Shown: one piece after another, positions 1 to 64,000 of the stretch | Position numbering within the stretch: position 1 is the stretch's first letter | Layout of the letters: every line of letters begins with the position of its first letter | Assembly (NCBI GenBank): GCA_029261855.1 | Contig: JAJDAN010000060.1 | Location: 1 to 64,000, forward strand | Length of the DNA stretch: 64,000 nucleotides | Source: Deltaproteobacteria bacterium | GTDB lineage: Bacteria > Myxococcota_A > UBA9160 > UBA4427 | Direction of reading: 5' to 3' | Made by a program: the position numbers and the translations under genes | The notes under the pieces: generated by a model | What the model was told of the DNA's origin: nothing | Database searches by the model: none | Seen by the model: the letters and a program-made list of their open reading frames with translations, nothing else

Positions 1-367
<367 letters not shown>

Positions 368-512
368 ATCTTCTTCTTGCACTGCGCAAGCAGCTGGCAG
401 GTCGACGACAGGCGTCCATACCACTGGACACAGAAAATCATTCAATTATCGAGGCCGTTGGCCTTGCAATCGAAACACGCGACCGCCGCGAGACCGGGCG
501 GATCGATAGGTA
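368..512 (+). other. 23S-5S intergenic spacer
   Basis: About 145 bases separate the 23S and 5S genes. I looked for a tRNA cloverleaf (T-loop GTTCRANNC, CCA end) and saw none. The spacer presumably holds processing sites, but no clear long stem was found by eye. Confidence 0.6.
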
Positions 513-631
<119 letters not shown>

Positions 632-634
632 TCT

Positions 635-680
635 TTTTTCGAAAGCCCCGCAAGCAATATGCTTGCGGGGCTTTCTGCGC
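635..680 (+). terminator. Terminator of the rRNA operon
   Basis: A perfect 15-bp stem, GAAAGCCCCGCAAGC at 641-655 and GCTTGCGGGGCTTTC at 661-675, with loop AATAT. It is preceded by a T6 run (634-639) right after the 5S gene and ends in CTTTCTG. The position directly after 5S rRNA fits termination of the rRNA operon. Confidence 0.85.
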
Positions 681-690
681 TGAAGGCTCG

Positions 691-724
691 AGAACCCCGC
701 ACGCGAAAGCGTGCGGGGTTTCTT
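691..724. terminator. Second hairpin between the rRNA operon and the convergent lipoprotein gene
   Basis: A perfect 12-bp stem, AACCCCGCACGC (693-704) and GCGTGCGGGGTT (709-720), around a GAAA tetraloop, followed by TCTTCG. It lies between the rRNA operon and the 3' end of the minus-strand lipoprotein gene, so it could act on transcripts from either side. The T tract is weak on both strands. Confidence 0.6.
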
Positions 725-766
725 CGTTCAGGACTGTTTTCGAAACGCTCTGAAGAAGTGCGAGCG

Positions 767-1381
767 CTACTCGGGTTTCGAGGTTGCAGCGCCGACGGCG
801 GGAAAGCCTTGGAGGATCTTCTGGATCGCTGTCGAGATTGCTTCGTTCCGGTTCTCGCTGCTCGATCGGGATAGCCGCTTCGATGCCCAGCCCACCCAGG
901 CGGCTTGCTTGGTGCGGCGGTCGAAGAACTCGAGGGTGAGGGTGCCTTCCGTGATCTGCTGGCTGCGGACGCTCGAGCCGCCGTACCAGCCGCCGTATCG
1001 GTAGCTCCCATAGAAGCCGACGTTCGGGGTCTCGATGATCTCGGTTCGTTCTTCGGTCCCCAGTCCGTAGGAGACGATGAGATCCGCGGCCTCGCGATCG
1101 TCCGTCTCGCGCCAACCCTTCGCCTTCAGCTCGGCCGCGACCGCGGCGCGGATGCGCGAGTCATCGATCGGGCTGAGCGGAGGTCCCTCGGTCACGCCCT
1201 TGACCTGGGGGATCAGTGGTTCCGGACTGATCCACGCGTAGCTCGCATACGCGCTGAAATCGGCCGCGGGGTTCGTGTCCGTCGAGACGCGGATCGGGCT
1301 TTCGCACGCGATCACCACGAAGCCGACGACTGCCAGCAGGGCGGTCCTTCGGAGCAGAGTGGAGAGAGTGGAGGCCGGCAT
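767..1381 (-). CDS. DUF4136-type lipoprotein
   Basis: A 204-residue predicted lipoprotein. The N-terminus has a twin-Arg charged start (LLRR), a hydrophobic stretch and the lipobox VVIAC with the lipidated Cys at residue 26. The rest matches the general pattern of DUF4136 proteins: an FSAYASYAW segment after the lipobox, a central IRAAVAAELKAKGW segment, and a C-terminal EGTLTLEFFDRRTKQ...WVGWA segment. DUF4136 proteins are small envelope lipoproteins of unknown function. It is convergent with the rRNA operon and divergent from the next gene; no operon partner is visible. Confidence 0.8.
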   Translation of the reverse strand: MPASTLSTLLRRTALLAVVGFVVIACESPIRVSTDTNPAADFSAYASYAWISPEPLIPQVKGVTEGPPLSPIDDSRIRAAVAAELKAKGWRETDDREAADLIVSYGLGTEERTEIIETPNVGFYGSYRYGGWYGGSSVRSQQITEGTLTLEFFDRRTKQAAWVGWASKRLSRSSSENRNEAISTAIQKILQGFPAVGAATSKPE

Positions 1382-1505
1382 CTCGTGAGCGTAGCGGAGG
1401 CGGCTTGTAAGCGATCTGCCTCACCCCGGCGCGCCGAAACGATGGGCCCTAGAATCGGGTCCCCCGACTCCGTGACGCCGCCCGGGCTTTTCCCAAGGAG
1501 CACCC

Positions 1506-2063
1506 ATGCCCCTGCGAGTGACCTTCACGCTCAGTGACAAGGACATCCGACACTTCCGGCGCCACATGAAGCAGGCGCACGCGACCGCCAGCGAGATGGG
1601 GGAGCAGTCCATCATCCGAGCCGCCGAGGGGCTGCTCGAGGAGGTCTCGGGCCTGGACCTGCCCGACTTCATTGCGGAACGCATGTCCCGGCTGCAGGTC
1701 CTGATCGACATCCTGCGCGACGAGCGCTGGGATCTCCGCGACACGGACCGGGGCCGCGTGCTTTCGGCGCTGGCCTACTTCACCGATCCGCATGACATGA
1801 TCCCCGACGCCATTCCGGGGATCGGGTACCTGGACGACGCCATCATGGTCGAGCTGATCGTCCGCGAGCTGCGGCACGACATCGATGGCTACGAGGATTT
1901 CTGCGAGGCCGAGGGGTCGCTCCGGAAGGCCTCGACCGGCACGCATGAGGATCAAGAGCGTCTGCAGGAACGGCGGCAACGTCTGCAGCGCCGGATCCGA
2001 CGCCGCAACCGCGCGTCCCGTAGTCGGACGAGTGCCCGCGGCGCGCGCCTGTCGCTCTGGTAG
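1506..2063 (+). CDS. YkvA/DUF1232 family protein
   Basis: A 185-residue protein. The segment at about residues 85-125 (VLSALAYFTDPHDMIPDAIPGIGYLDDAIMVELI) is the DUF1232 (YkvA) signature: an alanine-rich helix, DP..MIPD..PG.GYLDD, then another helix. In this family the segment is usually membrane-associated, but here it is not strongly hydrophobic. The C-terminal 35 residues are very rich in Arg and Gln, suggesting a basic tail that could bind nucleic acid or lipid. The ATG start has an upstream AAGGAG (1495-1500). It stands just before the biotin genes with no evident functional link. Function unknown. Confidence 0.75.
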   Translation: MPLRVTFTLSDKDIRHFRRHMKQAHATASEMGEQSIIRAAEGLLEEVSGLDLPDFIAERMSRLQVLIDILRDERWDLRDTDRGRVLSALAYFTDPHDMIPDAIPGIGYLDDAIMVELIVRELRHDIDGYEDFCEAEGSLRKASTGTHEDQERLQERRQRLQRRIRRRNRASRSRTSARGARLSLW

Positions 2064-2084
2064 CGCGCTCGTGATCACCACGGG

Positions 2085-3263
2085 GTGCCGACCGTGACCG
2101 AATCCTGGGGAATCCGGGCCTGGCTCGCAGACCTGGAAGAGCAGGGCATGTACCGCCGTCGCCGGGTCGTCGAGAGCCCCCAGTCCCGGGAGATCGTGGT
2201 CGACGGTCGCAGGCTGCTCAACTTCTGCAGCAACGACTACCTGGGGTTGGCGGGCGATCCGCGCGTGGCCGAAGCCTTTGCTGCCGGCGCACGGCGTTGG
2301 GGCACGGGCTCCGGTGCTTCGCACCTCATCTGCGGGCACACGGCCGCGCATCACGAGCTCGAGGATGCCCTGGCGGACTTCACCGGGCGCCCGCGCGCGT
2401 TGCTCTTTTCCACGGGCTACTCGGCGAACATGGGCGCCATCAACGGATTGCTCACCGAAGGCGACGCGGTCTTCGAGGACCGCCTCAATCACGCGTCCCT
2501 GCTCGACGGGGGCTGGATCAGTCGAGCCAACTTCCACTGGTTCGAGCACAGGGACCTCGAGGATCTCGACCGGCAGCTGGGAGAGAACGCGGACGCGCGT
2601 CGCAAGCTCGTCGTCAGCGACGGCATCTTCAGCATGGATGGAGATGCCTGCCGGCTGCCCGAGACGGTGGCCGTGGCCCGTCGCCACGGGGCCGCGCTGA
2701 TGATCGACGACGCGCACGGCATCGGGGTGCAGGGACGGGAAGGGCGCGGGCTCGTCGATCCGGACCGCTTCGATGTCGAGGCGGTCCCGGTGCTGATCGG
2801 GACCCTTGGCAAGGCGATCGGCACCTTCGGTGCCTTCGTTGCGGGCAGCGAAGACCTCGTCGAGCTGTTGATCCAGAAGGCCCGCAGCTACGTGTTCACG
2901 ACGGCGCTTCCGTCGGCTGTGGCGGTCGCCAGTCTGGCGAGCCTGGAGATCGTTCGCCGTGAAGAATGGCGTCGCGAGAAGCTTGCCGACCTGGTGGCCC
3001 GCTTTCGGGCCGGAGCCGATTCGCTGGGGCTCGAGCTGCTGCCTTCTTCTTCGCCGATCCAGCCGGTGATCGTGGGCGACCCGGGGCGGGCCGTCGCGTT
3101 CAGCCAGGCGCTCGAGGACAGGGGCTGTCTCATCAGTGCGATCCGGCCGCCCACGGTCGCGGAGGGGACATCGCGGCTTCGCATCACGCTCACGGCGGGG
3201 CACGACGAGGCGGACATCGACCGCCTGATCGAAGCGCTCGGGTCTGCGCGGGGCACGGTCTGA
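2085..3263 (+). CDS. bioF: 8-amino-7-oxononanoate synthase
   Basis: PLP enzyme of the alpha-oxoamine synthase family that condenses pimeloyl-ACP (or -CoA) with L-alanine to give KAPA in biotin synthesis. Seen at normal length (392 aa): FCSNDYLGLA near residue 45, GSGASHLICGH near 75, the PLP-binding DDAHGIGVQG near 208, and GTLGKAIGTFGAF near 241 with the Schiff-base lysine. The GTG at 2085 is used; a second GTG three codons on (2094) is an alternative. It is the first gene of a tight bioF-bioD-bioA run (2-base gap, then an overlap). No bioB is present in the window. Confidence 0.95.
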   Translation: MPTVTESWGIRAWLADLEEQGMYRRRRVVESPQSREIVVDGRRLLNFCSNDYLGLAGDPRVAEAFAAGARRWGTGSGASHLICGHTAAHHELEDALADFTGRPRALLFSTGYSANMGAINGLLTEGDAVFEDRLNHASLLDGGWISRANFHWFEHRDLEDLDRQLGENADARRKLVVSDGIFSMDGDACRLPETVAVARRHGAALMIDDAHGIGVQGREGRGLVDPDRFDVEAVPVLIGTLGKAIGTFGAFVAGSEDLVELLIQKARSYVFTTALPSAVAVASLASLEIVRREEWRREKLADLVARFRAGADSLGLELLPSSSPIQPVIVGDPGRAVAFSQALEDRGCLISAIRPPTVAEGTSRLRITLTAGHDEADIDRLIEALGSARGTV

Positions 3264-3265
3264 CG

Positions 3266-3952
3266 GTGCTTCCGCGGGTCTTCTTCGTTACGGGCACCGA
3301 CACCGACGTCGGCAAGACGGTCGCCGCTGCCGCACTGCTGCGCGCCGCCGCAAGGCAGGGCCTCAGCACCCTGGCCGTCAAGCCCATAGCCGCAGGCTGC
3401 GAGTGGGTCGACGGCCGACTCGTGAACGACGATGCGCTGGCGCTCGCGAAGGAGATCACGCTGCCCCTCGACTACGCCGATCTGAACCCGGTCGCCCTGG
3501 AGCCGGCGATCGCTCCGCACCTCGCGGCGGCGCGCGCGAAGCGGCCCCTGGGCATGGCCGAGCTCGCGAGCCACTGTCGCCGGGTCGTGGCTCGAGGCGC
3601 CGATTGGACGTTGTTCGAAGGGGCGGGGGGCTGGCTCGTGCCCCTGAACGACAGCGAGACCCTGGCCGACCTGTGTCAGGAGATCGCTGCCGAGGTGATC
3701 CTGGTGGTCGGGCTGCGGCTCGGCTGTCTGAATCACGCGCTGCTGACCGTCGCGGACATCGCGCGGCGTGACCTGAAGCTGGCGGGCTGGGTCGCGAACG
3801 CGATCGATCCCGAGATGGCCGAACGCGAAGCCAACCTCGATACCCTCGCGCGGCGCATCGATGCCCCTTGCCTGGGCCGCGTGCCCTACGCGCCGGGTCC
3901 GGAGCTGATCGAAACCGCAGCGCGCAGCCTCGACCTGGGCGGGCTCACGTGA
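3266..3952 (+). CDS. bioD: ATP-dependent dethiobiotin synthetase
   Basis: Closes the ureido ring on 7,8-diaminononanoate using CO2 and ATP. The product is 228 aa, the normal size. The P-loop FVTGTDTDVGKT starts about residue 7, VKPIAAGCEW gives the substrate-binding Lys region, and LFEGAGGWLVPL near residue 115 is the conserved EGAGG motif. The GTG start at 3266 is two bases after the bioF stop. The frame is open further upstream, but only as a read-through inside bioF. The stop overlaps the bioA start as GTGA, indicating translational coupling. Confidence 0.94.
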   Translation: MLPRVFFVTGTDTDVGKTVAAAALLRAAARQGLSTLAVKPIAAGCEWVDGRLVNDDALALAKEITLPLDYADLNPVALEPAIAPHLAAARAKRPLGMAELASHCRRVVARGADWTLFEGAGGWLVPLNDSETLADLCQEIAAEVILVVGLRLGCLNHALLTVADIARRDLKLAGWVANAIDPEMAEREANLDTLARRIDAPCLGRVPYAPGPELIETAARSLDLGGLT

Positions 3953-5241
3953 TCGACTTCGACCGCAAGCACATCTGGCATCCCTACACGTCGATGCTCG
4001 ACCCGCTTCCGGCCTACGCGGTGGAATCGGCGTCGGGAGTTCGCATCCGTCTGACCGACGGCCGCGAGCTGGTGGACGGGATGGCGTCCTGGTGGTGCGC
4101 GATCCACGGCTACAACCACCCGGTGCTCAACGCTGCGATCCAGGACCAGCTCGGACGCATGGCCCATGTCATGTTCGGGGGGCTCACCCACGCGCCCGCG
4201 GTGGCGCTTGCCGAGCGTCTGATCGCGCTGACACCGCGAGACCTGCAGCACGTCTTCTTCAGCGACAGCGGCTCGGTGGCCGTCGAAGTCGCGATCAAGA
4301 TGGCCCTCCAGTACTGGTTTGCAGCGGGGCGCGACACCAAATCCCGACTGCTGACGATCCGCGGCGGATACCACGGTGACACCTTCGGTGCGATGGCGGT
4401 CTGCGACCCCGTCACCGGGATGCACGAGCTGTTCCGGTCGGTCCTGCCGCAGCATCTGTTCGCGCCGCGTCCGGAGAGTCGCTTCGGCGAACCGTTGTCC
4501 GGTGTCGACGCCGATGCCTTCGAATCGCTGATCCGCGCCAACCACCACGAGCTCGCCGCCGTGATCCTCGAGCCCATCGTGCAGGGCGCGGGGGGCATGT
4601 GGTTCTACTCGGCGGACTATCTCCGGCGAGTCGCGGATCTCTGCGCCGAGCTCGACGTGCTCCTCATCCTCGACGAGATCGCGACGGGCTTCGGCCGCAC
4701 CGGAAAGATGCTCGCGGGTGAGCATGCGGACGTCTCACCCGACATCTTGTGTCTCGGCAAGGCGATGACCGGCGGCACCGTCAGCCTCGCGGCCACGCTC
4801 ACGACCGCGCGTGTCGCAACGGGCATCTCGGCGGGTGGGGGTGTGCTGATGCACGGTCCCACCTTCATGGGCAATCCCCTGGCCACGGCGGTGGCGTCCG
4901 CCAGTATCGACCTCCTGCAGGCCGACGACTGGCAGGGGCGGGTGGCCGGCCTCGAGGCGCAGCTGGCGGATCAGCTACTGCCCCTGGCGGCGCATCCCGC
5001 GGTGCTCGACGTCCGGGTGCTCGGCGCCATCGGCGTCGTCCAGACCCGTCGGCCGGTCCCGGTGGCGGAACTCCAGCGCCACTTCGTGGAGCAGGGGGTC
5101 TGGATTCGTCCCTTCAACGACCTGATCTACTTGATGCCGCCCTACACGATCTCCTCAGAGGATGTGAGCCGGCTCACACGGACGATCGAGAGCGCGCTCG
5201 ATGTTCTAGAGGAGGTCCCTGTGTCGCCTGAGAACCGCTGA
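3949..5241 (+). CDS. bioA: Adenosylmethionine-8-amino-7-oxononanoate aminotransferase
   Basis: PLP-dependent class III aminotransferase that turns KAPA into 7,8-diaminopelargonate using SAM as amino donor. The 430-aa product shows the BioA-specific start HIWHPYT, then MASWWCAIHGYNHP, FFSDSGSVAVEVAIKMA, RGGYHGDTFGAM, LDEIATGFGRTG and LGKAMTGG with the PLP lysine near residue 271. The start codon GTG lies inside the bioD stop (GTGA). The order F-D-A allows sequential use of intermediates; the entry steps and bioB must be elsewhere. Confidence 0.95.
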   Translation: MIDFDRKHIWHPYTSMLDPLPAYAVESASGVRIRLTDGRELVDGMASWWCAIHGYNHPVLNAAIQDQLGRMAHVMFGGLTHAPAVALAERLIALTPRDLQHVFFSDSGSVAVEVAIKMALQYWFAAGRDTKSRLLTIRGGYHGDTFGAMAVCDPVTGMHELFRSVLPQHLFAPRPESRFGEPLSGVDADAFESLIRANHHELAAVILEPIVQGAGGMWFYSADYLRRVADLCAELDVLLILDEIATGFGRTGKMLAGEHADVSPDILCLGKAMTGGTVSLAATLTTARVATGISAGGGVLMHGPTFMGNPLATAVASASIDLLQADDWQGRVAGLEAQLADQLLPLAAHPAVLDVRVLGAIGVVQTRRPVPVAELQRHFVEQGVWIRPFNDLIYLMPPYTISSEDVSRLTRTIESALDVLEEVPVSPENR

Positions 5242-5265
5242 GACGGCGCTGGTTTTCGGCTCAAG

Positions 5266-7176
5266 GTGCCTCCGCGGACATCCGATCCGGATGTGGCTCG
5301 ACTCCAACGAGCGGAGGGGATTCCCATCGAACGCCTGACCCGATTCCACGTTCCGAACCCGGTGCCCGCGCTTTGTCTGGTCGCGATCCTGGTGGCCGGG
5401 ATGCTGGGCTGCGCAGGCACCGCCTGGGAGAAGGCTCTCGTTACGGACACCCCCCAGTCCTATCACCAGTTCATGCGGAAGTACCCGGATTCCGACCATC
5501 TCCGGGACGCCGAGGAGCGCATCGCCTTCCACAAGGTGAAGCGCCGACCCTCTCCCCAGCGCTTCGAGTCGTTCCGGCAGACCTATCCGGACAGCCGTCT
5601 CATCGCCGAACTACGACCGCTGGTGGAGTCGCAGTTCTTCGACGCGGCTCGCGCCGCCGGCACTGCCGCGGCCTACCGGTCCTTTGCCGCCGAATTTCCG
5701 AACGGGCCGTTCGCCGAGCGCGCCCTGGGCAACGCTGTATACGTGGACGCCGACGGCTTCGCCGGGCAGGCGGATGCGCTGCGGGGTTTCGCCGCCTCGC
5801 ATCCGGCGAGCGACTTCGCGGCGGAGGCCAAGCGGTCGGTCGCTGCACTCGACACGCGCGTCGGCACCCATTTCAATCGGGTCGGGCTCGTCGTGGAGAT
5901 CGCACCCGCGACCCCCGAAGCGAAGCGCCTCATGAAGGAGTTCACGGAGCGGGCGATGGACATCTACGACGACTCGGGCGTCGAGCTCGTGGCCATTCCG
6001 GAAATCGCACCGCCGGGCGCGCCTTCCGTGAGGCTCCACATCAAGCACGGAGAGGCCACCGAGAAGGCGAACATCAGCTCGGGTGACATCAGCAAGGCCG
6101 GGGCCGTGGCACACACGGTGGTCAGCCTGCGCCGGACGCCCGAAGGTCCCCCCATCTTCGAACGCTCCTTCGAGATGCGATTTGCGTCTCGCGAGCGCAT
6201 CGCGAACGCCTCGATGCTATTCGCGTCCCGCGAGGCGAAGCTCTACTGGGATCAGTTCTTCGTGCCCGTCGCGTCGTGGCAGTCGTCCGCGGCGGTTCGA
6301 CCGGCGTTCGACCTGAAGAAGAAGGTCACGGCAGTGGACGCGGTACTCGGTCGTGCCGTGGTGCTCTTCTCGGACGGTGACTTCCAGCTGATGGGGCTTG
6401 CCGATCCCGAGAAGCCGGTCGTTCTGGCACGCTACGACCGCGACTCGAAGCTCGAGCACTTCGACGGCGTGAAGATCGTCGGCGACAAGGTCATCCTTTT
6501 CGGTCAGGACGGCCTCGAAATCGTCGGGTTCTCGGCCCAGGGGCCCAAGGCCGTGGCGAAGCATGGCCGTGGGGAAGTGGGCTCGGTCGCGGCCCTGGTT
6601 CCCGCCAAGGAGGGGCTGCTGCTCGCCAGCAGCAAGGGCCTGCTGCTCACCGAAGCGGACGGCACCAATCCCGAGCGCGTCATGCGTCGCATCGTTCGCG
6701 GGATCGACTCGCTCGGCGAGACTCTCGTCTTCACCGATGGGGAATCGATCTTCGTCTCGACTCTGGCGATGCTGCGGCAGAACCGGGTCGTCGCGCAGCT
6801 ACGCCTGGGGCGAGAGTTCAAGCCCGAGCGCGTGCGCGTCGTCGAGCGGAGCGCAGTGGTGATGGGTCATGGCGGCGTCGTCGTGATCGATCTCCAGACT
6901 CCGGCCAAGCCGCGCGTCGTCTCGAAGCTGGCTCGCCAGAAGTCCGGGCAGGTGGACGATGCCGTGCGCATCGGGAAGCAGGTCTTCCTGCTGGGCGCAC
7001 GCGGCGTACAGCTGCTCGACGCCAAGGCGACGCGGATCGTCGAGGTGGTCGACGTGGTGGCCCGCGAACGCGCAGCCCGGATCGGGCGACACCTCGTGGT
7101 GGTCGGCGACCAGCAGCTGCAGGTCGTCGATGCGCTGCCGTTCGACCCGACGGCGTCGCGCCCGGCGTCGCGCTAG
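5266..7176 (+). CDS. Lipoprotein with TPR-like N-terminus and propeller-like C-terminus
   Basis: A 636-residue protein that I cannot assign to a named family. A hydrophobic segment (residues ~33-48) ends in the lipobox GMLGC with Cys49; the long leader before it suggests a start later than the GTG at 5266. Residues ~55-190 contain repeated YPDS/FPNGPFAE-type motifs typical of TPR or Sel1-like envelope proteins. Residues ~330-625 hold repeated strands of the type VVLFSDGDFQLMGLADPEKP and VVVIDLQTPAKPRVVS, resembling LVIVD-type beta-propeller repeats. It starts 24 bases after bioA but has no obvious role in biotin metabolism. Likely an envelope scaffold protein (inference). Confidence 0.6.
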   Translation: MPPRTSDPDVARLQRAEGIPIERLTRFHVPNPVPALCLVAILVAGMLGCAGTAWEKALVTDTPQSYHQFMRKYPDSDHLRDAEERIAFHKVKRRPSPQRFESFRQTYPDSRLIAELRPLVESQFFDAARAAGTAAAYRSFAAEFPNGPFAERALGNAVYVDADGFAGQADALRGFAASHPASDFAAEAKRSVAALDTRVGTHFNRVGLVVEIAPATPEAKRLMKEFTERAMDIYDDSGVELVAIPEIAPPGAPSVRLHIKHGEATEKANISSGDISKAGAVAHTVVSLRRTPEGPPIFERSFEMRFASRERIANASMLFASREAKLYWDQFFVPVASWQSSAAVRPAFDLKKKVTAVDAVLGRAVVLFSDGDFQLMGLADPEKPVVLARYDRDSKLEHFDGVKIVGDKVILFGQDGLEIVGFSAQGPKAVAKHGRGEVGSVAALVPAKEGLLLASSKGLLLTEADGTNPERVMRRIVRGIDSLGETLVFTDGESIFVSTLAMLRQNRVVAQLRLGREFKPERVRVVERSAVVMGHGGVVVIDLQTPAKPRVVSKLARQKSGQVDDAVRIGKQVFLLGARGVQLLDAKATRIVEVVDVVARERAARIGRHLVVVGDQQLQVVDALPFDPTASRPASR

Positions 7177-7299
7177 CAAGCCGACCCGCCTCCCCGCGGG
7201 CTCGTCGGCATTGGCGACCCGGCTCCATTTCTGATTCCCTCTGGCCCCTTTCGGGGTCGTCGCGACCCCATCCTCGGTCATCGCTTGGGGCGCTCAGTC

Positions 7300-8250
7300 A
7301 TGGCAATCAGTACGGACCGCCTCATGAGGCGTCTGATCCTGGGGTCCACCGCGGCGCTGCCGCGTGGCCTGCGTGTCGCCGCTCGCTATCGCTGGCTGTT
7401 GTCGCTGCAGCTCGCGCAAGCCAGGCGGTCGGACTGCGCGGTCGTGCGGCATCCGAAGACCGGCGGGACCTGGCTGCGGGTGCTGATCACGCGGCTGTAT
7501 GCGGCGAAGTACGGCCTGCCGTCCCAGCGCGTGGTTCGCACCGACGAGCTGAACAACCTCGATGGGCGGGTCCCGGTCTTTCTCTCGAGTAGCGGCTATC
7601 TCAGCTGGGAACGCGGCTGGGGCGACATCGTCGCCACCGACCCCGTGCTCCGCGAGAAGAAGCTCCTGCTGCTCGCCCGCCACCCCGGTGACATCATCGT
7701 GTCCTGGTACATCCAGTTCACCAAACGTACGAGCGCCTTCAAGCGAGAGATGATGCTCGCCGAGATGCAGGACCCGATCGACCGCGAGACCATCGACCGC
7801 TGGGACTACATCCGCCACCCGGAGATCGGTCTGCCGCACGTCATCGACTACTACAACTACTGGCACGCCAATGCCGCGCGGCTGCCCCACGCGCTGGTGG
7901 TCCGCTACGAAGATCTCCGCAGCGACACCGCCGCGCAGTGCGAGCGGATCGGTGCCTTTCTGGGGGAAGACTTCAGCCCCGCGCACATCGATGACGCCGT
8001 GGACTTCGCGTCCTTCGACAAGCTGCGCGAGAAGGAGCAGAGCGGCTACTTCGACAACCGCTCCCTCACGCTCCGAAACCCGGGGGATCCGGATACGCTC
8101 AAGGTCCGGCGCGGAAAAGTCGGCGGCTACCGCGACGATCTCGCTCCCGAGCAGGTCGCCTGGGTCGACGAGCAGATCGAGACCCGCCTGGCGAGCGCCT
8201 ATGGGTACGGCGGCGGAAGCGAGCCCGTGCGCAAGCTGGCGGCGTCTTAG
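7300..8250 (+). CDS. Sulfotransferase (PAPS-dependent), copy 1
   Basis: A 316-residue cytosolic-type sulfotransferase that probably transfers sulfate from PAPS to a carbohydrate or other acceptor. Seen: the 5'-phosphosulfate loop VRHPKTGGTWLRVL near residue 47, the 3'-phosphate motif LLLLARHPGDIIVSWY near 120, VRYEDLR near 200, and the C-terminal KVRRGKVGGY. The ATG at 7300 is preferred; a TTG five codons upstream is possible. It opens the surface-carbohydrate island and is paralogous to the protein at 12622-13473, sharing the last motif exactly. Before it lies a GGGGTCG-TCG-CGACCCC hairpin (7253-7269) of unclear role. Confidence 0.88.
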   Translation: MAISTDRLMRRLILGSTAALPRGLRVAARYRWLLSLQLAQARRSDCAVVRHPKTGGTWLRVLITRLYAAKYGLPSQRVVRTDELNNLDGRVPVFLSSSGYLSWERGWGDIVATDPVLREKKLLLLARHPGDIIVSWYIQFTKRTSAFKREMMLAEMQDPIDRETIDRWDYIRHPEIGLPHVIDYYNYWHANAARLPHALVVRYEDLRSDTAAQCERIGAFLGEDFSPAHIDDAVDFASFDKLREKEQSGYFDNRSLTLRNPGDPDTLKVRRGKVGGYRDDLAPEQVAWVDEQIETRLASAYGYGGGSEPVRKLAAS

Positions 8251-8306
8251 GGTCGACGAACGAGCGCTGGGCACGCCTGGGCACCAGGGGCGGGCACCAG
8301 GGGCGG

Positions 8307-10721
8307 CTACAGGGTGTGGTCCCGCCTCTCGGGGCAGGGCATCCCGACCAGCTCGCGGACGCGATCGGCCACGATCTCGAGATCGCTCAGCTGGCTCGCG
8401 GGGGCGGGTGCGAGCTTTCCGTCGAAGATCCGCGCCAGGCCCCGTTCCACCAGGATCTCGTGGAGCCGGCGGCTGTGTCCGCTGGTGCGGACGAAGCCGT
8501 GCGCCAGCAGCCTTGCGCAGAGCAGCTCGAGTCCGCGCTGGGGGCGCTCGAAGTTGCGTCGGTTGACGGGCCGGGCGTAGGCCCGGGCGGTGACCCGGTT
8601 CGCCAGCCAACGCTCCGCGCGCAGGGCCCAGTTCTTCAGGCCGGGAGAGCGTTCGTCGAGGGGATAGATGTAGACGGGCTTTCCCGTCGCGCAGGCTTCC
8701 GCCAGCATCGAGGCGCTCTCGCCGGTGACGACGAGCGCGTCGGCCATCGCCAGGTAGCCCATGTAGGGATTCTCGCCTCCGGAGGTGTTCGGATCCCAGC
8801 GGTGGAAGAGCGCGCATGCGTCGCCCAGGGCCTCTTCGAGCGCATCCGCCACGCGTGGGTTCGTGCGCCGGCTCGTCGTCGCGAGCACCGACCCGCCCTC
8901 GCGGACTGCCAGCTCGGCGACCTCCTCACCCATCCGCTGCGCCTGTGCCGAACGGAACTCGTGCTCCGGATCCTTGCCGCCCACCAGCAACGCGAGTCGG
9001 GGCGTGGGCGCCGCGGCGAATTCAGGCGCCCAGCGCTTGGCCGCCTGCTCGAGACGCCGCGGTGAGACGCGGGTCACCGGGGCGGCGGTCTCGATTCGGC
9101 GCGGATCCGGATACAGGCTGGCGTAGGCAGGTGCGACGGCGAGATCGAAGACGTCGTTCTCGAAGGCGCCAATGCGACCCATCTGGACGGTGCGGGTGCG
9201 ACCCTCGGACTGCTTGCGGATCCACGCTGCGATGGGTGCCGTCCGTCGCCCGGTGGCGATGACGAGGTCTGGCCACGGCGGCTGCAGGCGGCCACGACTC
9301 TGGGGAGTGAGCGTGATTGGCGAGCCGCGGGTCCAGGCATTGGGAAGCTCCTGAAGGACGCTGAACTCGAGCTCGATGTTTTCGTGCGGCCAGCCCAGCT
9401 CCTCCGCGAGGCCTTCGGACTGGGTCGTGTGTCCCGGCTTGTGATCCGCGAGCACCCAGACCCGGGGGACGAGCCCTTGGTCGGCGCCGGGGAATACGCT
9501 GCCGTGGAGGAATTCGACGCGAGAACGACCGAAGTCGATCGTGTCGGAGCCGGCCTTCTTGCGGCAGGTCGCGACTCGCCAGTGGATGCCCGGATGCGCG
9601 GCTGCCGCGGTCTCGAATAGCCACTCCAACCAGGCCGGCTGATCGATGGTGCCCTGAGGCGAGTGCAGGTAGCGCCGCCGCGGGGGGGGGTCGCAGCGCG
9701 CGAATGCGAAGACGAGCCGACGCGAGCGGGCGAACAGCCCCGCGATGACCCGCGGCAGATCCTCGGCCGGCAACTGGTCGAGCCGGACGCGACACACGAC
9801 GGCGTCGTAGCGTTCCCTTCGCGGCAACTCGGGCGTCGACTCGGCGAGGATCCCGACGCGGTCGACCTCGAGCTCGCCGAAGTTCGGGCTCGCGACGGGT
9901 AGAGGCCCTGACGTACCCGGGACCACTTCGAGCAAGCTGCGTGCACCGACCCGCTCGGCGAGATCCCGGATCTCGGCGTCCGCGAGCGACCCACCGCTGC
10001 TGTCGAGCGTACCCGGCGTCCTGCGCAACGCCGCGAAGGCTTCGCTCTCCTCGTCGTCTGCCGGTCGGTAGCCGGCCCGAGCTGCGTCGATTTCCATGCC
10101 GAACCACAGCTCGGCCTGGGAGTTCGGTTGGTAGTAGAAGCGCTCGGGGAAGGGTCGCCACGGCTGCTTGTGGATCGTGGTGTAGTGCAGGACCTTGGTG
10201 CGACCCGGCACGTGCTCTTCGTCGCGCGCGTTCCACTCGGGCGCCAGCACACCATAGGTGCCGGAGACCGCCCGCGCGGCGTTGATCAGACCGTACTTGC
10301 GACGCTTGCGGGCGCCGTCGAGGGTCCAGAAGCGTCCCATCTTCTCGCAGTCCATCAGCATGACCGACGTGTCGGTTTCGCTGATGGCGAGATACCCGTG
10401 GTCGTCCATCTCGCTGTCGAAGAGTTCGGCCGGGTCCGCCAGGTAGATCTGGTCGACGTCGTTGTAGATCGCGCGCCCGCGATAGCCCGCGAACGCCGGC
10501 ACCGCGAAGCGGTAGTTGGTGAAGCCCGTGTTCCAGAGCAGGTTCCGGAAGCCGGACAGGCTCTTCATGAGGTGGATCTCGTAGACGCGCGATGGATCGC
10601 GGACCTGCTCGACCGACCACAAGAAGACGCGTTCGGCTCGGTACTGTGACGGCTCGGTGCCGAGGAAGATGCGGACCGGTGGCTTTTCGCTCGGGGCAAA
10701 GCCCGGGCGAACGGCCAGCAC
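8307..10721 (-). CDS. Three-part fusion: glycosyltransferase, methyltransferase-like, ELM1/DUF1022
   Basis: An 804-residue protein built from three segments. Residues ~15-200 resemble a nucleotide-sugar glycosyltransferase of GT8 type: RIFLGTEPSQ, then YNDVDQIYLADP with a DxD-like metal site near residue 89. Residues ~250-400 resemble a degenerate class I methyltransferase (VGARSLLEVVPG, RYDAVVCRVRLDQLP, RLVFAFAR). Residues ~420-720 match the ELM1/DUF1022 family: VWVLADHKPGHTTQSEGLAEEL, PDLVIATGRRTAP, LLVGGKDPEH, VTGESASMLAEACATGKPVY. The GTG at 10721 has GAGG six bases upstream and removes a low-complexity leader; the frame is open to an ATG at 10904. It is divergent from the NeuB gene, inside the glycan island. 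Probably a glycan-assembly enzyme (inference). Confidence 0.78.
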   Translation of the reverse strand: MLAVRPGFAPSEKPPVRIFLGTEPSQYRAERVFLWSVEQVRDPSRVYEIHLMKSLSGFRNLLWNTGFTNYRFAVPAFAGYRGRAIYNDVDQIYLADPAELFDSEMDDHGYLAISETDTSVMLMDCEKMGRFWTLDGARKRRKYGLINAARAVSGTYGVLAPEWNARDEEHVPGRTKVLHYTTIHKQPWRPFPERFYYQPNSQAELWFGMEIDAARAGYRPADDEESEAFAALRRTPGTLDSSGGSLADAEIRDLAERVGARSLLEVVPGTSGPLPVASPNFGELEVDRVGILAESTPELPRRERYDAVVCRVRLDQLPAEDLPRVIAGLFARSRRLVFAFARCDPPPRRRYLHSPQGTIDQPAWLEWLFETAAAAHPGIHWRVATCRKKAGSDTIDFGRSRVEFLHGSVFPGADQGLVPRVWVLADHKPGHTTQSEGLAEELGWPHENIELEFSVLQELPNAWTRGSPITLTPQSRGRLQPPWPDLVIATGRRTAPIAAWIRKQSEGRTRTVQMGRIGAFENDVFDLAVAPAYASLYPDPRRIETAAPVTRVSPRRLEQAAKRWAPEFAAAPTPRLALLVGGKDPEHEFRSAQAQRMGEEVAELAVREGGSVLATTSRRTNPRVADALEEALGDACALFHRWDPNTSGGENPYMGYLAMADALVVTGESASMLAEACATGKPVYIYPLDERSPGLKNWALRAERWLANRVTARAYARPVNRRNFERPQRGLELLCARLLAHGFVRTSGHSRRLHEILVERGLARIFDGKLAPAPASQLSDLEIVADRVRELVGMPCPERRDHTL

Positions 10722-11115
10722 GAGAGCCTCGGGGATTGCGCGATGCGGGGTGTGCGCGCGACCGCTGGACACGGGTACTCCGGGTTGTCGGGTTGGCCGA
10801 CTGGCTTCGGGCTCGTGAGCCCGTGGAACGGGAGGCGCAGGATACAAGTGCCGAATGCGGCAGTCGACTGGTCGAAATCCCGAGGGGCAATCGGCCTCGA
10901 GCAAGAACCCCAGGCAACCCGCGGGGGTTCATTGACTGTCCTCAGACCCCCCGCTAATCCCTATGCCGCGACTCTCGGTAACCCAGCTGCGACAGCCTCG
11001 TACGAGCTTGCACGACCGCCTGGCGTCGCACTTCGAGACCCCGGATCCACACCAAGACCAGGCGCGAAGTGTCCCCGGACACCCCCAGGGACCTCACCGA
11101 ACCGGAGCCCAGGCC
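10722..11115. promoter_or_regulatory. Divergent intergenic region between the ELM1 fusion and the neuB-type gene
   Basis: About 390 bases without a well-supported gene, between divergent units, so it should hold promoters for both. On the plus strand TTGACT (10932-10937) and TAATCC (10955-10960) are 17 bases apart; the -35 is good and the -10 poor. Both flanking frames are open across part of this stretch, but their translations are Arg/Pro-rich and unlike the conserved domains. No terminator or repeat was seen. Confidence 0.3.
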
Positions 11116-12612
11116 ATGAAGGATCTGCTCGACGATCTCTACATCTTCGAGATGGCGAACAACCATCAGGGCAGCGTCGAGCATGGTCTCGCCATCGTCG
11201 ACGCCTGCGCGCGGATCGCGCGCACCCAGAAGGTCCGGGCGGGCGTCAAGCTGCAGTTCCGCGAGCTCGATTCCTTCATTCACACCGACTACAAGGGACG
11301 TCAGGACGTCCCGCACCTGCCGCGCTTCGAGTCGACGCGACTCGACACCGATGAGTTCCGCCAGCTGACGGACGCCATCCGTACTGCCGACATGGTCCCG
11401 ATCGCGACGCCCTTCGACGAGGCTTCGGTTGGAACGTGTCTCGATCTCGGAATTCGGGTCATCAAGGTCGCCAGCTGCTCCGCGACGGACTGGCCCCTGC
11501 TCGAGGCAATCGCCGGCGCGCGCAAGCCGGTCATCGCATCGACGGGCGGCCTGAGCATCTTCGACATCGACAACCTCGTCAGCTTCTTCCGGAAGCGGGT
11601 TCCCGAGTTCGCCCTGATGCACTGCGTCTCGCTCTACCCGACGCCGAACGAGCAGGTCGCGCTCGGCTTCCTCGAGAAGATGATCCGGCGCTACCCCTAC
11701 GTCCGCGTGGGCTATTCCGGCCACGAGGCCCCCGAGAACACCGAGGTCGCCGTGGCGGCGATCGCGAAGGGAGCCCGGCTGCTCGAGCGCCACGTCGGCG
11801 TGCCGACGGATTCGATCAAGCTGAACGCCTACTCGATGAATCCCGCAGAGGCCGATCAGTGGGTGCGGGCCGCCGAGCGTTCGCGTGCGATCTGCGGCGC
11901 AGACCAGGGCAAGCACGTCAGCCAGGAAGAGGTGGACTCGCTGCTGTCGCTGCAGCGCGGCGTGTTCGCACAGAAGCCGCTCAAGAAGGGTCAGGAGGTC
12001 ACGGCTTCGGACGTCTTCTTTGCGATGCCCTGCCAACCGGGGCAGCTCACGAGCGGCGATTTCGGGCATCTGCGGGCGTGCTACACGGCATCCAGGGACT
12101 ACAACGTCAACGAGGCAGTCTTCGAGAAGCCCACCTCGGACGAGATCAGCCAGCTGCGCGGCATCCTGCACGACGCGAAGGGCCAGATCTTCGAGGCGGG
12201 CATCGTCCTGGGCGACGACTACCAGATCGAGATCTCCCACCACTACGGTCTCGATCGCTTTCGGCAGACCGGCTGCATCCTCGTGAACCTGGTCAATCGG
12301 GAGTACGCCGAGAAGCTCCTCATCATGCTGCCGAGCCAGAGCCATCCCCATCACCATCACAAGCGGAAGGAGGAGACTTTCCGCTGCTTGTGGGGCGACG
12401 CACTCGTCGAGCTCAATGGAGAAGAGGTGAAGCTCGAGCCGGGCGATTCGCTGCTGATCCAGCGCGGTGACGTGCATGGTTTCAGCTCCGTTGGGGGTTG
12501 CATCATCCAGGAGGTCTCGACGACCCACATCGTCGGCGACTCCTATTACGACGATCCGCGCGTGCGAGAGCTCGACCCCATGCAGCGGAAGACGATCCTC
12601 GAAAGCTGGTAG
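11116..12612 (+). CDS. NeuB-type nonulosonate synthase fused to a C-terminal cupin
   Basis: A 498-residue protein. Residues ~8-270 are a NeuB/sialic-acid-synthase-type TIM barrel (FEMANNHQGS near the start, GVKLQFRELDSF, KVASCSATDWPLL, STGG, YSGHE), which would condense PEP with a hexosamine. Residues ~295-355 are a SAF/antifreeze-like domain (RGVFAQKPLKKGQEV). Residues ~405-480 are a cupin: a His-rich HPHHHHKRKEE, ELNGEEVKLEPGDSLLIQRGDVHGF. The ATG at 11116 is chosen because the barrel begins there. The next gene starts 9 bases later. With the CMP-sugar synthetase at 16055 it points to a nonulosonic or related 3-deoxy sugar; which one is not decided by the sequence. Confidence 0.88.
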   Translation: MKDLLDDLYIFEMANNHQGSVEHGLAIVDACARIARTQKVRAGVKLQFRELDSFIHTDYKGRQDVPHLPRFESTRLDTDEFRQLTDAIRTADMVPIATPFDEASVGTCLDLGIRVIKVASCSATDWPLLEAIAGARKPVIASTGGLSIFDIDNLVSFFRKRVPEFALMHCVSLYPTPNEQVALGFLEKMIRRYPYVRVGYSGHEAPENTEVAVAAIAKGARLLERHVGVPTDSIKLNAYSMNPAEADQWVRAAERSRAICGADQGKHVSQEEVDSLLSLQRGVFAQKPLKKGQEVTASDVFFAMPCQPGQLTSGDFGHLRACYTASRDYNVNEAVFEKPTSDEISQLRGILHDAKGQIFEAGIVLGDDYQIEISHHYGLDRFRQTGCILVNLVNREYAEKLLIMLPSQSHPHHHHKRKEETFRCLWGDALVELNGEEVKLEPGDSLLIQRGDVHGFSSVGGCIIQEVSTTHIVGDSYYDDPRVRELDPMQRKTILESW

Positions 12613-12621
12613 GTCCCGACC

Positions 12622-13473
12622 GTGTCGATCTCGCTGATCCCGAAGCGGGCCCGGGTCTGGGCCTCCCATCGCTATCGCGCGTGGCGTGAGTCCAATCAGG
12701 CACTCGCTTGCAACGTCATGGTGCTCTCGCGTGCCAAGAGCGGCCGCACCTGGGTGCGGGCGATGCTGTCTCGTCTCTACCAGCAGCACTATGGCCTGGA
12801 AGAGGCGCAGCTGATCGAGTTCGACAACTTCCACCGCCAGAACCGCGCCGTCCCGACGATCTACTTCACCCACGGTCACTACCTGCGGGACCGCTTCCAG
12901 GACGAGTCCTGGAGCCGTTCGTTCGGTCGTCGCAGAATCCTCTTCCTCGCCCGGAATCCATGCGACGTGGCTGTTTCCGAGTACTTCCAGTCGACTCGAC
13001 GCGCGAGCGATCACAAGGTCGCGCTACACGGGGTCGACCGGGACGCCTCGATGTTCGACTTCGTGATGAACGCTCCCGTCGGGCTGGGCTCGATCGTCGA
13101 CTACCTGAACGGCTGGGCACCGGTGATGTCCGGCAAGGACAACGCGCTGGTCGTTCGCTACGAGGACCTGCGCGCGCGGCCGGAGGAGCGCCTCTTCTCG
13201 ATCTGCCAGTTCCTCGGGGCGCCGTTCACGAAGGAAGAGATCGGCGAGGCGGTGGAATTCACGGCCTTCGAGAACCTGAAGGAACTCGAGCGGAAGAACT
13301 TCTTCAAGAACCGCCGACTCACTCCCAAGAACCTGGACGACCCCGATTCCTTCAAGGTGCGGCGGGGCAAGGTCGGCGGCTACACCGACTACTTCGACGA
13401 AGAGCAGATCGCCGCCATGGAAACGCTGGTCCGCGATCGCCTCGATCCCGTCTTCGGCTACTTCAGCTCGTGA
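12622..13473 (+). CDS. Sulfotransferase (PAPS-dependent), copy 2
   Basis: A 283-residue sulfotransferase, paralogous to the one at 7300-8250. The phosphosulfate loop is VLSRAKSGRTWVRAM near residue 33 (Lys-Ser-Gly-Arg-Thr-Trp instead of Lys-Thr-Gly-Gly-Thr-Trp). The 3'-phosphate motif is ILFLARNPCDVAVSEYF near 110, VRYEDLRARPEE lies near 175, and the shared KVRRGKVGGY near 250. GTG start 9 bases after the neuB-type gene, so probably in the same transcript. The acceptor is unknown; divergence in the variable middle suggests a different acceptor from copy 1. Confidence 0.88.
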   Translation: MSISLIPKRARVWASHRYRAWRESNQALACNVMVLSRAKSGRTWVRAMLSRLYQQHYGLEEAQLIEFDNFHRQNRAVPTIYFTHGHYLRDRFQDESWSRSFGRRRILFLARNPCDVAVSEYFQSTRRASDHKVALHGVDRDASMFDFVMNAPVGLGSIVDYLNGWAPVMSGKDNALVVRYEDLRARPEERLFSICQFLGAPFTKEEIGEAVEFTAFENLKELERKNFFKNRRLTPKNLDDPDSFKVRRGKVGGYTDYFDEEQIAAMETLVRDRLDPVFGYFSS

Positions 13474-13540
13474 GCTACATTTCGCGCGCCCCTGGTGGCG
13501 CGCGAAGCGGCGTGGCCAATAGGGGTGTGCGAGGAGCCCG

Positions 13541-14911
13541 ATGAACGCTGACGTCCTGATCATTCCCTGTGAGACGCAGGCGCGGGAGTTCGACGCGAAG
13601 CTGCTGCTGGCGGCGTTCGCCGCGGAGCGCGGCTTCTCGGTCATCGTTGGGTCGAAGAAGGAGATCAACAAGCGGATCGGTTCGCTGCCCCGCTCGATCT
13701 TCGTTTCGAAGAGCCTCACCAAGCGCAACCTGCTCAACTACGAACTGCTCGACCGCCTGGGCCACCAGGTGGTGTGCGGCGACGAAGAGGCGCTGGTCTA
13801 CGCGTCGCCGGACTCCTACCTGCACCACAAGGTGGCCGCGGCCACGCTCCGGAAGGCGAGGGCGTTGCTCGCCTGGGGACCGCAGAACGAGCAGCTGTGG
13901 CGGAATTTCTCGGCCTACGACGGTGCACCGATCCACGTCACCGGCAACGCCCGCATGGACCTGCTGCGTCCGGAGCTTCGCCCGCTGTTCGAGAGCGAGT
14001 CTCGGCGCTTGCGCGAGCGCTTCGGACCCTTCGTCCTGATCAACACCAACTTCAGTCGACTCAACCATTACTTCCCGGGGCAGAGTCGCCAGCGGCGTGC
14101 GCTGGAATCGGGGCCAGCCGGCGGTGCAGGCGACCTGGGCCGGGGGCTCGCGGCCCACAAGGCAAGGCTCTACGAGCATTTCCTCGAGATGGTCCCCGCC
14201 GTTGCGCGAGCCTGTCCGGACCATACGATCGTGGTACGACCGCATCCCTCCGAGAAGCAGGACACCTGGCGCGAGCTCACGAGCGACCTCCCCAACGTTC
14301 AGGTCATCCACGAGGGCAACGTCGTGCCCTGGCTGATCGCGTCCGAGGTCGTGATCCACAACGGCTGCCAGACTTCCGTCGAGGCGTACCTGCTCGGCGC
14401 CGCAACGATCGCCTATCAGCCGGTGACCTCCGAAGACTTCGATCTCCAGCTTCCGAACCTGCTGAGTCATCGCGCGTTCGACCTCGCGAGCCTGCGCGAC
14501 ACGCTGCGCGCGCAGCTGGACGGCACGCTTCGCAAAGACCCCAGCGAAGCGGCGAAGCAGGAAGAGCTGATCGATCAGTACGTGGCCGCGCGGTCCGGGC
14601 CCTTCGCCTGCGAGCGCATCGTCGGGGCGATCGAGGCGGTGTGTGAGGCGCCGAACCCCATCCCGCTCCGGCCCCTGCCCGAGCGCATGCTCGCCCGAAG
14701 CGTCGCGCAGGGTCGCGGGTTGCTGCAGCGTGTGGAGGCGTACTGGCCGGGTCACCACAACAACCGTGTCTTCCTGCGCCACATGTTCCCGGGCGCCAGC
14801 CTTTCCGAAGTTCGCGAGCGGATCGCGACCTACGGCGAGCTGCTGGGGCGCTTCAGCGCCGTGCAGGTCCGCGAGCGCCACACGAACGTCTTCGAAGTGG
14901 CCGCGGCCTGA
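13541..14911 (+). CDS. GT-B-like surface carbohydrate biosynthesis protein
   Basis: A 456-residue protein resembling bacterial 'surface carbohydrate biosynthesis protein' entries with a GT-B or capsule-type fold. Seen: an N-terminal Rossmann-like start (ADVLIIPCETQAREFDAKLLL), VTGNARMDLLRPE near residue 130, a nucleotide-sugar-site-like TIVVRPHPSEKQDTWRE near 230, and VVIHNGCQTSVEAYLLGAATIAY near 270, the pattern of HPSEK...N..ST.EA found in CDP-glycerol/capsule glycosyltransferases. No signal peptide. ATG start. It follows the sulfotransferase by 67 bases in the same direction. Substrate not predictable. Confidence 0.75.
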   Translation: MNADVLIIPCETQAREFDAKLLLAAFAAERGFSVIVGSKKEINKRIGSLPRSIFVSKSLTKRNLLNYELLDRLGHQVVCGDEEALVYASPDSYLHHKVAAATLRKARALLAWGPQNEQLWRNFSAYDGAPIHVTGNARMDLLRPELRPLFESESRRLRERFGPFVLINTNFSRLNHYFPGQSRQRRALESGPAGGAGDLGRGLAAHKARLYEHFLEMVPAVARACPDHTIVVRPHPSEKQDTWRELTSDLPNVQVIHEGNVVPWLIASEVVIHNGCQTSVEAYLLGAATIAYQPVTSEDFDLQLPNLLSHRAFDLASLRDTLRAQLDGTLRKDPSEAAKQEELIDQYVAARSGPFACERIVGAIEAVCEAPNPIPLRPLPERMLARSVAQGRGLLQRVEAYWPGHHNNRVFLRHMFPGASLSEVRERIATYGELLGRFSAVQVRERHTNVFEVAAA

Positions 14912-14933
14912 ACGAGAGAGGCGACTGGAGACG

Positions 14934-16052
14934 ATGACCACGGTCAAAATCGTCGGCGCGGGTTCCATCGGGAACCACCTGAGCCACGCCTGCCGCCAGC
15001 AGGGCTGGGCGGTCACCCTCTGCGATCGCGATCCCGAGGCGCTCCGTCGCACACGCGAGGACATCTACCCGCAACGCTATGGCAGCTGGGACGACGGCAT
15101 TCGCCTGGCGGATCCCGCTGCGGTGGTCGCGGACCCCTTCGACGTGGTCATCGTGGGCACGCCTCCGGACAGTCACGTACCCATCGCCCTCGCCCAGCTC
15201 GAGGCGGCGGCGCCGCGGGTGCTCTTCATCGAGAAGCCGCTGTGCCCGCCGGACCTCGACGGCTGCGAAGATCTGCAGCGCAGCGCACGCGAGAAGGGGA
15301 CCTTCGTCGGGGTCGGCTTCAACCACACCCTGACGCGCAATACGGCACTCGCAACCGACTGGCTGCGCGATCACCCCATCGGCGAAATCGTGACGCTGCG
15401 GTCCATGACGCGGGAGCACTGGGGCGGGATCTTCGGTGCGCACCCGTGGCTGGCCGGTCCCGGCGACAGCTACCTCGGTTTCACAGCGCGCGGCGGGGGC
15501 GCCATCGGTGAGCATTGTCATGCCATCAACATCTGGCAGCACTTCGCACTGTGTCTCGGGCTCGGCCGCGTTCGTGAGGTATCCGCCATGCTCGACTGGG
15601 TGGAGGAGGGCGGTGTCCGCTACGACCGCATCGCCCAGCTCTCGGTTCGGACGGAGACGGGGCTGGTGGGGACCATCGTGCAGGACGTCGTCACCGAGCC
15701 CGCTCGGAAATGGCTTCGGGTGCAGGGAAGCGACGGCTTCCTCGAGTGGGAAGTCAACGCGGACGCCGGTCACGACGCCATCCGAACGAAGGCGTCGCGC
15801 GTCGGGGACGTCGAAGAGACCCTGATCGCCAAGACCCGGCCGGACGACTTCCTCGGCGAGATCCACCACATCGGCTCCCTCCTCGAAGGCAACGCCTCGA
15901 TTCGCGGAAAGGACTCGCCGGTGTCCCTCGAGCGGGGTCTCGACACGATGCTCGTCGTCGCTGCCGCGATCCGTTCCAGCGAAGAGGGGCGAAGCGTGAC
16001 GATCGACCATGCGCGCGGCCCCAGCCTCGACGCGCTCCGTTCGGGGCTGTAG
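14934..16052 (+). CDS. Gfo/Idh/MocA family oxidoreductase
   Basis: A 372-residue NAD(P)-dependent sugar dehydrogenase. The Rossmann motif VKIVGAGSIGNHL is at the N-terminus, VVIVGTPPDSHVPIAL near residue 70, FIEKPL with the conserved EKP near 95, and GGGAIGEHCHAINIWQHF (catalytic-region His residues) near 185. The ATG at 14934, 22 bases after the previous gene, has GGAG upstream. In nonulosonate and heptose clusters such enzymes oxidise or epimerise the sugar nucleotide; the exact step here is inferred only from context. The cytidylyltransferase follows after 2 bases. Confidence 0.88.
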   Translation: MTTVKIVGAGSIGNHLSHACRQQGWAVTLCDRDPEALRRTREDIYPQRYGSWDDGIRLADPAAVVADPFDVVIVGTPPDSHVPIALAQLEAAAPRVLFIEKPLCPPDLDGCEDLQRSAREKGTFVGVGFNHTLTRNTALATDWLRDHPIGEIVTLRSMTREHWGGIFGAHPWLAGPGDSYLGFTARGGGAIGEHCHAINIWQHFALCLGLGRVREVSAMLDWVEEGGVRYDRIAQLSVRTETGLVGTIVQDVVTEPARKWLRVQGSDGFLEWEVNADAGHDAIRTKASRVGDVEETLIAKTRPDDFLGEIHHIGSLLEGNASIRGKDSPVSLERGLDTMLVVAAAIRSSEEGRSVTIDHARGPSLDALRSGL

Positions 16053-16054
16053 GG

Positions 16055-16771
16055 GTGCGCGGTGGACGCCGCGTCCTGGTGGTCGTGCCCGCCCGGGGCG
16101 GCAGCAAGGGCGTGCCCCGCAAGAACCTGCGTCCCGTTGGAGGCGTTCCGCTCGTGGCTCGGGTCGGCTCCCTGCTCGCAGAGCTGCCCTTCGTCGACCG
16201 CGCCGTCGTCTCGACCGATGACGACGAGATCGCCGCGGTCGCCGAGAAGGCCGGTCTGGCCGCGCCGTTCCGGCGCCCGGAAGCGCTGTCCGGAGACCGC
16301 ATTGGCGATCTCGAGGTGCTGACCCACGCCCTCGAGGCGAGCGAAGCAGCGGACGGGACCCAATACGACGTCGTCGTGATGCTCCAGCCGACCAGTCCCC
16401 TGCGACGGGCCGCACACGTGGAAGCTGTGGTGACGAAGCTCGTGGAAGGAAACTTCGACGCCGTCTGGACGGTGGGGATCACGGACCTCAAGTACCACCC
16501 GCGCAAGCAGCTCAGCCTGGACGCTGACCGGCTCCGCTTCTACGACGATCGTGGCGGCGAGGTCGTCGCACGCCAGCAACTCGACCCGGTCTACCACCGC
16601 AACGGCGCCGCCTACGCGATCAGTCGCAGCTGCCTGCTCGAGCAGAAGAGCATTCTTGGCAGAAATGCATCGGCAGTCGTGATCGACGAACCGATGGTCA
16701 GCATCGACACCCTCGAGGACTTCGAGCGCGTCGAGGAAGCGCTGCGCGGGCGAGACGGTGGCGCGTCGTGA
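16055..16771 (+). CDS. CMP-sugar synthetase (NeuA-type cytidylyltransferase)
   Basis: A 238-residue cytidylyltransferase of the acylneuraminate/KDO type that activates a 3-deoxy acidic sugar with CTP. Seen: VVVPARGGSKGVPRKNLRPV at the N-terminus (CTP-binding P-loop), FVDRAVVSTDDDEIA near residue 45, VMLQPTSPLR near 105 (the LQPTSPLR family motif), RNGAAYAI near 180, and IDTLEDF near 218. GTG start 2 bases after the oxidoreductase stop; its TGA overlaps the next GTG. Acts after the NeuB-type enzyme; most like the NeuA/PseF/LegF group, with the exact sugar undecided. Confidence 0.9.
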   Translation: MRGGRRVLVVVPARGGSKGVPRKNLRPVGGVPLVARVGSLLAELPFVDRAVVSTDDDEIAAVAEKAGLAAPFRRPEALSGDRIGDLEVLTHALEASEAADGTQYDVVVMLQPTSPLRRAAHVEAVVTKLVEGNFDAVWTVGITDLKYHPRKQLSLDADRLRFYDDRGGEVVARQQLDPVYHRNGAAYAISRSCLLEQKSILGRNASAVVIDEPMVSIDTLEDFERVEEALRGRDGGAS

Positions 16772-17691
16772 CGGCGAGCCGCCGCATCCACCAGCCGATC
16801 AAGGGTCGGGCGATCCGCAAGCTGCTGTGGAAGCGTCTGCATCTGCCCCGGGCTGTGGTTCATCCGCTGCTCAGCGCCGCCAAGCGGGCCGCGAACCCCG
16901 CGCAGGTCAGGCTTCGCCGCGACCTGGCGCGCGAGGCCGCGGGGAGTGGGTCGGCTCTCTCCGGGGTCCCGGAACGCGACGGCTACCGGCTGCTCGCGTC
17001 CGGCGAGGTCCCCGGTATCGACGCCGTCCTGTCGCGTTGTGCGGAGATCTACCACGGGGCGCGGCGGGACGCCGAGGACGAAGACCACCGCTTCAACCCG
17101 CGCAAGCGCTTCCTGCTCTCGTTGCTGTCGGGTCCCGAGTTCTGTGCGTATCCGGACCTGATTCGCTTCATGGTGTCGAGGCCGGTGCTCGATGTGGCAA
17201 CCGCGTACCTCGGCGCCGTGCCCGTACTCGCCGGGGCGGCGCTCTGGTGGACGCCGCCCAACGAGACCGCAGAGCGCAGCCAGCTCTTCCATCTCGATGG
17301 CGAAGACGAGCGGCAGCTCAAGCTGTTGATCAACGTCTTCGAGACCCGGCCGGAACACGGACCCTTCACGCTGATCCCCGCGGAGCACTCCGCGCCCCTG
17401 TGCAACGCCGCGGCCATGCGGCGACGAATCCCCGATGAAGAGGTCGATGCGCGCTGCGGTCTCGCGAACCGCGTGTCCTTCGAGGGCGGACCCGGGTCGG
17501 GCGGGTTCGTGGACACCTCGCGCTGTCTCCACTACGGAAGCCGCCTTACCCGACAGGACCGGCTCGTGCTGATGGTCCAGTTCCTGCGCTTCGATTGTCC
17601 TACGGAGTCGACCTTCGATTTCGCAGTTCCGCCGGACCTCCCGGGTCTCGATCCCGACCCGGTACAGAAGCTGGCGCTCGGGCTGGAGTAA
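16768..17691 (+). CDS. Phytanoyl-CoA dioxygenase-like protein
   Basis: A 307-residue protein probably with the double-stranded beta-helix fold of Fe(II)/2-oxoglutarate oxygenases. The iron ligands would be His and Asp in QLFHLDGEDERQLKLLINVF (near residue 172) and the distal His in DTSRCLHYGSRLTRQDRL (near 250), the HxD...H arrangement of PhyH-like proteins. GTG start inside the preceding stop (GTGA), so it is coupled to the CMP-sugar synthetase and may hydroxylate the glycan or its carrier. Family assignment is from motif arrangement and moderate; substrate unknown. Confidence 0.65.
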   Translation: MTASRRIHQPIKGRAIRKLLWKRLHLPRAVVHPLLSAAKRAANPAQVRLRRDLAREAAGSGSALSGVPERDGYRLLASGEVPGIDAVLSRCAEIYHGARRDAEDEDHRFNPRKRFLLSLLSGPEFCAYPDLIRFMVSRPVLDVATAYLGAVPVLAGAALWWTPPNETAERSQLFHLDGEDERQLKLLINVFETRPEHGPFTLIPAEHSAPLCNAAAMRRRIPDEEVDARCGLANRVSFEGGPGSGGFVDTSRCLHYGSRLTRQDRLVLMVQFLRFDCPTESTFDFAVPPDLPGLDPDPVQKLALGLE

Positions 17692-18767
17692 TGCGAATGG
17701 AACGCGCGCGACGCATGTGTACGCTCGGGGTTGCCCTCGTCGGCCTTCTGGCGCCGCTGTGGCTTGCCGGCGCCAGCGACGCCCAGCAGTCGGGCGCGGC
17801 CCGCCTGGGGACCGGAGACGAGTCGTCGGAATCCTGGGACCTGGTCGCGAGCTTCGTTTCCGGACACCGCCTCTTTGCTCGCTTCTCGATCAGCAACGAG
17901 GGCCCCGGTGATCGCACCGGTTATGCGCTCGGCCAGATCGTCTTTCCCGACGGAAGGGTGGCGCCGTTCCAGAACGGCCGGCTCGAAGGCGATTGGGAGC
18001 TGTCCGAAGACCGGTTGCGCATGGAGATCGGGTCCAGCGTCCTCGACCTGCACGGCCCGGCCAACCACTTCGAGGTCGACAAGAACAAGAAGGGCGTGAA
18101 GGTCTTTCTCGACTTCGAGCCGGGCACGGAAGAGCCCCGCCCCTGGTCCGCCGCACCCAAGGGATTGCACCACGACCTGCTGGTCCTGGGCGCGAAGATT
18201 CGCGGCACGATCTGGGTGCGGGACGTGATGGGCGACGCCATGCCGACCCCGGTCACGGGCCATGTGACGTTGACCCACAGCTGGATGGACCGCGGTGAGC
18301 CGGACTTCGTCCAGCGCCGGGTGGAGCCCCAGCTGCTGGCTTCGGCCGACGGAACACAGCACGCCTATCTGGCGAGCGTCGTCCCGATTCGCGGCGAGCC
18401 GAAGTCCTGGGCGGTCGTGCGCCGGGCACGGCCCGACGGAACCAGCGACTGGCTGGAGACCGACGCCGTCACCCTGACGTCCTCGGGCGAGCACGCCGCC
18501 AGCGAGAAGGGCTATCCGGTGCCGACCCGACTCGAAGTCGGAGGGGACCGCCTGCGCGGCAGCATCGCCCTCGAAAAACAGCTCGTCGAGCACGATCCCC
18601 TGGATGCGGCGCCGCGCCCGTTCCGTTGGCTGCTGTCCTTCCGGACCGCCCCGCGCCAGGTCTGGCTCGTGTCCGCCTTCGATCTGACCTTCGATGCCGA
18701 CGCGCCGCTGCAGATTCGCGGCGACGGCCTGACGTCGTTCTACTTCATCAACCCCCAGAAAGACTGA
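17691..18767 (+). CDS. Exported AttH/CrtC-like (lipocalin-like) protein
   Basis: A 358-residue protein with an N-terminal signal peptide (MRMERARRMCTLGVALVGLL..., cleavage probably after AGASDAQ). The mature part is rich in beta strands with WSAAPKGLHHDLLVLGAKIRG, VTGHVTLTHSWMDR and GYPVPTRLEVGGDRLRGS. This is the layout of AttH/carotenoid-1,2-hydratase-like double lipocalin proteins (paired Trp/His motifs), but the match is by pattern only. The ATG shares the last base of the previous stop (TAATG) and the TGA overlaps the next ATG, so it belongs to the glycan operon despite being exported. Role unknown. Confidence 0.6.
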   Translation: MRMERARRMCTLGVALVGLLAPLWLAGASDAQQSGAARLGTGDESSESWDLVASFVSGHRLFARFSISNEGPGDRTGYALGQIVFPDGRVAPFQNGRLEGDWELSEDRLRMEIGSSVLDLHGPANHFEVDKNKKGVKVFLDFEPGTEEPRPWSAAPKGLHHDLLVLGAKIRGTIWVRDVMGDAMPTPVTGHVTLTHSWMDRGEPDFVQRRVEPQLLASADGTQHAYLASVVPIRGEPKSWAVVRRARPDGTSDWLETDAVTLTSSGEHAASEKGYPVPTRLEVGGDRLRGSIALEKQLVEHDPLDAAPRPFRWLLSFRTAPRQVWLVSAFDLTFDADAPLQIRGDGLTSFYFINPQKD

Positions 18768-19441
18768 TGAACTGGAACGCGATCCGCTGCGTCGGCTTCG
18801 ACTTCGACGGCACGCTGGTCGATTCGAACGCCATCAAGCGCGACAGCTACTTCGAGGCCCTCGCCCCCGTCGCAGGCGCGCGGGAGGTCATCGAGGCGGT
18901 GCTGCGCGAACACCCGCGCGACGATCGTCACGGGACCCTCGCCCGCGTACACGCGCGCCTCTCCGTTCCCGCGCGCGGATCCGGCGAGGGGTCTCGCGAC
19001 CCACTGCCGCCCGTCGCCGATTGGGTCGACGCCTACGCGGCAGTCTGCGAGGCGCGGGTGATCGCTTGTCCGCCGATTCCCGGCGCTCTCCCGGCGTTGG
19101 ACGCGTTGGCGGGCAGCCACGCCCTGTACCTCGCGTCGGCGACGCCCGAAGACGCGCTCGTACGGGTCGTCGCCGGCCGTGGCTGGACGGACCGCTTTCG
19201 AGGCGTCTTCGGCGGACCCCGCAGCAAGGTCGAGAACCTCGTGCGCATCGCCCTCGGCGAAGGCCTCGAGCGGGAGCAGATCGTCTACGTCGGAGACGGC
19301 GCGGTCGACCGCGACGCCGCACGGGAGTTCGGCTGCCCGTTCTTCGGCTTTGGCAGCGATCCCGATGCGCTGCCCGAGGGTCCCCTGGCGCCGCTGATCT
19401 CCGAGCTGGCCGCGCGCAGCGGGCGGGTCAGCGCCGCCTGA
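18767..19441 (+). CDS. HAD-superfamily phosphatase
   Basis: A 224-residue HAD hydrolase. Motif I is VGFDFDGTLVDSN with catalytic Asp12 and Asp14, followed by a helical C1 cap; motif II is LYLASATPEDA near residue 125; motif IV is VYVGDGAVDRDAA near 178. ATG inside the upstream stop (ATGA). In sialic-acid-type pathways a HAD phosphatase removes the 9- or 8-phosphate from the newly made sugar phosphate, a plausible role here (inference). Last gene of the plus-strand island; its 3' end overlaps the convergent gene by 14 bases. Confidence 0.85.
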   Translation: MNWNAIRCVGFDFDGTLVDSNAIKRDSYFEALAPVAGAREVIEAVLREHPRDDRHGTLARVHARLSVPARGSGEGSRDPLPPVADWVDAYAAVCEARVIACPPIPGALPALDALAGSHALYLASATPEDALVRVVAGRGWTDRFRGVFGGPRSKVENLVRIALGEGLEREQIVYVGDGAVDRDAAREFGCPFFGFGSDPDALPEGPLAPLISELAARSGRVSAA

Positions 19442-20249
19442 ATCCCGCCGAGACTCCCTCGCGCGAGACGACCACCTCCGGCCCGCCTCCGTAGAGGGGC
19501 ATGCGGTGCGCGAGATACTCACCGCCTTCGGCCGTGAACCAGAAGCGCAGCTTCGGGACGACGACACTTGCGAACCAGGAAGCGACCCGCCCCAGGTTCG
19601 GTCCGAAGCGGATCTCGACCACCTGCCCGTCGTCGGACCGCGGGCCGGGCAGGGCGACGAAGCCCATCAAGCGTGCGCCGCCTCGGCACAGGAAGGCCTG
19701 GAATTCGATTCGCTCGACGTCGCCCCGGATCAGGGGTTGGAAGAGCAGGCTCATCGTCGTATTCGCGACTCGGTCCTCTGGGCCGAGCTCGATGGTCTCC
19801 ACCTTCTTTCCACTGCCCGGTGGTGGTGTGCAGCTGGCCTTGCGTCGTTCGTGATCGACCCGAACCAGCACCATGCGGTTTCCCTCGCCGTCGTACGAGA
19901 GGGATTCCTCGCGCAGGGCACGAAGCGCCCGACCTTCGTCGACTTCTTCGAACCAGGTGTCGATGGTGTTGCGCGCGCCGCCTTCCACCCGGGTGACGGC
20001 GCGCATGTGGATCGTGCCGTCGTCGAGCTTTTCCCAGAACAGCGCCGCGTCACCGAGTCGTCTGCCGCGGTCGTCGTAGGTGCCAGCCGGGATCGACTCG
20101 AGGGCATGGGGCGGCGGCAGCACGAAGGCCGAACGAGCCTCCGCCGAGGCGGCCAGGACCATCGACGCGAGGAACAGGAACGGGGAGAAAGAGCGCCAGA
20201 AGCCGCACGGGAGGCCTCGCGAGGGCAGCTGGCAGACGAGCAGGAACAT
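19428..20249 (-). CDS. Exported protein of unknown function
   Basis: A 273-residue protein with a hydrophobic N-terminal signal (FLFLASMVLAASAEARS). The remainder has beta-rich stretches such as YDDRGRRLGDAALFWEKLDDGTIHMRAVTRVEGG and MPLYGGGPEVVVSREG, reminiscent of DUF3108-like periplasmic proteins, but I cannot assign a family. Convergent overlap of 14 bases with the HAD gene. No clear operon partner: 63 bases separate it from the oxidoreductase gene upstream. Confidence 0.6.
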   Translation of the reverse strand: MFLLVCQLPSRGLPCGFWRSFSPFLFLASMVLAASAEARSAFVLPPPHALESIPAGTYDDRGRRLGDAALFWEKLDDGTIHMRAVTRVEGGARNTIDTWFEEVDEGRALRALREESLSYDGEGNRMVLVRVDHERRKASCTPPPGSGKKVETIELGPEDRVANTTMSLLFQPLIRGDVERIEFQAFLCRGGARLMGFVALPGPRSDDGQVVEIRFGPNLGRVASWFASVVVPKLRFWFTAEGGEYLAHRMPLYGGGPEVVVSREGVSAGFRRR

Positions 20250-20312
20250 CGCCGAAGACGTTAGCAGCGCCTCCTGGAGCGCCCGCTCGGACCCCTGCCA
20301 CGCCGCGCGGCG

Positions 20313-21176
20313 TCAGGCGAACGCGGACAGGACGTCGTCGGCGAAGCGCTGGATGCCGTCCTGCTTCTTCGCCAGGTCGTCCGTCAGGCCGTGATAGAAC
20401 GCCCAGGGCATCGTGAGGATGTGGCTGATGCCGGCGTCCTCGAGTCGGCGGTAGCCGTCGACGCCGTGGACGTCGCTGGCGCTCGCCATCACGTCGAAGG
20501 GGCCCTGCGCGCCGGCGTCCTGCCGCCAGCTTCGGATCTTCGCGACAGACTCGATGATTTCCGCGGCGGGCTGCAGGTCCGAGATCCAGCCGTCGTTGCG
20601 CGCGGCTCGCCGCAGGGCCGGCTCGGAGATGCCACCAACCCAGACCGCGATCCGGGCCGCGGGGCGCGGAGTCATCCGCAAGCGGGGGAAGTCGTAGAAC
20701 GCGCCGTGGTGCTCCACCCAGTCGCCCGTCCACAGCAGTCGCAGCACCTCGATCATCTCGTCGGTGCGTCTGCCGCGGTCGCGGAAGGACTGGCCGAGTA
20801 GCTCGAACTCGATCTGCGACCAACCGACGCCCACCGTCAAGGTGACGCGATCGTTCGACATCACGGCCGCGGTCGAGATGGCCTTGGCGGCGACGAACGG
20901 GTTGCGCATGGCGAGGACGAAGACGTTGTTGGTGAAGCGCAGGCGTGTCGTCACCGAGGACAGGGCGCCGATGGCGACCCAGGGGTCCGGGAACACGCTC
21001 GTTTCGTCGTAGCGTCGAGAGCCGTCCGGCGTGTAGGGATAGGGGGTGTCGAGGGTCTCGGGGTAGACGACGTGGTCGGAGAAGCTGAACGCCTCGAAAC
21101 CCGCTTCTTCGGCCGCGACGGCGAGAGGCACGAGGTGATCCAGCGGCTGGAAGGCGGCAGAGACGACGAACTTCAA
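20313..21176 (-). CDS. LLM-class F420-type oxidoreductase
   Basis: A 287-residue bacterial luciferase-like monooxygenase-family flavin/F420 oxidoreductase. Seen: FSFSDHVVYPE near residue 30, PDPWVAIGALSSVTTRLRF near 65, TVGVGWSQIEFELLGQSFRDRGRRTDE near 120 (TIGR03619-type F420 subfamily pattern), and PRPAARIAVWVGGISEPALRRAAR near 175. TTG start overlapping the stop of the upstream sugar dehydrogenase gene (TTGA), so the two are coupled. Whether F420 or FMN is the cofactor cannot be decided from sequence alone. Confidence 0.85.
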   Translation of the reverse strand: MKFVVSAAFQPLDHLVPLAVAAEEAGFEAFSFSDHVVYPETLDTPYPYTPDGSRRYDETSVFPDPWVAIGALSSVTTRLRFTNNVFVLAMRNPFVAAKAISTAAVMSNDRVTLTVGVGWSQIEFELLGQSFRDRGRRTDEMIEVLRLLWTGDWVEHHGAFYDFPRLRMTPRPAARIAVWVGGISEPALRRAARNDGWISDLQPAAEIIESVAKIRSWRQDAGAQGPFDVMASASDVHGVDGYRRLEDAGISHILTMPWAFYHGLTDDLAKKQDGIQRFADDVLSAFA

Positions 21177-22669
21177 CGGTGGGCCTCGAGCAGGTAGACG
21201 GCGAGTGCCTTGCGCTCGCGGTCCGACAGCGGGTAGGTCGGCATGGGTTGCGGGGGCGTCAGCAGTAGCAGGCTCAGGCTGTCGACGTCGTAGCGCTCTT
21301 CGAGCTGCTCGAGCTGCTTGACGGCGGTGCCGGCGGGCGCTCGGTCGGGCTCGTGACAGGTCGCGCAGGCGTGGCGCGTGTAGAGTCCAGCGCCTTCGGC
21401 GGAGAGCGCGCTGCGTTCAGCGGCCGGGGCTCCAGCGAAGGGGTCGCCCACGGCGCGCTTCGGCAGCTTCGCGGTTTGCGAAGTCGGCTCGCCGTACGCG
21501 ATGCGCCAGATCACGCCCGCGTAGTCGTCCGACACGTAGAGCGCACCGTCGGGGCCCTCGACGACGTCGACGGGCCTGCCGATGACGTCGTCGTCCCGTT
21601 CCCAGCCCGTCGCGAAATCGCGCTCCTCGATGCTGCCGTCCTCGTCCCAGTGCAGGGAAACGACCTTGTAGCCGTCTTTCTTCGAGCGGTTCCAGGAGCC
21701 GTGCAGCGCCACGAGTGCCGTGCCGCGGTAGGACTCCGGTAGGGCCGCACCCGTGACGAAGGTGATACCGAGAGGCGCATTGTGGGCGCGGAACGGATGC
21801 GCGGGCGGGATCGATGCAGCGATGCGTGCCTGCTGGCCCTCGCCGAAGTCCGGGTCGGGGACCCGGTCGCCGTTCGCGATCGGCCAACCGTAGAAGCCGC
21901 CGGGGACGATCTCGTTCAGCTCGCAGGGCGGAAAGTCGTCGCCCAACAGATCTCGGCCGTTGTCGGTCGCGTAGAGCTTCCCGGTGCCGGGCTGCCAATC
22001 GAAGCCGACCGAATTGCGCAGCCCCGTCGCGTAGATCTCACCATCGCTCCCGTCCGGGTGGAAGCGCATGATGGTCGCGCGGCGCTCGTCTTCTTCGATG
22101 CAGACGTTGCACGTCGACCCGACGTGCATGTAGAGCCAGCCGTCCGGTCCGAAGCGCAGGCTCTTCGTCCAGTGGTTGCCTCCGCCGGGTAGACCCGTGA
22201 CGATCCGCTCCAGAGGGCCGTCCGTGCGCCCCCGCTCGGCGTCGTAGCGGATGCGAGCGATGGCGTCGGTCTCCCCGACGTAGAGCCAACCGTCCCGCAG
22301 CTCGACACCGTGAGGTTGCTCGAGCCCTTCGATCAGGACCCGCTGGCCATCGGCGCGTCCATCGCCGTCCGCGTCGGCCTCGATCAGCACTACCGCACCG
22401 GACCGCGGCGCGCTGACGAGCAGGTCGCCCGTCTCGCTGAAGCGCATGAAGCGGGGGGTGGGGGGCAGCCCATCCGCGTAGATACCGATCTGGAAGCCAT
22501 CCGGCACCTGCATCTGGGCGAGGTCGCCGTCCTCGATCGGGTCGCCCAGACTGCCGAACAACATGCTCGCAATGGGAGCGTTCACGGCGAATCGCTCGGG
22601 CAGAAGGCCACAGCCCACCCAGCCAGCGACTCCGATCACGCCCAGGCCGATCCCCAACCGTCTCCACAT
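21173..22669 (-). CDS. PQQ-type sugar dehydrogenase with C-terminal cytochrome c
   Basis: A 498-residue exported oxidoreductase. An N-terminal hydrophobic segment (IGLGVIGVAGWVGC) is a signal or poor lipobox. Residues ~55-390 form a sorbosone/glucose-dehydrogenase-type six-bladed propeller (GLEQPHGVELRDGWLYVGETDAI, PGGGNHWTKSLRFGPDGWLYMHVG, NEIVPGGFYGWP, LVALHGSWNRSKKDGYK, GRPVDVVEGPDGALYVSDD). Residues ~425-495 are a monohaem c domain with one CATCH site (ACATCHEP) and a Met ligand candidate in PQPMPTYP. The ATG at 22669 has GGAG upstream and is preferred to a start 11 codons earlier. It probably oxidises a sugar or alcohol in the periplasm. Confidence 0.85.
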   Translation of the reverse strand: MWRRLGIGLGVIGVAGWVGCGLLPERFAVNAPIASMLFGSLGDPIEDGDLAQMQVPDGFQIGIYADGLPPTPRFMRFSETGDLLVSAPRSGAVVLIEADADGDGRADGQRVLIEGLEQPHGVELRDGWLYVGETDAIARIRYDAERGRTDGPLERIVTGLPGGGNHWTKSLRFGPDGWLYMHVGSTCNVCIEEDERRATIMRFHPDGSDGEIYATGLRNSVGFDWQPGTGKLYATDNGRDLLGDDFPPCELNEIVPGGFYGWPIANGDRVPDPDFGEGQQARIAASIPPAHPFRAHNAPLGITFVTGAALPESYRGTALVALHGSWNRSKKDGYKVVSLHWDEDGSIEERDFATGWERDDDVIGRPVDVVEGPDGALYVSDDYAGVIWRIAYGEPTSQTAKLPKRAVGDPFAGAPAAERSALSAEGAGLYTRHACATCHEPDRAPAGTAVKQLEQLEERYDVDSLSLLLLTPPQPMPTYPLSDRERKALAVYLLEAHR

Positions 22670-22869
22670 GCCTCGCTCCGATCCTTCTCTTCGATCCCTC
22701 ACCGGGCTCGCAGGGCGCTCGTACCCGGCGCCGGCGCGCGGAGACTACCATCCTCGGTTGGCTGACCTGGGGGCGGCGGCTGTCTGGGAGCCCGAATCCC
22801 TCGGGGACCCCTTGACGGGAACCCCCGGTTATCACACACCTTCCGGTCCTCCAGGAGGCTTTGAGCACG

Positions 22870-23196
22870 ATGTTGAAGGTTCGAAAGGGCGACCTCGTAC
22901 AGGTCGTCACAGGGGCGGACCGCGGCAAGCAAGGCCGCGTGATCGCGACGGATCCCGAGCGCTGCAAGGTGCGGGTGGAAGGTGTGCGGATGCAGAAGCG
23001 GCATCTGCGGCCGGGTCGTCGCGGCGCCCGACAAGGCGGGATCGTCGAGCAGGAAGGCTACGTCGACATCTCGAATGTGATGCTCGTTCACTCGGGTGAC
23101 AACAAGCCGTCGCGGGTTCGCGTCGAGGGACAGGGCGGCGAGCGGGTCCGCGTGTTTGCCCGAGGCGGCGATCCGGTCCCCGACCCCAAGAACTAG
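22870..23196 (+). CDS. rplX: 50S ribosomal protein L24
   Basis: Large-subunit assembly protein. The 108-residue sequence shows the KOW motif LKVRKGDLVQVVTGADRGKQGRVI, then VEGVRMQKRHLRPGRRGARQGGIVEQEGYVDISNVMLV, the family signature. The ATG at 22870 is preferred because AGGAGG ends 11 bases upstream; the TTG at 22861 would leave only 2 bases. Normally rplX sits between rplN and rplE in the large ribosomal operon; here it is paired with rpmG, so it may be a relocated gene or a second copy. Confidence 0.93.
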   Translation: MLKVRKGDLVQVVTGADRGKQGRVIATDPERCKVRVEGVRMQKRHLRPGRRGARQGGIVEQEGYVDISNVMLVHSGDNKPSRVRVEGQGGERVRVFARGGDPVPDPKN

Positions 23197-23211
23197 GAAG
23201 CAGGACGCATC

Positions 23212-23379
23212 ATGGCCAAGAGCAAGCGAGAGAAGATCAAGCTCGAGTCGACTGCGGGGACCGGTCACTTCTACACGACGTCGAAGAACCGGACCAACAC
23301 ACCGCACAAGCTCGAGTTCAAGAAGTACGATCCGGTCGTCCGGAAGCACGTTCTCTACAAAGAGACGAAGCTCAAGTAG
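23212..23379 (+). CDS. rpmG: 50S ribosomal protein L33
   Basis: A 55-residue protein read directly from the sequence: it begins [20 protein letters not shown] and ends [10 protein letters not shown]. The conserved L33 segments [10 protein letters not shown].., LE.KKYDP..RKHV.YKE.K are all present. It has no cysteines, so it is the zinc-independent (C-minus) form. The ATG has a GGA-type site upstream. It follows rplX by 15 bases, so the two are co-transcribed. After the stop a short CCCAGCC...GGCTGGG stem (23388-23409) with a T6 loop might act as a weak terminator. Confidence 0.93.
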
Positions 23380-23504
23380 GGGGCCCGCCCAGCCGCTTTT
23401 TTGGCTGGGATCGCATGGCGCGCCCCACAGCGCTTGCGTAGCATTCGCGGCGCGCTTGGACTTCAGAGTCGCGCGGATCGCGAGATGAGAGAGGGGAGAG
23501 CACG

Positions 23505-23855
23505 ATGACCTGGGTGATCACCAGCCTTTGCCGAGATTGCGTCGACATGGCGTGCGTCGAGGTATGTCCCGTTGACTGCATCGTCCAGAAGCAGGGCGAT
23601 CAGGGAGACTGGCCGAACCAGCTGTTCATCGATCCCGAGGAGTGCATCAACTGCGGCGTGTGTGAGCCGGAGTGCCCCTGGGAGGCCATCTTCGAGGACG
23701 AGCAGGTGCCCGAGGTGTTCAACCCCGACATCGCCCTCAACGCGAAGATCGTCGAGACCCGGGACGACTTCGAGGTGCCCGAGCGCGGCGACCTGACGCC
23801 GCCCACGCCCGAGCAGGTCAAGGCGAACAAAGAGAAGTGGAACTACGACGGGTAG
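23505..23855 (+). CDS. Ferredoxin, two-cluster (FdxA-like)
   Basis: A 116-residue electron carrier. The first cysteine set is in [19 protein letters not shown] (residues 8-26) and the second in [13 protein letters not shown] (near residue 48), the layout of 7Fe/8Fe FdxA-type ferredoxins. The C-terminal ~45 residues are an acidic extension. ATG start with GGGGAG upstream. It is followed by a good terminator, so it is probably transcribed alone or with rplX-rpmG. Cytoplasmic; partners are not identified here. Confidence 0.88.
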
Positions 23856-23879
23856 TCCACGACTGGAACGCAGCTACTT

Positions 23880-23918
23880 CGGCCCCCGTCGCTTCGCGCC
23901 GGGGGCCGTTCCATTTTC
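23880..23918 (+). terminator. Intrinsic terminator after the ferredoxin gene
   Basis: Nine-base stem CGGCCCCCG (23880-23888) with CGGGGGCCG (23900-23908) and an 11-base loop, followed by TTCCATTTTC. It lies 24 bases after the ferredoxin stop and directly before the next gene. Confidence 0.7.
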
Positions 23919-23928
23919 GAGGCCCGGA

Positions 23929-24288
23929 TTGAAGATCGAAGTCCTGAACGCGCACGGTACGCCGGTCGTCGCCGGAGTCCGGGCCGCCTCCGTGCTGGGC
24001 GAGATCGCGGATCTCGATCGCGTGCTCGAGGTGTGCATGGGCAACGGTGCGCGCGCATTGCTGCTGTACGCCGAGAACCTGACTCCGCGCTTCTTCGACC
24101 TTCGCAGCGGGGAGGCGGGTGAGGTCCTGCAGAAGCTTCGGACCTATGGGTTGAAGCTGGCGCTGATCGCGTGCGCCGAAGATCTACCCGCCGGCCACTT
24201 TCGCGAAATGGTCGGTGAGGAAGCGCGCGGATCCGACTTCCGGATCTTCCCGGACCGTGACGCGGGGCTCGCGTGGCTCGTCCTCTAG
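23929..24288 (+). CDS. DUF4180 family protein
   Basis: A 119-residue cytosolic protein. The segment ALLLYAENLTPRFFDLRSGEAGEVLQKLRTYGLKLALI (residues ~45-83) is the DUF4180 signature (N..P.FFDL.TG.AGE.LQK...Y..KLAI). Function of the family is unknown. TTG start at 23929 immediately after the upstream terminator; no good ribosome-binding site is visible, so expression may be low or the start may differ. Its last 4 bases overlap the convergent aroE. Confidence 0.75.
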   Translation: MKIEVLNAHGTPVVAGVRAASVLGEIADLDRVLEVCMGNGARALLLYAENLTPRFFDLRSGEAGEVLQKLRTYGLKLALIACAEDLPAGHFREMVGEEARGSDFRIFPDRDAGLAWLVL

Positions 24289-25118
24289 CTGCGGGAGGCG
24301 GCGTCGAAGGCTTCCGCCATGACCTCGACGGGTGCAGTGCGCCCCGTCCATCGCTCGAGCTGGGCGGCGGCCTGGTGGACCAGCCACCACTTACCCCCGA
24401 TGGTGCGGGCGCCGCGGGCTGCCGCTTCGCGCAGCAGCCGCGTTTGCGGCGGGTCGTAGACCGCGTCTAGCACGATCGCCGCCTCGGGAATCGCCTTCGC
24501 CGGAACCGGCGAGATGTCCGTGGCGAGCCCCACGCTCGTGGTATTCACGACGATGTCCCAGTCGGTTACCGACCCGAAATCGTCGAGGGAACCGCCCGCG
24601 CTCGCTCCGAGCGCTTGCGCCAGCTCGCTGGCGCGGGCGGGCGTCCGGTTCAGGACCGTGACATTGGCGCCCTCACGCAGCAAGCCGTAGACCGCGGCCC
24701 GTGCCGCGCCGCCGGCGCCCAGGACGACCGCCTTCGATCCCGACAGGCCCGTCGACGCCTCGCGGCGCAGCGCGGCGGTGACGCCCTGCCAATCGCTGTT
24801 GCTCCCCACGAGTCGCTCTCCCTCGAGGGTGATCGTGTTGACCGCGCCGATCGCCCGGGCGGTCTCGTCCAGCTCGTCCACGAGCTTCATGACCGTGATC
24901 TTGTGCGGGATCGACACCGCCAGCTGGCGGATGCCCAGGGCGCGCAAGCCCGCGACCGCCTCGGGGAGTGCGGCGGGCGGGACGTCGAAGGCGAGGTAGA
25001 CGGCATCGATATCCAGCGCCCCGAACGCCGCATTGTGCATCGCGGGCGAACGGGTGTGGCCCGCGGGATGCAGGATGACGCCGCAGAGGGCCGTCTCGGG
25101 GCGGATGACGCGGGCCAT
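24285..25118 (-). CDS. aroE: Shikimate dehydrogenase
   Basis: Reduces 3-dehydroshikimate to shikimate with NADPH in aromatic amino acid synthesis. The 277-aa product has HTRSPAMHNAAF near residue 20 (shikimate binding), VSIPHKITVMKLVDEL near 65 (catalytic Lys), GAVNTI near 88, the NADP Rossmann motif VVLGAGGAARAAVYGL near 128, NRTPARASELA near 150, and NTTSVGL near 185. The ATG at 25118 is preferred; an in-frame ATG six codons upstream (25136) is possible. Divergent from purE, 112 bases apart. Confidence 0.93.
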   Translation of the reverse strand: MARVIRPETALCGVILHPAGHTRSPAMHNAAFGALDIDAVYLAFDVPPAALPEAVAGLRALGIRQLAVSIPHKITVMKLVDELDETARAIGAVNTITLEGERLVGSNSDWQGVTAALRREASTGLSGSKAVVLGAGGAARAAVYGLLREGANVTVLNRTPARASELAQALGASAGGSLDDFGSVTDWDIVVNTTSVGLATDISPVPAKAIPEAAIVLDAVYDPPQTRLLREAAARGARTIGGKWWLVHQAAAQLERWTGRTAPVEVMAEAFDAASRS

Positions 25119-25230
25119 GACCGAGGGATATCCCATCCCCGGGGCTGCGGCCACGCAGCGACTTTCGAGTCGCCCGCGGCTTTGGTACAAACGCAACCCT
25201 CGCAGGACGAGTCGCAGCAAGGGAGAGATC

Positions 25231-25722
25231 GTGGCCGAAGACATCCCCCGCGTAGCGGTGCTGATGGGCAGCAAGAACGACTGGGAGCTGATGAAGCCGG
25301 CGGTGGACGCGCTCGAGAAGCTCGGCGTCAGCTGTGACGTGCGCGTGATCTCGGCACACCGTACGCCCGAGCGCCACGCCGCTTTCGTCGGAGGCGCCGG
25401 TGAGGCGGGCATCGAGATCTTCATCTGCGGGGCGGGTTTTGCGGCGCATCTGGCGGGAGTCACCGCGGCGCTCACGCCGCTGCCCGTGCTGGGCGTGCCC
25501 CTCGACAGTTCTGCGCTGAACGGCATCGACGCATTGCTCGCAACGGTCCAGATGCCCGGCGGCATCCCCGTCGCCACGTTCGGCATCGGCAAGGCCGGTG
25601 CGAAGAACGCCGGGCTCTTCGCCGGGGCGATCCTGGCCGGACGCGATCCCGAGGTTCGGAAGAAGCTCGACGAGCTTCGTGCGACGCAGACGGCCGCGGT
25701 CCCCGAAACGCCCTTCGACTGA
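25231..25722 (+). CDS. purE: N5-carboxyaminoimidazole ribonucleotide mutase
   Basis: Class I PurE of purine synthesis, converting N5-CAIR to CAIR. The 163-residue protein shows VLMGSKNDWELMKPAVDALEKLGV, VISAHRTPERHAAFV (active-site His), IFICGAGFAAHLAGVTAALT and GVPLDSSALNGIDALLATVQMPGG. Note GAGFAAHL where most PurE have GAAHL. GTG at 25231 with GGGAGAG upstream. The partner purK is not in the window. The next gene starts 3 bases after the stop. Confidence 0.94.
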   Translation: MAEDIPRVAVLMGSKNDWELMKPAVDALEKLGVSCDVRVISAHRTPERHAAFVGGAGEAGIEIFICGAGFAAHLAGVTAALTPLPVLGVPLDSSALNGIDALLATVQMPGGIPVATFGIGKAGAKNAGLFAGAILAGRDPEVRKKLDELRATQTAAVPETPFD

Positions 25723-25725
25723 ATC

Positions 25726-26613
25726 TTGGTCCGGTCCTTCTCGCGCTTTGCTTCGTCCGGTTGGGTCGCGGCGTCGTTGGCGCTGGGGCTTGCCGCCTGG
25801 GGTTGCAAGCCGTCTCCCGCGCCAGGCGACGCGCCGCCCTCTCCGGTGATGGCGCGCGTGGCCGGCGAAGAGGTCACCCGCGCCGAGCTCGAGTCGCTCG
25901 CCCAGCAGCTGTCGGTGCGGCGCCCCGGGCGTGCCGCGCCGGATCTCGACGACGCCCTGGAGGCCTGGATCCAGGCAAGGCTGCTGCGCGAGGAAGTGCG
26001 CGCGCGCAAGCTCGACGAAACGCCGACGTATCAGAAGCGCTTGACGGCAGTCCGCGCCCGCGCCTGGAAGGGCGAGCAGGAACTGGCCCGCGCCGCGATC
26101 GTCGACGCACTCGAGGCCGAGCTCGAGATCACCGAAGCAGAGCTGCGGGCCCACTACGAGGAGAACGGGCAGCGCTTCCTCACCACTCGCCTGCACCTGC
26201 GCCAGATCACGGTTCCGGATCGGGAGACGATCCTGCGCATCCGCCAGCAGATCGCGGACGGCAAGGCGTTCGACGACCTGGCGCGCCAGGCGAACATGGA
26301 CCCGGCACTGCGGCAGAAGGGCGGTGACCTCGGCTGGCTCGAGCAACGCAAGCTGCCGACGTCGGTGATCGGTCCCGCGCACCGGTTGGTTTCGGAAGGC
26401 GAGATCACCGAACCGTTTCGCGACCGCGAGGGGCGCTGGAGCCTGGTGCAGCTGATCGCGCGCGAGAAGGCGGCGCGGCGCAGCTTCGAATCGGTGCGCG
26501 ATCAGCTCGATCGGGAGCTGCGTGTGATCCGCAGTCGCGAAGCGCTGACGGAGCTACTCGACGAGCGTCGTTCCGCGCTGGCAATCGAGCGAAGGGATCC
26601 GCCCGGATCCTGA
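25726..26613 (+). CDS. Parvulin-type peptidyl-prolyl isomerase lipoprotein
   Basis: A 295-residue envelope foldase. The N-terminus ends in the lipobox LAAWGC (Cys27). Residues ~45-150 are a SurA-N-like helical region (EDVTRAELESLAQQLSV...DALEAWIQARLLREEV type). Residues ~155-245 are a PpiC/parvulin domain (HLRQITVPDRETILRIRQQIADGKAFDDLAR, GGDLGWLEQRKLPTSV, EGEITEPFRDREGRWSLVQL). TTG start 3 bases after purE, possibly coupled although unrelated in function. It likely assists folding of outer-membrane or secreted proteins. Confidence 0.85.
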   Translation: MVRSFSRFASSGWVAASLALGLAAWGCKPSPAPGDAPPSPVMARVAGEEVTRAELESLAQQLSVRRPGRAAPDLDDALEAWIQARLLREEVRARKLDETPTYQKRLTAVRARAWKGEQELARAAIVDALEAELEITEAELRAHYEENGQRFLTTRLHLRQITVPDRETILRIRQQIADGKAFDDLARQANMDPALRQKGGDLGWLEQRKLPTSVIGPAHRLVSEGEITEPFRDREGRWSLVQLIAREKAARRSFESVRDQLDRELRVIRSREALTELLDERRSALAIERRDPPGS

Positions 26614-26778
26614 TCGCGTTCGGAGCTCGGCGTGCCCGGATCTGCTTCGAACTCGCCGTACTCGGGCCTGTTTCGAACCCGATGTACCCGGGCCTAGCAG
26701 GCTGACCCAAGACGGAGTCTTGGGATTTTAGCTTGCGCCGCAAGCCGGAACCCCGCGGCAAAGCCGCGGGCCGGCCAG
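26614..26778. terminator. Convergent intergenic region with three hairpins and degenerate repeats
   Basis: The first half holds two to three degenerate ~27-base tandem units (CTTCGAACTCGCCGTACTCGG / TTTCGAACCCGATGTACC). Then come CCCAAGAC-GGA-GTCTTGGG followed by ATTTTA (26706-26730), a convincing plus-strand terminator; GCTTGC-GCC-GCAAGC (26731-26745); and CCCGCGGC-AAA-GCCGCGGG (26752-26770), which faces the minus-strand gene. CTAGCAGGCTG (26694-26704) is the same core as the ends of the inverted-repeat element at 38200-38367. Confidence 0.65.
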
Positions 26779-27609
26779 CTAGCCGCGGCTCTTCGCGAGC
26801 GCGGCCTTCAGGTCGTCCCACACGTTGCGGCGGTTCTCGGCCGTGTACTGTCGCAGCACGTAGGCGGGGTGCAGGGTCGGCATCAGGGGAATGCCGCGGT
26901 ACTCGTGCCAGGTGCCGCGCACCCGCGTGATCGCCACGTCGCGGCCGAGCAGCAGGCTGGTCGCCGGCTTGCCGAGGGCGACGATCACCTTGGGTCGCAC
27001 CGCGGCGATCTGGCCGTCCAGGAAGGGACTGCAGGCCGACACCTCCGGCGGCAGCGGCGTGCGGTTCTTGGGTGGACGGCACTTGACGATGTTGCAGATG
27101 TAGACGGAGCTGCGGGGGATCTCGAGTCCCTTCTCGATCATCTGGGTGAGGAGTTCGCCTGCGCGCCCCACGAAGGGCAGCCCCTGCCGATCTTCCTGTT
27201 CGCCGGGCCCCTCTCCCACGAACATCAGGTCGGCCTCCGGGTTGCCGTCACCGAACACGATGGAGTTGCGCCCCTCGCAGAGACCACAGCGCCGACAGTC
27301 TCCGAGCTCGGCGCGCACCTCATCGAGGGTTGGGCGCTCTCCCCAGGTCGGCGCCTCGACGCCGGGCTCGGGCGAGGAGCCGGGCTGGGGCGAAGGGGTA
27401 GGCTGGAGCAAAGGGGCGGGCTGCGGCTCCGGGCGAGGCTTCGAGACGGGTTGCGCGAGAGCAGGGGCCGGGCCTTCCGGAAGCGCCAGGGGCTCAGCGG
27501 GCTCCCACTCGTCGACGCCCTCCTCGGCCAGCTCGGCGAGGGTCTCCCGGGCGTCGGCGAGAATCGACGCCGCTTCCGGTGCGATGTCCTCGCCTAGCGT
27601 CCGGACCAC
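26779..27609 (-). CDS. Uracil-DNA glycosylase, type 4-like (iron-sulfur)
   Basis: A 276-residue DNA repair enzyme. Residues ~1-40 are helical and acidic, ~45-90 a proline-rich linker (repeats of PQP, SPQPGSSPEPG), and ~95-270 the glycosylase. Seen: iron-sulfur cysteines in CRRCGLCEGRN and SACSPFL, motif A GEGPGEQEDRQGLPFVGRAGE, KCRPPKNRTP, VALGKPAT, and motif B PTLHPAYVLR. The Pro-rich N-terminal extension is longer than in typical type 4 enzymes. GTG start inside the 3' end of the upstream gene (16-base overlap), giving coupling with the enoyl-CoA hydratase. Confidence 0.9.
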   Translation of the reverse strand: MVRTLGEDIAPEAASILADARETLAELAEEGVDEWEPAEPLALPEGPAPALAQPVSKPRPEPQPAPLLQPTPSPQPGSSPEPGVEAPTWGERPTLDEVRAELGDCRRCGLCEGRNSIVFGDGNPEADLMFVGEGPGEQEDRQGLPFVGRAGELLTQMIEKGLEIPRSSVYICNIVKCRPPKNRTPLPPEVSACSPFLDGQIAAVRPKVIVALGKPATSLLLGRDVAITRVRGTWHEYRGIPLMPTLHPAYVLRQYTAENRRNVWDDLKAALAKSRG

Positions 27610-28397
27610 TTGGGATCTCGCTTCTCGAAGAAGGCGCGGATGCCCTCGGCGGCGTCTTCGGTGCGGGAGGTGAGCGTGATCATCTCACGCATGCTCTTCA
27701 TGGCGGCAGCGTAGTCCAGCTCGCACATCCCGTAGACCGCCTCCTTGCCCAAACGCAGCGCGGCGGGGGAGAGGGCTGCGAGGGTCGCACACAGGGCCTC
27801 GATCTCGGCGTCGAGCTGCGCGTCGGGGACCACCCGGGTGACCATGTCCAGGTCGCGCGCCTCACCGGCGGAGATGCGCCGGCCGGTGAGGACGAGATCG
27901 AGCAGCGCCTTGCGGCTGCCGATCGCCCGGTAGATCGGGACCGAGACGACCAGCGGGAGCAAGCCGAGGGCGATCTCGGGCAATCCGAAGACCGCGCTCT
28001 CGCTGGCGATCGTGAAGTCCGCCGCGACGGCAAGTCCGCAGCCGCCCGCCAGGGCGAAGCCCGACACGCGAGCGACCACCGGCTGGGGGGCGGCGTGCAT
28101 CGCTTCGATGACGAGGCGCACCCCGTCGAAGTGGGCGCGACTCTCGTCGATGGTCTCGTGTCCGAGCATTTCCTTCAGGTCGGCGCCGGCGCAGAACGCT
28201 CGGTCGCCGGCCCCACGCAGGACGATCACCCGCACGCCCGAGTCCGCAGCGGCGGCCTCGAAGGCTGCCTGAAGCTCGACGCAGGTCGCGCGGTCGAGGG
28301 CGTTCCGCTTGTCCTCGCGGTCGATCACGATCACCCGGGTGGGGCCGCGATCCTCGCTCGTGACGTTGCCGGTGCCCCGGGCAGCTGAGGCCGACAT
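27594..28397 (-). CDS. Enoyl-CoA hydratase/isomerase family protein
   Basis: A 267-residue crotonase-fold enzyme. The CoA/oxyanion-hole segments are RDKRNAL-type (REDKRNALDRAT near residue 30), AFCAGADLKEM near 70 and GFALAGGCGLAVAADFTIASESAVFGLPEIALGLLP near 115-150 (the crotonase signature, with Glu in the LPEIALG position). The ATG at 28397 lies 4 bases after the cytochrome gene stop. It acts on acyl-CoA substrates; hydratase, isomerase or other activity cannot be separated by motif alone. Confidence 0.88.
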   Translation of the reverse strand: MSASAARGTGNVTSEDRGPTRVIVIDREDKRNALDRATCVELQAAFEAAAADSGVRVIVLRGAGDRAFCAGADLKEMLGHETIDESRAHFDGVRLVIEAMHAAPQPVVARVSGFALAGGCGLAVAADFTIASESAVFGLPEIALGLLPLVVSVPIYRAIGSRKALLDLVLTGRRISAGEARDLDMVTRVVPDAQLDAEIEALCATLAALSPAALRLGKEAVYGMCELDYAAAMKSMREMITLTSRTEDAAEGIRAFFEKRDPKWSGR

Positions 28398-28401
28398 GGC
28401 G

Positions 28402-30339
28402 TCACTCTCCGGAGATCGGCTTGCCCGTTCCGGCTTCGATCGTGCCGTGGCGCTGCCGCTCGATCTTGTCCAGCACCTCGAAGGCGAAGCCGGGATCATT
28501 GTCGTCGTCGTGGCAGCCGCCACAGATCTGCAGGATCACGCACGAGTCGCACTTGTCGCCCAGGCTGATGATCGTGCCGATCCGCTTGGCGTCGGGTGCG
28601 ATGTGAGCTTCTCCCGGGCCGTGGCAGGATTCGCAGCCGACGCGGGCGAGGTCTGGATGGGCCTTTGCGTCGGATGCTGCGCTCTTGGGGAAGCCGCCGG
28701 GCAGGCCGAAGGCGGTCGTGTGGCACTGCAGGCAGCTCGCATCCCCGGCCTTGCTGCGGGTCTCGAGGGACTGCAGCGAGTGGGCGTGGGGACTCTTCTC
28801 GAAGGTGGCGAACTCCGCGGGGTGACAGCTCTTGCACGCGTCCGACCCGACGTAGGCGATGTCCGTGGGCAGCAGGTTCCCCGGGCGGCTGCCGCCGAGC
28901 GCCTCGCGCTGGGCCGGCGTCATGCCGGCGATCCCGATGTGCGAGACGTTCTTGCGGAAGCTGTCGTAGTCGAAGCCCAGCGAGTGCGTGGGATTGTGGC
29001 AGGTCTTGCAGACCGGCTCGTAGTCGCCGTTCTTTACGAAGCCCTTCGAGAGATGCGGGCCTCCGCGGCCGTGACAGCTTTCGCAACCGACGTTCTCGAG
29101 ATGGACCGGTGCTTCGTCCATCGTGTAGCCGCCTGGCTGGTCGAAGCCGACGACGTGACAGCTGACGCATTCGGGATTGCGTTCGGCGCCGTGGGTCACC
29201 AGCGTGTCGTAGGCCGTGGCGTGCTTCGTGTAGTGCCAGCTGTCGAGCTCGAGCTGGTGGCACACGCCGCAGACGTCGTTGCCCGTGTAGCCCTTCGGGT
29301 TGAGGAGGAAGGGAACCTTCGTGCCGGCGATCTTCGCGATCGTCATGCGGGCCAGGGCCGGGTCACGCTTCTCCCGCCAACCCTGGACCCGGTGCACGAT
29401 GTGCCGATCGCCGTCGAGGAACAGGATGTCCGGTACGCCGCCGCGCAGCTGGTAGAGGTTCTGGAGCTTCTGGCCGGGGTCGAGCAGGACCTCGGGAACT
29501 TCGAGGCCTCGCTCTTCGAGCATGGCCCGCACCTCGCGCGGACGGTCGAGGATCGACACTGCGACGAGCAGGGGACGCTGCGCTTCCGGGATCTTCGCGA
29601 GCTCGGGCACCAGGAACTCGAGCGCGGAATGGCAGTGCGGGCAGGTGTGCAAGAAGAAGATCAGCACCACGGGCCGGCCCGCGTAGTCTTCGAGAGCGAA
29701 GGGCTCACCGCCGTCGAGGCGGACCGTCTCGAAGAGCGGCGCCAGTGGTCGCTCGCCGAACGCCAGCGCTGCGTCCTTGCGTGCGGGCATCCGCAGGGCT
29801 TCGCGCAGGCTGTCCTCGATGCGTTCCGCCTCGTCGCTCCGCTTCGGGTCGAAGGCAGAGCTGCCGTAGATCATGAAGCCTTCGGCGTCGGCCGCGACGA
29901 TCGTCACCTGGCTCTGCAACCCCAGTCGCCGGGTGATGCGTCCACTGGAGTCGTCGATCACCGGAAAGCTGAGGTGCTGCTTCTGCGCGAACTCCCGGGC
30001 GGCGGCGCGGCTCGACCCCACCGCGACACCGAGCACCGCGAAATTCTGGCTCGCCTGCAGCGTGGACAGGCTCTGGACCGCGCCCACCGCCGGAATGGCT
30101 GCCGGACTGTCGGGATTGAAGAAGATCAGGACGAGACGTCGCCCGATGTAGTCCGAGATGGCGATCCGCTGGTTGTCGAGGGTGACCCCGTCGAAGGCCG
30201 GCATCGGGCGCTCGTGCGCGGCGCGCGCCGCGGCCGGCGCTGCCCCGAACTGCGCTGGCAACGACAGCAAGGTGACGGCCAGCAGCGCGCCGAGGGGAGA
30301 AGACAGGGTCAGGGAGCGGGCGAGCCGGGATCGTTGCAC
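28402..30339 (-). CDS. Multihaem cytochrome c with two N-terminal thioredoxin-like domains
   Basis: A 645-residue exported protein. A signal peptide (LGALLAVTLLSLPAQFGAAPAAARA) is followed by two thioredoxin/AhpC-like domains: residues ~45-180 without a CxxC (PDSPAA in its place), and ~195-340 with HTCPHCHSALEFL near 230. Residues ~350-630 carry eight CxxCH haem sites: CGVCH, CVSCH, CESCH, CKTCH, CKSCH, CLQCH, CESCH, CGGCH. Spacing and GPGEAH-type segments resemble cytochrome c554-like proteins. GTG start at 30339. Likely a periplasmic electron-transfer or redox protein; substrate unknown. Confidence 0.85.
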   Translation of the reverse strand: MQRSRLARSLTLSSPLGALLAVTLLSLPAQFGAAPAAARAAHERPMPAFDGVTLDNQRIAISDYIGRRLVLIFFNPDSPAAIPAVGAVQSLSTLQASQNFAVLGVAVGSSRAAAREFAQKQHLSFPVIDDSSGRITRRLGLQSQVTIVAADAEGFMIYGSSAFDPKRSDEAERIEDSLREALRMPARKDAALAFGERPLAPLFETVRLDGGEPFALEDYAGRPVVLIFFLHTCPHCHSALEFLVPELAKIPEAQRPLLVAVSILDRPREVRAMLEERGLEVPEVLLDPGQKLQNLYQLRGGVPDILFLDGDRHIVHRVQGWREKRDPALARMTIAKIAGTKVPFLLNPKGYTGNDVCGVCHQLELDSWHYTKHATAYDTLVTHGAERNPECVSCHVVGFDQPGGYTMDEAPVHLENVGCESCHGRGGPHLSKGFVKNGDYEPVCKTCHNPTHSLGFDYDSFRKNVSHIGIAGMTPAQREALGGSRPGNLLPTDIAYVGSDACKSCHPAEFATFEKSPHAHSLQSLETRSKAGDASCLQCHTTAFGLPGGFPKSAASDAKAHPDLARVGCESCHGPGEAHIAPDAKRIGTIISLGDKCDSCVILQICGGCHDDDNDPGFAFEVLDKIERQRHGTIEAGTGKPISGE

Positions 30340-30396
30340 GCGCGCAGGATAACCGGACAGGGTGGGCGAGCAAGCGCAGCGACGCCCCGAACGGAA

Positions 30397-30460
30397 GGAG
30401 GCGCCGCCGCGATGTCGCGACGGCGCCTCCGTGACAGTGGCCCCGCTGGTCCGAGCGGGG
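30397..30460 (-). terminator. Terminator of the thiolase unit
   Basis: GGAGGCGCCG (30397-30406) pairs with CGGCGCCTCC (30421-30430), and the loop contains an inner CGCGA-TG-TCGCG stem; on the minus strand it is followed by TTCCGTTC. A second stem CCCCGCT/AGCGGGG lies at 30441-30460, immediately after the thiolase stop. Confidence 0.65.
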
Positions 30461-30461
30461 T

Positions 30462-31601
30462 TCAGACCTTCTCGAGAATGTGGATCCCGCAGGCGCTGCC
30501 CAGGCCGATGACATGGGTGAGACCGAACGTCGCGCCCTCCACCTGCCGCTTTCCGGCTTCTCCGCGCAGGTGTGTGGACACCTCGTAGATGTTGGCGATG
30601 CCCGTCGCGCCCAGGGGGTGGCCCTTCGACAGCAGGCCTCCGGACACATTCACCGGAATGCGACCGCCGTGGGCCGTCTCGCCTTCGTCGATCATGCGGC
30701 CCGCGTCCTCGGGTTTTCCCAGACCGAGGTTGCCGTAGTGGAGGATCTCGGCCGTCGCGAAGCAGTCGTGCAGCTCGACGAGATCGATGTCCTCGGGTCC
30801 GACACCGGCCATCTCGTAGGCCTTGGCCGCCGCCTGCTGGGTGCAGGTGTTGACGTCGGGCATCGTGAGATTGCGCTCCTGGTAGGGATCGCTGGTCAGG
30901 ATCGACGCGCGAACCTTCACCGCCCGCTTGCTGCCGATCTCCTTGAGCTTGCGCTCGCTGATCAGCACGGCCGCCGCCGAGCCGTCCACGTTCACCGAGC
31001 ACATCAGCTTGGTGTTCGGGTACGAGATCATCTCGGCGTTCATGACCGTGTCGAGGGGAGTCTCGATCTGGTACATGGCCTTCGGGTTCAGGGTCGAGTG
31101 GTGGTGGTTCTTCACGGACACCTTGGCGAACTGCTCGAAGCTGGTGCCGTACTTGCGGCTGTGCTCCATGCCGGCCTCGGCGAACACGCAGGGCATGGTG
31201 CCGGATCCGAGCAGTCCCTCGGTGGGGATGCCCTTCTTGGGGCCGCCGCCGCCCAACAGGCCCTTGCCCATCTGCTCGACACCCACGGCGAGCACGACGT
31301 CGTAGACGCCGGCCTTGATCGCCATCCAACCTTCACGGAATGCCGTGGCGCCCGTCGCGCACGCGTTCGCGCAGTTGACCACCGGGATCCCCGTCTGGCC
31401 GATCTCCGCGAGCACGCGCTGGCCGACCATCGCGCCGGCCTGCCCGAGGTTCCCGCAGTACAGGGCCTCCATGTCCTTGATGTTCAGGCCCGCGTCGTCG
31501 AGGGCCATCAGGGCCGCGGTTGCGCCCAGCTTCGGGACCGAGGTCTCCGGGAAGCGGCCGAACTTGATCATGTCCACGCCGAGGATATAGACGTCACTCA
31601 T
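30462..31601 (-). CDS. Thiolase-family protein (SCP2-type)
   Basis: A 379-residue non-decarboxylating thiolase homologue of the SCP2/lipid-transfer type. Seen: the catalytic-region NCANACATGATAFREGW near residue 75, NVDGSAAAVLISERKL near 205, HDCFATAEILHYGNLGL near 265, GGLLSKGHPLGATGIANIYE near 315 (catalytic His) and GLGSACGIHILE near the end (second Cys region). It lies 25 bases after the DUF35 gene; such thiolase-DUF35 pairs form a complex in acyl-CoA or steroid side-chain metabolism. Direction (condensing or cleaving) is undecided. Confidence 0.9.
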   Translation of the reverse strand: MSDVYILGVDMIKFGRFPETSVPKLGATAALMALDDAGLNIKDMEALYCGNLGQAGAMVGQRVLAEIGQTGIPVVNCANACATGATAFREGWMAIKAGVYDVVLAVGVEQMGKGLLGGGGPKKGIPTEGLLGSGTMPCVFAEAGMEHSRKYGTSFEQFAKVSVKNHHHSTLNPKAMYQIETPLDTVMNAEMISYPNTKLMCSVNVDGSAAAVLISERKLKEIGSKRAVKVRASILTSDPYQERNLTMPDVNTCTQQAAAKAYEMAGVGPEDIDLVELHDCFATAEILHYGNLGLGKPEDAGRMIDEGETAHGGRIPVNVSGGLLSKGHPLGATGIANIYEVSTHLRGEAGKRQVEGATFGLTHVIGLGSACGIHILEKV

Positions 31602-31626
31602 CTCGCATCTCCCTTCTACGTTGTGC

Positions 31627-32064
31627 TCAGCCGCGCGGCTGGAAGTAGTAGGTCAGGTACTCGTTGCCTTCGGCGTCCTTGCGGGGCGCCGTCTGATAGA
31701 CGACCTCGACGGGCATGCCCATCTTGATCTTCTCCGGGTCGGGCTCCACGTTGATGAGGTTGCCCTTCACGGTTCCGCCGCCCTCGAGGTCCACGACCGC
31801 CGACACGTAGGGCACTTCGATGCCCGGGAACGAACGGTGGACGATCGAGAAGACGTAGAGCTCGCCGTCGTTGGAAAGGCGGACGGGCTTCAGGTGGTCG
31901 CGGGACGCGCAGCTCGAGCAGTTGTCCCGCTCGCCGATGAACACGGCGCCGCAGTCCTGGCACTTGTGGCCTTCCAGATAGGGATCCCCGGTCTCGGGAA
32001 TCTTCAGGAAGGGCACGACCGGCAGCAGCGCAGACGCACTGTTGGATCCGGACGGTTCCGACAT
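31627..32064 (-). CDS. OB-fold DUF35 acyl-CoA-associated protein
   Basis: A 145-residue protein. A rubredoxin-like zinc ribbon HKCQDCGAVFIGERDNCSSC (residues ~33-52) is followed by an OB-fold with GELYVFSIVHRSFPGIEVPYVSAVVDLEGGGTVKGNL, the standard DUF35 layout. These proteins bridge partner acyl-CoA enzymes such as thiolases. ATG start with GGAG upstream. Directly upstream of the thiolase gene and therefore its likely partner. Confidence 0.9.
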   Translation of the reverse strand: MSEPSGSNSASALLPVVPFLKIPETGDPYLEGHKCQDCGAVFIGERDNCSSCASRDHLKPVRLSNDGELYVFSIVHRSFPGIEVPYVSAVVDLEGGGTVKGNLINVEPDPEKIKMGMPVEVVYQTAPRKDAEGNEYLTYYFQPRG

Positions 32065-32183
32065 CGAATCTCCTCCCGTGTCCTCTCGGGGGGTTCGGGA
32101 CCGGGAGGAACGCGGAAGCAGGATCGCAGCTTGCCTACAGCCGTGTCAACTGACGGGGCGCCTTCGCGCGGGCTGGCGAGGGT

Positions 32184-32693
32184 TCAGGAGCGCCGCTTCA
32201 GCTCGGCCAGCAGCTCCTTGAAATAGGAGTTCGCCGACTCGAAGGTCAGCGCCATCTGGAGATGGTTGACGGCGCCCGCGACGTCGCCGCGATCGAGCGC
32301 TGTCTGGGCCTTCTGGAAGAACTGCCGACCCTGGGGTGTCTTGCCCTGGCGCTCTTCGCTGTCCTTGCGCGCGTGACTCGCGCGCGCTTCGGCGAGCTGG
32401 ACGCGTCGGGTGCCGCCCTCGCTGCCACGCTGATCGTCGTAGGTCGCGCGCCGGCGCGGATCGCGCAGCACGCAGTAGGCTTCGGTGACGCGTTTCGAGA
32501 TCTGCGAGCAACTCTCGCGCAGCTCGCCGTCCAGGTGGCGGTTGGCGTCCGGGTGGAAGATCCGCGACGTCTGGAAATAGGCCTTCTTCACCTCGCTCTG
32601 CGTGGCATCCGCCTCGAGATGAAGAATCTGGTAGTAATCCAGCTCGTCGATGATTCGGACGAGGGCATGGATCTCCAGGGGGGGCAACGCCAA
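32184..32693 (-). CDS. DnaJ-domain protein
   Basis: A 169-residue J-domain protein. The J domain is at residues ~18-85 (YYQILHLEADATQSEVKKAYFQTSRIFHPDANRHL, with the essential HPD, then EAYCVLRDPRRRATYD). There is no Gly/Phe-rich or zinc-finger region, so it is not a full-length DnaJ; residues ~105-169 are a Lys/Arg-rich linker and a TPR-like helix pair (AQTALDRGDVAGAVNHLQMAL). TTG start at 32693; alternatives inside are possible. It lies 59 bases after the atypical Hsp70 gene, which it presumably serves as co-chaperone. Confidence 0.85.
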   Translation of the reverse strand: MALPPLEIHALVRIIDELDYYQILHLEADATQSEVKKAYFQTSRIFHPDANRHLDGELRESCSQISKRVTEAYCVLRDPRRRATYDDQRGSEGGTRRVQLAEARASHARKDSEERQGKTPQGRQFFQKAQTALDRGDVAGAVNHLQMALTFESANSYFKELLAELKRRS

Positions 32694-32752
32694 GGGTCCG
32701 GGCTCCAGTTGTTTCGTCGGTTCGGCAGATCTTCCCGCGAGAGCAGCGTGGG

Positions 32753-34972
32753 CTATGAGGTGGAGTCCTCGTCCAGACCCGCCGACAGGTTCGTGTTGTT
32801 GCGGTCGAAGAGGTCGTCCGCCGTCGTCTCGGCGTCCGCCTCGGGCTCGGGCTCGAGCTCGACCACGGCCTCCTCCATCAGTTCGAGCTCGGAGGCTTCG
32901 GCTTCGAGCACCACCGACGTCTCCATCTCGGGCTCGCCCGCGAGCTCGATCGCCTCGCTCTCGTCCGCCAGCTCGACCACGGCTTCGAGCGTGGGTGCGG
33001 CCACCGGAGCGGCGACGGGTACGCTGCCCGGCTCGCCGATCTCCAGCTCGATGTCCGAGTCGCCGCTCTCGAGCCCGGTCAGGGCTCGCCCGTCGAGATC
33101 CAGGCCGCCCTTCAGGGGGTCGGCCGCCGCAGGCTGCGCATCATCGGTGTCGAGGATCGGCATCGTCTCCAGGTCGAGGCCGTCCTCTTCGAGATCCGCG
33201 CCGAGATCGTCGCCCTCGAGCAGGTCGTCGCCGACGTCCTCGGCCAGCACCTCGAGGTCGTCGAGCTCGGGGCTCGCGAGCTCCGGTGCGGGCGCCGGTG
33301 TCACCGGCGTTCCTTGGACGGCAGCGCTCACCATCGGCTCGAGCTCGTCGTCGTCGTCCGGCAGCAAGCCGAGCTCTTCGTCCGGCTCGGGCATGCCTTC
33401 GACGGTCTGCACCCGGGCCGCCGGATCTTCCGCGAGGATCGACGCCAGCTCTTCGTCCGACAAGCCCGAGGAGAGTGTGATCGCGGTCTGGGCCTCGGAC
33501 CCGGTCTCCGGGTCGCGCGCCTTCACGCTGACGATGCCATCGGCATTGATCTCGAAGCTGACCTCGATGGAAACCTCGCCACGCTTTGCCTTCTTGAAGC
33601 CCGAGAACTCGAACTGGCCGAGCAGCTCGTTGGAAGCCGATTCGCGGTGATCGCCCTGGTAGACCCGGATGTCGACGGTCTCCTGGTAGTCCGAGAAGGT
33701 GGTGAACATGCGCGACTGCTCGATGGGGACGGGCGTGTTCCGCTCGATCACCGGTTCGGCGAGCCCGCCGGCGACGCCGATGCGCAGGTCGAGTGGGGTC
33801 ACGTCGAGCAGGAAGGACTCCGCGGTCTCGTTCACCAGTGAGTTCGCGTGGATCGCGGCGCCCATGGCGACCACTTCGTCGGGGTCGACGTTGGCCTTGG
33901 GCTCCTGCTGGAAGTAGGCGGCGACGGCTTCGCGGATGACCGGAAGACGCGTGGGACCGCCCACCAGGATGACACCGTCCAGGTCCTGGACCGTGAGATC
34001 CGCCTGCTGCATGGCCTCGTCGCAGACCTTGAAGGTGCGCTGGATGAGGTCCATCACCAGGCTCGAGAACTCAGCCCGGGTGATCGTGCGCTGGATCGAC
34101 CGCGACTCTCCGTCCTCTCCCACGAGCACGTCCGGGATGCGGATCTCCACCTCTTCGTCGACGGACAGCCCGCGTTTGGCCGCTTCACTGGCCACCTTGA
34201 GCTTTTCGAAGGCGTAGGGGTCGTTGCGGATGTTCATCCCTTCCTTCTGGACGAACTCGTCCGCCACGAGATCGATGATGCGATCGTCGAAGTCGTCGCC
34301 GCCAAGGAAGGTGTCACCGCAGGTAGAGAGGACCTCGAAGATGTCCTTGCCGATCTCGAGGATCGAGATGTCGAAGGTCCCGCCGCCGAGGTCGTACACG
34401 GCGACCCGCTGGTCGAGTCCCTTGCCGAAGCCGTAGGCCAGGGCGGCAGCCGTCGGCTCGTTGAGGATGCGCAGCACGTCGAGGCCCGCGATCTTGCCCG
34501 CGTCCTTGGTTGCCTGACGCTGATTGTCGTTGAAGTACGCGGGGACGGTGATGACCGCCTGGCGGACCTCTTCGCCCAGCCGGGTCTCGGCCAGCTGCTT
34601 CATTTCGCGCAGCACCATGGCCGAGATCTCGGGAAGCGAGAACGCCTCCTCCCGGATCTGGATGCGCACGCCGTGGTTGGGGCCCTCGATGATCTCGTAG
34701 GAGCAGATGGCCTGCGCCTTCTTGACTTCTTCAGAGAAGAAGTAGCGACCGATCAGACGCTTGGCCGACGACACCGTGTGCTCCGGGTCGTGGATGATGT
34801 TGGCGCGGGCCGCGTTGCCCACGGTGATCGAGCCGTCCTCGGCAAAAGCCACGACGCTGGCGGACGTATGCTCGCCATAGGCGTTCGCGAGAACGTCGAC
34901 TTCGCTGCCCGTCACGGTCGCGACGCACGAGTTGCTCGTTCCGAGATCGATTCCGATGGCGCGTTCGGCCAT
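32753..34972 (-). CDS. Hsp70-family protein, lidless, with acidic tail
   Basis: A 739-residue DnaK relative. The ATPase domain is intact (residues ~1-385: [65 protein letters not shown]). The beta substrate-binding domain runs to about residue 505 ([38 protein letters not shown]-type). The helical lid is missing; instead there are ~230 residues very rich in Glu, Asp, Leu and Ala. The ATG at 34972 has AAGGAGG five bases upstream. It pairs with the J-domain gene. Not the canonical dnaK, which normally has a lid and grpE/dnaJ neighbours. Confidence 0.85.
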
Positions 34973-35217
34973 GGGGGCCTCCTTAGTACTGCTCAGTGCT
35001 GCGACGCTGCTGCGATTTCGCTCTCCGCCCCTCGCGGAGTTGCCGGCGCGGGGTTTACCCTGCGGGGGGGCGGATCCCATGTGCGATATCGGCAGTCCCG
35101 GGAGCATTCCTGAGCGCGGAAGTGCCCGGCGTCACAGGGGGTTCCGATGGCCGGCCCCCGGGGCCCGTGCTACCTGAGGGGCTGCCGGAAACGCACACCT
35201 GGGCAGGAGAGCCGACC
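34973..35217. promoter_or_regulatory. Divergent intergenic region upstream of hsp70-like and yebC
   Basis: The imperfect inverted repeat AGTACTG-CT-CAGTGCT (34985-35000) sits next to the Hsp70-like ribosome-binding site and could be an operator or leader hairpin; it does not match the CIRCE consensus. CTCCGC-CCCTC-GCGGAG (35023-35039) is a small stem. No convincing -35/-10 pair was found by eye. Confidence 0.3.
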
Positions 35218-35967
35218 ATGTCCGGTCACTCCAAGTGGTCGACAATCAAGAGAAAGAAGGGCGCCGCGGACGCCAAGCGGGGCAAGATCTTCACGAAGCT
35301 CATCCGGGAGCTATCCACCGCAGCCCGGATCGGTGGCCCGGATGTCGACTCGAATCCGAGGCTGCGGCTCGTCGTCGACAAGGCCAAGGGCGCCAACATG
35401 CCCAAGGACAACATCGAGCGGGCCATCGCCAAGGGCGCCGGCAATCTCGAGGGGGAGCAGTACGACGAGGGCGTCTACGAGGGCTACGGCCCGGCCGGCG
35501 TCGCGATCCTGTGCGAGACCTTGTCCGACAACAAGAACAGGACGGTGGGCGAGGTGCGGCACGCGCTGACCAAGAACGGCGGCAGCCTCGGAGCGTCGGG
35601 CTGTGTCGCGTATCTGTTCAACAAGAAGGGCATGGTGAGCTTCGGCGCGGACGGCGTCGACGTGGACTCCTTGATGGAGGCCGCCCTCGAGGCCGGCGCC
35701 GAGGACGTGATCGAGTCCGACGACGGCATCGACGTCGTCACGACGACCGCCTCGTTCGAGACGGTGCGCGACGCACTGAAGCGAGACGGCTTCGAGGCGG
35801 TCGAGGCCGAGATCACCATGCAGCCGAGCAACACCGTGAATCTCGAGGGCAAGGACGTAGAGACCATGCTGCGCCTGATGGATGCCCTCGAAGACCTGGA
35901 CGACGTGCAGAACGTCTACGCGAACTTCGAGATCTCCGACGACGAGATGGCCAAGTACGCGGAGTAG
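35218..35967 (+). CDS. yebC: YebC/PmpR family transcriptional/translation factor
   Basis: A 249-residue YebC protein: [25 protein letters not shown] at the N-terminus, [23 protein letters not shown] near residue 55, [23 protein letters not shown] near 85, FNKKGMV near 138, and an acidic C-terminal [11 protein letters not shown] and [10 protein letters not shown]. Such proteins are regulators, and recent work on the family links them to ribosome function at proline stretches. It stands just upstream of ruvCAB, the classical yebC-ruv order. The ATG at 35218 has GGAGAG upstream. Confidence 0.95.
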
Positions 35968-36015
35968 CAAGTCTCGATCTTTTACTTGATGTCAGGCCTC
36001 GGGGGGGTGCCGACG

Positions 36016-36564
36016 ATGCGGATCCTGGGAATCGATCCCGGCTCGAACGCAACGGGCTACGGCATCGTCGAGCGTCAGCCCGGCGGCATCGTGCACGTCG
36101 CCCACGGGACCATCCGCACGCCTTCGGGACAGTCGCTCGAGCTGCGTCTGGCTTCGCTCCACTGCGAGCTGAACGCGGCGGTGCGGGAATACGCGCCGGA
36201 ACGGGCAGTCGTCGAGCGGGTCTTCGTCGCACTCAACGTGCATTCCGCGCTGGTGCTCGGCCAGGCACGGGGCGCGATCCTGGCGGCCATTGGCGCCGCG
36301 GGCGTACCCGTCGACGAGCTGTCGCCCGGCGAGATCAAGAAGGCGGTGACCGGGTCGGGTGCGGCGGCGAAAGTACAGGTGCAGGACATGGTGATGCGTT
36401 TGCTGTCCCTTTCCGAGCCGCCTCCTCAGGACGCCGCGGACGCCCTGGCCGCCGCCCTGTGTCGCGCGCAGATGGGGCCGCTGGCGGACCTCGACATTCT
36501 CGCCCGGTCGCGCCGCGGCCGGGCGCGCTCCCGCCGACGACTCGACCCGAGGACCTCGCCGTGA
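36016..36564 (+). CDS. ruvC: Holliday junction resolvase RuvC
   Basis: Endonuclease that cuts Holliday junctions. The 182-residue protein shows the four acidic catalytic positions: [16 protein letters not shown] (Asp7), [11 protein letters not shown] (Glu near 66), [16 protein letters not shown], and [14 protein letters not shown] (Asp pair near 140). The ATG at 36016 is chosen because the family begins there; GTG 36007 and ATG 35989 are possible. The C-terminal [12 protein letters not shown] tail is basic. Its TGA overlaps the ruvA GTG. Confidence 0.94.
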
Positions 36565-37160
36565 TCGCCTGGGTGGCCGGCGTGCTGCGGGAGAAGTCGC
36601 CCGTACGGGTGATCGTGGACGTGAATGGCGTGGGCTACGAGCTGCACGTGTCGCTGACGACCTCGGCGGCGCTGCCAGACGTGGGCAAGACCGTCGCGCT
36701 GTTCGCCCACACGGTCGCACGCGAGGACGCGCTGCTGCTCTACGGCTTCGCGACGGCGTACGAGAAGGAAGTCTTCGGGCTGCTGCTTCGCGCGAGTCGG
36801 GTGGGTCCGAAGCTGGCGCAGACGATGCTGTCCGGTATGGCACCCGAACGCCTGATCGCGGCACTGCGGGACGGCGAGGTCGCCGCCATGAAGGGCATCC
36901 CGGGAGTGGGCGCGAAGACCGCCGAACGGATGATGGTGGAGCTGCGCGATCGGGCGGCCACCCTGGGCTCACCGACGGGCTCCGCGACACCGGCGGCTGC
37001 CGCAGACGACCTACGCGACCAGTTGCTGTCGGCACTCTTGAATCTCGGCTATCCCCGGAAGGAAGCCGACCGGGTCGTCGACACGGCGGTCGCAGAAGCC
37101 GGGGAGGACGCCAGCATCGAGTCGCTCATTCGCATCGCCCTGCGGAGTCTTGCCCGATGA
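36561..37160 (+). CDS. ruvA: Holliday junction branch migration protein RuvA
   Basis: Tetrameric junction-binding protein, 199 aa. Domain I has [27 protein letters not shown]; domain II has two helix-hairpin-helix motifs ([19 protein letters not shown] and [21 protein letters not shown]); domain III near residues 150-199 ([19 protein letters not shown]) contacts RuvB. GTG start inside the ruvC stop (GTGA); its stop overlaps the ruvB ATG. Cytoplasmic, working with RuvB and RuvC. Confidence 0.95.
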
Positions 37161-38203
37161 ACGCCGAGGACCGGGGGGAGCTGTCCGCGGAGGCGCTCGA
37201 GGAAGAGGGGCGCGTCGAAGAAGGCCTGCGCCCGCGGACCCTGGCGGAGATGGTGGGCCAGAAGCGCCTGCGCGAGAACCTGGGTGTGTTCGTACAGGCA
37301 GCCAAAGAACGCCAAGAGGCTCTGGACCACGTGCTGTTCCACGGTCCGCCGGGGCTCGGCAAGACGTCGCTGGCGCGCATCGTCGCCAACGAGATGGGCG
37401 CCCAGTTCCGAGCGACCAGCGGTCCCGCCGTCGAGCGCCCGGGCGATCTCGCGGCGCTGCTCTCGAATCTCGACGCCGGAGACGTGTTGTTCATCGACGA
37501 GATCCACCGACTGTCGGCCAGCGTCGAAGAGATCCTGTACCCCGCCATGGAGGACTTCCAGCTCGATCTGTTGGTGGGGGAGGGGCCCAGTGCGCGCTCG
37601 ATCCGCCTCGACCTGCCCCGCTTCACCCTGATCGGCGCGACCACCCGCACGGGACTCCTGACGTCACCCCTGCGCGATCGCTTCGGCTGGAGCGCACGCC
37701 TCGAGTACTACCCGGTGGACGACCTGCAGCTCATCGTGCAGCGCTCGGCAGGGCTGCTGGATCTGCGCATCGACGCCGATGCGGCCCGCGAGGTGGCGCG
37801 CCGCTCCCGCGGCACGCCCCGCATCGCCAATCGTCTGCTGCGGCGGGTGCGCGACTTCTCGACCGTCGAGGGCGGGCGCGACAAGCTCGTGGAGCTCGCG
37901 GGTGCACGCTCGGCGCTCGACCGCCTCGACGTGGACGCCGAGGGCTTCGACAAGCTCGACCGGGCCCTGCTCCGGATCCTGGTCGAGAAGTTCGACGGCG
38001 GCCCCGTCGGTCTCGAGACCCTGGCCGCCGCCGTGGGCGAGGACAAGGGCACGATCGAAGACGTCGTCGAGCCCTTCCTCATCCACCAGGGCTTCCTGGA
38101 CCGGACGCCGCGGGGACGGGTCGCCACCCGGACGGCCCGCGAGCACCTGGGCGTCGAGATCCTCGACGGGCGGGACAAGGGCAAGCAGGGCCGCCTGCTC
38201 TAG
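37157..38203 (+). CDS. ruvB: Holliday junction branch migration ATPase RuvB
   Basis: AAA+ motor that drives branch migration, 348 aa. [18 protein letters not shown] near residue 22, Walker [16 protein letters not shown] near 60, Walker [12 protein letters not shown] near 112, sensor [21 protein letters not shown] near 160, and the winged-helix C-terminus [17 protein letters not shown] overlap with ruvA. The TAG stop is the first part of the inverted-repeat element that begins at 38200, so the element provides the stop and the last residues (RLL) may differ from the ancestral end. Confidence 0.95.
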
Positions 38204-38367
38204 CAGGTTGCGGAAGAACTCCGGACCGAGCCCGGTGCGCAGATATCGCACGGCATCAAGGCGCGGAGCCGAAGCTGTAGTTGCCCTACAGCGAGGTTTC
38301 GCAACGCAGAGGCGGGGCGAAAGATGCGTGCCCGGCGACGGGAGCGAGTTTTTCCGCAGCCTGCTAG
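38200..38367. repeat. MITE-like element with 22-bp terminal inverted repeats
   Basis: A ~168-base element. The left end CTAGCAGGTTGCGGAAGAAC... (38200-38221) and the right end (38346-38367, ending CCGCAGCCTGCTAG) pair at 20 of 22 positions. Inside are smaller inverted segments (GAAGCTGTAGTTGCCCTACAG) and no reading frame of its own. No target-site duplication was recognised. It lies directly on the ruvB stop codon. The terminal core CTAGCAGGCTG recurs at 26694-26704. Palindromic non-coding elements of this kind are common dispersed repeats; any transposase that moves it is outside the window. Confidence 0.7.
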
Positions 38368-38530
38368 CCCTCGGTCTCGAGCCCCCTGCCTTTTCGAGTC
38401 GCCGGACGCCGGCGCGTGACGTGTCCAGTCTCATGGCAGCGTTCGCGCGTGGTTGTGGCGTGTCTTTCCCAGGCGACACCTATCAACGCGGGGGGTGGGG
38501 CGGCCGATAGGTAGGGCGCGGAGGTGCGCT
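38368..38530. other. Upstream region of the TPR-kinase gene
   Basis: With the element this gives over 300 bases between ruvB and the kinase gene. The remaining ~160 bases carry no recognisable gene. GGAGG at 38520-38524 is a strong ribosome-binding site six bases before the kinase TTG. No clear promoter by eye. Confidence 0.5.
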
Positions 38531-41173
38531 TTGGCCGTTGTCGGTCGGATCTTGATGGTGCTCGTGTCCCTTCCCCTGCTGTTGGCGGGGAGCTTCGGGC
38601 TGCTCGCGACCTATCTGCCCGACGCGGGCGCGACCGAGGCCTTGCATGGTGTCCTCAAGGGCATCACGCGTGCGGCGAGCTCGGACAGGGGCCTGATCGC
38701 GAGTCTCGAGGACTGGCTCGTCTGGCCGGCGCTGCGTTTCTCCCTGGCACCCGCTGGCTTCGTCCTGTTGTTGTCGGGGCTCCTCCCGCGCGGCGGTGGC
38801 GATGTCGGAAGCAAGGCCGACGAGAAGCGCAGGGGCGAAGGGAAGTCGAAGAAGCGCGGCAAGAAGGGCAGCGAGGACGACGAGCTTGCCGTCTTCGCCG
38901 GAGCGGGCGAGCCACGCAAGCCCGCCGGCATCGAGAAGCGCTTCCTCAAGAAGATCGAGAAACAGGCGCAGATGGTGGCCAAGAAGGGCGATGTGCTCGA
39001 GGCCGCCGAGCTGCTGTTCGAGGCCGAGCACTACGAGAAGGCTGCCGACTACTTCATCCAGGCCGAGCAGTTCGTGCGGGCGGCCGAGATCCGCCACGAC
39101 CAGAATCGCTTCGTGGAGGCCGCGGAGCTGTACCTGCAGGCGGGTCGTCACGAGTCCGCTGGTGCCATCTTCGCCCAGCAGGACGAGTTCGAGCGAGCCG
39201 CCGAGTGCTACGAGGCCATCAACAGCATGAGCGTTGCGGCCGAGATGTACGAGAAGAGCGGCAACATGCGCCGGGCCGCGAACTGCTACAAGTCCGCCGA
39301 CTTCCTGCGACACGCCGCCTCGTCCTTCGTGAAGTGCAAGGACTGGCTCGCGGCAGCCGAATGTCTCGACCAGGTGTATCGCGAAGAGAGTCTGCGCAAC
39401 AAGGGCGACGCGAAGTTCCAGCAGGACCTGAACAAGCTGGTATTGCAGGCGGGCAAGCTGTATCGCCGGGCCGAACAGCCCGAGAAGGCGCTCGAGATCC
39501 TCCAGCGAGGCGAGTGCTCCGCGGAGGCCGCCGAGCTGGCCCTCGATCTGCAGCAGTACGCCCGCGCCGCCGAGCTGTTCCAGGACGCGAGCCTGCCGGA
39601 ACGCGCGGCGGAGGCGCTCGAGAGCATGGGTGAGACCGAGGGGGCCGCGCGCATCCTCGGCAATCTCCACCGGGACCGGGGCGACGCCAAGGAGGCCGCC
39701 GAGTGCTTCGAGCGGGCCGGCGACTTCCTGGCGGCGGGAGACCTGTACCGCTCGCTCGAGAGCTATGGCAAGGCCGGCGACTGCTTCATGCGCCAGCGCG
39801 ACTTCCTGGCCGCCGCCGAGATGTACACCCTGTCCGAGGATCGTGCGAACGCAGCGACCTGCTACGAGAAGGCCGAGTGCTTCAAGGAGGCGGCCGAATG
39901 TCGTGCGCTGCTGGGTCAGCACGACAAGGAAGCCGAGCTGCTCGATCTCGCCGGCGAGCATCTGTCCTCCGGCCAGACCTTCCACCGCGAGGGCATGGAC
40001 GACGAGGCCATCACGGTGCTCCAGAAGGTGGAGCCCGGGCAGGAAGGGTTCTCGGAGGCGTCGGCCCTGCTCGGAGACATCTTCCAGGCGCGCGGCCAGC
40101 TGTCTCTTGCGATCAAGAAGGTCAAGCAGGCCATTGGTGACCGCGAGCTCGACCGCGAGAGCATGCCGATCTACTACTCGCTGGCGACGATCTGCAACGC
40201 CAACGACGAGGTCGCAGAAGCGGTCGAGATCTTCGAGAAGATCCTCGCCTTCGACTACCACTACAAGGACGTGGAACAGCGTCTGGTCGAGTCGCGCGAG
40301 CGCCTCAAGACGACGACCCCTACCGAGGCCGCGTTGCCCGAGAACAGCGGCAGCGGCGCGGCGGACCAGCCCGGTCGCTACCAGATTACGGGTGAGCTCG
40401 GCCGCGGTGGCATGGGCATCGTCTACAAGGCCAAGGACACCGCGCTCGATCGTCTCGTCGCCTACAAGGTCCTGCCCGACTCGCTGCAGGAGAACACCCA
40501 GGCGCTGAAGAACTTCCTGCGCGAGGCGAAGGCGGCCGCCAAGCTCAATCATCCGGGCATCGTCACCGTCTACGACACCGGCGCGCAGGACGGCCGCTAC
40601 TACATCGCGATGGAGTACGTCGACGGCACGACCCTCAAGGAGATCCTGCGCCGTCGAGGTGCCATCGCGCCGGCCGGGATCCTGCACGTACTGGTGCAGA
40701 TGTGCGAGGCACTGGCCTACGCCCACGACAAGAAGGTCGTGCACCGCGACATCAAGACCGCGAACGTGATGTGGACCCGGGACAAGAAGGCGAAGCTCAT
40801 GGACTTCGGCCTCGCGAAGGTGATCGAGGAGGTCCGCAATCACACGACCGTGGTCTCGGGGACGCCGTACTACATGAGCCCCGAGCAGACGCTCGGGAAG
40901 AACATCGATCACCGGACGGACATCTATTCCCTGGGTGTCACGCTCTTCGAACTGGCGGCGGGGACGGTGCCCTTCAAGGAGGGCAACATCCCCTATCACC
41001 ACGTGCACACGCCGCCGCCGGACATCCGCGAGATGCAGCCGGAGCTGCCCCAGTCCCTGGCGACGGTGATCAATCGCTGCCTGCTCAAGGACCCGGGCGA
41101 GCGCTATCAGTCGGCGCGCGAGATCCTCGATCTCGTTCGCAACTCGCTGAGCCAGACCCAGCAGAGCAGCTGA
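38531..41173 (+). CDS. Membrane-anchored TPR protein with C-terminal Ser/Thr protein kinase
   Basis: An 880-residue protein. Two hydrophobic segments near residues 10-30 (MVLVSLPLLLAGSFGLLATYL) and 75-90 anchor it in the inner membrane. A Lys/Arg-rich stretch follows, then ~450 residues of short helical repeats (AAECYEAINSMSVAAEMYEKSGNMRRAANCYKSA type). Residues ~615-870 are a eukaryotic-like kinase: GELGRGGMGIVYKAKD, VAYKVLP (ATP Lys), VVHRDIKTANVM (catalytic Asp), MDFGLAKV, GTPYYMSPEQ. Start TTG 38531 is set by GGAGG six bases upstream. The kinase usually comes first in such proteins; here the repeats do. Confidence 0.88.
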   Translation: MAVVGRILMVLVSLPLLLAGSFGLLATYLPDAGATEALHGVLKGITRAASSDRGLIASLEDWLVWPALRFSLAPAGFVLLLSGLLPRGGGDVGSKADEKRRGEGKSKKRGKKGSEDDELAVFAGAGEPRKPAGIEKRFLKKIEKQAQMVAKKGDVLEAAELLFEAEHYEKAADYFIQAEQFVRAAEIRHDQNRFVEAAELYLQAGRHESAGAIFAQQDEFERAAECYEAINSMSVAAEMYEKSGNMRRAANCYKSADFLRHAASSFVKCKDWLAAAECLDQVYREESLRNKGDAKFQQDLNKLVLQAGKLYRRAEQPEKALEILQRGECSAEAAELALDLQQYARAAELFQDASLPERAAEALESMGETEGAARILGNLHRDRGDAKEAAECFERAGDFLAAGDLYRSLESYGKAGDCFMRQRDFLAAAEMYTLSEDRANAATCYEKAECFKEAAECRALLGQHDKEAELLDLAGEHLSSGQTFHREGMDDEAITVLQKVEPGQEGFSEASALLGDIFQARGQLSLAIKKVKQAIGDRELDRESMPIYYSLATICNANDEVAEAVEIFEKILAFDYHYKDVEQRLVESRERLKTTTPTEAALPENSGSGAADQPGRYQITGELGRGGMGIVYKAKDTALDRLVAYKVLPDSLQENTQALKNFLREAKAAAKLNHPGIVTVYDTGAQDGRYYIAMEYVDGTTLKEILRRRGAIAPAGILHVLVQMCEALAYAHDKKVVHRDIKTANVMWTRDKKAKLMDFGLAKVIEEVRNHTTVVSGTPYYMSPEQTLGKNIDHRTDIYSLGVTLFELAAGTVPFKEGNIPYHHVHTPPPDIREMQPELPQSLATVINRCLLKDPGERYQSAREILDLVRNSLSQTQQSS

Positions 41174-41224
41174 CCGGCGGGTCCTGCGGACTCGCTTCCC
41201 GGGCCTCGGCTAGAGTCCCCGCTC

Positions 41225-42145
41225 GTGGACCCCTTGGCGTCTCAACGAAGCATTGCGGACGAAGTCCGCTTCACGGGGATCGGCCTGCATTCCGGCGAGA
41301 CGATCCGTCTCGCGCTCTTGCCCGCGGCTCCGGATACCGGGATCGTGTTCGTGCGCCGCAGCGGCGATCGCAGCGTCGAGATCCCCGCGCGCAGCGACTT
41401 CGTGACAGCGACCCGCAACGCGACGACCCTCGCCCGCGACGGGCTGCAGATCTCGACCGTCGAACACCTGCTGGCCGCGCTTCGGGGGCTGGGCGTCGAC
41501 AACCTCCGCGTGGAGGTCGACGGCCCCGAGTTGCCCGTGATGGACGGCAGCGCTGCGCCCTTTGCGGCGATGATCCGGACGGCGGGGCTGGCCGAACAGC
41601 CGGTATCCCGGCGCGTGCTGGAAGTTCGGCGAGTGGTCTCCTGTTGCGACGGCGAGCGTTCGATCCGGATCGAGCCGGGGCCGCGGGGTCTCGAGCTGCA
41701 CTACGCGGTGGACTTCGCGCACCCGGCGATCGGGCGTCAGGAATTCGCGCTTGCCGAGCTGACGCCGGCCGCCTTCGAGACGGAGCTGGCCCCCGCGCGC
41801 ACCTTCGGCTTCCTGAGCGACGTCGATGCCCTGCGAGCCGCCGGTCTGGCCCGTGGCGCCTCTCTCGACAACACCATCGTTCTCGATGATCGCGGGGTCA
41901 TGAACCCGGGCGGCCTGCGCTTTGCCGACGAGTTCGTGCGCCACAAGCTGCTCGACCTGGTCGGCGACCTCGCGCTGCTCGGGGCCCCCCTGCAGGCTCG
42001 GGTGCGGGTCGAGCGAGGTGGGCATGGCTTGCATCGCGCTGCAGTCGACGCGTTGCTCGCCGACGCGGATGCCTGGAGACTCGTTCCCGTCAGTCCAGGT
42101 GGTCGAGCTCGCGGGCCAGGTGCGCCGTCGTCGACGGATCGGTGA
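41225..42145 (+). CDS. lpxC: UDP-3-O-acyl-N-acetylglucosamine deacetylase
   Basis: Zinc enzyme of the committed step of lipid A synthesis, 306 aa. Seen: FTGIGLHSGETIRL near the start, TVEHLLAALRGLGVDNLRVEVDGPELPVMDGSAAPF near residue 78 (first zinc His), TFGFLSD near 195, SLDNTIVLDD, and RHKLLDLVGDLALLGAPL near 240 (zinc His and Asp). GTG start. The last ~20 residues (VSPGGRARGPGAPSSTDR) are unusual and overlap the convergent PilZ gene by 56 bases. Its presence shows an LPS-bearing outer membrane. Confidence 0.94.
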   Translation: MDPLASQRSIADEVRFTGIGLHSGETIRLALLPAAPDTGIVFVRRSGDRSVEIPARSDFVTATRNATTLARDGLQISTVEHLLAALRGLGVDNLRVEVDGPELPVMDGSAAPFAAMIRTAGLAEQPVSRRVLEVRRVVSCCDGERSIRIEPGPRGLELHYAVDFAHPAIGRQEFALAELTPAAFETELAPARTFGFLSDVDALRAAGLARGASLDNTIVLDDRGVMNPGGLRFADEFVRHKLLDLVGDLALLGAPLQARVRVERGGHGLHRAAVDALLADADAWRLVPVSPGGRARGPGAPSSTDR

Positions 42146-42428
42146 ACTGCACGCCCATTCCGGGAGCGAGGGCACGGTCCCCGACGACGGCGTCCCGCAC
42201 CCAGCTGACACGGCCTTCGAGAGAATGCAGGTCGTCGCTGTGGGGCAGCCGGAATCGCAGCTTGACGATCGTGCCCTTCGGAAGCGGCTCTTCGCATTCC
42301 ATGAAGAGTCCTCCGGCACCGAGAGTCGTCGCGTAGTCGCAGCTGACGCCACCCGCGTGTTGATAGTCGACGAGTATTCGCACCGTCTGGCGACGGTGGC
42401 GTCGTGCGTTGTCGGACGAGCTTGCCAT
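42090..42428 (-). CDS. PilZ-domain protein
   Basis: A 112-residue single-domain PilZ protein. RRHRRQTVRILVDYQ near residue 9 provides the RxxxR part of the c-di-GMP site. The second motif, normally [D/N]xSxxG, is replaced by ATTLGAGGLFME, so binding may be weak or lost. KLRFRLPHSDDLHSLEGRVSWVRD and GMGVQFTDPST complete the beta barrel. ATG at 42428 with AGGAAGGA upstream. Convergent with lpxC, overlapping it by 56 bases. Confidence 0.82.
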   Translation of the reverse strand: MASSSDNARRHRRQTVRILVDYQHAGGVSCDYATTLGAGGLFMECEEPLPKGTIVKLRFRLPHSDDLHSLEGRVSWVRDAVVGDRALAPGMGVQFTDPSTTAHLARELDHLD

Positions 42429-42475
42429 GGTCGGGTTCCTTCCTTCGCCTCTGCCTTTGTCCGCTCTGGGTCCGT

Positions 42476-45400
42476 TCAGCTCCGGCTCATGCGTGCGCAC
42501 CAGACCGACGACACACAGCGCAGCAGCTCCTGGGCGTCCGCCGATGCGCTGATACGCTGGGTGAGATCGTCGCCTTCCGACAACGTGGCTGCGTCGTCCG
42601 ACGCGCACAGCGTCGTGAGGGCCGACCGCAGATCCCCGTGGCGGATGTCGAGGGCGACGCCCGCCGCCAGGCCTCGCAACGCGCGGCGGAAGCTGCCCGG
42701 GTCGATGCCGCGGATCTGGTTGAGTGAAGTTCCGTCGAGCACCCGGCGCATCTTGCGTCGCGTCCAGCGACCCAGAGAACCCTCGATCCCGCTCGCGATC
42801 GTCGCATCGAGTCGACTGTCGATCGGCTCCTGGTCGGCTTCGTCGCCCAGGGCGAGGCCGGCGAGCGTGATCAGCAGATCTCCGAGTTCGTCGTCCGAGA
42901 AGCGCTCGAGACCGGAGCAGGCGAGGTCGCGCAAGGCGTCATCCCGTAGCGTGACGAAGTCGGCATCCTGGCGCTCGCCTTCTGCGGCAGCCGCCGGCGT
43001 GTGGAGGACCTGGTCGAGGGCCTCCGCGGCGTGCTGGAGCAGGCGCCGCGCGACCTCGTAGCTTGGATCCGCGAGGGTGGGCTGGGAGAGGACGGGCGTC
43101 GGAATGCAGTCCGGCGCCAGGTCTCTCTCGTCCGGCGACGCCGCGCCGATGGCGCGGAGCAGCGCCAGGCCGAAGCGGGATGCGTCTTCGTCGCCCCGTC
43201 CCCTTGCGATCTGGATCAGACCGCGAATGGACTGGGCGCGCGCCGGATCCCCTTCGAGCAGGGTGGCGTGCTGCGCGGCGGCCTGGTCCCAGCGGTCGGG
43301 CATGACGGCGAGCAGGCTGGCGAGCGGTGCCCGCGTCTTGGGATGGTCGGGCGCGATCTGGAGCGCGCGCTCGAAACACAGGATCGCACCGCTCATGTCC
43401 TCGAGCGGGCCGGACAGGAGTCGCGCGAGCTTGTACTGCACCTCGGCGAGATCCCGGTGGTCGGGTTCCGGGTGATCGATGCAGAAGTCGCGCAGACCGT
43501 CCGCGGCCTCCTGCCAGTCGCCCGCCAGCCGCAGCAGCTTCGCGCGAGAGAGGGCGGCTTCGGCGCAGCGCGGGTCGTGGCGGACGGCTTCGGCGTAGGC
43601 CTCGCATGCGGTCGCCATGTCGCCGGTGCGCTCGAGTGCGCGTGCGTAGAGGAGCGAGAGACGAGCGACGGCGTCGGGCAGGGCGTTCACGGCGTCGACG
43701 ACCAGTGCTTCGGGCACCAGACGCATCAACTCGTCGAGGTCTTCTGTTTCGGCGTGGATCTCTGCGAGCAGCACCCAGGCGCGCGCGTTGTCCAGGCTGG
43801 CGTCGAGGGACTTCTGGAGCTGGCTGCGTGCGGACTCAGCGTGCTCGCGTGCGATTTCGAGCTCGGCAGCGCGCAGGTGACGCGCCGCGCAGGCGTGCAG
43901 GTCGCCGGCGCTGCGACAGGCGTCGGCCCAGCTCGCGAGGGCCGTCACGGCGTCATCGATGTCCCCGGCCTTCTCGCAGAGCCGGGCGATACCGGCGTGT
44001 GCCGTGCCGCAGCTTTCGTCACTGGCGACCGCCTGGCGGAACGAGGCGAGGGCTTCGTCGGGTTGTCCGGCCAGCTCGAGCACGTTGCCGAGCATCGCTC
44101 GGCGCTCGGCTTCCCGGTCGTCCGGGCCCATCTCGAGTCGTGCCTCGAGGGCGCCGCGCGCGGCGGCGAGGTCCCCCCGCTCGAACAACAGTTCGCCGTA
44201 CGCCTCGAGGGCCTCCCGGTTGGACGGGTCGAGATCCAGCGCGACGCCATAGAAGAGCACCGCGGACTCGAGTCGGTCCAGCGCGCGGGCGGCAGCGCCG
44301 CCGGCCATCGCCGTCGCGAGCTGGGCGTCCGCGTCGAGTCCGGATTCGGTCACTGCAGCGGAGAGGTCGAGCGCGCGAATCGCCGCGGACTCGGCCTCCT
44401 CGAAGCTCTCCTGGTTGCAGGCGACACGCGCGAGGTCCGCGTTCGCCGCGGCGGACGCGGGGTCGCATTCCAATGCGCGTCGCAAGCGGTCCGCGCAGCG
44501 ACCCGGCTCGTGCGTCTCGACGAGCAGCGCGGCGCGGCGCAGGTGGGCTGCGGCGTCTCCTCCCTGCCGTCGTTCCCCGGCCTGCTCCCAGGCGTCGGCG
44601 GCGGCTTCGGCCTGGTCGTCTTCTTCCAGGAGTGCCGCCAGGGTCGCCCAGGCGTCGGCGCTGTCCTCGTCGACGTCGAGTGCACGGCGGCAGCGCTCGA
44701 TGGCTTCGTCCGGTCGCGACAGCTCGATCAGGGTCTCGACGAGCAGAAGGTGGTCGCTGCAGCTCGCGTCGGAATCAGGGTCGTCGCACCAGCTCGCATA
44801 GCTGGCTGCGAAGTTCTCGCGATCGCCGACCTCGGCGTAGAGATCGGCCTGGCGGCGGCGCGCTTCCGGGGAAAGGGGCGAGAGTGCGTCAGCGTGATCG
44901 TAGGCATCGAGAGCGCGGGCTGCTGCGTTCCCATCGCGCCGGTGCAGCTCCGCGGCCGCCAGCCAGACTTCGATCCGACGCGCGGTGTCGTCGTCGCCCA
45001 GGATGCCGGCCTCGCGCTCGTACAGCTCGGCGGCCGTGCCGAGGGCGTCGTGCATCTCGTGCAGCTGCTGCAGGGCGCGCAGCGACTCGAGGTCGCGGGG
45101 CTCGGACGCGAGAGCGTCCGCGTAGGCGGCGATAGCCCGGTCCTCGTCGTGGATGCGTCGCCAGTAGACGTCGCCCAGTCGTCGCGCCAGCAGCGCCTGC
45201 TGTCGGGTACTGCACTGTTCCTCGAGGCTGTGCTCGAGGTCGAGAGCGCGTGCGACCTCCCGCCAGTCGCCGAGTCGCTCGGACAGGTCGCGCAGGCCTC
45301 GAATGGCGTGCACGCAGGTCGGCCGCAGAGCGAGGCTCTCCGCGTACGCGTCGCGCGCGGCGGCCGGTGCGTGCAGGCGTTCGTCTCGCAGGCGAGCGAG

Positions 45401-48400
45401 CTCGAGCCAGTCATCGGCGTCTCCCTTGCCCCTGGCAACGCGGGTCGTGAGTCGCTCTTCCAGCTCGACGTGGTTCGCCTCCCGGCGCAGCAGGTCGATG
45501 AGACGAAGCTCGGCGTCGTCGAGGTCCTGGGCGCTGAGTCCGGCGGCCGCGTCTTCGTCCACGTTTGCCTGGATGCTGCGCAGGTGCCTGAGGGCGGCGT
45601 TCGGGTCCGCCAGGCGGTCGGCGTAGGTCCACGCGAGCTCGCGCTGAAGCACGTTCCGGCGCACGATCCGCGGGTCGTCTTCGTCGGCAGGTCGTTGCTC
45701 GAGGTCGGTCGTCTGCAGCGCCAGCTCGGCCTCCGAGGCGCGTGTCCACGCCTCGTCCCAACCCGCAGCCCGCAGGGTCGTCGCCAGATCGGACAACAGG
45801 GCGATGCGCGCCTCCGGGGTCGAGGGATTCCCCGAAGCCGCGCTACCCGAGGCGGCACCTGTCAGGTGCACGGCGCGCAACAGGTGCGGCACCCCGAGAT
45901 CCGGGCTCGTCAGACGGTTGGCGTACAGGTCCGCCACCGACAGATGCAGTCGCAGCCGGTCCTCGTCACTGCAGTGCTCCAGTCTCTGCTCGATGACCTC
46001 TGCCCGCTCGCGCGCCCGCCCCGTTTGCGCGTACAGGTCGTCGAGCTTTGCGAGGACCTCCGGGTCACGCGGGAACAGCTTGCGCGCGCACTCGAGCGAC
46101 GTGATCGCGCGCCCGGGTGCGTTCATGTCCCGCTCGAGGATGCGCGCGCCCCCGACGTGGAGATCCCGGGCGTGAGAGGGGTCGGTGGTGAGGTCGAGCT
46201 CGTCCTCCAGGGCGCGCAGGACCGACTCGAAGCGGCCCGCCATCCTGTGCACGTCTGCGATTCGCGCGACGATGAGCGCGTCCTTCGGACGCACGGCTCG
46301 CAGTCGCTCGAGCCAGGGCAGGGCGGCGTCCTGTCCGACGTTCGCCGTGGCGATCTCGGCCGCTCGCTCGTAGATGCGGGCCTGCTCGCTCGGGTCGGCG
46401 CTCTGGGCGTCCACGTAGAGGCAGTCGAGGACGGAGGTCCAGCGGCCGAGTGCTTCAAGGACTTCGCGCATGGATCGCCGGGCGGATCGACGCTCCGGCG
46501 CCAGGGCGATGACTTCGCGATAGGCGGCGACGGCGGCTTCCGGCGCCGCGAGCTCGTTCGCCAGGAGACCGGCTCGGCGCTCGAGCAGATCGACGCGTTC
46601 CTCCGTCGAAGTCGTTCGCGCCAGGCGCGTGTCGATCAGCTCGACTTCGGTGTCGTAGCTCTCCATGCGATGCGCGAGGTCGATCGCGTGCTGGAACGCG
46701 GCATCGTGATCGCCTTCGAGCGCGATGACGTCATGAAGCTGCGCCAGTGCATCGACCGGTCGCGCCAGTTGGCTCTCGAGGAGCTGCGCCAGCTCCATGC
46801 GGATGGGGATCTGCTCGCTCGGCGTGGCCCCGGCGAGCGACGCCTCGAGCAGCACGACCAGGGGAGCGGCGTGTTCGCCGCGACGGTAGAGGTCGCGCAG
46901 GGCGGCCTGGGCGTCGACGTCGTCGGGCCGGACGGAAAGGACCTCCTGGTAGGCTTCGATGGCGCCGTCGTCGTCGCGGGCCTCGCGCAGGCAGTGCGCC
47001 AACCGGTGCAGCCACAGCGCGCGCTCCCCGGGATCGCTGCACGCCTGGGAGACACTCCGGCACAGCCCAGCCCTCTCGGCGCTTCGGCCCGTGGCTTCGT
47101 ACAGCTCGACCAGCGGCTCGACCGCGGGGCCGGTCGGACCGTCGGTCTCGAGGGCCGCCTCGAGCAGGCGAATTGCGCCCTCCGCGTCGTCGAGCTCTTC
47201 CGACCGCAGGGTGGCGATCCGAAGGCGCAGGGATGTCTGGAGTCCGCGGCTCGGGTCGTCGCCGGCGACGTCAGCGGTTGCCTCGCAAATCGCCGCCAGG
47301 CGGCCTTCCAACAGGCGGACTACGTCCGCGAAGCGATCGCTGGCTTCGTACTGGTCCACCAGGAACTCGCTGGCGTCGGCACGTCCGGGGTCCAGCTCGA
47401 GCAGGCGTTCGAAGTGTTCGCAGGCCCGCGCTTCTTCTCCGGGACGCGCGGCCCAGAGCTCGGCGGCGCGCGCGCGGAGCACGCGCTCCCGTTCGGGGTC
47501 CGGCCCGGTCTCGAGCTCGGCGAGGATCACGCGGAGCAGGTCCTCGGGACGCGACAGTTGCTGATAGAGGGCCGCGAGAGTGCGCCACGGATGGGCGCGA
47601 CTGGCATCCAGACGGCCGGATTCTTCGAGGTGGAGCACCGCGCCCGACGGATCCTTCATCCGCTCGGTGCAGAGCTGGGCGATGCGATCGTGCAGCGCGA
47701 TGCGCGCGGGGCCCTCGGCTCGCTCGGCGTTGGCGGCGAGTCGGTCGCGCAGCGCCGTCCAATCGCCGCAGCGCTCGAGCAGGCTCTCGAGCCGCGCGCC
47801 GGCTTCGGCGGCGATGACTGCGCTGGTGTCGGGGGTGCAGAGCCGGGCGTACGCCTGGCGTGCCTGCTCGAGCTCTTCGAGGGATTCCTCGAGCAAGACG
47901 GCCCGTTCGAACAGCAGTGCCTCGCGGCCGTCCGCGTCGGGGGCGTCGTCGGCAATCTCTTCGAGCAGACGCGCCAACCCGCCGTAGTCGTTCGCGGCGC
48001 GAAGCGCACGCTCGAGGCCGCGCGTCGCTTCTTCGCGTTCGGGGGCGCGCAGCCTGACCGCACGGAAGGTCAGAACCGCGTCCTCGAACTGGGCGAGTGG
48101 GTCGAGCATCAGGGTGGCGCGACGCAGGTCGACCTCGAGGGCCTCTTCGCTGTCGTCGGGCAGGGAGCGTCTTCGTTCGAGAAGCTGCTGCGCGAGCTCT
48201 TCGAAGCGACCGGCGCGTTCGAGCAGGTGCTCGAGACGATTGCCGACATCGTCGGGCCGGCCCGGGAGCCCGCTGAGGCGCCACAGAACGACGATGGCGC
48301 CGTCGACGTCGCAGAGTCGCTCGTCGAGCAGCTGGGCCAGCTCGTCCAGGTAGCCTACCTGCGCTTCGCCGGGAGATCCGTCCGCCAGGCGCCGCAGTAC

Positions 48401-50449
48401 CGGAACCACGTCCTCGAAACGATTCTCCGCCAGGTAGTGCCGGCGCAGGGCCGTCAGGGCGGCGAGGTCGTCGGGTCGGGACTCGAGGGTCGATTGCCAC
48501 CAACCGATGGCAGCGTCGTCGTCTCCCTGCATCTCGTGCAGGGTCGCGATGCGAGCTCGCGTCGCGGCCTGCTCCGCCCCGCTCTGCAGCTCGTCGAGGT
48601 CGCTGAGCGTGCGCGTCAGATCGTCGTGACGACCGAGCTTTTCCTGAATTCGCGCCGTCGTTTCGAGTCCTTCTCGCGAGCCGGGCGCCGCGCCGAGCAT
48701 GCGCTCGGCCCAGCTCAGTGCGGCTTCGAGATCGCCGGACTGCTCGCGTCGCTCGCACAGATCCAGGCAGATCGTGGCGAGGCGTTCGGGGTCCGTGACC
48801 GCGGCTGCCTCGCGTTCGAGCGCTCGCAGCATCGCGTCCGGGTCGCCGGACCGGGTCGCAAGTCGGGACAAGGCCTGGAGTGCGCGCGGGCTCGGCGCCA
48901 GGTCGAGCGACGCCTCGAAGCAGAGCGCACTGGCCTCGAGGTCGTCGAAATGTTCTTCGAGCAGCTCGCCCAACGAGCAGTAGAAGCCGGGGCGATCTGC
49001 TTCGGGGCCGCCGTCCGCGGCGCGCTCGAGCAATCCGCGCAGGGACTGCCAGCTCTCGGTCTTGCGGTAGAGGGATTCGAGGGTCGCCGCCAGCCCCGGT
49101 CGCGACGGGCTCACCGCGAAGGCTCGCTCGTAGGCGTCGATCGCCGCGTCCAGGTCGGCGAGCTGGGCCGCCTGAACGTACCCGAGTTCGATCAGCAGGG
49201 TCGTGTGTTCGTGTGGATCGGCCTCGCAGCCGGCCGCCCGTCGCTCGAGCACCGCGGCGACATCGTCGTGTCGCTGCAATGCCTGGTAGGTGGCGCACAG
49301 GGATTCGAGGACGAGCCCATCGTCGGGCGCCTGGCGCTCCGCGTACTCGAGGCAGGCGAGGGCGCGTTCGTCGTTCGCGCGTTCCGTATGGAGTCCGGCG
49401 GCTTCGAGGAGGTAGCGCAGGGGTGTCGACGCGCCGAGGGAAGCGATCAGACGATCGAGAGCGCTCGCCAGCTTGTCGTCGTCACCGGCCTCTCGCTCGA
49501 GGTCGACGAATGCGGCGATCACCGTGGTGTCGTCGCTCGACATTTCACCGGCACGCTCGAACCAGACGCGCGCGGTGGAGACGTTGTGGAGCTGCTCGAG
49601 CTGCGTGTAGCCGGCTTCGAGCGCGATCGCGGTGCGTCGTCGCGCGCCCGCCGCCAGGCTGAAGCGACGCTCGAAGAGATCCGTCAGCAGATCCCACTGA
49701 CCGCGTGCCGCTGCGGATACCGACAGCGCTTCGACGGCAGCTTCGTTGCGCGGGTCGTCGCCGAGTGCGCGGCGGTAGAGCTCGACCGCGCGCTCACCCT
49801 GGCGGAGCGGCCCGGAAAGAAGGCCGGCGAGTGCGACGAGGGGCGTCGCACGGTCGGGGCCACGGACGTTCCCGATCAGTCGCTCCCAGATCGCGGCGGC
49901 GCCCTCGGGATTGCCTTGGGTCTCGAGGGTCCGGGCGAGGCCAGCGAGCGCCTCCTTCTGATTGGCATCGATGGAGAGTGCCTGCTCGAAGCAGGTCATG
50001 GCCTCGCTCGCGTCGCCCACATGGCGCAGCCAGACGTCGCCCATCTCTGCGAAGAAGACGGCGCGTTCGTAGGGCTCGGTCAGGGTCTCGATCTCGAGCT
50101 CTGCGATCTGCAGCACCATGTCCCAGGCCTCGCGGCGCGCGTGGACCTGTCGCAGCTGGCGCAGGGCCGGGCCGTAGCTCGAGTCGATCTGGACGGCCTG
50201 GGTGTACTGCTCGATGGCCAGGTCGATGTCGAGACAGCGCTCCTCGAGGATCTGGCCGAGGCGATAGTGGATGGGGGCGCGTTCGGCGGGGGCTTCGAGA
50301 TTCGGATCCGACAGACGCTGGCGATAGAGCGCCACCAGCTTGTCCCAGTCGCCTGCGAGGAAGTAGGCTTCCTCGAGTGTCGCGAAGGCGGTGGGGTCGC
50401 CGGGGTCGGCGGCCATCGCAGCGACGTGGCGGTCCAGATTCGCAGTCAC
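42476..50449 (-). CDS. Giant TPR-repeat protein
   Basis: A 2,657-residue protein made almost entirely of tetratricopeptide-type helical repeats (e.g. AIEQYTQAVQIDSSYGPALRQL, AMTCFEQALSIDANQKEALAGLA, AILCFERALQIAPDHPKTRAPLA), over its whole length, rich in Ala, Arg, Glu, Asp and Leu. No signal peptide, membrane segment or enzymatic domain was recognised. The last ~200 residues (from about LARRLLQHAAEALDQVL) look less repetitive. GTG at 50449 with GAGGGGGGA upstream; the frame is open further upstream but without TPR character. It is followed by the PilZ gene after 47 bases. Scaffold role inferred. Confidence 0.85.
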   Translation of the reverse strand: MTANLDRHVAAMAADPGDPTAFATLEEAYFLAGDWDKLVALYRQRLSDPNLEAPAERAPIHYRLGQILEERCLDIDLAIEQYTQAVQIDSSYGPALRQLRQVHARREAWDMVLQIAELEIETLTEPYERAVFFAEMGDVWLRHVGDASEAMTCFEQALSIDANQKEALAGLARTLETQGNPEGAAAIWERLIGNVRGPDRATPLVALAGLLSGPLRQGERAVELYRRALGDDPRNEAAVEALSVSAAARGQWDLLTDLFERRFSLAAGARRRTAIALEAGYTQLEQLHNVSTARVWFERAGEMSSDDTTVIAAFVDLEREAGDDDKLASALDRLIASLGASTPLRYLLEAAGLHTERANDERALACLEYAERQAPDDGLVLESLCATYQALQRHDDVAAVLERRAAGCEADPHEHTTLLIELGYVQAAQLADLDAAIDAYERAFAVSPSRPGLAATLESLYRKTESWQSLRGLLERAADGGPEADRPGFYCSLGELLEEHFDDLEASALCFEASLDLAPSPRALQALSRLATRSGDPDAMLRALEREAAAVTDPERLATICLDLCERREQSGDLEAALSWAERMLGAAPGSREGLETTARIQEKLGRHDDLTRTLSDLDELQSGAEQAATRARIATLHEMQGDDDAAIGWWQSTLESRPDDLAALTALRRHYLAENRFEDVVPVLRRLADGSPGEAQVGYLDELAQLLDERLCDVDGAIVVLWRLSGLPGRPDDVGNRLEHLLERAGRFEELAQQLLERRRSLPDDSEEALEVDLRRATLMLDPLAQFEDAVLTFRAVRLRAPEREEATRGLERALRAANDYGGLARLLEEIADDAPDADGREALLFERAVLLEESLEELEQARQAYARLCTPDTSAVIAAEAGARLESLLERCGDWTALRDRLAANAERAEGPARIALHDRIAQLCTERMKDPSGAVLHLEESGRLDASRAHPWRTLAALYQQLSRPEDLLRVILAELETGPDPERERVLRARAAELWAARPGEEARACEHFERLLELDPGRADASEFLVDQYEASDRFADVVRLLEGRLAAICEATADVAGDDPSRGLQTSLRLRIATLRSEELDDAEGAIRLLEAALETDGPTGPAVEPLVELYEATGRSAERAGLCRSVSQACSDPGERALWLHRLAHCLREARDDDGAIEAYQEVLSVRPDDVDAQAALRDLYRRGEHAAPLVVLLEASLAGATPSEQIPIRMELAQLLESQLARPVDALAQLHDVIALEGDHDAAFQHAIDLAHRMESYDTEVELIDTRLARTTSTEERVDLLERRAGLLANELAAPEAAVAAYREVIALAPERRSARRSMREVLEALGRWTSVLDCLYVDAQSADPSEQARIYERAAEIATANVGQDAALPWLERLRAVRPKDALIVARIADVHRMAGRFESVLRALEDELDLTTDPSHARDLHVGGARILERDMNAPGRAITSLECARKLFPRDPEVLAKLDDLYAQTGRARERAEVIEQRLEHCSDEDRLRLHLSVADLYANRLTSPDLGVPHLLRAVHLTGAASGSAASGNPSTPEARIALLSDLATTLRAAGWDEAWTRASEAELALQTTDLEQRPADEDDPRIVRRNVLQRELAWTYADRLADPNAALRHLRSIQANVDEDAAAGLSAQDLDDAELRLIDLLRREANHVELEERLTTRVARGKGDADDWLELARLRDERLHAPAAARDAYAESLALRPTCVHAIRGLRDLSERLGDWREVARALDLEHSLEEQCSTRQQALLARRLGDVYWRRIHDEDRAIAAYADALASEPRDLESLRALQQLHEMHDALGTAAELYEREAGILGDDDTARRIEVWLAAAELHRRDGNAAARALDAYDHADALSPLSPEARRRQADLYAEVGDRENFAASYASWCDDPDSDASCSDHLLLVETLIELSRPDEAIERCRRALDVDEDSADAWATLAALLEEDDQAEAAADAWEQAGERRQGGDAAAHLRRAALLVETHEPGRCADRLRRALECDPASAAANADLARVACNQESFEEAESAAIRALDLSAAVTESGLDADAQLATAMAGGAAARALDRLESAVLFYGVALDLDPSNREALEAYGELLFERGDLAAARGALEARLEMGPDDREAERRAMLGNVLELAGQPDEALASFRQAVASDESCGTAHAGIARLCEKAGDIDDAVTALASWADACRSAGDLHACAARHLRAAELEIAREHAESARSQLQKSLDASLDNARAWVLLAEIHAETEDLDELMRLVPEALVVDAVNALPDAVARLSLLYARALERTGDMATACEAYAEAVRHDPRCAEAALSRAKLLRLAGDWQEAADGLRDFCIDHPEPDHRDLAEVQYKLARLLSGPLEDMSGAILCFERALQIAPDHPKTRAPLASLLAVMPDRWDQAAAQHATLLEGDPARAQSIRGLIQIARGRGDEDASRFGLALLRAIGAASPDERDLAPDCIPTPVLSQPTLADPSYEVARRLLQHAAEALDQVLHTPAAAAEGERQDADFVTLRDDALRDLACSGLERFSDDELGDLLITLAGLALGDEADQEPIDSRLDATIASGIEGSLGRWTRRKMRRVLDGTSLNQIRGIDPGSFRRALRGLAAGVALDIRHGDLRSALTTLCASDDAATLSEGDDLTQRISASADAQELLRCVSSVWCARMSRS

Positions 50450-50643
50450 GGATCCCCCCTCGGGCCGCACGCAACTTCGCCCGTGGCTCCTACATCGACT
50501 TCGCAGGCCGACTTCTTGATGAATCTCTGTTGCGCAAGGCATTCTGTTTGAATAGGTTTTTCGCGCATTTGGGGTCCGACCGGGCCCCTCTCCCGCCATC
50601 GGGGTGAACCAGCCTTCATGAGTCCGGCCGTGTGTCCAGCGGG

Positions 50644-51480
50644 ATGAGTTCCATTCCGCCCACATCAGCACCGATCCGCGCAGAAGCCACCGTCGTGGGG
50701 AACGCCTCCGAGGGCGGGTCCAACCACCGCGTGACCCTACGGGTTCCGCGCTGGCCGGGGGCCCGACCGGGACAGTTCGCGATGCTGTCTCCCGGTGAGG
50801 TCACGAACGTCCGGCGCGACGACCCGCTCCTGCCCCGTCCGATGGCGGTCTTCCGTCAGCGGCCCGCGAGCGGGCCGGAGAGCCCTTCCGACGTCGAGGT
50901 GCTCTACAAGGTGGAGGGCCGCGGAACGGCGCTCCTCGCCGAGGCGCGCGAAGGCGCCCGAATTCGCCTCGTCGGACCCCTGGGACGCCCCTTCCCGACA
51001 CCCCGACCGGGTGCTCGCGTGGTGGTCGTCGGCGGCGGGACGGGCATCGCCTCGGTCTACGGTCTCGCCGCAGAGGCGCCCTCCGGGTCCCGGAGTACGC
51101 TGATCCTCGGGGCTCGCAGCGCCACGGACCTGATGGCTCGCGCCGACTTCGAGGCCCTCCCGGCGATACTCCAGTTCACGACCGAGGACGGGAGCCTCGG
51201 TGAGAAGGGCCTGGTGACCGCTCCCCTCGAGCGGGCCCTCGCCGAAGGCGACGTCGACACCGTCTACTGTTGTGGTCCCACCCCGATGATGCGCGCGTGC
51301 GCGGAACGGGCGGCGGCGGCCGGCGTCACCTGCGTCGTGTCCCTCGAGAACAACATGGCCTGCGGATTTGGGGTGTGCCTGGGCTGCGCGGCTCCCCGCC
51401 CGGCGGGCGACTATGCCCTGGTGTGTCGAGATGGCCCCGTATTCGACGCAAGCGAGATTCAGTGGGACGGGCTGCCGTGA
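50644..51480 (+). CDS. pyrK: Dihydroorotate dehydrogenase electron transfer subunit
   Basis: FAD and [2Fe-2S] subunit that links the class 1B dihydroorotate dehydrogenase to NAD+. The 278-residue protein has a FAD-binding region (PGQFAMLS near residue 42, VLYKVEGRGTALLAE near 88), the NAD region VVVVGGGTGIASVYGLA near 130 and YCCGPTPMMRACAER near 210, and the iron-sulfur cysteines in NMACGFGVCLGCAAP and LVCRDGPVF. The ATG at 50644 is used; GTG 50632 is possible. Its TGA overlaps the pyrD GTG. Confidence 0.93.
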   Translation: MSSIPPTSAPIRAEATVVGNASEGGSNHRVTLRVPRWPGARPGQFAMLSPGEVTNVRRDDPLLPRPMAVFRQRPASGPESPSDVEVLYKVEGRGTALLAEAREGARIRLVGPLGRPFPTPRPGARVVVVGGGTGIASVYGLAAEAPSGSRSTLILGARSATDLMARADFEALPAILQFTTEDGSLGEKGLVTAPLERALAEGDVDTVYCCGPTPMMRACAERAAAAGVTCVVSLENNMACGFGVCLGCAAPRPAGDYALVCRDGPVFDASEIQWDGLP

Positions 51481-52397
51481 GTGACGCAGTGGACATGCGC
51501 GTCGATCTGGCGGGGATTCCCCTGCGCAACCCGGTCCTGACGGCGTCCGGGACCTTCGGCTACGGCACCGAGCTGGCGCCCTTCCTCGATCTCACGCGGA
51601 TCGGCGGCTTCGTGGCGAAGAGCCTCACCCCGAAGCCTCGCATCGGGAATCCCCCGCCCCGCATCGCCGAGGTGCCGGCGGGCATGTTGAACGCGATCAG
51701 CCTCGAGAATGTCGGCGTCGAGGCCTTCGTCGAGGACAAGCTGCCCGCGTTGCCCGAGGGCGTCACCGTCATCGCCAGCGTCTTCGGCACCGAGCCGGCC
51801 CACTACGCCGAGGTCTGCGAGCGACTGGCGGAGGTCCCGCGGGTAGCCGGCATCGAGGTCAACGCGTCCTGCCCCCACGTCAAGGCGGGAGGCATCGAGT
51901 TCGGCCAGGATCCGAAAATGCTCGGGGACCTGGTGACGGTGGTGAAGCGAGCGGCCCGCCAGCCGGTGCTCGTGAAGCTGTCTCCCAACGTCACCCGGAT
52001 CGCCGACATGGCGAAGGTCTGTGAGGACGCGGGCGCCGATGGGCTGAGCCTCATCAACGCGGTCCAGGCCATGGACGTCGACATCCGCCGGCGCCGGACG
52101 GTGCTGCGCAACGGCCTCGGCGGTCTGTCGGGCCCCGCGATTCGTCCGATCGCCCTGCGCATGGTCTGGCAGGCCGCACAGGCAGTAAAGATCCCGATCT
52201 GCGGGATCGGGGGCATCTCCACCCCCGAGGACGCGATCAAGTTCCTGCTGTGCGGCGCGACCGCAATCCAGGTCGGCACGGCCAACTATCTGGACCCGGA
52301 GGCCGCCGGCCGCATCGCGGACGGCATCGCCGACTACGCCCGAGAGCAGGGTTTCCCGCGGGTCTCAGACCTGGTTGGCGCCCTCGAGTCCTGGTAA
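51477..52397 (+). CDS. pyrD: Dihydroorotate dehydrogenase, class 1B catalytic subunit
   Basis: FMN enzyme of pyrimidine synthesis, 306 aa. Seen: LTASGTFGYGTELAPF near residue 20, KSLTPKPRIGNPPPRIAEV near 45, NAISLENVGVEAF, VNASCPHVKAGG near 127 (catalytic Cys of class 1B), VKLSPNVTRIADMAK, GGLSGPAIRPIALRMVWQ near 205, and GIGGISTPEDAIKFLLCGATAIQVGTAN near 240. GTG start inside the pyrK stop. The Cys and pyrK linkage place it in the NAD-linked class rather than the membrane class 2. Confidence 0.95.
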   Translation: MSDAVDMRVDLAGIPLRNPVLTASGTFGYGTELAPFLDLTRIGGFVAKSLTPKPRIGNPPPRIAEVPAGMLNAISLENVGVEAFVEDKLPALPEGVTVIASVFGTEPAHYAEVCERLAEVPRVAGIEVNASCPHVKAGGIEFGQDPKMLGDLVTVVKRAARQPVLVKLSPNVTRIADMAKVCEDAGADGLSLINAVQAMDVDIRRRRTVLRNGLGGLSGPAIRPIALRMVWQAAQAVKIPICGIGGISTPEDAIKFLLCGATAIQVGTANYLDPEAAGRIADGIADYAREQGFPRVSDLVGALESW

Positions 52398-52655
52398 GAC
52401 GCGGAAACCGTTTGCCATCGCGGGTCAATTCGTATAAGTTGCGCGGGCTTACGGCCGCTCCGGTGGCTCGTGGGTACCGGGTTTGTGCTCTGTCGGGGCC
52501 TGCGAGGGCTGCGAGTAAAGTGGACGTGGTGTCCGCTTTTTTTGTTGTGGGGCGCTGATTTCCGGACTGCATTTTCGGACAGGACAGGCCGCACGTGCGG
52601 TGTCGGTGGCACATGCGGTGTCGGTGAAAGGGAACGGCGGAAGGGGACGCGTCGG
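52398..52655 (+). promoter_or_regulatory. Upstream region of the rimP-nusA-infB operon
   Basis: About 260 bases without a gene. TTGCCA (52412-52417) and TATAAG (52433-52438), 15 bases apart, are a possible promoter. An 18-base tandem direct repeat, GCACGTGCGGTGTCGGTG (52591-52608) and GCACATGCGGTGTCGGTG (52609-52626), one mismatch, lies just before rimP. I looked for the tRNA-Met found here in some bacteria and saw no T-loop. GGAAGGGG at 52639-52646 serves rimP. Confidence 0.35.
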
Positions 52656-53219
52656 GTGTACCGAGACATCCCCGAAGAATTGAGGAGGTTGATCGAGCCG
52701 GTCGTGGCAGACCACGGCTGCGAGCTGGTGGATGTAGACAGTCGCTTCGGCTCGTCGGGGTCCGGGTTGCTTCGGATCACGGTGGATCGCAGCGAAGGCG
52801 ACGGTCGGGTCGGCGTGGAGCGTTGTGCAGAGATCTCACGGGAGATCGGCACCCAGCTCGACGCCAACGACGCGATCCCCGGTTCGTACAGTTTGGAGGT
52901 CTCGTCGCCGGGACTGGACCGGACGCTCTCTCGTGACAAGGATTTCGCCGCCGCATGCGGCCAGGAAGTGAAGCTCAAGACCAGACGACCGGTGGACGGA
53001 CGTCGCAGATTCAAAGGGAGGTTGATCGACTTCAAGGAAGGGATCGCGGTCCTGCAGGTGGACGGCGAAGCATTCGAGATCCCCTTCGAAGACGTCGAAA
53101 AGGCCAACTCGATCTACCAATTTTCACCCGCTGACTTTGCCAAACGCCCAGAGGGCGAGTGCCCCAAGGCCGAGAACGACGAGGCCCGGGGCGGCAAGTC
53201 CGGCGGAACGAACCGCTAA
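52656..53219 (+). CDS. rimP: Ribosome maturation factor RimP
   Basis: 30S subunit maturation factor, 187 aa. Residues ~1-90 match the N-terminal domain (IEPVVADHGCELVDVDSR, LLRITVDRSEGD, ISREIGTQLDANDAIPGSYSLEVSSPGLDRTL), followed by the SH3-like C-terminal domain (FAAACGQEVKLKTRRPVDGRRRFKGRLIDF, IPFEDVEKANSIYQF). GTG at 52656 with AAGGGGA upstream. The basic/Gly-rich tail is extra. First gene of the rimP-nusA-infB cluster; nusA follows after 14 bases. Confidence 0.93.
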   Translation: MYRDIPEELRRLIEPVVADHGCELVDVDSRFGSSGSGLLRITVDRSEGDGRVGVERCAEISREIGTQLDANDAIPGSYSLEVSSPGLDRTLSRDKDFAAACGQEVKLKTRRPVDGRRRFKGRLIDFKEGIAVLQVDGEAFEIPFEDVEKANSIYQFSPADFAKRPEGECPKAENDEARGGKSGGTNR

Positions 53220-53233
53220 CCGGTGGAAGCCCC

Positions 53234-54643
53234 ATGCAGATCGCAAATCTGAAACGAGAGATCGACCAGATCGCCAAGGACAAGGGCATCGATTCTGGTG
53301 AGATCATCGGCGCCCTCGAAGAGGCGATGAAGCAAGCCGCGCGCAAGCGGCACGGCATGGAGCGCGAAATCGAGGCCCGCTACAACGACGAGCTCGGCGA
53401 GATCGAGCTGTTCGAATTCCGCGAGGTCGTCGAAGAAGTGACCGACGCCGACTCGCAGATCCAGATCGCCGAGGCCCGCCGCGACTACGACCCCGAAGCC
53501 GAGCCCGGAGACGAGATCGGCGTCAAGATGGATACGTCGGACTTCGGGCGCATCCTCGCCCAGGCCGCCAAGCAGGTGATCATCCAGCGCATTCGCGACG
53601 CGGAACGCGACAACACCTTCGAGGAGTACCGCGATCGCCAGGGCGAGATCGTCAATGGCATCGTTCGCCGCTTCGAGAAGGGTTCGATCATCGTCGACCT
53701 CGGTCGCGCAGAGGCCGTCCTGCCGCCCAAGGAACAGGTGCCGCGCGAGAGCTATCGCCCGGGCGACCGCTTGCGCGCCTACGTGCTCGAGGTGAATCGC
53801 GTCTCGAAGGGCCCGCAGATCGTCTTGTCCCGCGCCTGCATGGAGATGCTGACGAAGCTCTTCGAGCAGGAAGTGCCGGAAATGTACGAGAAGATCGTGT
53901 CTATCGAGTCGGCGGCGCGAGAGCCCGGAGGCCGCTCGAAGATCGCCGTGGCCTCCCGCGACAGCGACGTCGACCCCGTTGGCGCCTGTGTCGGAATGAA
54001 GGGCAGCCGCGTACAAGCAGTGGTGCAGGAGCTGCGCGGCGAGCGCATCGACATCGTGCCGTGGAGCGCGGATCCGGCGCGCTACGTTTGCAGCGCATTG
54101 TCGCCCGCCCAGGTTTCGAAGGTCATCATCGACGAGGCGGCGCAGTCCATGGACGTCATCGTCCCCGACGACCAGCTGTCTTTGGCGATCGGTCGACGCG
54201 GGCAGAACGTTCGCCTGGCGGTGCAGCTGACCAACTGGAAGATCGACATCAAGAGCGAGTCCAAGATGCGCGAGATCGCGCAGTGGCTCGCCGAAGCGGT
54301 ATCGGCGGTGGAGAGCTGCGGCGAGCCCGAGGCCGAGCTGCTCCTGCAGCAGGGGATCACGTCCCTCGAGGACCTGGCGGAGTGCCCCAGCGAGCTCTTG
54401 ACCCAGCTGCCCGGCATCGATGAGCAGGGCGCGGCGGCCATCCAGGCGCGCGCGGTCGAGCTCGCCGAACGGAAGCGCGTCGAAGAGGCCGAGCAGGCGA
54501 AGATCGAGGCCGAAGAAGCGACGCGACGCGCGAAGGAGGAGGCCGCGGCAGCAGCAGCGGCCGCCGCTGCCGCCGCCGAAGCGTCGGAGTCCGAAGCGGA
54601 CGCGGAGTCGTCCGGAGATGAAGCTGGGAGCGAGGCGGAGTAG
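53234..54643 (+). CDS. nusA: Transcription termination/antitermination factor NusA
   Basis: RNA polymerase-binding factor, 469 aa. N-terminal domain (IDQIAKDKGIDSGEIIGALEEAMKQAARKRHG), S1 domain (GEIVNGIVRRFEKGSIIVDLGRAEAVLPPKEQ near residue 135), two KH domains (RSKIAVASRDSDVDPVGACVGMKGSRVQAVVQEL and LAIGRRGQNVRLAVQLT), and HhH-type C-terminal repeats (LLQQGITSLEDLAECP). The tail is very rich in Ala and Glu (A11 run near residue 440). ATG at 53234. Confidence 0.95.
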   Translation: MQIANLKREIDQIAKDKGIDSGEIIGALEEAMKQAARKRHGMEREIEARYNDELGEIELFEFREVVEEVTDADSQIQIAEARRDYDPEAEPGDEIGVKMDTSDFGRILAQAAKQVIIQRIRDAERDNTFEEYRDRQGEIVNGIVRRFEKGSIIVDLGRAEAVLPPKEQVPRESYRPGDRLRAYVLEVNRVSKGPQIVLSRACMEMLTKLFEQEVPEMYEKIVSIESAAREPGGRSKIAVASRDSDVDPVGACVGMKGSRVQAVVQELRGERIDIVPWSADPARYVCSALSPAQVSKVIIDEAAQSMDVIVPDDQLSLAIGRRGQNVRLAVQLTNWKIDIKSESKMREIAQWLAEAVSAVESCGEPEAELLLQQGITSLEDLAECPSELLTQLPGIDEQGAAAIQARAVELAERKRVEEAEQAKIEAEEATRRAKEEAAAAAAAAAAAAEASESEADAESSGDEAGSEAE

Positions 54644-54646
54644 GGC

Positions 54647-57109
54647 GTGGCGAAGGTCAGGGCATACAAGCTCGCAGAAGAGCTCGGGATCGATCGGAAC
54701 GAGATCGTCGAGCGGGCAGCAGCGGAAGGAATCGAGCTGAAGAGCCCGATGGCCGCGCTCGAGCCTGACGAGGCGGACCAGCTGCGCGAGAAGCTTGGCA
54801 AGCCGTCGGGCGACAAGGCCGCGATGGACGAACACCGCGTCGAGGGCAAGGCCGGCTCGACCATCCTGCGGCGGCGCAAGAAGAAGGTCGTCCCGAAGCC
54901 GGCGCCCGTGGCAGAGCCCGCGGCCGTCACGGCCGTCGCGGACGACGAGGCGGTGAGCGAAGCGGCCGAACCGTCGGTCGGCGACGCGGCGGAGCCCGAA
55001 GCGGTTGCGGAGGCAGCCGAAGCAGGTGAAGCGGCCGTCACCGAGCCGAGCGCGGACGCGCCCACACCGGCATCGGACGGCGACGACGCGGACAAGTCGG
55101 CGACGCCGGCGCGCAAGCGCCCGGGCGCCGAGGAGCCGCCGGACCGCAAGGGCAAGCAACGCAAGCGCGTGCGGGAGGTCGTGAACCTCCGCGAGCAGGA
55201 CCAGGTGAAGCTTCAGTACACCCGGCCCGGCGGCACCGCGCGAAGGCGCACGACTGCCGTGGTGCAGCCTCGCGCCGTCAATCCTCGCAGCAAACGGAGA
55301 GACAAGCTGAACAAGCCCGCCGTAGCGAAGGCAGCGGCCGAGCAGACCCGCGCGATCCGCGTGGCCGGCGAGATCAGCGTCGGCGAACTCGCGAAGCTGC
55401 TGGGCGCCAAGGCGCCGGCCATCCAGGGCAAGCTCATGGCTCTGGGAACGATGGTGTCCGTCAACCAGACCGTCGACGTCGAGACCAGTCGCAAGGTCGC
55501 GTCCGAGATGGGCTTCGAAGTCATCGATACCGGCTTCAAGGAAGAAGAGTTCTTCGACACGGTCGAGACTTCGGACGACGCTGTCGACCCGGAAAACCTG
55601 CGGCCGCGCTCGCCGGTGATCACCGTGATGGGTCATGTGGATCACGGCAAGACGTCGATCCTCGACGCGATTCGGAAGACCAGTGTCGTCGATGGCGAGG
55701 CCGGCGGGATCACCCAGCACATCGGCGCCTACCAGGCCGTAGCCAAGGGCGCGAAGCTCACCTTCATCGACACGCCCGGCCACGCCGCGTTCACGCAGAT
55801 GCGCGCGCGCGGCGCCGCGATCACCGACATCTGCGTGTTGGTCGTCGCTGCGTCCGAGGGCGTGATGCCCCAGACCGTCGAGGCGATCCAACACGCCAAG
55901 GCTGCGGGCTGCCCGATCGTGGTGGCCGTCAACAAGTGCGACCTGCCGGGAGCCGAGCCGCAGCAGATCCGTCAGCGCCTGATGGAGCACGAGCTCATCG
56001 CCGAGGACTTCGGTGGCGACACCATCATGGTGAATGTCTCGGCCAAGACCGGTGAAGGGCTCGATCAGCTGCTCGAAATGCTCGGCCTCCAGGCGGAGGT
56101 GCTCGAGCTCAGGGCAGACCCGACCCTGCGCGCCAGCGGCGTCGTTCTCGAAGCAAGTCTGTCGAAGGGGCGTGGCCCCGTCGCGACCGTGCTGGTGCAA
56201 GAGGGAACCCTCCACTCGGGTGACATCGTGGTCGCGGAGAACGAGTGGGGACGCGTCCGCACCATGGAGGACGACAAGGGGGACCGCGTCAAGGAAGCGG
56301 GGCCCTCGGTACCGGTACAGATCATGGGACTGTCCGCGCCCCCGAGCGCGGGTGCCACCTTCAACGTCGTCGAGAGCGAGCGCGTCGCCAAGCGCATCAT
56401 CGGCCACCGCGAGGACTTCGAACGCGGCAAGCAGACGGCGCCGTCGGTGAAGCTCAGTCTCGAAGAGTTCTTCGCGCAGGCGGAAGGGGAAGAGCAGCGA
56501 GAGCTCGCCGTCATCCTCAAGGCCGACGTCCAGGGTACCTGCGAAGCGGTCAAGGACGCCCTCGAGAAGCTGTCGACGGACCGCGTTGCGCTCAAGGTCA
56601 TCTCGACCGGCGTGGGCGGGATCTCCGAGAACGACATCACCTTCGCGAAGGCGAGCCAGGCCATCGTGGTGGGCTTCCATTCGCGACCGGACCCCGCTGC
56701 ACGGAATGCCGCCGAGCACGAAGGCATCGAGATCCGGAACTACACGATCATCTACGAGCTTCTCGATGACGTGCGAGACGCCATGGCGGGCCTGCTGCCG
56801 CCGACGGTGACGGAAGCCGTCCTGGGCCGCGCGGAGGTGCGCCAGCCCTTCTCGATCCCGAAGCTCGGGACCATCGCCGGGTCGTACGTCACCGACGGTC
56901 TGGTTCGACGCAACGCCCACTGCCGCTTGATCCGCGACGGCATCCAGGTCTACGAAGGCAAGATCGGGTCCCTGCGCCGCTTCAAGGACGACGCCAGCGA
57001 GGTCAAGACGGGCTTCGAGTGCGGCATCGGGATCGCGGGCTACAACGACATCAAGGAAGGTGACGTCATCGAAGCCTTCGAGCTCAAGGAATCGGCGGCC
57101 ACGCTCTGA
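54647..57109 (+). CDS. infB: Translation initiation factor IF-2
   Basis: GTPase that brings initiator tRNA to the ribosome, 820 aa. N-terminal [12 protein letters not shown], a low-complexity Ala/Glu/Pro region to ~200, an IF2-N repeat ([32 protein letters not shown] near 240), then the G domain: G1 [16 protein letters not shown] near 325, G3 [12 protein letters not shown]4 VAVNKCD, and C-terminal domains ending [22 protein letters not shown] start; GGAG lies upstream in the nusA 3' end. Its TGA is inside the likely CTG start of the next gene. Confidence 0.96.
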
Positions 57110-57405
57110 TCGTCGGCGCGGCGATCCTCGAGATCCACGTCCACGGTTCGAGGTCCTTGAAGCAGAAGCGCGGCGTCGTCCGATCCATCATCCAGCGCGT
57201 CCGGAACAGGTTCAATCTCTCGGTCGCCGAGGTCGGCGGCCAGGACACCTGGCAGCGAGCCAGCATCGGGCTCGGCGCCGTCGGTTCGGACGAAGTCTCC
57301 GTGAGAAGACAGCTCGAGAAGGCACTCGCCTTCATCGAGGACCTGCACCTGGCCGAGGTGCTGGGATCGGAGGTCCAGATCCTGGATCTCCCCGAAGAAG
57401 ACTGA
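57106..57405 (+). CDS. DUF503 (YlxP-like) protein with probable CTG start
   Basis: A 99-residue protein of the DUF503 family, normally found between infB and rbfA. The sequence [51 protein letters not shown] fits the whole family from its first strand. No ATG, GTG or TTG precedes that strand: the frame is open from 57064, and its first ordinary start, a TTG at 57157, would delete about 17 conserved residues. CTG at 57106 overlaps the infB TGA as CTGA, like the other couplings in this window. ATC 57109 is the only other candidate. Function unknown. Confidence 0.75.
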   Translation: MIVGAAILEIHVHGSRSLKQKRGVVRSIIQRVRNRFNLSVAEVGGQDTWQRASIGLGAVGSDEVSVRRQLEKALAFIEDLHLAEVLGSEVQILDLPEED

Positions 57406-57409
57406 AATC

Positions 57410-57790
57410 ATGAGCATCCGCACTGAACGCATCGGTGAGCAGATCCGCGACGAGCTGTCGCGACTCCTGCGCGACGAGGTCAGCGATCCGCGCGTGGGCA
57501 TGGTGAGCCTGACCAAGGTCGAGGCCGCGCCGGACCTGTCGACGGCGTCGGTGCACTGGAGTCCGCTGCGGGCCGACGGCGGCAGCACGGCGGATGACCT
57601 CGAGCGCGTGAACACAGGGCTCGTGAGTGCCGCCGGCTTCCTGCGCCGCCGCCTGGCGCAGGAGCTGAGCTTGCGCCGCACGCCGGAGCTGATCTTCCGC
57701 CACGATCCCAGCATCGAGCAGGGAGCCGAGATGCTGGCCCTGCTGCGCGAGCTGTCCGACGAGCGAGCGAAGAAGGGAGACACGGACTGA
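57410..57790 (+). CDS. rbfA: Ribosome-binding factor A
   Basis: 30S maturation factor, 126 aa, single KH-like domain: RTERIGEQIRDELSRLLRDEVSDPRVGMVSLTKVEAAPDLSTASVHWS, then AAGFLRRRLAQELSLRRTPELIFRHDPSIEQG. The family motif L..R..PEL.F..D.S...G is intact. ATG start 4 bases after DUF503; the stop overlaps the truB start (TGATG). Part of the infB-rbfA-truB-rpsO gene order. Confidence 0.93.
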   Translation: MSIRTERIGEQIRDELSRLLRDEVSDPRVGMVSLTKVEAAPDLSTASVHWSPLRADGGSTADDLERVNTGLVSAAGFLRRRLAQELSLRRTPELIFRHDPSIEQGAEMLALLRELSDERAKKGDTD

Positions 57791-58719
57791 TGGCACGAAG
57801 GCGAAGGTCTCGCCGCAGCGAACGTCCCGGGCCCCCGGGCTTTCTCGTCGTCGACAAGCCGGCGGGAGTGACCTCCCACGATGTCGTGGACGAGGTGCGC
57901 CGCCGTTTCGGGACCCGACGGGTGGGGCATCTGGGCACCCTGGATCCCCAGGCCACGGGCGTACTGCCCCTGGCGCTGCGAGAAGCCACGAAGCTGGTGC
58001 CCTTCCTGCCCCCCATGCAAAAGGCCTATGTCGGCACCGTCCGCTTCGGCGTCGAGAGCGACACCCTCGACGCCCAGGGAACCATCCTGCGCCGCCACGA
58101 CGGCCCGCTCCCGAGCGAATCCGACGTGCTCGCCGCGCTGCCCGCCTTCATCGGGGAGATCGATCAGATCCCGCCGATGTACAGCGCCGTCAAGAAGGAC
58201 GGGGTGCCTCTCCATCGCCTGGCGCGACGCGGTGAGGAAGTCGAGCGCGAGCCCAAGCGGGTCACCATCGAGCGGATCGAGCTGCTGCGCTTCGCGGAGC
58301 CCGATGCGGAGATCTCCGTCATCTGTGGCCCGGGCACCTACGTGCGGACCCTGGCGGCGGACCTGGGAACGAAGCTCGGCTGCGGAGCTCTGCTGCAGAG
58401 CCTGCGCCGACTCCAGAGCGGGGCCTTCACGATCACCCAGGCGGCGACCCTCGAGCAGCTCGACGCCGACCTCGCGGCGGGCAAGCTCGACAGCCGTCTG
58501 ATTCCGCCCGACCAGGCGCTACAGATCGACGAGATCCGTCTGTCCGGGGATGCGGTGCAGCATCTCTGCAATGGCGGCGACGTCTCGCCCGGGAGCGACT
58601 TCCGTCGCGCCCCTGGCACCCGCGCTATCGCGAAGGACGAAGAGGGCGTCACGATCGCCCTCGTCGAGCTGAGAGCGGATCGTCGCCTGTGGCCGCTTCG
58701 GGTGCTTCGCGCCACATGA
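57790..58719 (+). CDS. truB: tRNA pseudouridine(55) synthase
   Basis: Makes pseudouridine 55 in the tRNA T-loop, 309 aa. GFLVVDKPAGVTSHDVVDEVRR near residue 16, RVGHLGTLDPQATGVLPLALREATK near 46 with the catalytic Asp in GTLDP, PPMYSAVKKDGVPLHRLAR near 132, ICGPGTYVRTLAADLG near 176, and a C-terminal PUA-like region. The N-terminus is a short Arg-rich tract. ATG at 57790 overlapping the rbfA stop by one base. Confidence 0.95.
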   Translation: MARRRRSRRSERPGPPGFLVVDKPAGVTSHDVVDEVRRRFGTRRVGHLGTLDPQATGVLPLALREATKLVPFLPPMQKAYVGTVRFGVESDTLDAQGTILRRHDGPLPSESDVLAALPAFIGEIDQIPPMYSAVKKDGVPLHRLARRGEEVEREPKRVTIERIELLRFAEPDAEISVICGPGTYVRTLAADLGTKLGCGALLQSLRRLQSGAFTITQAATLEQLDADLAAGKLDSRLIPPDQALQIDEIRLSGDAVQHLCNGGDVSPGSDFRRAPGTRAIAKDEEGVTIALVELRADRRLWPLRVLRAT

Positions 58720-58897
58720 CCCGCCCCATTGCCATCGAACCAGCGCTCTGTAACACTCTGCGCGCCTACACCCCGCGGGAGCGTTCCATCCTCTCTGCGG
58801 ATTTTCCCCAGCTCTCGACCCAAGCGAGCCGCGTAACCGGCACTCGGTGCATGCACACCGTCTTCCGGCGACTACGCAAGAAACGAGGAAAGTCAGC

Positions 58898-59164
58898 GTG
58901 ATTTCGGCCGATACGAAGAAGCGTGTGATCGAAGACAACAAGCGCGGCGCCGCGGACACCGGGTCTCCCGAAGTCCAGGTCGCACTCCTGACCGAGCGCC
59001 TCGCCGAGCTGTCCGAGCACTTCAAGACCCACAAGCAAGACCATCATTCCCGGCGAGGTCTCTTCCGGATCGTGAGCCGAAGACGACGGCTGCTCGACTA
59101 CCTCGCGTCGAAGGATTACGAGCGATACACGGCCCTCATTGAGAAATTGGGGCTACGTAGGTAG
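58898..59164 (+). CDS. rpsO: 30S ribosomal protein S15
   Basis: 88-residue ribosomal protein: [79 protein letters not shown], the full family pattern. GTG at 58898 with GAGGAAAG upstream. A 178-base gap after truB probably holds a promoter or leader; S15 commonly regulates its own mRNA. Immediately after the stop is a second copy of the last codons (see 59165-59196). Confidence 0.95.
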
Positions 59165-59196
59165 TCACCATCGAGAAGATGGGGCTGCGACGCTAG
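59165..59196 (+). pseudogene. Diverged duplicate of the rpsO 3' end
   Basis: After TCACC, positions 59170-59196 read ATC GAG AAG ATG GGG CTG CGA CGC TAG (IEKMGLRR stop). The true end of rpsO is ATT GAG AAA TTG GGG CTA CGT AGG TAG (IEKLGLRR stop). Nearly every codon differs at a synonymous position, so this is not a recent copy error. It is out of frame with rpsO and has no start. It looks like the tail of a second rpsO allele left by replacement or integration at the 3' end. Confidence 0.65.
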
Positions 59197-59480
59197 TTCG
59201 AAACAGGCAAGACCCCACATACACGGAGAGCTGAGAGCAGCTCACCCGAGGAAGTTCAGCTGAACTTGAACGGACTGGTGTGATGGGCCCCGACGATCGG
59301 TGCCTGCCGGAGCGTTCGTAGAGGGATGCGGGAGTCGGCCGTACGGGAACCCACTCCATAAGAAGTGGCTCTTTCTCGTAGGGCTGATCTCGCATTCCAC
59401 TGCGTTCTCCCCGCCGAAGTCCAACGGTATCTCCGGCCCCACCTCCATCGGTAGGTGGCTGGAGAGGAGAATCATCAGCA
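59197..59480 (+). promoter_or_regulatory. Leader region of pnp
   Basis: With the rpsO remnant this is ~315 bases without a gene. It holds the stem GAGCTG-AGAG-CAGCTC (59228-59243), the perfect 16-base palindrome AAGTTCAGCTGAACTT (59252-59267), a short stem CCACT...AGTGG followed by CTCTTTCTC (59351-59376), and CCACCT...AGGTGG before the ribosome-binding GGAGAGGAGA. In E. coli the pnp leader hairpin mediates RNase III/PNPase autocontrol; a similar role is possible. Confidence 0.4.
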
Positions 59481-61672
<2,192 letters not shown>

Positions 61673-61676
<4 letters not shown>

Positions 61677-62137
61677 GCCCGACTTCGCCGGTTCGTGTCC
61701 GCATCCTGCGGCTTTCGAACGGCGAAGGGCTGCCACTTCCGTCGCCGGCGACGCCCGCAGCAGCGGGCGTCGACCTGGCGGCTGCCATCGACGGAGAGCT
61801 CGTGCTGGCCCCCGGCCAGCGCGAGCTCGTCCCGACGGGCTTCAAGATCCAGCTGCCCGAGGGCCACGAGGCCCAGGTACGTCCCCGCAGCGGGCTTGCC
61901 CTGCGCCACGGCATCACCTTGCCCAACGCGCCGGGCACGATCGATGCGGACTATCGCGGCGAGATCCGCGTCATTCTCCAGAACACCGGCGACGAGGACT
62001 TCGTCATCAAGCGGGGCGATCGCATCGCCCAGCTCGTCGTGGCACCGGTCGTGTCCGTGGCCTGGGACGAAGTGCAGGACCTCGACGACAGCACGCGCGG
62101 CGAGGGCGGCTTCGGTCACACCGGTCGAAGCTCCTGA
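61673..62137 (+). CDS. dut: dUTP diphosphatase
   Basis: Trimeric dUTPase that removes dUTP and supplies dUMP, 154 aa. Motifs: 1 [12 protein letters not shown], 2 [14 protein letters not shown], 3 [20 protein letters not shown] (catalytic Asp), 4 [14 protein letters not shown], 5 [13 protein letters not shown] (P-loop-like tail). GTG start inside the pnp stop (GTGA), so it is translationally coupled to PNPase. cdsA follows after 58 bases. Confidence 0.95.
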
Positions 62138-62195
62138 ACGGCGCGCCCGTCTGGTAGCCTCTCTTCTCTTGTCGTTGTTCTTGGGGAGGTGAGTC

Positions 62196-63188
62196 TTGAG
62201 CGACGTGACGCCCCCGGCCGCTGAGGCCACGTCCGAAGAGCCGCTGCACCCGCAGCCGGCCACGCCCCTGCCTGAGGACGCCACCAACAAGGGCATGAGC
62301 GAGACCCTCACCCGCTTCCTGACGGCTGCGGTCCTGGTGCCGGCGGTGCTGTGGGTGATCGTCCAGGGCGGGCTCGTCTATCTAGCCGTGGTCATCACCT
62401 TCGTGGTGCTCGGACAGCGCGAGTTCTACCACCTCATCGAGGAGAAGGGTGCGCGTCCGCTCTGGGGTCTCGGCCTGGGCGCCGGCGCCGCGCTCCCCGT
62501 GGTCGCCTACGTGGGCAACGAGTACAACGTGACGTTGCTGATGACCGCCGTTCTGCTCGCCCTGATGGTCGCTCAGCTGCGTAAGCGCAACATCACCGAG
62601 TCCCTCGCGAGCCTCTCGGGCACCTTCTTCGGCGTGGTCTACGTCGGCTGGCTGATGTCCCACATCATCGTGTTGCGTCGCTTCGACTCCGCAGCCGTGA
62701 CACGCTTCGACGCGGCCCACGTTTCGGACATGCTGCTCGTCCCGGGGGCGGGGATCTTCTTCGTCATCTACGTGCTCACGGTCGTGGTCAACTGCGACGC
62801 CGGCGCGTACTTCGCGGGTCGCGCCTACGGACGCCACAAGCTGGCGCCGCGCATCAGCCCCGGAAAGAGTGTCGAGGGCGCCATCGGCGGCATCATCTGG
62901 GGCACGATCGCCGGCCTGCTCTGCAAGCTCGTCTTCGACCAGTTCTGGCCGACGCTCTCCGCGTCCCTCGACTGGACGGTGCTGGTGGCATTCGGCGTCG
63001 TGCTCTCGATCATGGGGATCGTGGGAGACCTGGTCGAGTCGCTGCTGAAGCGGGACGCCGCCATCAAGGATGCCGGCTCGCTGCTACCCGGCATGGGCGG
63101 CATCCTCGACCGCATCGACGCACCCCTGATCGCCGTCCCGGTCATGCACTACATGCTGCTGGGATACTTCTACGTGCGGATGGGGTAG
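62196..63188 (+). CDS. cdsA: Phosphatidate cytidylyltransferase
   Basis: Integral membrane enzyme making CDP-diacylglycerol, 330 aa. About eight hydrophobic segments (e.g. TAAVLVPAVLWVIVQGGLVYLAVVI). The C-terminal signature SLLKRDAAIKDAGSLLPGMGGILDRID (near residue 283) is intact except that the usual His in PGHGG is Met. The acidic, Pro-rich N-terminal ~33 residues are an extension. TTG start with GGGGAGG seven bases upstream. Downstream of dut in the same direction. Confidence 0.92.
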   Translation: MSDVTPPAAEATSEEPLHPQPATPLPEDATNKGMSETLTRFLTAAVLVPAVLWVIVQGGLVYLAVVITFVVLGQREFYHLIEEKGARPLWGLGLGAGAALPVVAYVGNEYNVTLLMTAVLLALMVAQLRKRNITESLASLSGTFFGVVYVGWLMSHIIVLRRFDSAAVTRFDAAHVSDMLLVPGAGIFFVIYVLTVVVNCDAGAYFAGRAYGRHKLAPRISPGKSVEGAIGGIIWGTIAGLLCKLVFDQFWPTLSASLDWTVLVAFGVVLSIMGIVGDLVESLLKRDAAIKDAGSLLPGMGGILDRIDAPLIAVPVMHYMLLGYFYVRMG

Positions 63189-63191
63189 GGG

Positions 63192-63698
63192 GTGGCGGCG
63201 TTGGTCCGTCCCTTCGAGCCGGGCGAGTGGCGGATCTATCGCGATCTGCGCCTGCGGGCCCTGGCGGATTCGCCGGACGCCTTCGCGAGGACCCTCGCCG
63301 AGGAGCAGGCGCAGCCCGACGCGGCCTGGCCCGCGCGGCTGGAAGGGGGCGTCGCCTCTTCAGGAGATCTGCCGCTCCTGGCCGAGTTGGACGGCGAAGC
63401 CGTGGGGTTCGTCTGGGGGCACGTCGATCCCGAGGATGCGACGGTCGCGTACGTCTTCCAGATGTGGGTCGCCCGCAAGGCCCGCCGTCATGGCCTGGGC
63501 CGGGCGCTGATGTCGGCCCTGATCGATTGGGCGGCGTCGCGCGTGGACCGACTCGAGCTGTCCGTGACCCTCACGAACGAGTCCGCCCGTCGTCTCTACG
63601 AGACGCTCGGCTTCGAGCCCTTCGGTGAGCCCGTACCGCTGCGTGCGGGGTCTCCCCTGCGCGAGCAGAACATGCGGGTCCGCTTCCCGAGCCGCTAG
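63192..63698 (+). CDS. GNAT-family N-acetyltransferase
   Basis: A 168-residue GCN5-type acetyltransferase. Seen: FVWGHVDPEDATVAYVFQMWVARKARRHGLGRALMSALIDWA (residues ~75-115), containing the acetyl-CoA pyrophosphate loop R-x-x-G-L-G-R-A, and LSVTLTNESARRLYETLGFEPFGEP near 122, the usual C-terminal motif. GTG start 3 bases after cdsA. Substrate unknown; candidates include small molecules or protein N-termini. Probably co-transcribed with cdsA. Confidence 0.85.
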   Translation: MAALVRPFEPGEWRIYRDLRLRALADSPDAFARTLAEEQAQPDAAWPARLEGGVASSGDLPLLAELDGEAVGFVWGHVDPEDATVAYVFQMWVARKARRHGLGRALMSALIDWAASRVDRLELSVTLTNESARRLYETLGFEPFGEPVPLRAGSPLREQNMRVRFPSR

Positions 63699-63745
63699 CG
63701 CAAGAGCGCCGCGGCTATGCAGGAGGACGCGGCCGTGCACCAAGA

Positions 63746-63780
63746 GAGAGGGCGCGACGCCTTTCGGCGCCGCGCCCCGG
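63746..63780 (-). terminator. Terminator facing the outer-membrane protein gene
   Basis: GGGCGCGACGCC (63750-63761) and GGCGCCGCGCCC (63766-63777) form a 12-base stem with one mismatch around TTTC. On the minus strand it is followed by TCTCTCTTG, so it serves the minus-strand gene ending at 63803. Confidence 0.6.
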
Positions 63781-63802
63781 TAGCTTGCGCTGATCCGGTG
63801 GA

Positions 63803-64000
63803 TCAGAACTCGTAGTAGATCTGCGTGCCCAGGTAGTGGGAATCGTCGGCAAGCTTGCCGCCGTTGCCCTTCGGGTACGCGTCCGCGAGGTCGTCACTGG
63901 CCTCGTACTTGTACTCGACCTTCCAGGTCAGGTTTTCGGTGAGTGCGTAGTCCAGCGTCGACGTCCAGGAGTACAGGTCCCCGTTGTCGTCGCTACCAAA
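63803..64000 (-). CDS. Outer-membrane beta-barrel protein, C-terminal end (partial)
   Basis: The last 65 residues of a protein that starts beyond the window. Alternating hydrophobic/polar strands (LYSWTSTLDYALTENLTWKV, EYKYEASDD) end in LGTQIYYEF stop, with the terminal Phe and aromatic pattern recognised by the BAM machinery. It resembles the end of a porin or DUF-type transport barrel; substrate cannot be told. TGA at 63803-63805. Confidence 0.75.
   Translation of the reverse strand, partial: FGSDDNGDLYSWTSTLDYALTENLTWKVEYKYEASDDLADAYPKGNGGKLADDSHYLGTQIYYEF

Follow-up and report, generated by a model that had tools for sequence, protein, structure and literature searches.

What does a compact island of sugar-activating and sulfotransferase genes in a myxococcotal genome make, and which molecule carries the product? 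The island spans positions 7300-19441 of the window, by which we mean the whole 64,000-nucleotide stretch of DNA analyzed here. Sialylated sphingolipids and sulfated ones are usually regarded as a speciality of animals and haptophytes. The module found in this island stands beside bacterial sphingolipid genes in distant relatives, which suggests that bacteria may build ganglioside- and sulfatide-like surface lipids of their own. If this link holds, bacteria have come to comparable lipids along a different route, the default annotation of the widespread "sialic acid synthase" family (355 relatives) is wrong, and two questions become testable in named isolates: which head groups bacterial sphingolipids bear and what takes the place of LPS in Nitrosomonas.

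Organization of the island

Eight co-directional genes on the + strand (11116-19441) encode, in order, a NeuB-type synthase fused to a D-lyxose-isomerase-type cupin (11116..12612), sulfotransferase 2 (12622..13473), a TIGR04396 surface carbohydrate biosynthesis protein that is presumably a CMP-nonulosonate transferase (13541..14911; 337.7 bits, cut-off 125), a Gfo/Idh/MocA sugar oxidoreductase (14934..16052; PF01408, 46.1 bits), a NeuA/PseF-like CMP-sugar synthetase (16079..16771; PF02348, 67.9 bits), a predicted PhyH-fold 2-oxoglutarate/Fe(II) oxygenase (16768..17691), a predicted exported protein (17715..18767) and a HAD-IA phosphatase (18767..19441; PF00702, 45.1 bits). Upstream of this run lie, on the - strand, a gene coding for two glycosyltransferase domains (8307..10721) and, on the + strand, sulfotransferase A (7300..8250, with its ATG at 7300), a PAPS-dependent enzyme of the cytosolic type with a 74% identical orthologue within the same genus. 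Gene content and order recur within the genus and partly across phyla, which argues for more than chance. With ARAGORN, no tRNA was detected anywhere in the window.

The island had been described before in a sequence-only reading, and that observation is confirmed in part. Every gene it named is present, and PF03102, PF00685 (twice), CTP_transf_3, GFO_IDH_MocA and HAD are each matched over their curated cut-offs. Its statement that most genes are joined by start/stop overlaps was too strong, as only two of the seven junctions overlap (16768/16771 and 18767) and the other five are gaps of 9-67 bp, with starts supported by relatives. Two features had been overlooked: NeuB carries a cupin domain, and a large opposite-strand gene at 8307-10721 separates sulfotransferase A from the other island genes.

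The NeuB-cupin synthase and its predicted product

The synthase domain belongs to PF03102 (140.4 bits, cut-off 22.1) and retains the PEP and metal residues of the family. Across 81 sequences, K45, T98, K117, S120, S142, Y174, S201, H203 and H226 are invariant or absent once. Meningococcal N184, D247 and R314, which mark the ManNAc-using NeuB, are replaced in the 81 sequences by S/G/A, N and M/F respectively. Since the ManNAc-contact positions are replaced across the whole family, the sugar is probably not N-acetylated and is probably a Kdn-like nonulosonic acid. The protein also falls below the cut-offs for N-acetylneuraminate synthase (NeuB_NnaB, TIGR03569; 144.8 against 399.65) and pseudaminate synthase (PseI, TIGR03586; 118.8 against 340.25). 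Its nearest solved relative is PDB 3g8r (1.6e-87), an SpsE-like structure presumably from Chromobacterium violaceum, which likewise lacks an Arg opposite R314 and an Asp opposite D247. Unlike the island protein, the solved chain of 350 residues has no cupin domain; to our knowledge, the function of 3g8r is unpublished.

The cupin domain (Cupin_2, 42.5 bits, over cut-off) is closest to the D-lyxose isomerases, enzymes that presumably include pentoses among their substrates. It matches 2y0o in the PDB at 1.9e-11 and the D-lyxose isomerase family PF07385 (Lyx_isomer) at 36.7 bits (cut-off 20.8), and scores 18.4 against a cut-off of 350 for the D-lyxose isomerase equivalog NF051472. The metal ligands H-x-H, E and H are conserved: H413 in 73 of 81 sequences (Q in seven) and H415, E420 and H454 in 80 of 81 each. 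A single scan confirmed 355 relatives in the family, and the module is old and spread over many phyla. No NeuB-cupin fusion was found in the literature covered, namely open-licence PMC papers.

Activation, transfer and accessory functions

The CMP-sugar synthetase, matched in 74 of 80 related loci, is closest to PseF (TIGR03584; 131.4 bits, cut-off 205.7) and scores lower against KdsB (61.4 bits). The TIGR04396 protein has a match in 25 of the 80 loci and a weaker resemblance to the BFO_1060 glycosyltransferase domain model (63.7 bits, cut-off 200); by sequence, no convincing solved relative was found for it in the PDB. A Gfo homologue occurs in 34 of the 80 loci and many loci are without one; the nearest solved structures are generic Gfo/Idh proteins. 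Stand-alone HAD phosphatase homologues are present in 17/80 loci, and elsewhere a HAD-like tail is fused to NeuA. The two-glycosyltransferase protein, with homologues in 7/80 loci, consists of a GT8-like N-terminal domain, a middle part and a C-terminal ELM1 (GT-B) domain (PF06258, 225.9 bits, cut-off 27). Its AF2 model (pLDDT 73.1) matches both GT8-type proteins (GlyE, 3tzt, UGGT) and GT-B proteins (UDP-GlcNAc 2-epimerase, MurG).

The PhyH-like protein has no family match in Pfam or NCBIfam and no convincing sequence-profile match in the PDB. A fold search with its AF2 model (pLDDT 63) gave 2OG-Fe(II) oxygenases among the best 50 matches listed, and the HxD motif, distal His and Arg (H175, D177, H255, R265) are invariant in five relatives. 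The protein at 17715-18767, called lipocalin-like in the sequence-only reading, has a hydrophobic N-terminus recognized by eye and no match in Pfam, NCBIfam or the PDB. A homologue (37% identity, E 4e-62) adjoins a DAGK-type lipid kinase in locus L138.

Sulfotransferase linkage is confined to one clade

Both sulfotransferases exceed the PF00685 cut-off of 22 (64.5 bits for sulfotransferase A, 103.8 bits for sulfotransferase 2), and PAPS-binding motifs are visible by eye. Sulfotransferase 2, whose nearest solved relative is SULT2B1 (3.3e-16), gives the best match of any window gene in 14 of the 80 loci. Overall, a sulfotransferase is linked to NeuB-cupin in 15/80 related loci, all of them in the window's clade, where they make up 15 of the clade's 21 loci, plus the window. 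The other 65 loci have no sulfotransferase within the locus DNA examined; thus sulfation is a clade-specific addition and lies outside the core module. In low-GC loci, genes were taken from ORF-based calls, a clustering that missed the L036 sulfotransferase, which was recovered by BLAST on stop-to-stop ORFs.

These results support the earlier interpretation, a CMP-activated acidic sugar that is later sulfated, in part. What stands is a predicted pathway to a CMP-activated 3-deoxy-2-ulosonic acid, with PAPS sulfotransferases close by. Homologous clusters without sulfotransferases, which that reading had named as grounds for its refutation, are the majority, and those with them all lie in one clade, so that the objection applies by half. 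Its remark that no described pathway has this exact set agrees with the open-licence PMC papers searched.

Linkage to ceramide genes in relatives

A serine palmitoyltransferase gene (spt) lies inside the NeuB-cupin locus in 11 of 80 loci, and one copy scores 623.3 bits (cut-off 500); the locus DNA examined for the other 69 contains none. Of the 56 genomes searched in full, 15 had an spt over the cut-off; the 56 comprised those of 49 of the 80 loci and seven further genomes of the phylum. Among the 49 loci, spt was found in 14 of 18 with TIGR04396 versus 1 of 31 without (Fisher p 6e-8, a value that ignores shared descent).

Four lineages have the module beside a ceramide operon that includes serine palmitoyltransferase: Wenzhouxiangella-type Gammaproteobacteria, Nitrosomonas, Nitrospirota and Panacagrimonas. 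All five ceramide genes (aasR, cerR, acpR, spt and cerS), each with a match in the E. coli BL21 spt cluster, are present in L034, L041, L142 and the pair L078 and L140 (the SDR in L078, the other four in L140). L047, L097 and L103 have four each; in L097, spt, ELM, TIGR04396, gfo, neuB-cupin and HAD share one strand with gaps of less than 90 bp. Several ceramide-linked loci additionally carry a lipid kinase, an MsbA-like ABC transporter or LptF/LptG. In the NeuB-cupin tree, Nitrospirota, Panacagrimonas and the window's clade, which holds Wenzhouxiangella and Nitrosomonas, form separate branches, and gene orders differ. Together, the neighborhoods in these four lineages point to a sphingolipid as the carrier of the sugar. 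The open-licence papers covered never joined a nonulosonate or a sulfotransferase to bacterial ceramide genes, and a sphingolipid carrier was also absent from the sequence-only reading.

None of the five ceramide genes stands beside the island or elsewhere within the window. The nearby biotin genes (2085-5241) were considered as disguised sphingolipid genes and rejected: the first is a true BioF (465.7 bits, cut-off 426.45), and the genes after it encode BioD- and BioA-type domains. Another contig of the genome holds an SPT-like gene that scores 564.7 bits against SerpalmtaseCFB and 450 against the next best model; the Myxococcota SPT-like proteins score below the curated cut-off of 640. A further contig, C11, carries a paralogue of the island's ELM transferase with LptF/LptG, a lipid kinase and nucleotidyltransferases. 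Elsewhere in the phylum, in L026/L119, the module is accompanied by an SPT-like gene, a lipid kinase, an ABC transporter and a PhyH homologue, the last lying immediately 3' of the SPT-like gene in L119.

Proposed pathway and alternatives

We propose, at about even confidence, that the island encodes the synthesis, activation, transfer and sulfation of a nonulosonic acid, probably not N-acetylated and thus Kdn-like, as the head group of an outer-membrane glycosphingolipid. The direct basis for this model is domain content, residue conservation, conserved neighborhoods and the ceramide-gene linkage in relatives, from which we infer attachment to ceramide. The cupin domain would supply an aldose phosphate, for example by converting Fru-6-P to Man-6-P, and NeuB, judging from its conserved residues, would condense it with PEP. 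The HAD enzyme would then strip the phosphate, Gfo would modify the sugar at one of the steps, and NeuA, as its family membership implies, would form the CMP-nonulosonate. The TIGR04396 protein may move this residue onto an acceptor saccharide made by the two-domain transferase at 8307-10721, the cytosolic sulfotransferases would sulfate the product, and the PhyH-type oxygenase may hydroxylate the sugar or the lipid. In relatives, by analogy with the Caulobacter cluster, export to the outer membrane would run through an MsbA-like ABC transporter and LptF/LptG.

The carrier could instead be LPS core or O-antigen, or a capsule, with the (sulfated) nonulosonate as a component and the sphingolipid genes as mere neighbors in an envelope-gene region. 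We consider this fairly unlikely. The window genome has LpxC (22 kb downstream of the island in the window), WaaA, LpxB and LptD, which makes ordinary LPS available as an acceptor, and many NeuB-cupin loci contain GT4/GT2 glycosyltransferases and epimerases of the kind usual in polysaccharide loci. However, the module adjoins ceramide genes in four lineages with differing orders, and neither a Wzx/Wzy gene nor one for capsule export was recognized in the window's island with Pfam or NCBIfam. Additionally, LpxB gave no match over the cut-off in any of the three Nitrosomonas carriers searched, and the two tested for LpxC and WaaA have neither, making lipid A an unlikely carrier there. Attachment to a protein, as an O-glycan on flagellin, S-layer or another target, is quite improbable: flagellins commonly bear nonulosonates, and the TIGR04396 protein weakly resembles the BFO_1060 family, which is tied to Tannerella protein O-glycans, but the families recognized around the module included none for flagella, S-layers or oligosaccharyltransferases.

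The sugar itself might also be other than a C9 acid. A shorter aldose phosphate would yield a Kdo-like C8 or a C7 acid, or the cupin might act merely as a binding domain; the altered sugar-contact positions, the scores far below the NeuB_NnaB and PseI cut-offs and the kinship of the cupin with isomerases that use pentoses among other sugars are all consistent with this. We nonetheless hold it to be distinctly unlikely, given the intact PEP and metal residues and a partner synthetase closer to PseF than to KdsB.

Extending the glycosphingolipid model, we suggest as a tentative and somewhat doubtful generalization that several phyla make ganglioside- and sulfatide-like lipids. These would bear a Kdn-type nonulosonate on ceramide, be sulfated in Myxococcota and Wenzhouxiangella-type Gammaproteobacteria, be exported by Lpt/MsbA-type systems and depend on a NeuB-isomerase fusion whose starting material is an ordinary hexose phosphate instead of an amino sugar. 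Among Nitrosomonas carriers without lipid A, they may take over some functions of LPS, the nonulosonate standing in for Kdo. The lack of most lipid A genes in Nitrosomonas europaea had been noted before (PMC3087551). Across 61 Nitrosomonadaceae genomes, LpxC was found in none and NeuB-cupin in two, indicating that the sugar is not obligatory even where LPS might give way to a sphingolipid; we therefore rejected the module as a general LPS replacement in this family.

Comparison with known systems

The phosphosphingolipid cluster of Caulobacter crescentus (CC_1168-CC_1152) comprises aasR/cerR/acpR/spt/cerS, a ceramide kinase, second copies of LptF/LptG and a candidate flippase, and a like gene set stands beside the nonulosonate module in relatives of the window's island. 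In the parts of these accounts consulted, the described head groups are phosphoglycerates and neuB, neuA, TIGR04396 and a sulfotransferase are not named (PMC11324152, PMC10331486). Nearby ceramide genes are, in contrast, absent in the window.

With sialic, legionaminic and pseudaminic acid clusters the island has in common a NeuB-type synthase, a CMP-synthetase and a transferase. It differs in the fused cupin, the altered sugar-contact positions, the HAD phosphatase and scores below the nonulosonate equivalog cut-offs, and no amino-sugar-making genes were recognized in it. The Kdn pathway of Bacteroides and haptophytes, which runs via the 9-phosphate, uses a synthase, a HAD phosphatase and a CMP-synthetase. 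The island shares this logic and adds the cupin fusion, Gfo, TIGR04396 and the sulfotransferases.

Island layout and synthase distribution

The window belongs to contig C60 of a 6.96 Mb, 98.6% complete genome. Eight plus-strand genes run from 11116 to 19441, neighbours being separated by short gaps or, in two cases, overlapping. Upstream of this run lie a plus-strand sulfotransferase gene (sulA, 7300-8250) and the large minus-strand ELM gene (8307-10721), which are preceded by biotin genes (2085-5241) and a gene for a 636-residue protein without a family (5266-7176). The order from bioA to a ribosomal-L24-like gene 3' of the island is kept in a same-genus relative on a 27,381-base contig (G181). 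The 636-residue protein is also kept beside the island in the same genus, at 73% identity, and by eye its N-terminal start is lipoprotein-like. The gene set that the sequence-only reading had described at the island proved real, with corrections, and its core claim, that the island makes a CMP-nonulosonate and sulfates it, is likely to hold. Elsewhere in the window, on the minus strand, we observed a 2646-residue protein containing numerous TPR repeats (42479-50416) and a protein that joins a Redoxin domain to multihaem cytochrome domains of the c554/c7 type (28405-30339).

A single scan over 84,980 species genomes returned 355 relatives of the NeuB-cupin synthase, and the neighbourhoods of the best 80 were compared. 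Homologues of the window's genes were found for neuA in 74 of these loci, gfo in 34, TIGR04396 in 25, HAD in 17, sulfotransferase in 15, PhyH in eight and ELM in seven, all lower bounds since some contigs are short. The sulfotransferase best matched sul2 (12622-13473) in 14 loci and sulA in two, one locus having both. In a FastTree phylogeny of the synthase, rooted at the midpoint and drawn without support values, the window falls in a clade with 21 loci, which come from Myxococcota, Nitrosomonas, Wenzhouxiangella-type Gammaproteobacteria and a small number of other MAGs. Every one of the 15 sulfotransferase loci belongs to this clade; its six loci lacking the gene are three Nitrosomonas loci and three truncated contigs. 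Loci from Lachnospiraceae, Oscillospiraceae and related records (L061, L069, L070, L072, L073, L074, L077 and L080) place the NeuB-cupin beside a NeuA-type gene, with no gfo, TIGR04396 or spt (serine palmitoyltransferase) gene nearby.

The synthase and its substrate

The synthase (11116-12612) joins a NeuB domain (PF03102, 140.4 bits) to a C-terminal cupin (Cupin_2, 42.5; Lyx_isomer, 36.7). The closest PDB match of the NeuB part is 3g8r, and most of the cupin aligns, in two stretches, to 2y0o and 7nzo, both D-lyxose isomerases. NeuB keeps its PEP and metal residues across 81 sequences, those of the window and the 80 loci. The positions aligned with N184, D247 and R314 of the meningococcal enzyme, its presumed sugar-contact residues, hold S/G/A (39/31/11), N (81/81) and M/F (77/4), respectively, and we therefore infer that the substrate would lack an N-acetyl group. 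The HAD homologues of the 17 loci stand alone, and in other loci the protein sequences carry a HAD-like tail on the CMP-synthetase; in the two such proteins scanned, the tail scored 21.0 and 18.9 bits against HAD_PNKP, both below the 27.6 cut-off. This recurrence of a phosphatase supports a 9-phosphate route.

TRANSFERASES and predicted sulfation

The predicted model of the ELM protein joins a GT8-like domain to a GT-B domain of the ELM1 (mitochondrial fission ELM1) family; with a pTM of 0.49, its use was limited to domain folds. No solved relative of TIGR04396 was found, and its neighbourhood points to a putative nonulosonate transferase. Cytosolic SULT2B1 is the closest solved relative of the sulfotransferase, which suggests that sulfation occurs at the inner side of the membrane, ahead of export.

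Ceramide genes and the carrier of the sugar

Clustering of neighbours revealed that an AMP-binding enzyme, an SDR, a small ACP-like protein and an aminotransferase adjoin the module in Wenzhouxiangella-type Gammaproteobacteria, one Nitrosomonas and Nitrospirota. At locus L097 family models identify the aminotransferase as serine palmitoyltransferase, at 623.3 bits against a cut-off of 500, and the AMP-binding enzyme as a fatty acyl-AMP ligase, at 778.7 against 600; L041 additionally carries DAGK_cat, a fatty acid desaturase, an MsbA-like ABC protein and two LptF/LptG proteins. The five ceramide genes of the annotated BL21 cluster of E. coli (yghO, ligase, SDR, ACP, spt, lptG, lptF) all have matches in L034, L041, L142 and L078+L140, whereas L047, L097 and L103 each match four of them. 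PMC9386255 describes yghO as the N-acyltransferase of the bacterial ceramide pathway. Because Panacagrimonas perspica (L078+L140) and Nitrospirota branch apart from the window's clade in the synthase tree, the association of module and ceramide genes arose or was retained more than once. When 56 genomes (49 of the 80 loci and seven from the phylum) were searched in full with the spt model, 15 exceeded the cut-off. Hits came from 14 of 18 loci with TIGR04396 versus 1 of 31 without, at a p of 6e-8 that overstates the association because many loci are close relatives.

Lipid A was weighed as an alternative carrier. The window's genome encodes LpxC (41243-42058, inside the window), LpxB, WaaA and LptD. 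In the three Nitrosomonas carriers searched, LptD is present and strong, and none has LpxB over the cut-off (one partial match of 21.5 bits); LpxC and WaaA are absent from the two tested. Since these lipid A genes were not found, attachment of the sugar to lipid A is improbable in these carriers. PMC3087551 already reports that N. europaea has lost lipid A genes. Among 61 genomes of Nitrosomonadaceae (the family of G378), LpxC occurs in none versus the NeuB-cupin in only two, and the sugar as a general LPS substitute was rejected. Perhaps Nitrosomonas has kept the Lpt exporter without lipid A for sphingolipids. We regard a sphingolipid as the most likely carrier of the sugar.

Three papers describe a Caulobacter sphingolipid cluster with LptC2/F2/G2 and a flippase (PMC11324152), characterise the ceramide kinase of that cluster (PMC10331486) and describe aasR/acpR/spt, N. 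eutropha included (PMC9386255); a text search of the last gave no hit for sialic, neuB, sulfotransferase, glycosyl or LptF. Our literature search, which covered open-licence PMC papers, returned nothing on point for the NeuB-cupin, or for nonulosonate or sulfate on bacterial ceramide.

For the window's organism the chances of a sphingolipid carrier are about even, and they are higher for Wenzhouxiangella, Nitrospirota and Panacagrimonas. The 64-kb window holds no ceramide gene. An SPT-like gene on contig C79 of its genome scores 564.7 bits to the CFB model, below the cut-off of 640, and 450.1 to the next model. Contig C11 encodes an ELM paralogue (48%; L134, 5479-7833) together with LptF/LptG as a fusion, two nucleotidyltransferases, a CDP-alcohol transferase and a lipid kinase, and it shares one further protein with the Wenzhouxiangella cluster. 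Relatives tie the island to a lipid cluster of this kind: at L028 and the Myxococcota locus L026/L119, a kinase, an ABC protein and a nucleotidyltransferase lie about 10 kb or less from the NeuB-cupin, and in L119 a PhyH homologue follows an SPT-like gene. In genome G075 a homologue of the island's exported, fold-unassigned protein (L138, 8357-9400) adjoins a lipid kinase, and an SPT-like gene adjoins another such kinase.

Follow-up and report, generated by a model that had tools for sequence, protein, structure and literature searches.

In the known bacterial systems that form or reduce disulfide bonds, electrons are exchanged with quinones, with NADPH-linked thioredoxin or with cofactors carried by separate proteins. 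Domains of the ResA/TlpA type usually act as reductants; ResA itself keeps the cysteines of CxxCH motifs reduced for haem attachment, working in trans. E. coli DsbC is an isomerase without a cytochrome. CcmG, too, keeps CxxCH cysteines reduced for haem attachment in trans (PMC3420020), and a CPHC site with a valine before the cis-proline is the pairing usual for the oxidising DsbA (PMC4460558). A UshA-like protein, NF041198, is listed with a CxU redox motif (PMC13188914). The gene described here encodes parts that resemble several of these proteins, arranged in a single chain.

Structure of the gene and of its product

The window, i.e. the whole stretch of 64,000 nucleotides that was analyzed, contains at 28402-30339, on the minus strand, a single gene for a protein of 645 aa. 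We infer the GTG at 30339 to be the start codon; the stop codon ends at 28402. The open frame extends upstream to 31329, where the extension overlaps the thiolase gene at 30462-31601. GC content is 68% at the first, 48% at the second and 88% at the third codon position, in line with a coding frame in a window of 68% GC. The first-pass annotation had named a split into two genes as fatal to its reading: two separate genes are ruled out, since 38 homologues read in the class keep the identical domain order in one frame. The features of the locus are listed below.

28402..30339, minus strand: double-thioredoxin octahaem cytochrome gene, 645 aa, putative GTG start; class genes are homologous over the whole length
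30220..30339, minus strand: probable Sec signal peptide, about residues 1-40, with an Arg-rich start, a hydrophobic core and AxA; low model confidence at 1-32, homologue N-termini unaligned
29755..30219, minus strand: D1, cysteine-free domain of thioredoxin/redoxin fold, about residues 41-195; Pfam AhpC-TSA/Redoxin at 45-143, no Cys in 38/38 class members
29314..29754, minus strand: D2, thioredoxin domain of ResA/TlpA type, about residues 196-342, with cis-Pro303; Foldseek match to ResA, AlphaFold2 pLDDT mostly above 90
29629..29643, minus strand: CPHCH, residues 233-237, thioredoxin active site also reading as CxxCH; C233 and C236 in 35/35, H237 in 22/35
28870..29304, minus strand: first c554-type tetrahaem repeat, residues 346-490, CxxCH at 357, 391, 419 and 444; PF13435, 1bvb, homologous to the second repeat
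28405..28869, minus strand: second c554-type tetrahaem repeat, residues 491-645, CxxCH at 502, 536, 569 and 606; second stretch of PF13435, repeat similarity
28540..28551, minus strand: C597xxC600, non-haem Cys pair, with haem motif 8 six residues further on; C597 in 34/35, C600 in 35/35
27594..28388, minus strand: enoyl-CoA hydratase/isomerase, downstream neighbour; PF00378
30462..31601, minus strand: thiolase-like gene, upstream neighbour; PF22691, PF00108

Pfam recognizes in the protein two AhpC-TSA/Redoxin and two Cytochrome_C554 domains. Nine CxxCH strings are present, where 0.026 are expected on average in a shuffled protein of equal composition: one is the CPHCH of D2, at 233, and eight lie in the C-terminal half. 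On first reading, eight CxxCH sites had been placed after two AhpC/thioredoxin-like domains, the second with a CPHCH at once thioredoxin CxxC and CxxCH, the first devoid of cysteines; domain matches, motif positions and the class homologues agree with all of this. PF00578 (AhpC/TSA) reaches a score of 78.9, against a cut-off of 26. A peroxiredoxin of this type is nonetheless ruled out by the lack of a peroxidatic cysteine, as D1 has no cysteine at all and those of D2 form a thioredoxin-type CxxC.

Both halves of the protein contain repeats: D1 and D2 are homologous (26% identity, E 4e-9), and so are the two tetrahaem modules (30% identity, E 3e-18). The AlphaFold2 model, which does not include haem, has a mean pLDDT of 84, with values above 90 over most of D2 and low confidence at residues 1-32. 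When compared by Foldseek, the thioredoxin part is closest to ResA chains (TM-score by target about 0.8), and the second match of D2 is 3c71, an engineered ResA carrying CPHC. For the cytochrome half, PF13435 scores 90.3 bits in two stretches (cut-off 20.8). In Foldseek this half alone matches, modestly, only cytochrome c554 (1bvb; E 1.1e-3, TM 0.29 by query and 0.41 by target, with a haem-free model). Profile searches also retrieve cytochrome c554, plus weaker multihaem relatives; the PDB entry "multiheme cytochrome c selenoprotein MccSep" is a weak match, and the MccA profile matches partially, in a single stretch around haem 5. As judged from sequence, the protein is best taken to be exported, with a thioredoxin-type disulfide-exchange site joined to eight predicted haems.

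Haem motif 8 (C606xxC609H) closely follows the pair C597/C600, which may serve as a relay disulfide or bind a metal. Outside the motifs, histidines 373, 429, 452, 467, 518, 579 and 631 are each kept in all, or all but one, of the 35 aligned proteins, and H383 mainly in the class. Seven such histidines for eight haems leave at least one haem without a universal distal ligand; one haem might then be open, like that of c554, a reading drawn from the count and not from a structure.

Distribution and conservation

Of the 91 class genomes, 82 contain a family-level match to the octahaem protein, among them all 43 of high quality. The automatic tally for the class gives 88, of which six, being short thioredoxin matches only, were left out. 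The nine genomes with no family-level match are incomplete or contaminated assemblies. Among the nearest genomes, 40 out of 41 encode the protein (E <=1e-20), mostly at 44-74% identity, nearly always in single copy and at full length. A scan of the contigs of the genome itself with the single protein returned only an unrelated redoxin, and a plasmid search only TlpA and redoxin stretches.

The 30 aligned members from the main order do not vary at H235, H237, P303 or any cysteine of D2 and of the haem motifs. In an alignment of 35 proteins, from the class and from other classes, C233, C236, P303 and all eight CxxCH motifs are found in every one. This invariance of cysteines, cis-proline and haem motifs is, with the domain order and the distribution, the established part of the analysis. 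It also bears on the idea that the thioredoxin domains are merely structural and the protein a plain octahaem electron carrier: the loss of the redox site of D1 in all class members is in its favour, but the CxxC and cis-proline of D2, unlike the adjacent D1, are kept without exception across classes, which makes it quite improbable.

In the sister order of the class (L074-L080) the double-thioredoxin form is present and CPHCH is kept. One genome, G042, has two double-thioredoxin octahaem proteins, L073 and L074, and L073, the deeper copy, reads CSYCR in place of CPHCH. Outside the class, a strong match (E <1e-50) is found in 24 of the 224 sampled genomes; the 12 of these 24 homologues that were read, from other classes of the phylum, have eight CxxCH and a single thioredoxin domain, in which the site reads CPHCR, CPHCQ or CGHCQ. 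The residue before the cis-proline varies: V302-P303 here, FP or IP in some relatives, TP in other classes.

The single-thioredoxin form is the older-looking one. In a tree of the cytochrome half, class members stand apart from the single-thioredoxin homologues; the root was placed between the two groups by choice, so that polarity is an assumption. The simplest history starts from one thioredoxin domain and a duplicated c554 module; within the class, the thioredoxin domain would then have been duplicated, and its first copy would have lost its cysteines.

The CPHCH motif of D2

CPHCH could in principle carry a ninth c-type haem, set within the thioredoxin fold, and the conservation of His237 in all 30 main-order members, and in 37 of the 38 class members read, speaks for it. 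Yet the histidine is absent from all 12 homologues read in other classes (R or Q) and from L073 (R), both cysteines staying in place. Moreover, E. coli DsbC, which is not a cytochrome, features CGYCH at its thioredoxin-fold site (PDB 1eej), as D2 has CPHCH. A haem motif inserted in a thioredoxin-like fold attached haem poorly, according to the citing account of that work (Mavridou 2008, as cited in PMC3420020). A ninth haem is accordingly very improbable, and was set aside because the outgroups lose the histidine while retaining the cysteines.

The conserved unit is, on the alignment, CxxC plus cis-proline, a thioredoxin active site, to which His237 is a lineage feature; CPHCH is best read as a thiol/disulfide centre, a ninth haem there being unlikely. 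The earlier proposal is thus split: the link between thiol/disulfide chemistry and multihaem electron transfer stands as the best reading, as CxxC, cis-proline and eight haem sites are invariant together, while CPHCH as a haem site does not. The case advises against scoring each CxxCH as a haem, the ninth motif here being, by its evolution, a thiol site.

Genomic context

The neighbours conserved across the order are DnaK, DnaJ, RuvABC, an OB-fold protein and thiolase on one side, uracil-DNA glycosylase and ferredoxin on the other; thiolase recurs in many of the 28 loci compared. Since they are housekeeping or unrelated genes, the locus is taken to be inherited vertically and its surroundings give no functional hint: an operon-based function was dropped for this reason. 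Of the 12 single-thioredoxin octahaem loci from other classes, 5 adjoin large membrane proteins, with no functional clue. These loci (L081, L083, L084, L085, L087), all from another family, have the octahaem gene directly downstream of one or two such proteins.

Other genes of the window and of the genome may be mentioned. At 42476-50671 (minus strand) lies an open frame of 2731 aa, rich in tetratricopeptide repeats; on the opposite strand, a frame of 2516 aa (43001-50551), with no family match, is probably a mirror frame due to high GC. At 38453-41173 (plus strand) a protein of 906 aa combines TPR-type repeats with a C-terminal Ser/Thr protein kinase domain. Elsewhere in the same genome, a paired-CXXCH protein is found near a c554-type protein of 451 aa (L132:3481-4398, plus strand, and L132:6634-7989, minus strand), and in a protein of 581 aa (L133:2280-4025, minus strand) a c554 module is combined with an SH3-like domain and with a class III cytochrome.

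Possible function

As a disulfide-exchange site is joined to a string of eight haems, the protein is likely to transfer electrons between haem and protein thiols in an extracytoplasmic location. The most likely reading, held with moderate confidence, is a haem-coupled thiol oxidase, made of an exported ResA-fold D2 with its CPHC and of an eight-haem wire; the loading of the haems, the coupling, the direction and the partners are what we infer. D2 would exchange dithiol and disulfide with partner proteins, and would pass two electrons to or from the wire formed by the two c554-type tetrahaem modules. Thiols of substrates, or of DsbA-like proteins, would reduce the CPHC disulfide, and electrons would move to the haems, perhaps via C597/C600, and on to the respiratory chain. 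D1, the cysteine-free copy of D2, may be a binding or spacing domain.

The thiol oxidase, acting in place of DsbB, is preferred because of the repertoire of the class, as searched by Pfam profiles, from which a divergent DsbB may escape: a DsbA-like protein (Thioredoxin_4) is present in 90 of the 91 genomes, DsbB in 25 and VKOR in 10, either of the two in 33. Neither is found in 25 of the 43 high-quality genomes. The CPHC of D2 with its Val-cisPro, the DsbA pairing, also speaks for the oxidase. The genome of the window itself has a VKOR match, which counts against the oxidase, as do the FP or IP of some relatives and the TP of other classes in the place of VP. A broader proposal is unlikely: in most of the class, the electrons of periplasmic disulfide formation would leave through the thioredoxin-octahaem protein, as a substitute for DsbB/VKOR, with CPHC and C597/C600 feeding the cytochrome wire and not quinone.

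Electrons might also run in the opposite direction: quinol or other cytochromes would feed the haems, and these in turn D2, whose targets in the periplasm would be disulfides or some other oxidised thiol. The fold of D2 is best matched by ResA, domains of the ResA/TlpA type are usually reductants, and the ResA-like NCBIfam model matches 25 of the 35 members, below its cut-off. DsbD-type transporters, found in 84 of the 91 genomes, this one included, make a reductive role possible as well; the same systems, on the other hand, already give reductant, and the dipeptide of D2 is PH, as in DsbA, not the reducing PP or EP type. This direction is possible but doubtful.

D2, with D1, could instead be a built-in maturation tool, keeping the CxxCH cysteines of its own chain reduced for haem attachment in the manner of CcmG or ResA. 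The ResA fold of D2 agrees with such a role, which those two proteins perform in trans. However, CcmC, CcmB, a CcmA-like ATPase, CcmF and CcmE (Ccm system I) are encoded on contig C78 of the genome, so that haem supply is available; together with the DsbD-type transporters and separate TlpA/redoxin-like proteins, they make self-maturation unnecessary. On C11 and C69 the genome encodes its other multihaem cytochromes, which showed no thioredoxin domain. Self-maturation is therefore improbable, and the haem-coupled thiol oxidase remains the preferred reading.

Comparison with known systems

Pfam, NCBIfam and the PDB recognize the parts of the protein but not its whole architecture, and a literature search, which covered few subscription journals, returned no paper on a thioredoxin-multihaem fusion. 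A previously described common family, the other finding that would have undone the first-pass reading, was thus not encountered among curated families or papers, yet the architecture is common within the class. The fold of octahaem enzymes is not shared, according to Foldseek (HAO E 0.5, MccA E 9.9).

The best whole-protein family is NF041198; the score of 188.4 bits, against a cut-off of 275, comes from its c554 end alone (model positions about 400 to 519). The c554-type module is common to both, and NF041198 is also a case of a chalcogen redox motif paired with c554-type haems; the 645-aa protein, in contrast, has neither the UshA-like domain nor Sec. Each half of the cytochrome part is similar to the tetrahaem family of Nitrosomonas cytochrome c554 (1bvb; PF13435) in its sequence and order of motifs; here the modules are in tandem, accompanied by the extra C597xxC600 and fused to thioredoxin domains.

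DsbA shares with D2 the CPHC (233-236) and the Val-cisPro pair (V302-P303). Yet no DSBA Pfam domain is found in the protein up to E 1, the long helical insertion of the DsbA type is absent from the predicted secondary structure of D2, and D2 has a ResA-type fold, fused to a cytochrome. ResA/TlpA-like proteins (PDB 1su9, 3c71; NF002854) have in common with D2, and with D1 as to fold, the position of the CxxC, the cis-proline and the extracytoplasmic location; the curated ResA model, NF002854, gives 44.6 bits and does not reach its cut-off of 170. The known ones are stand-alone or membrane-anchored, while here an eight-haem fusion, CPHC and a cysteine-free partner domain are found. If the preferred reading is true, the protein would directly link the redox state of protein thiols to multihaem electron transfer, in a class mostly lacking a detected DsbB or VKOR.
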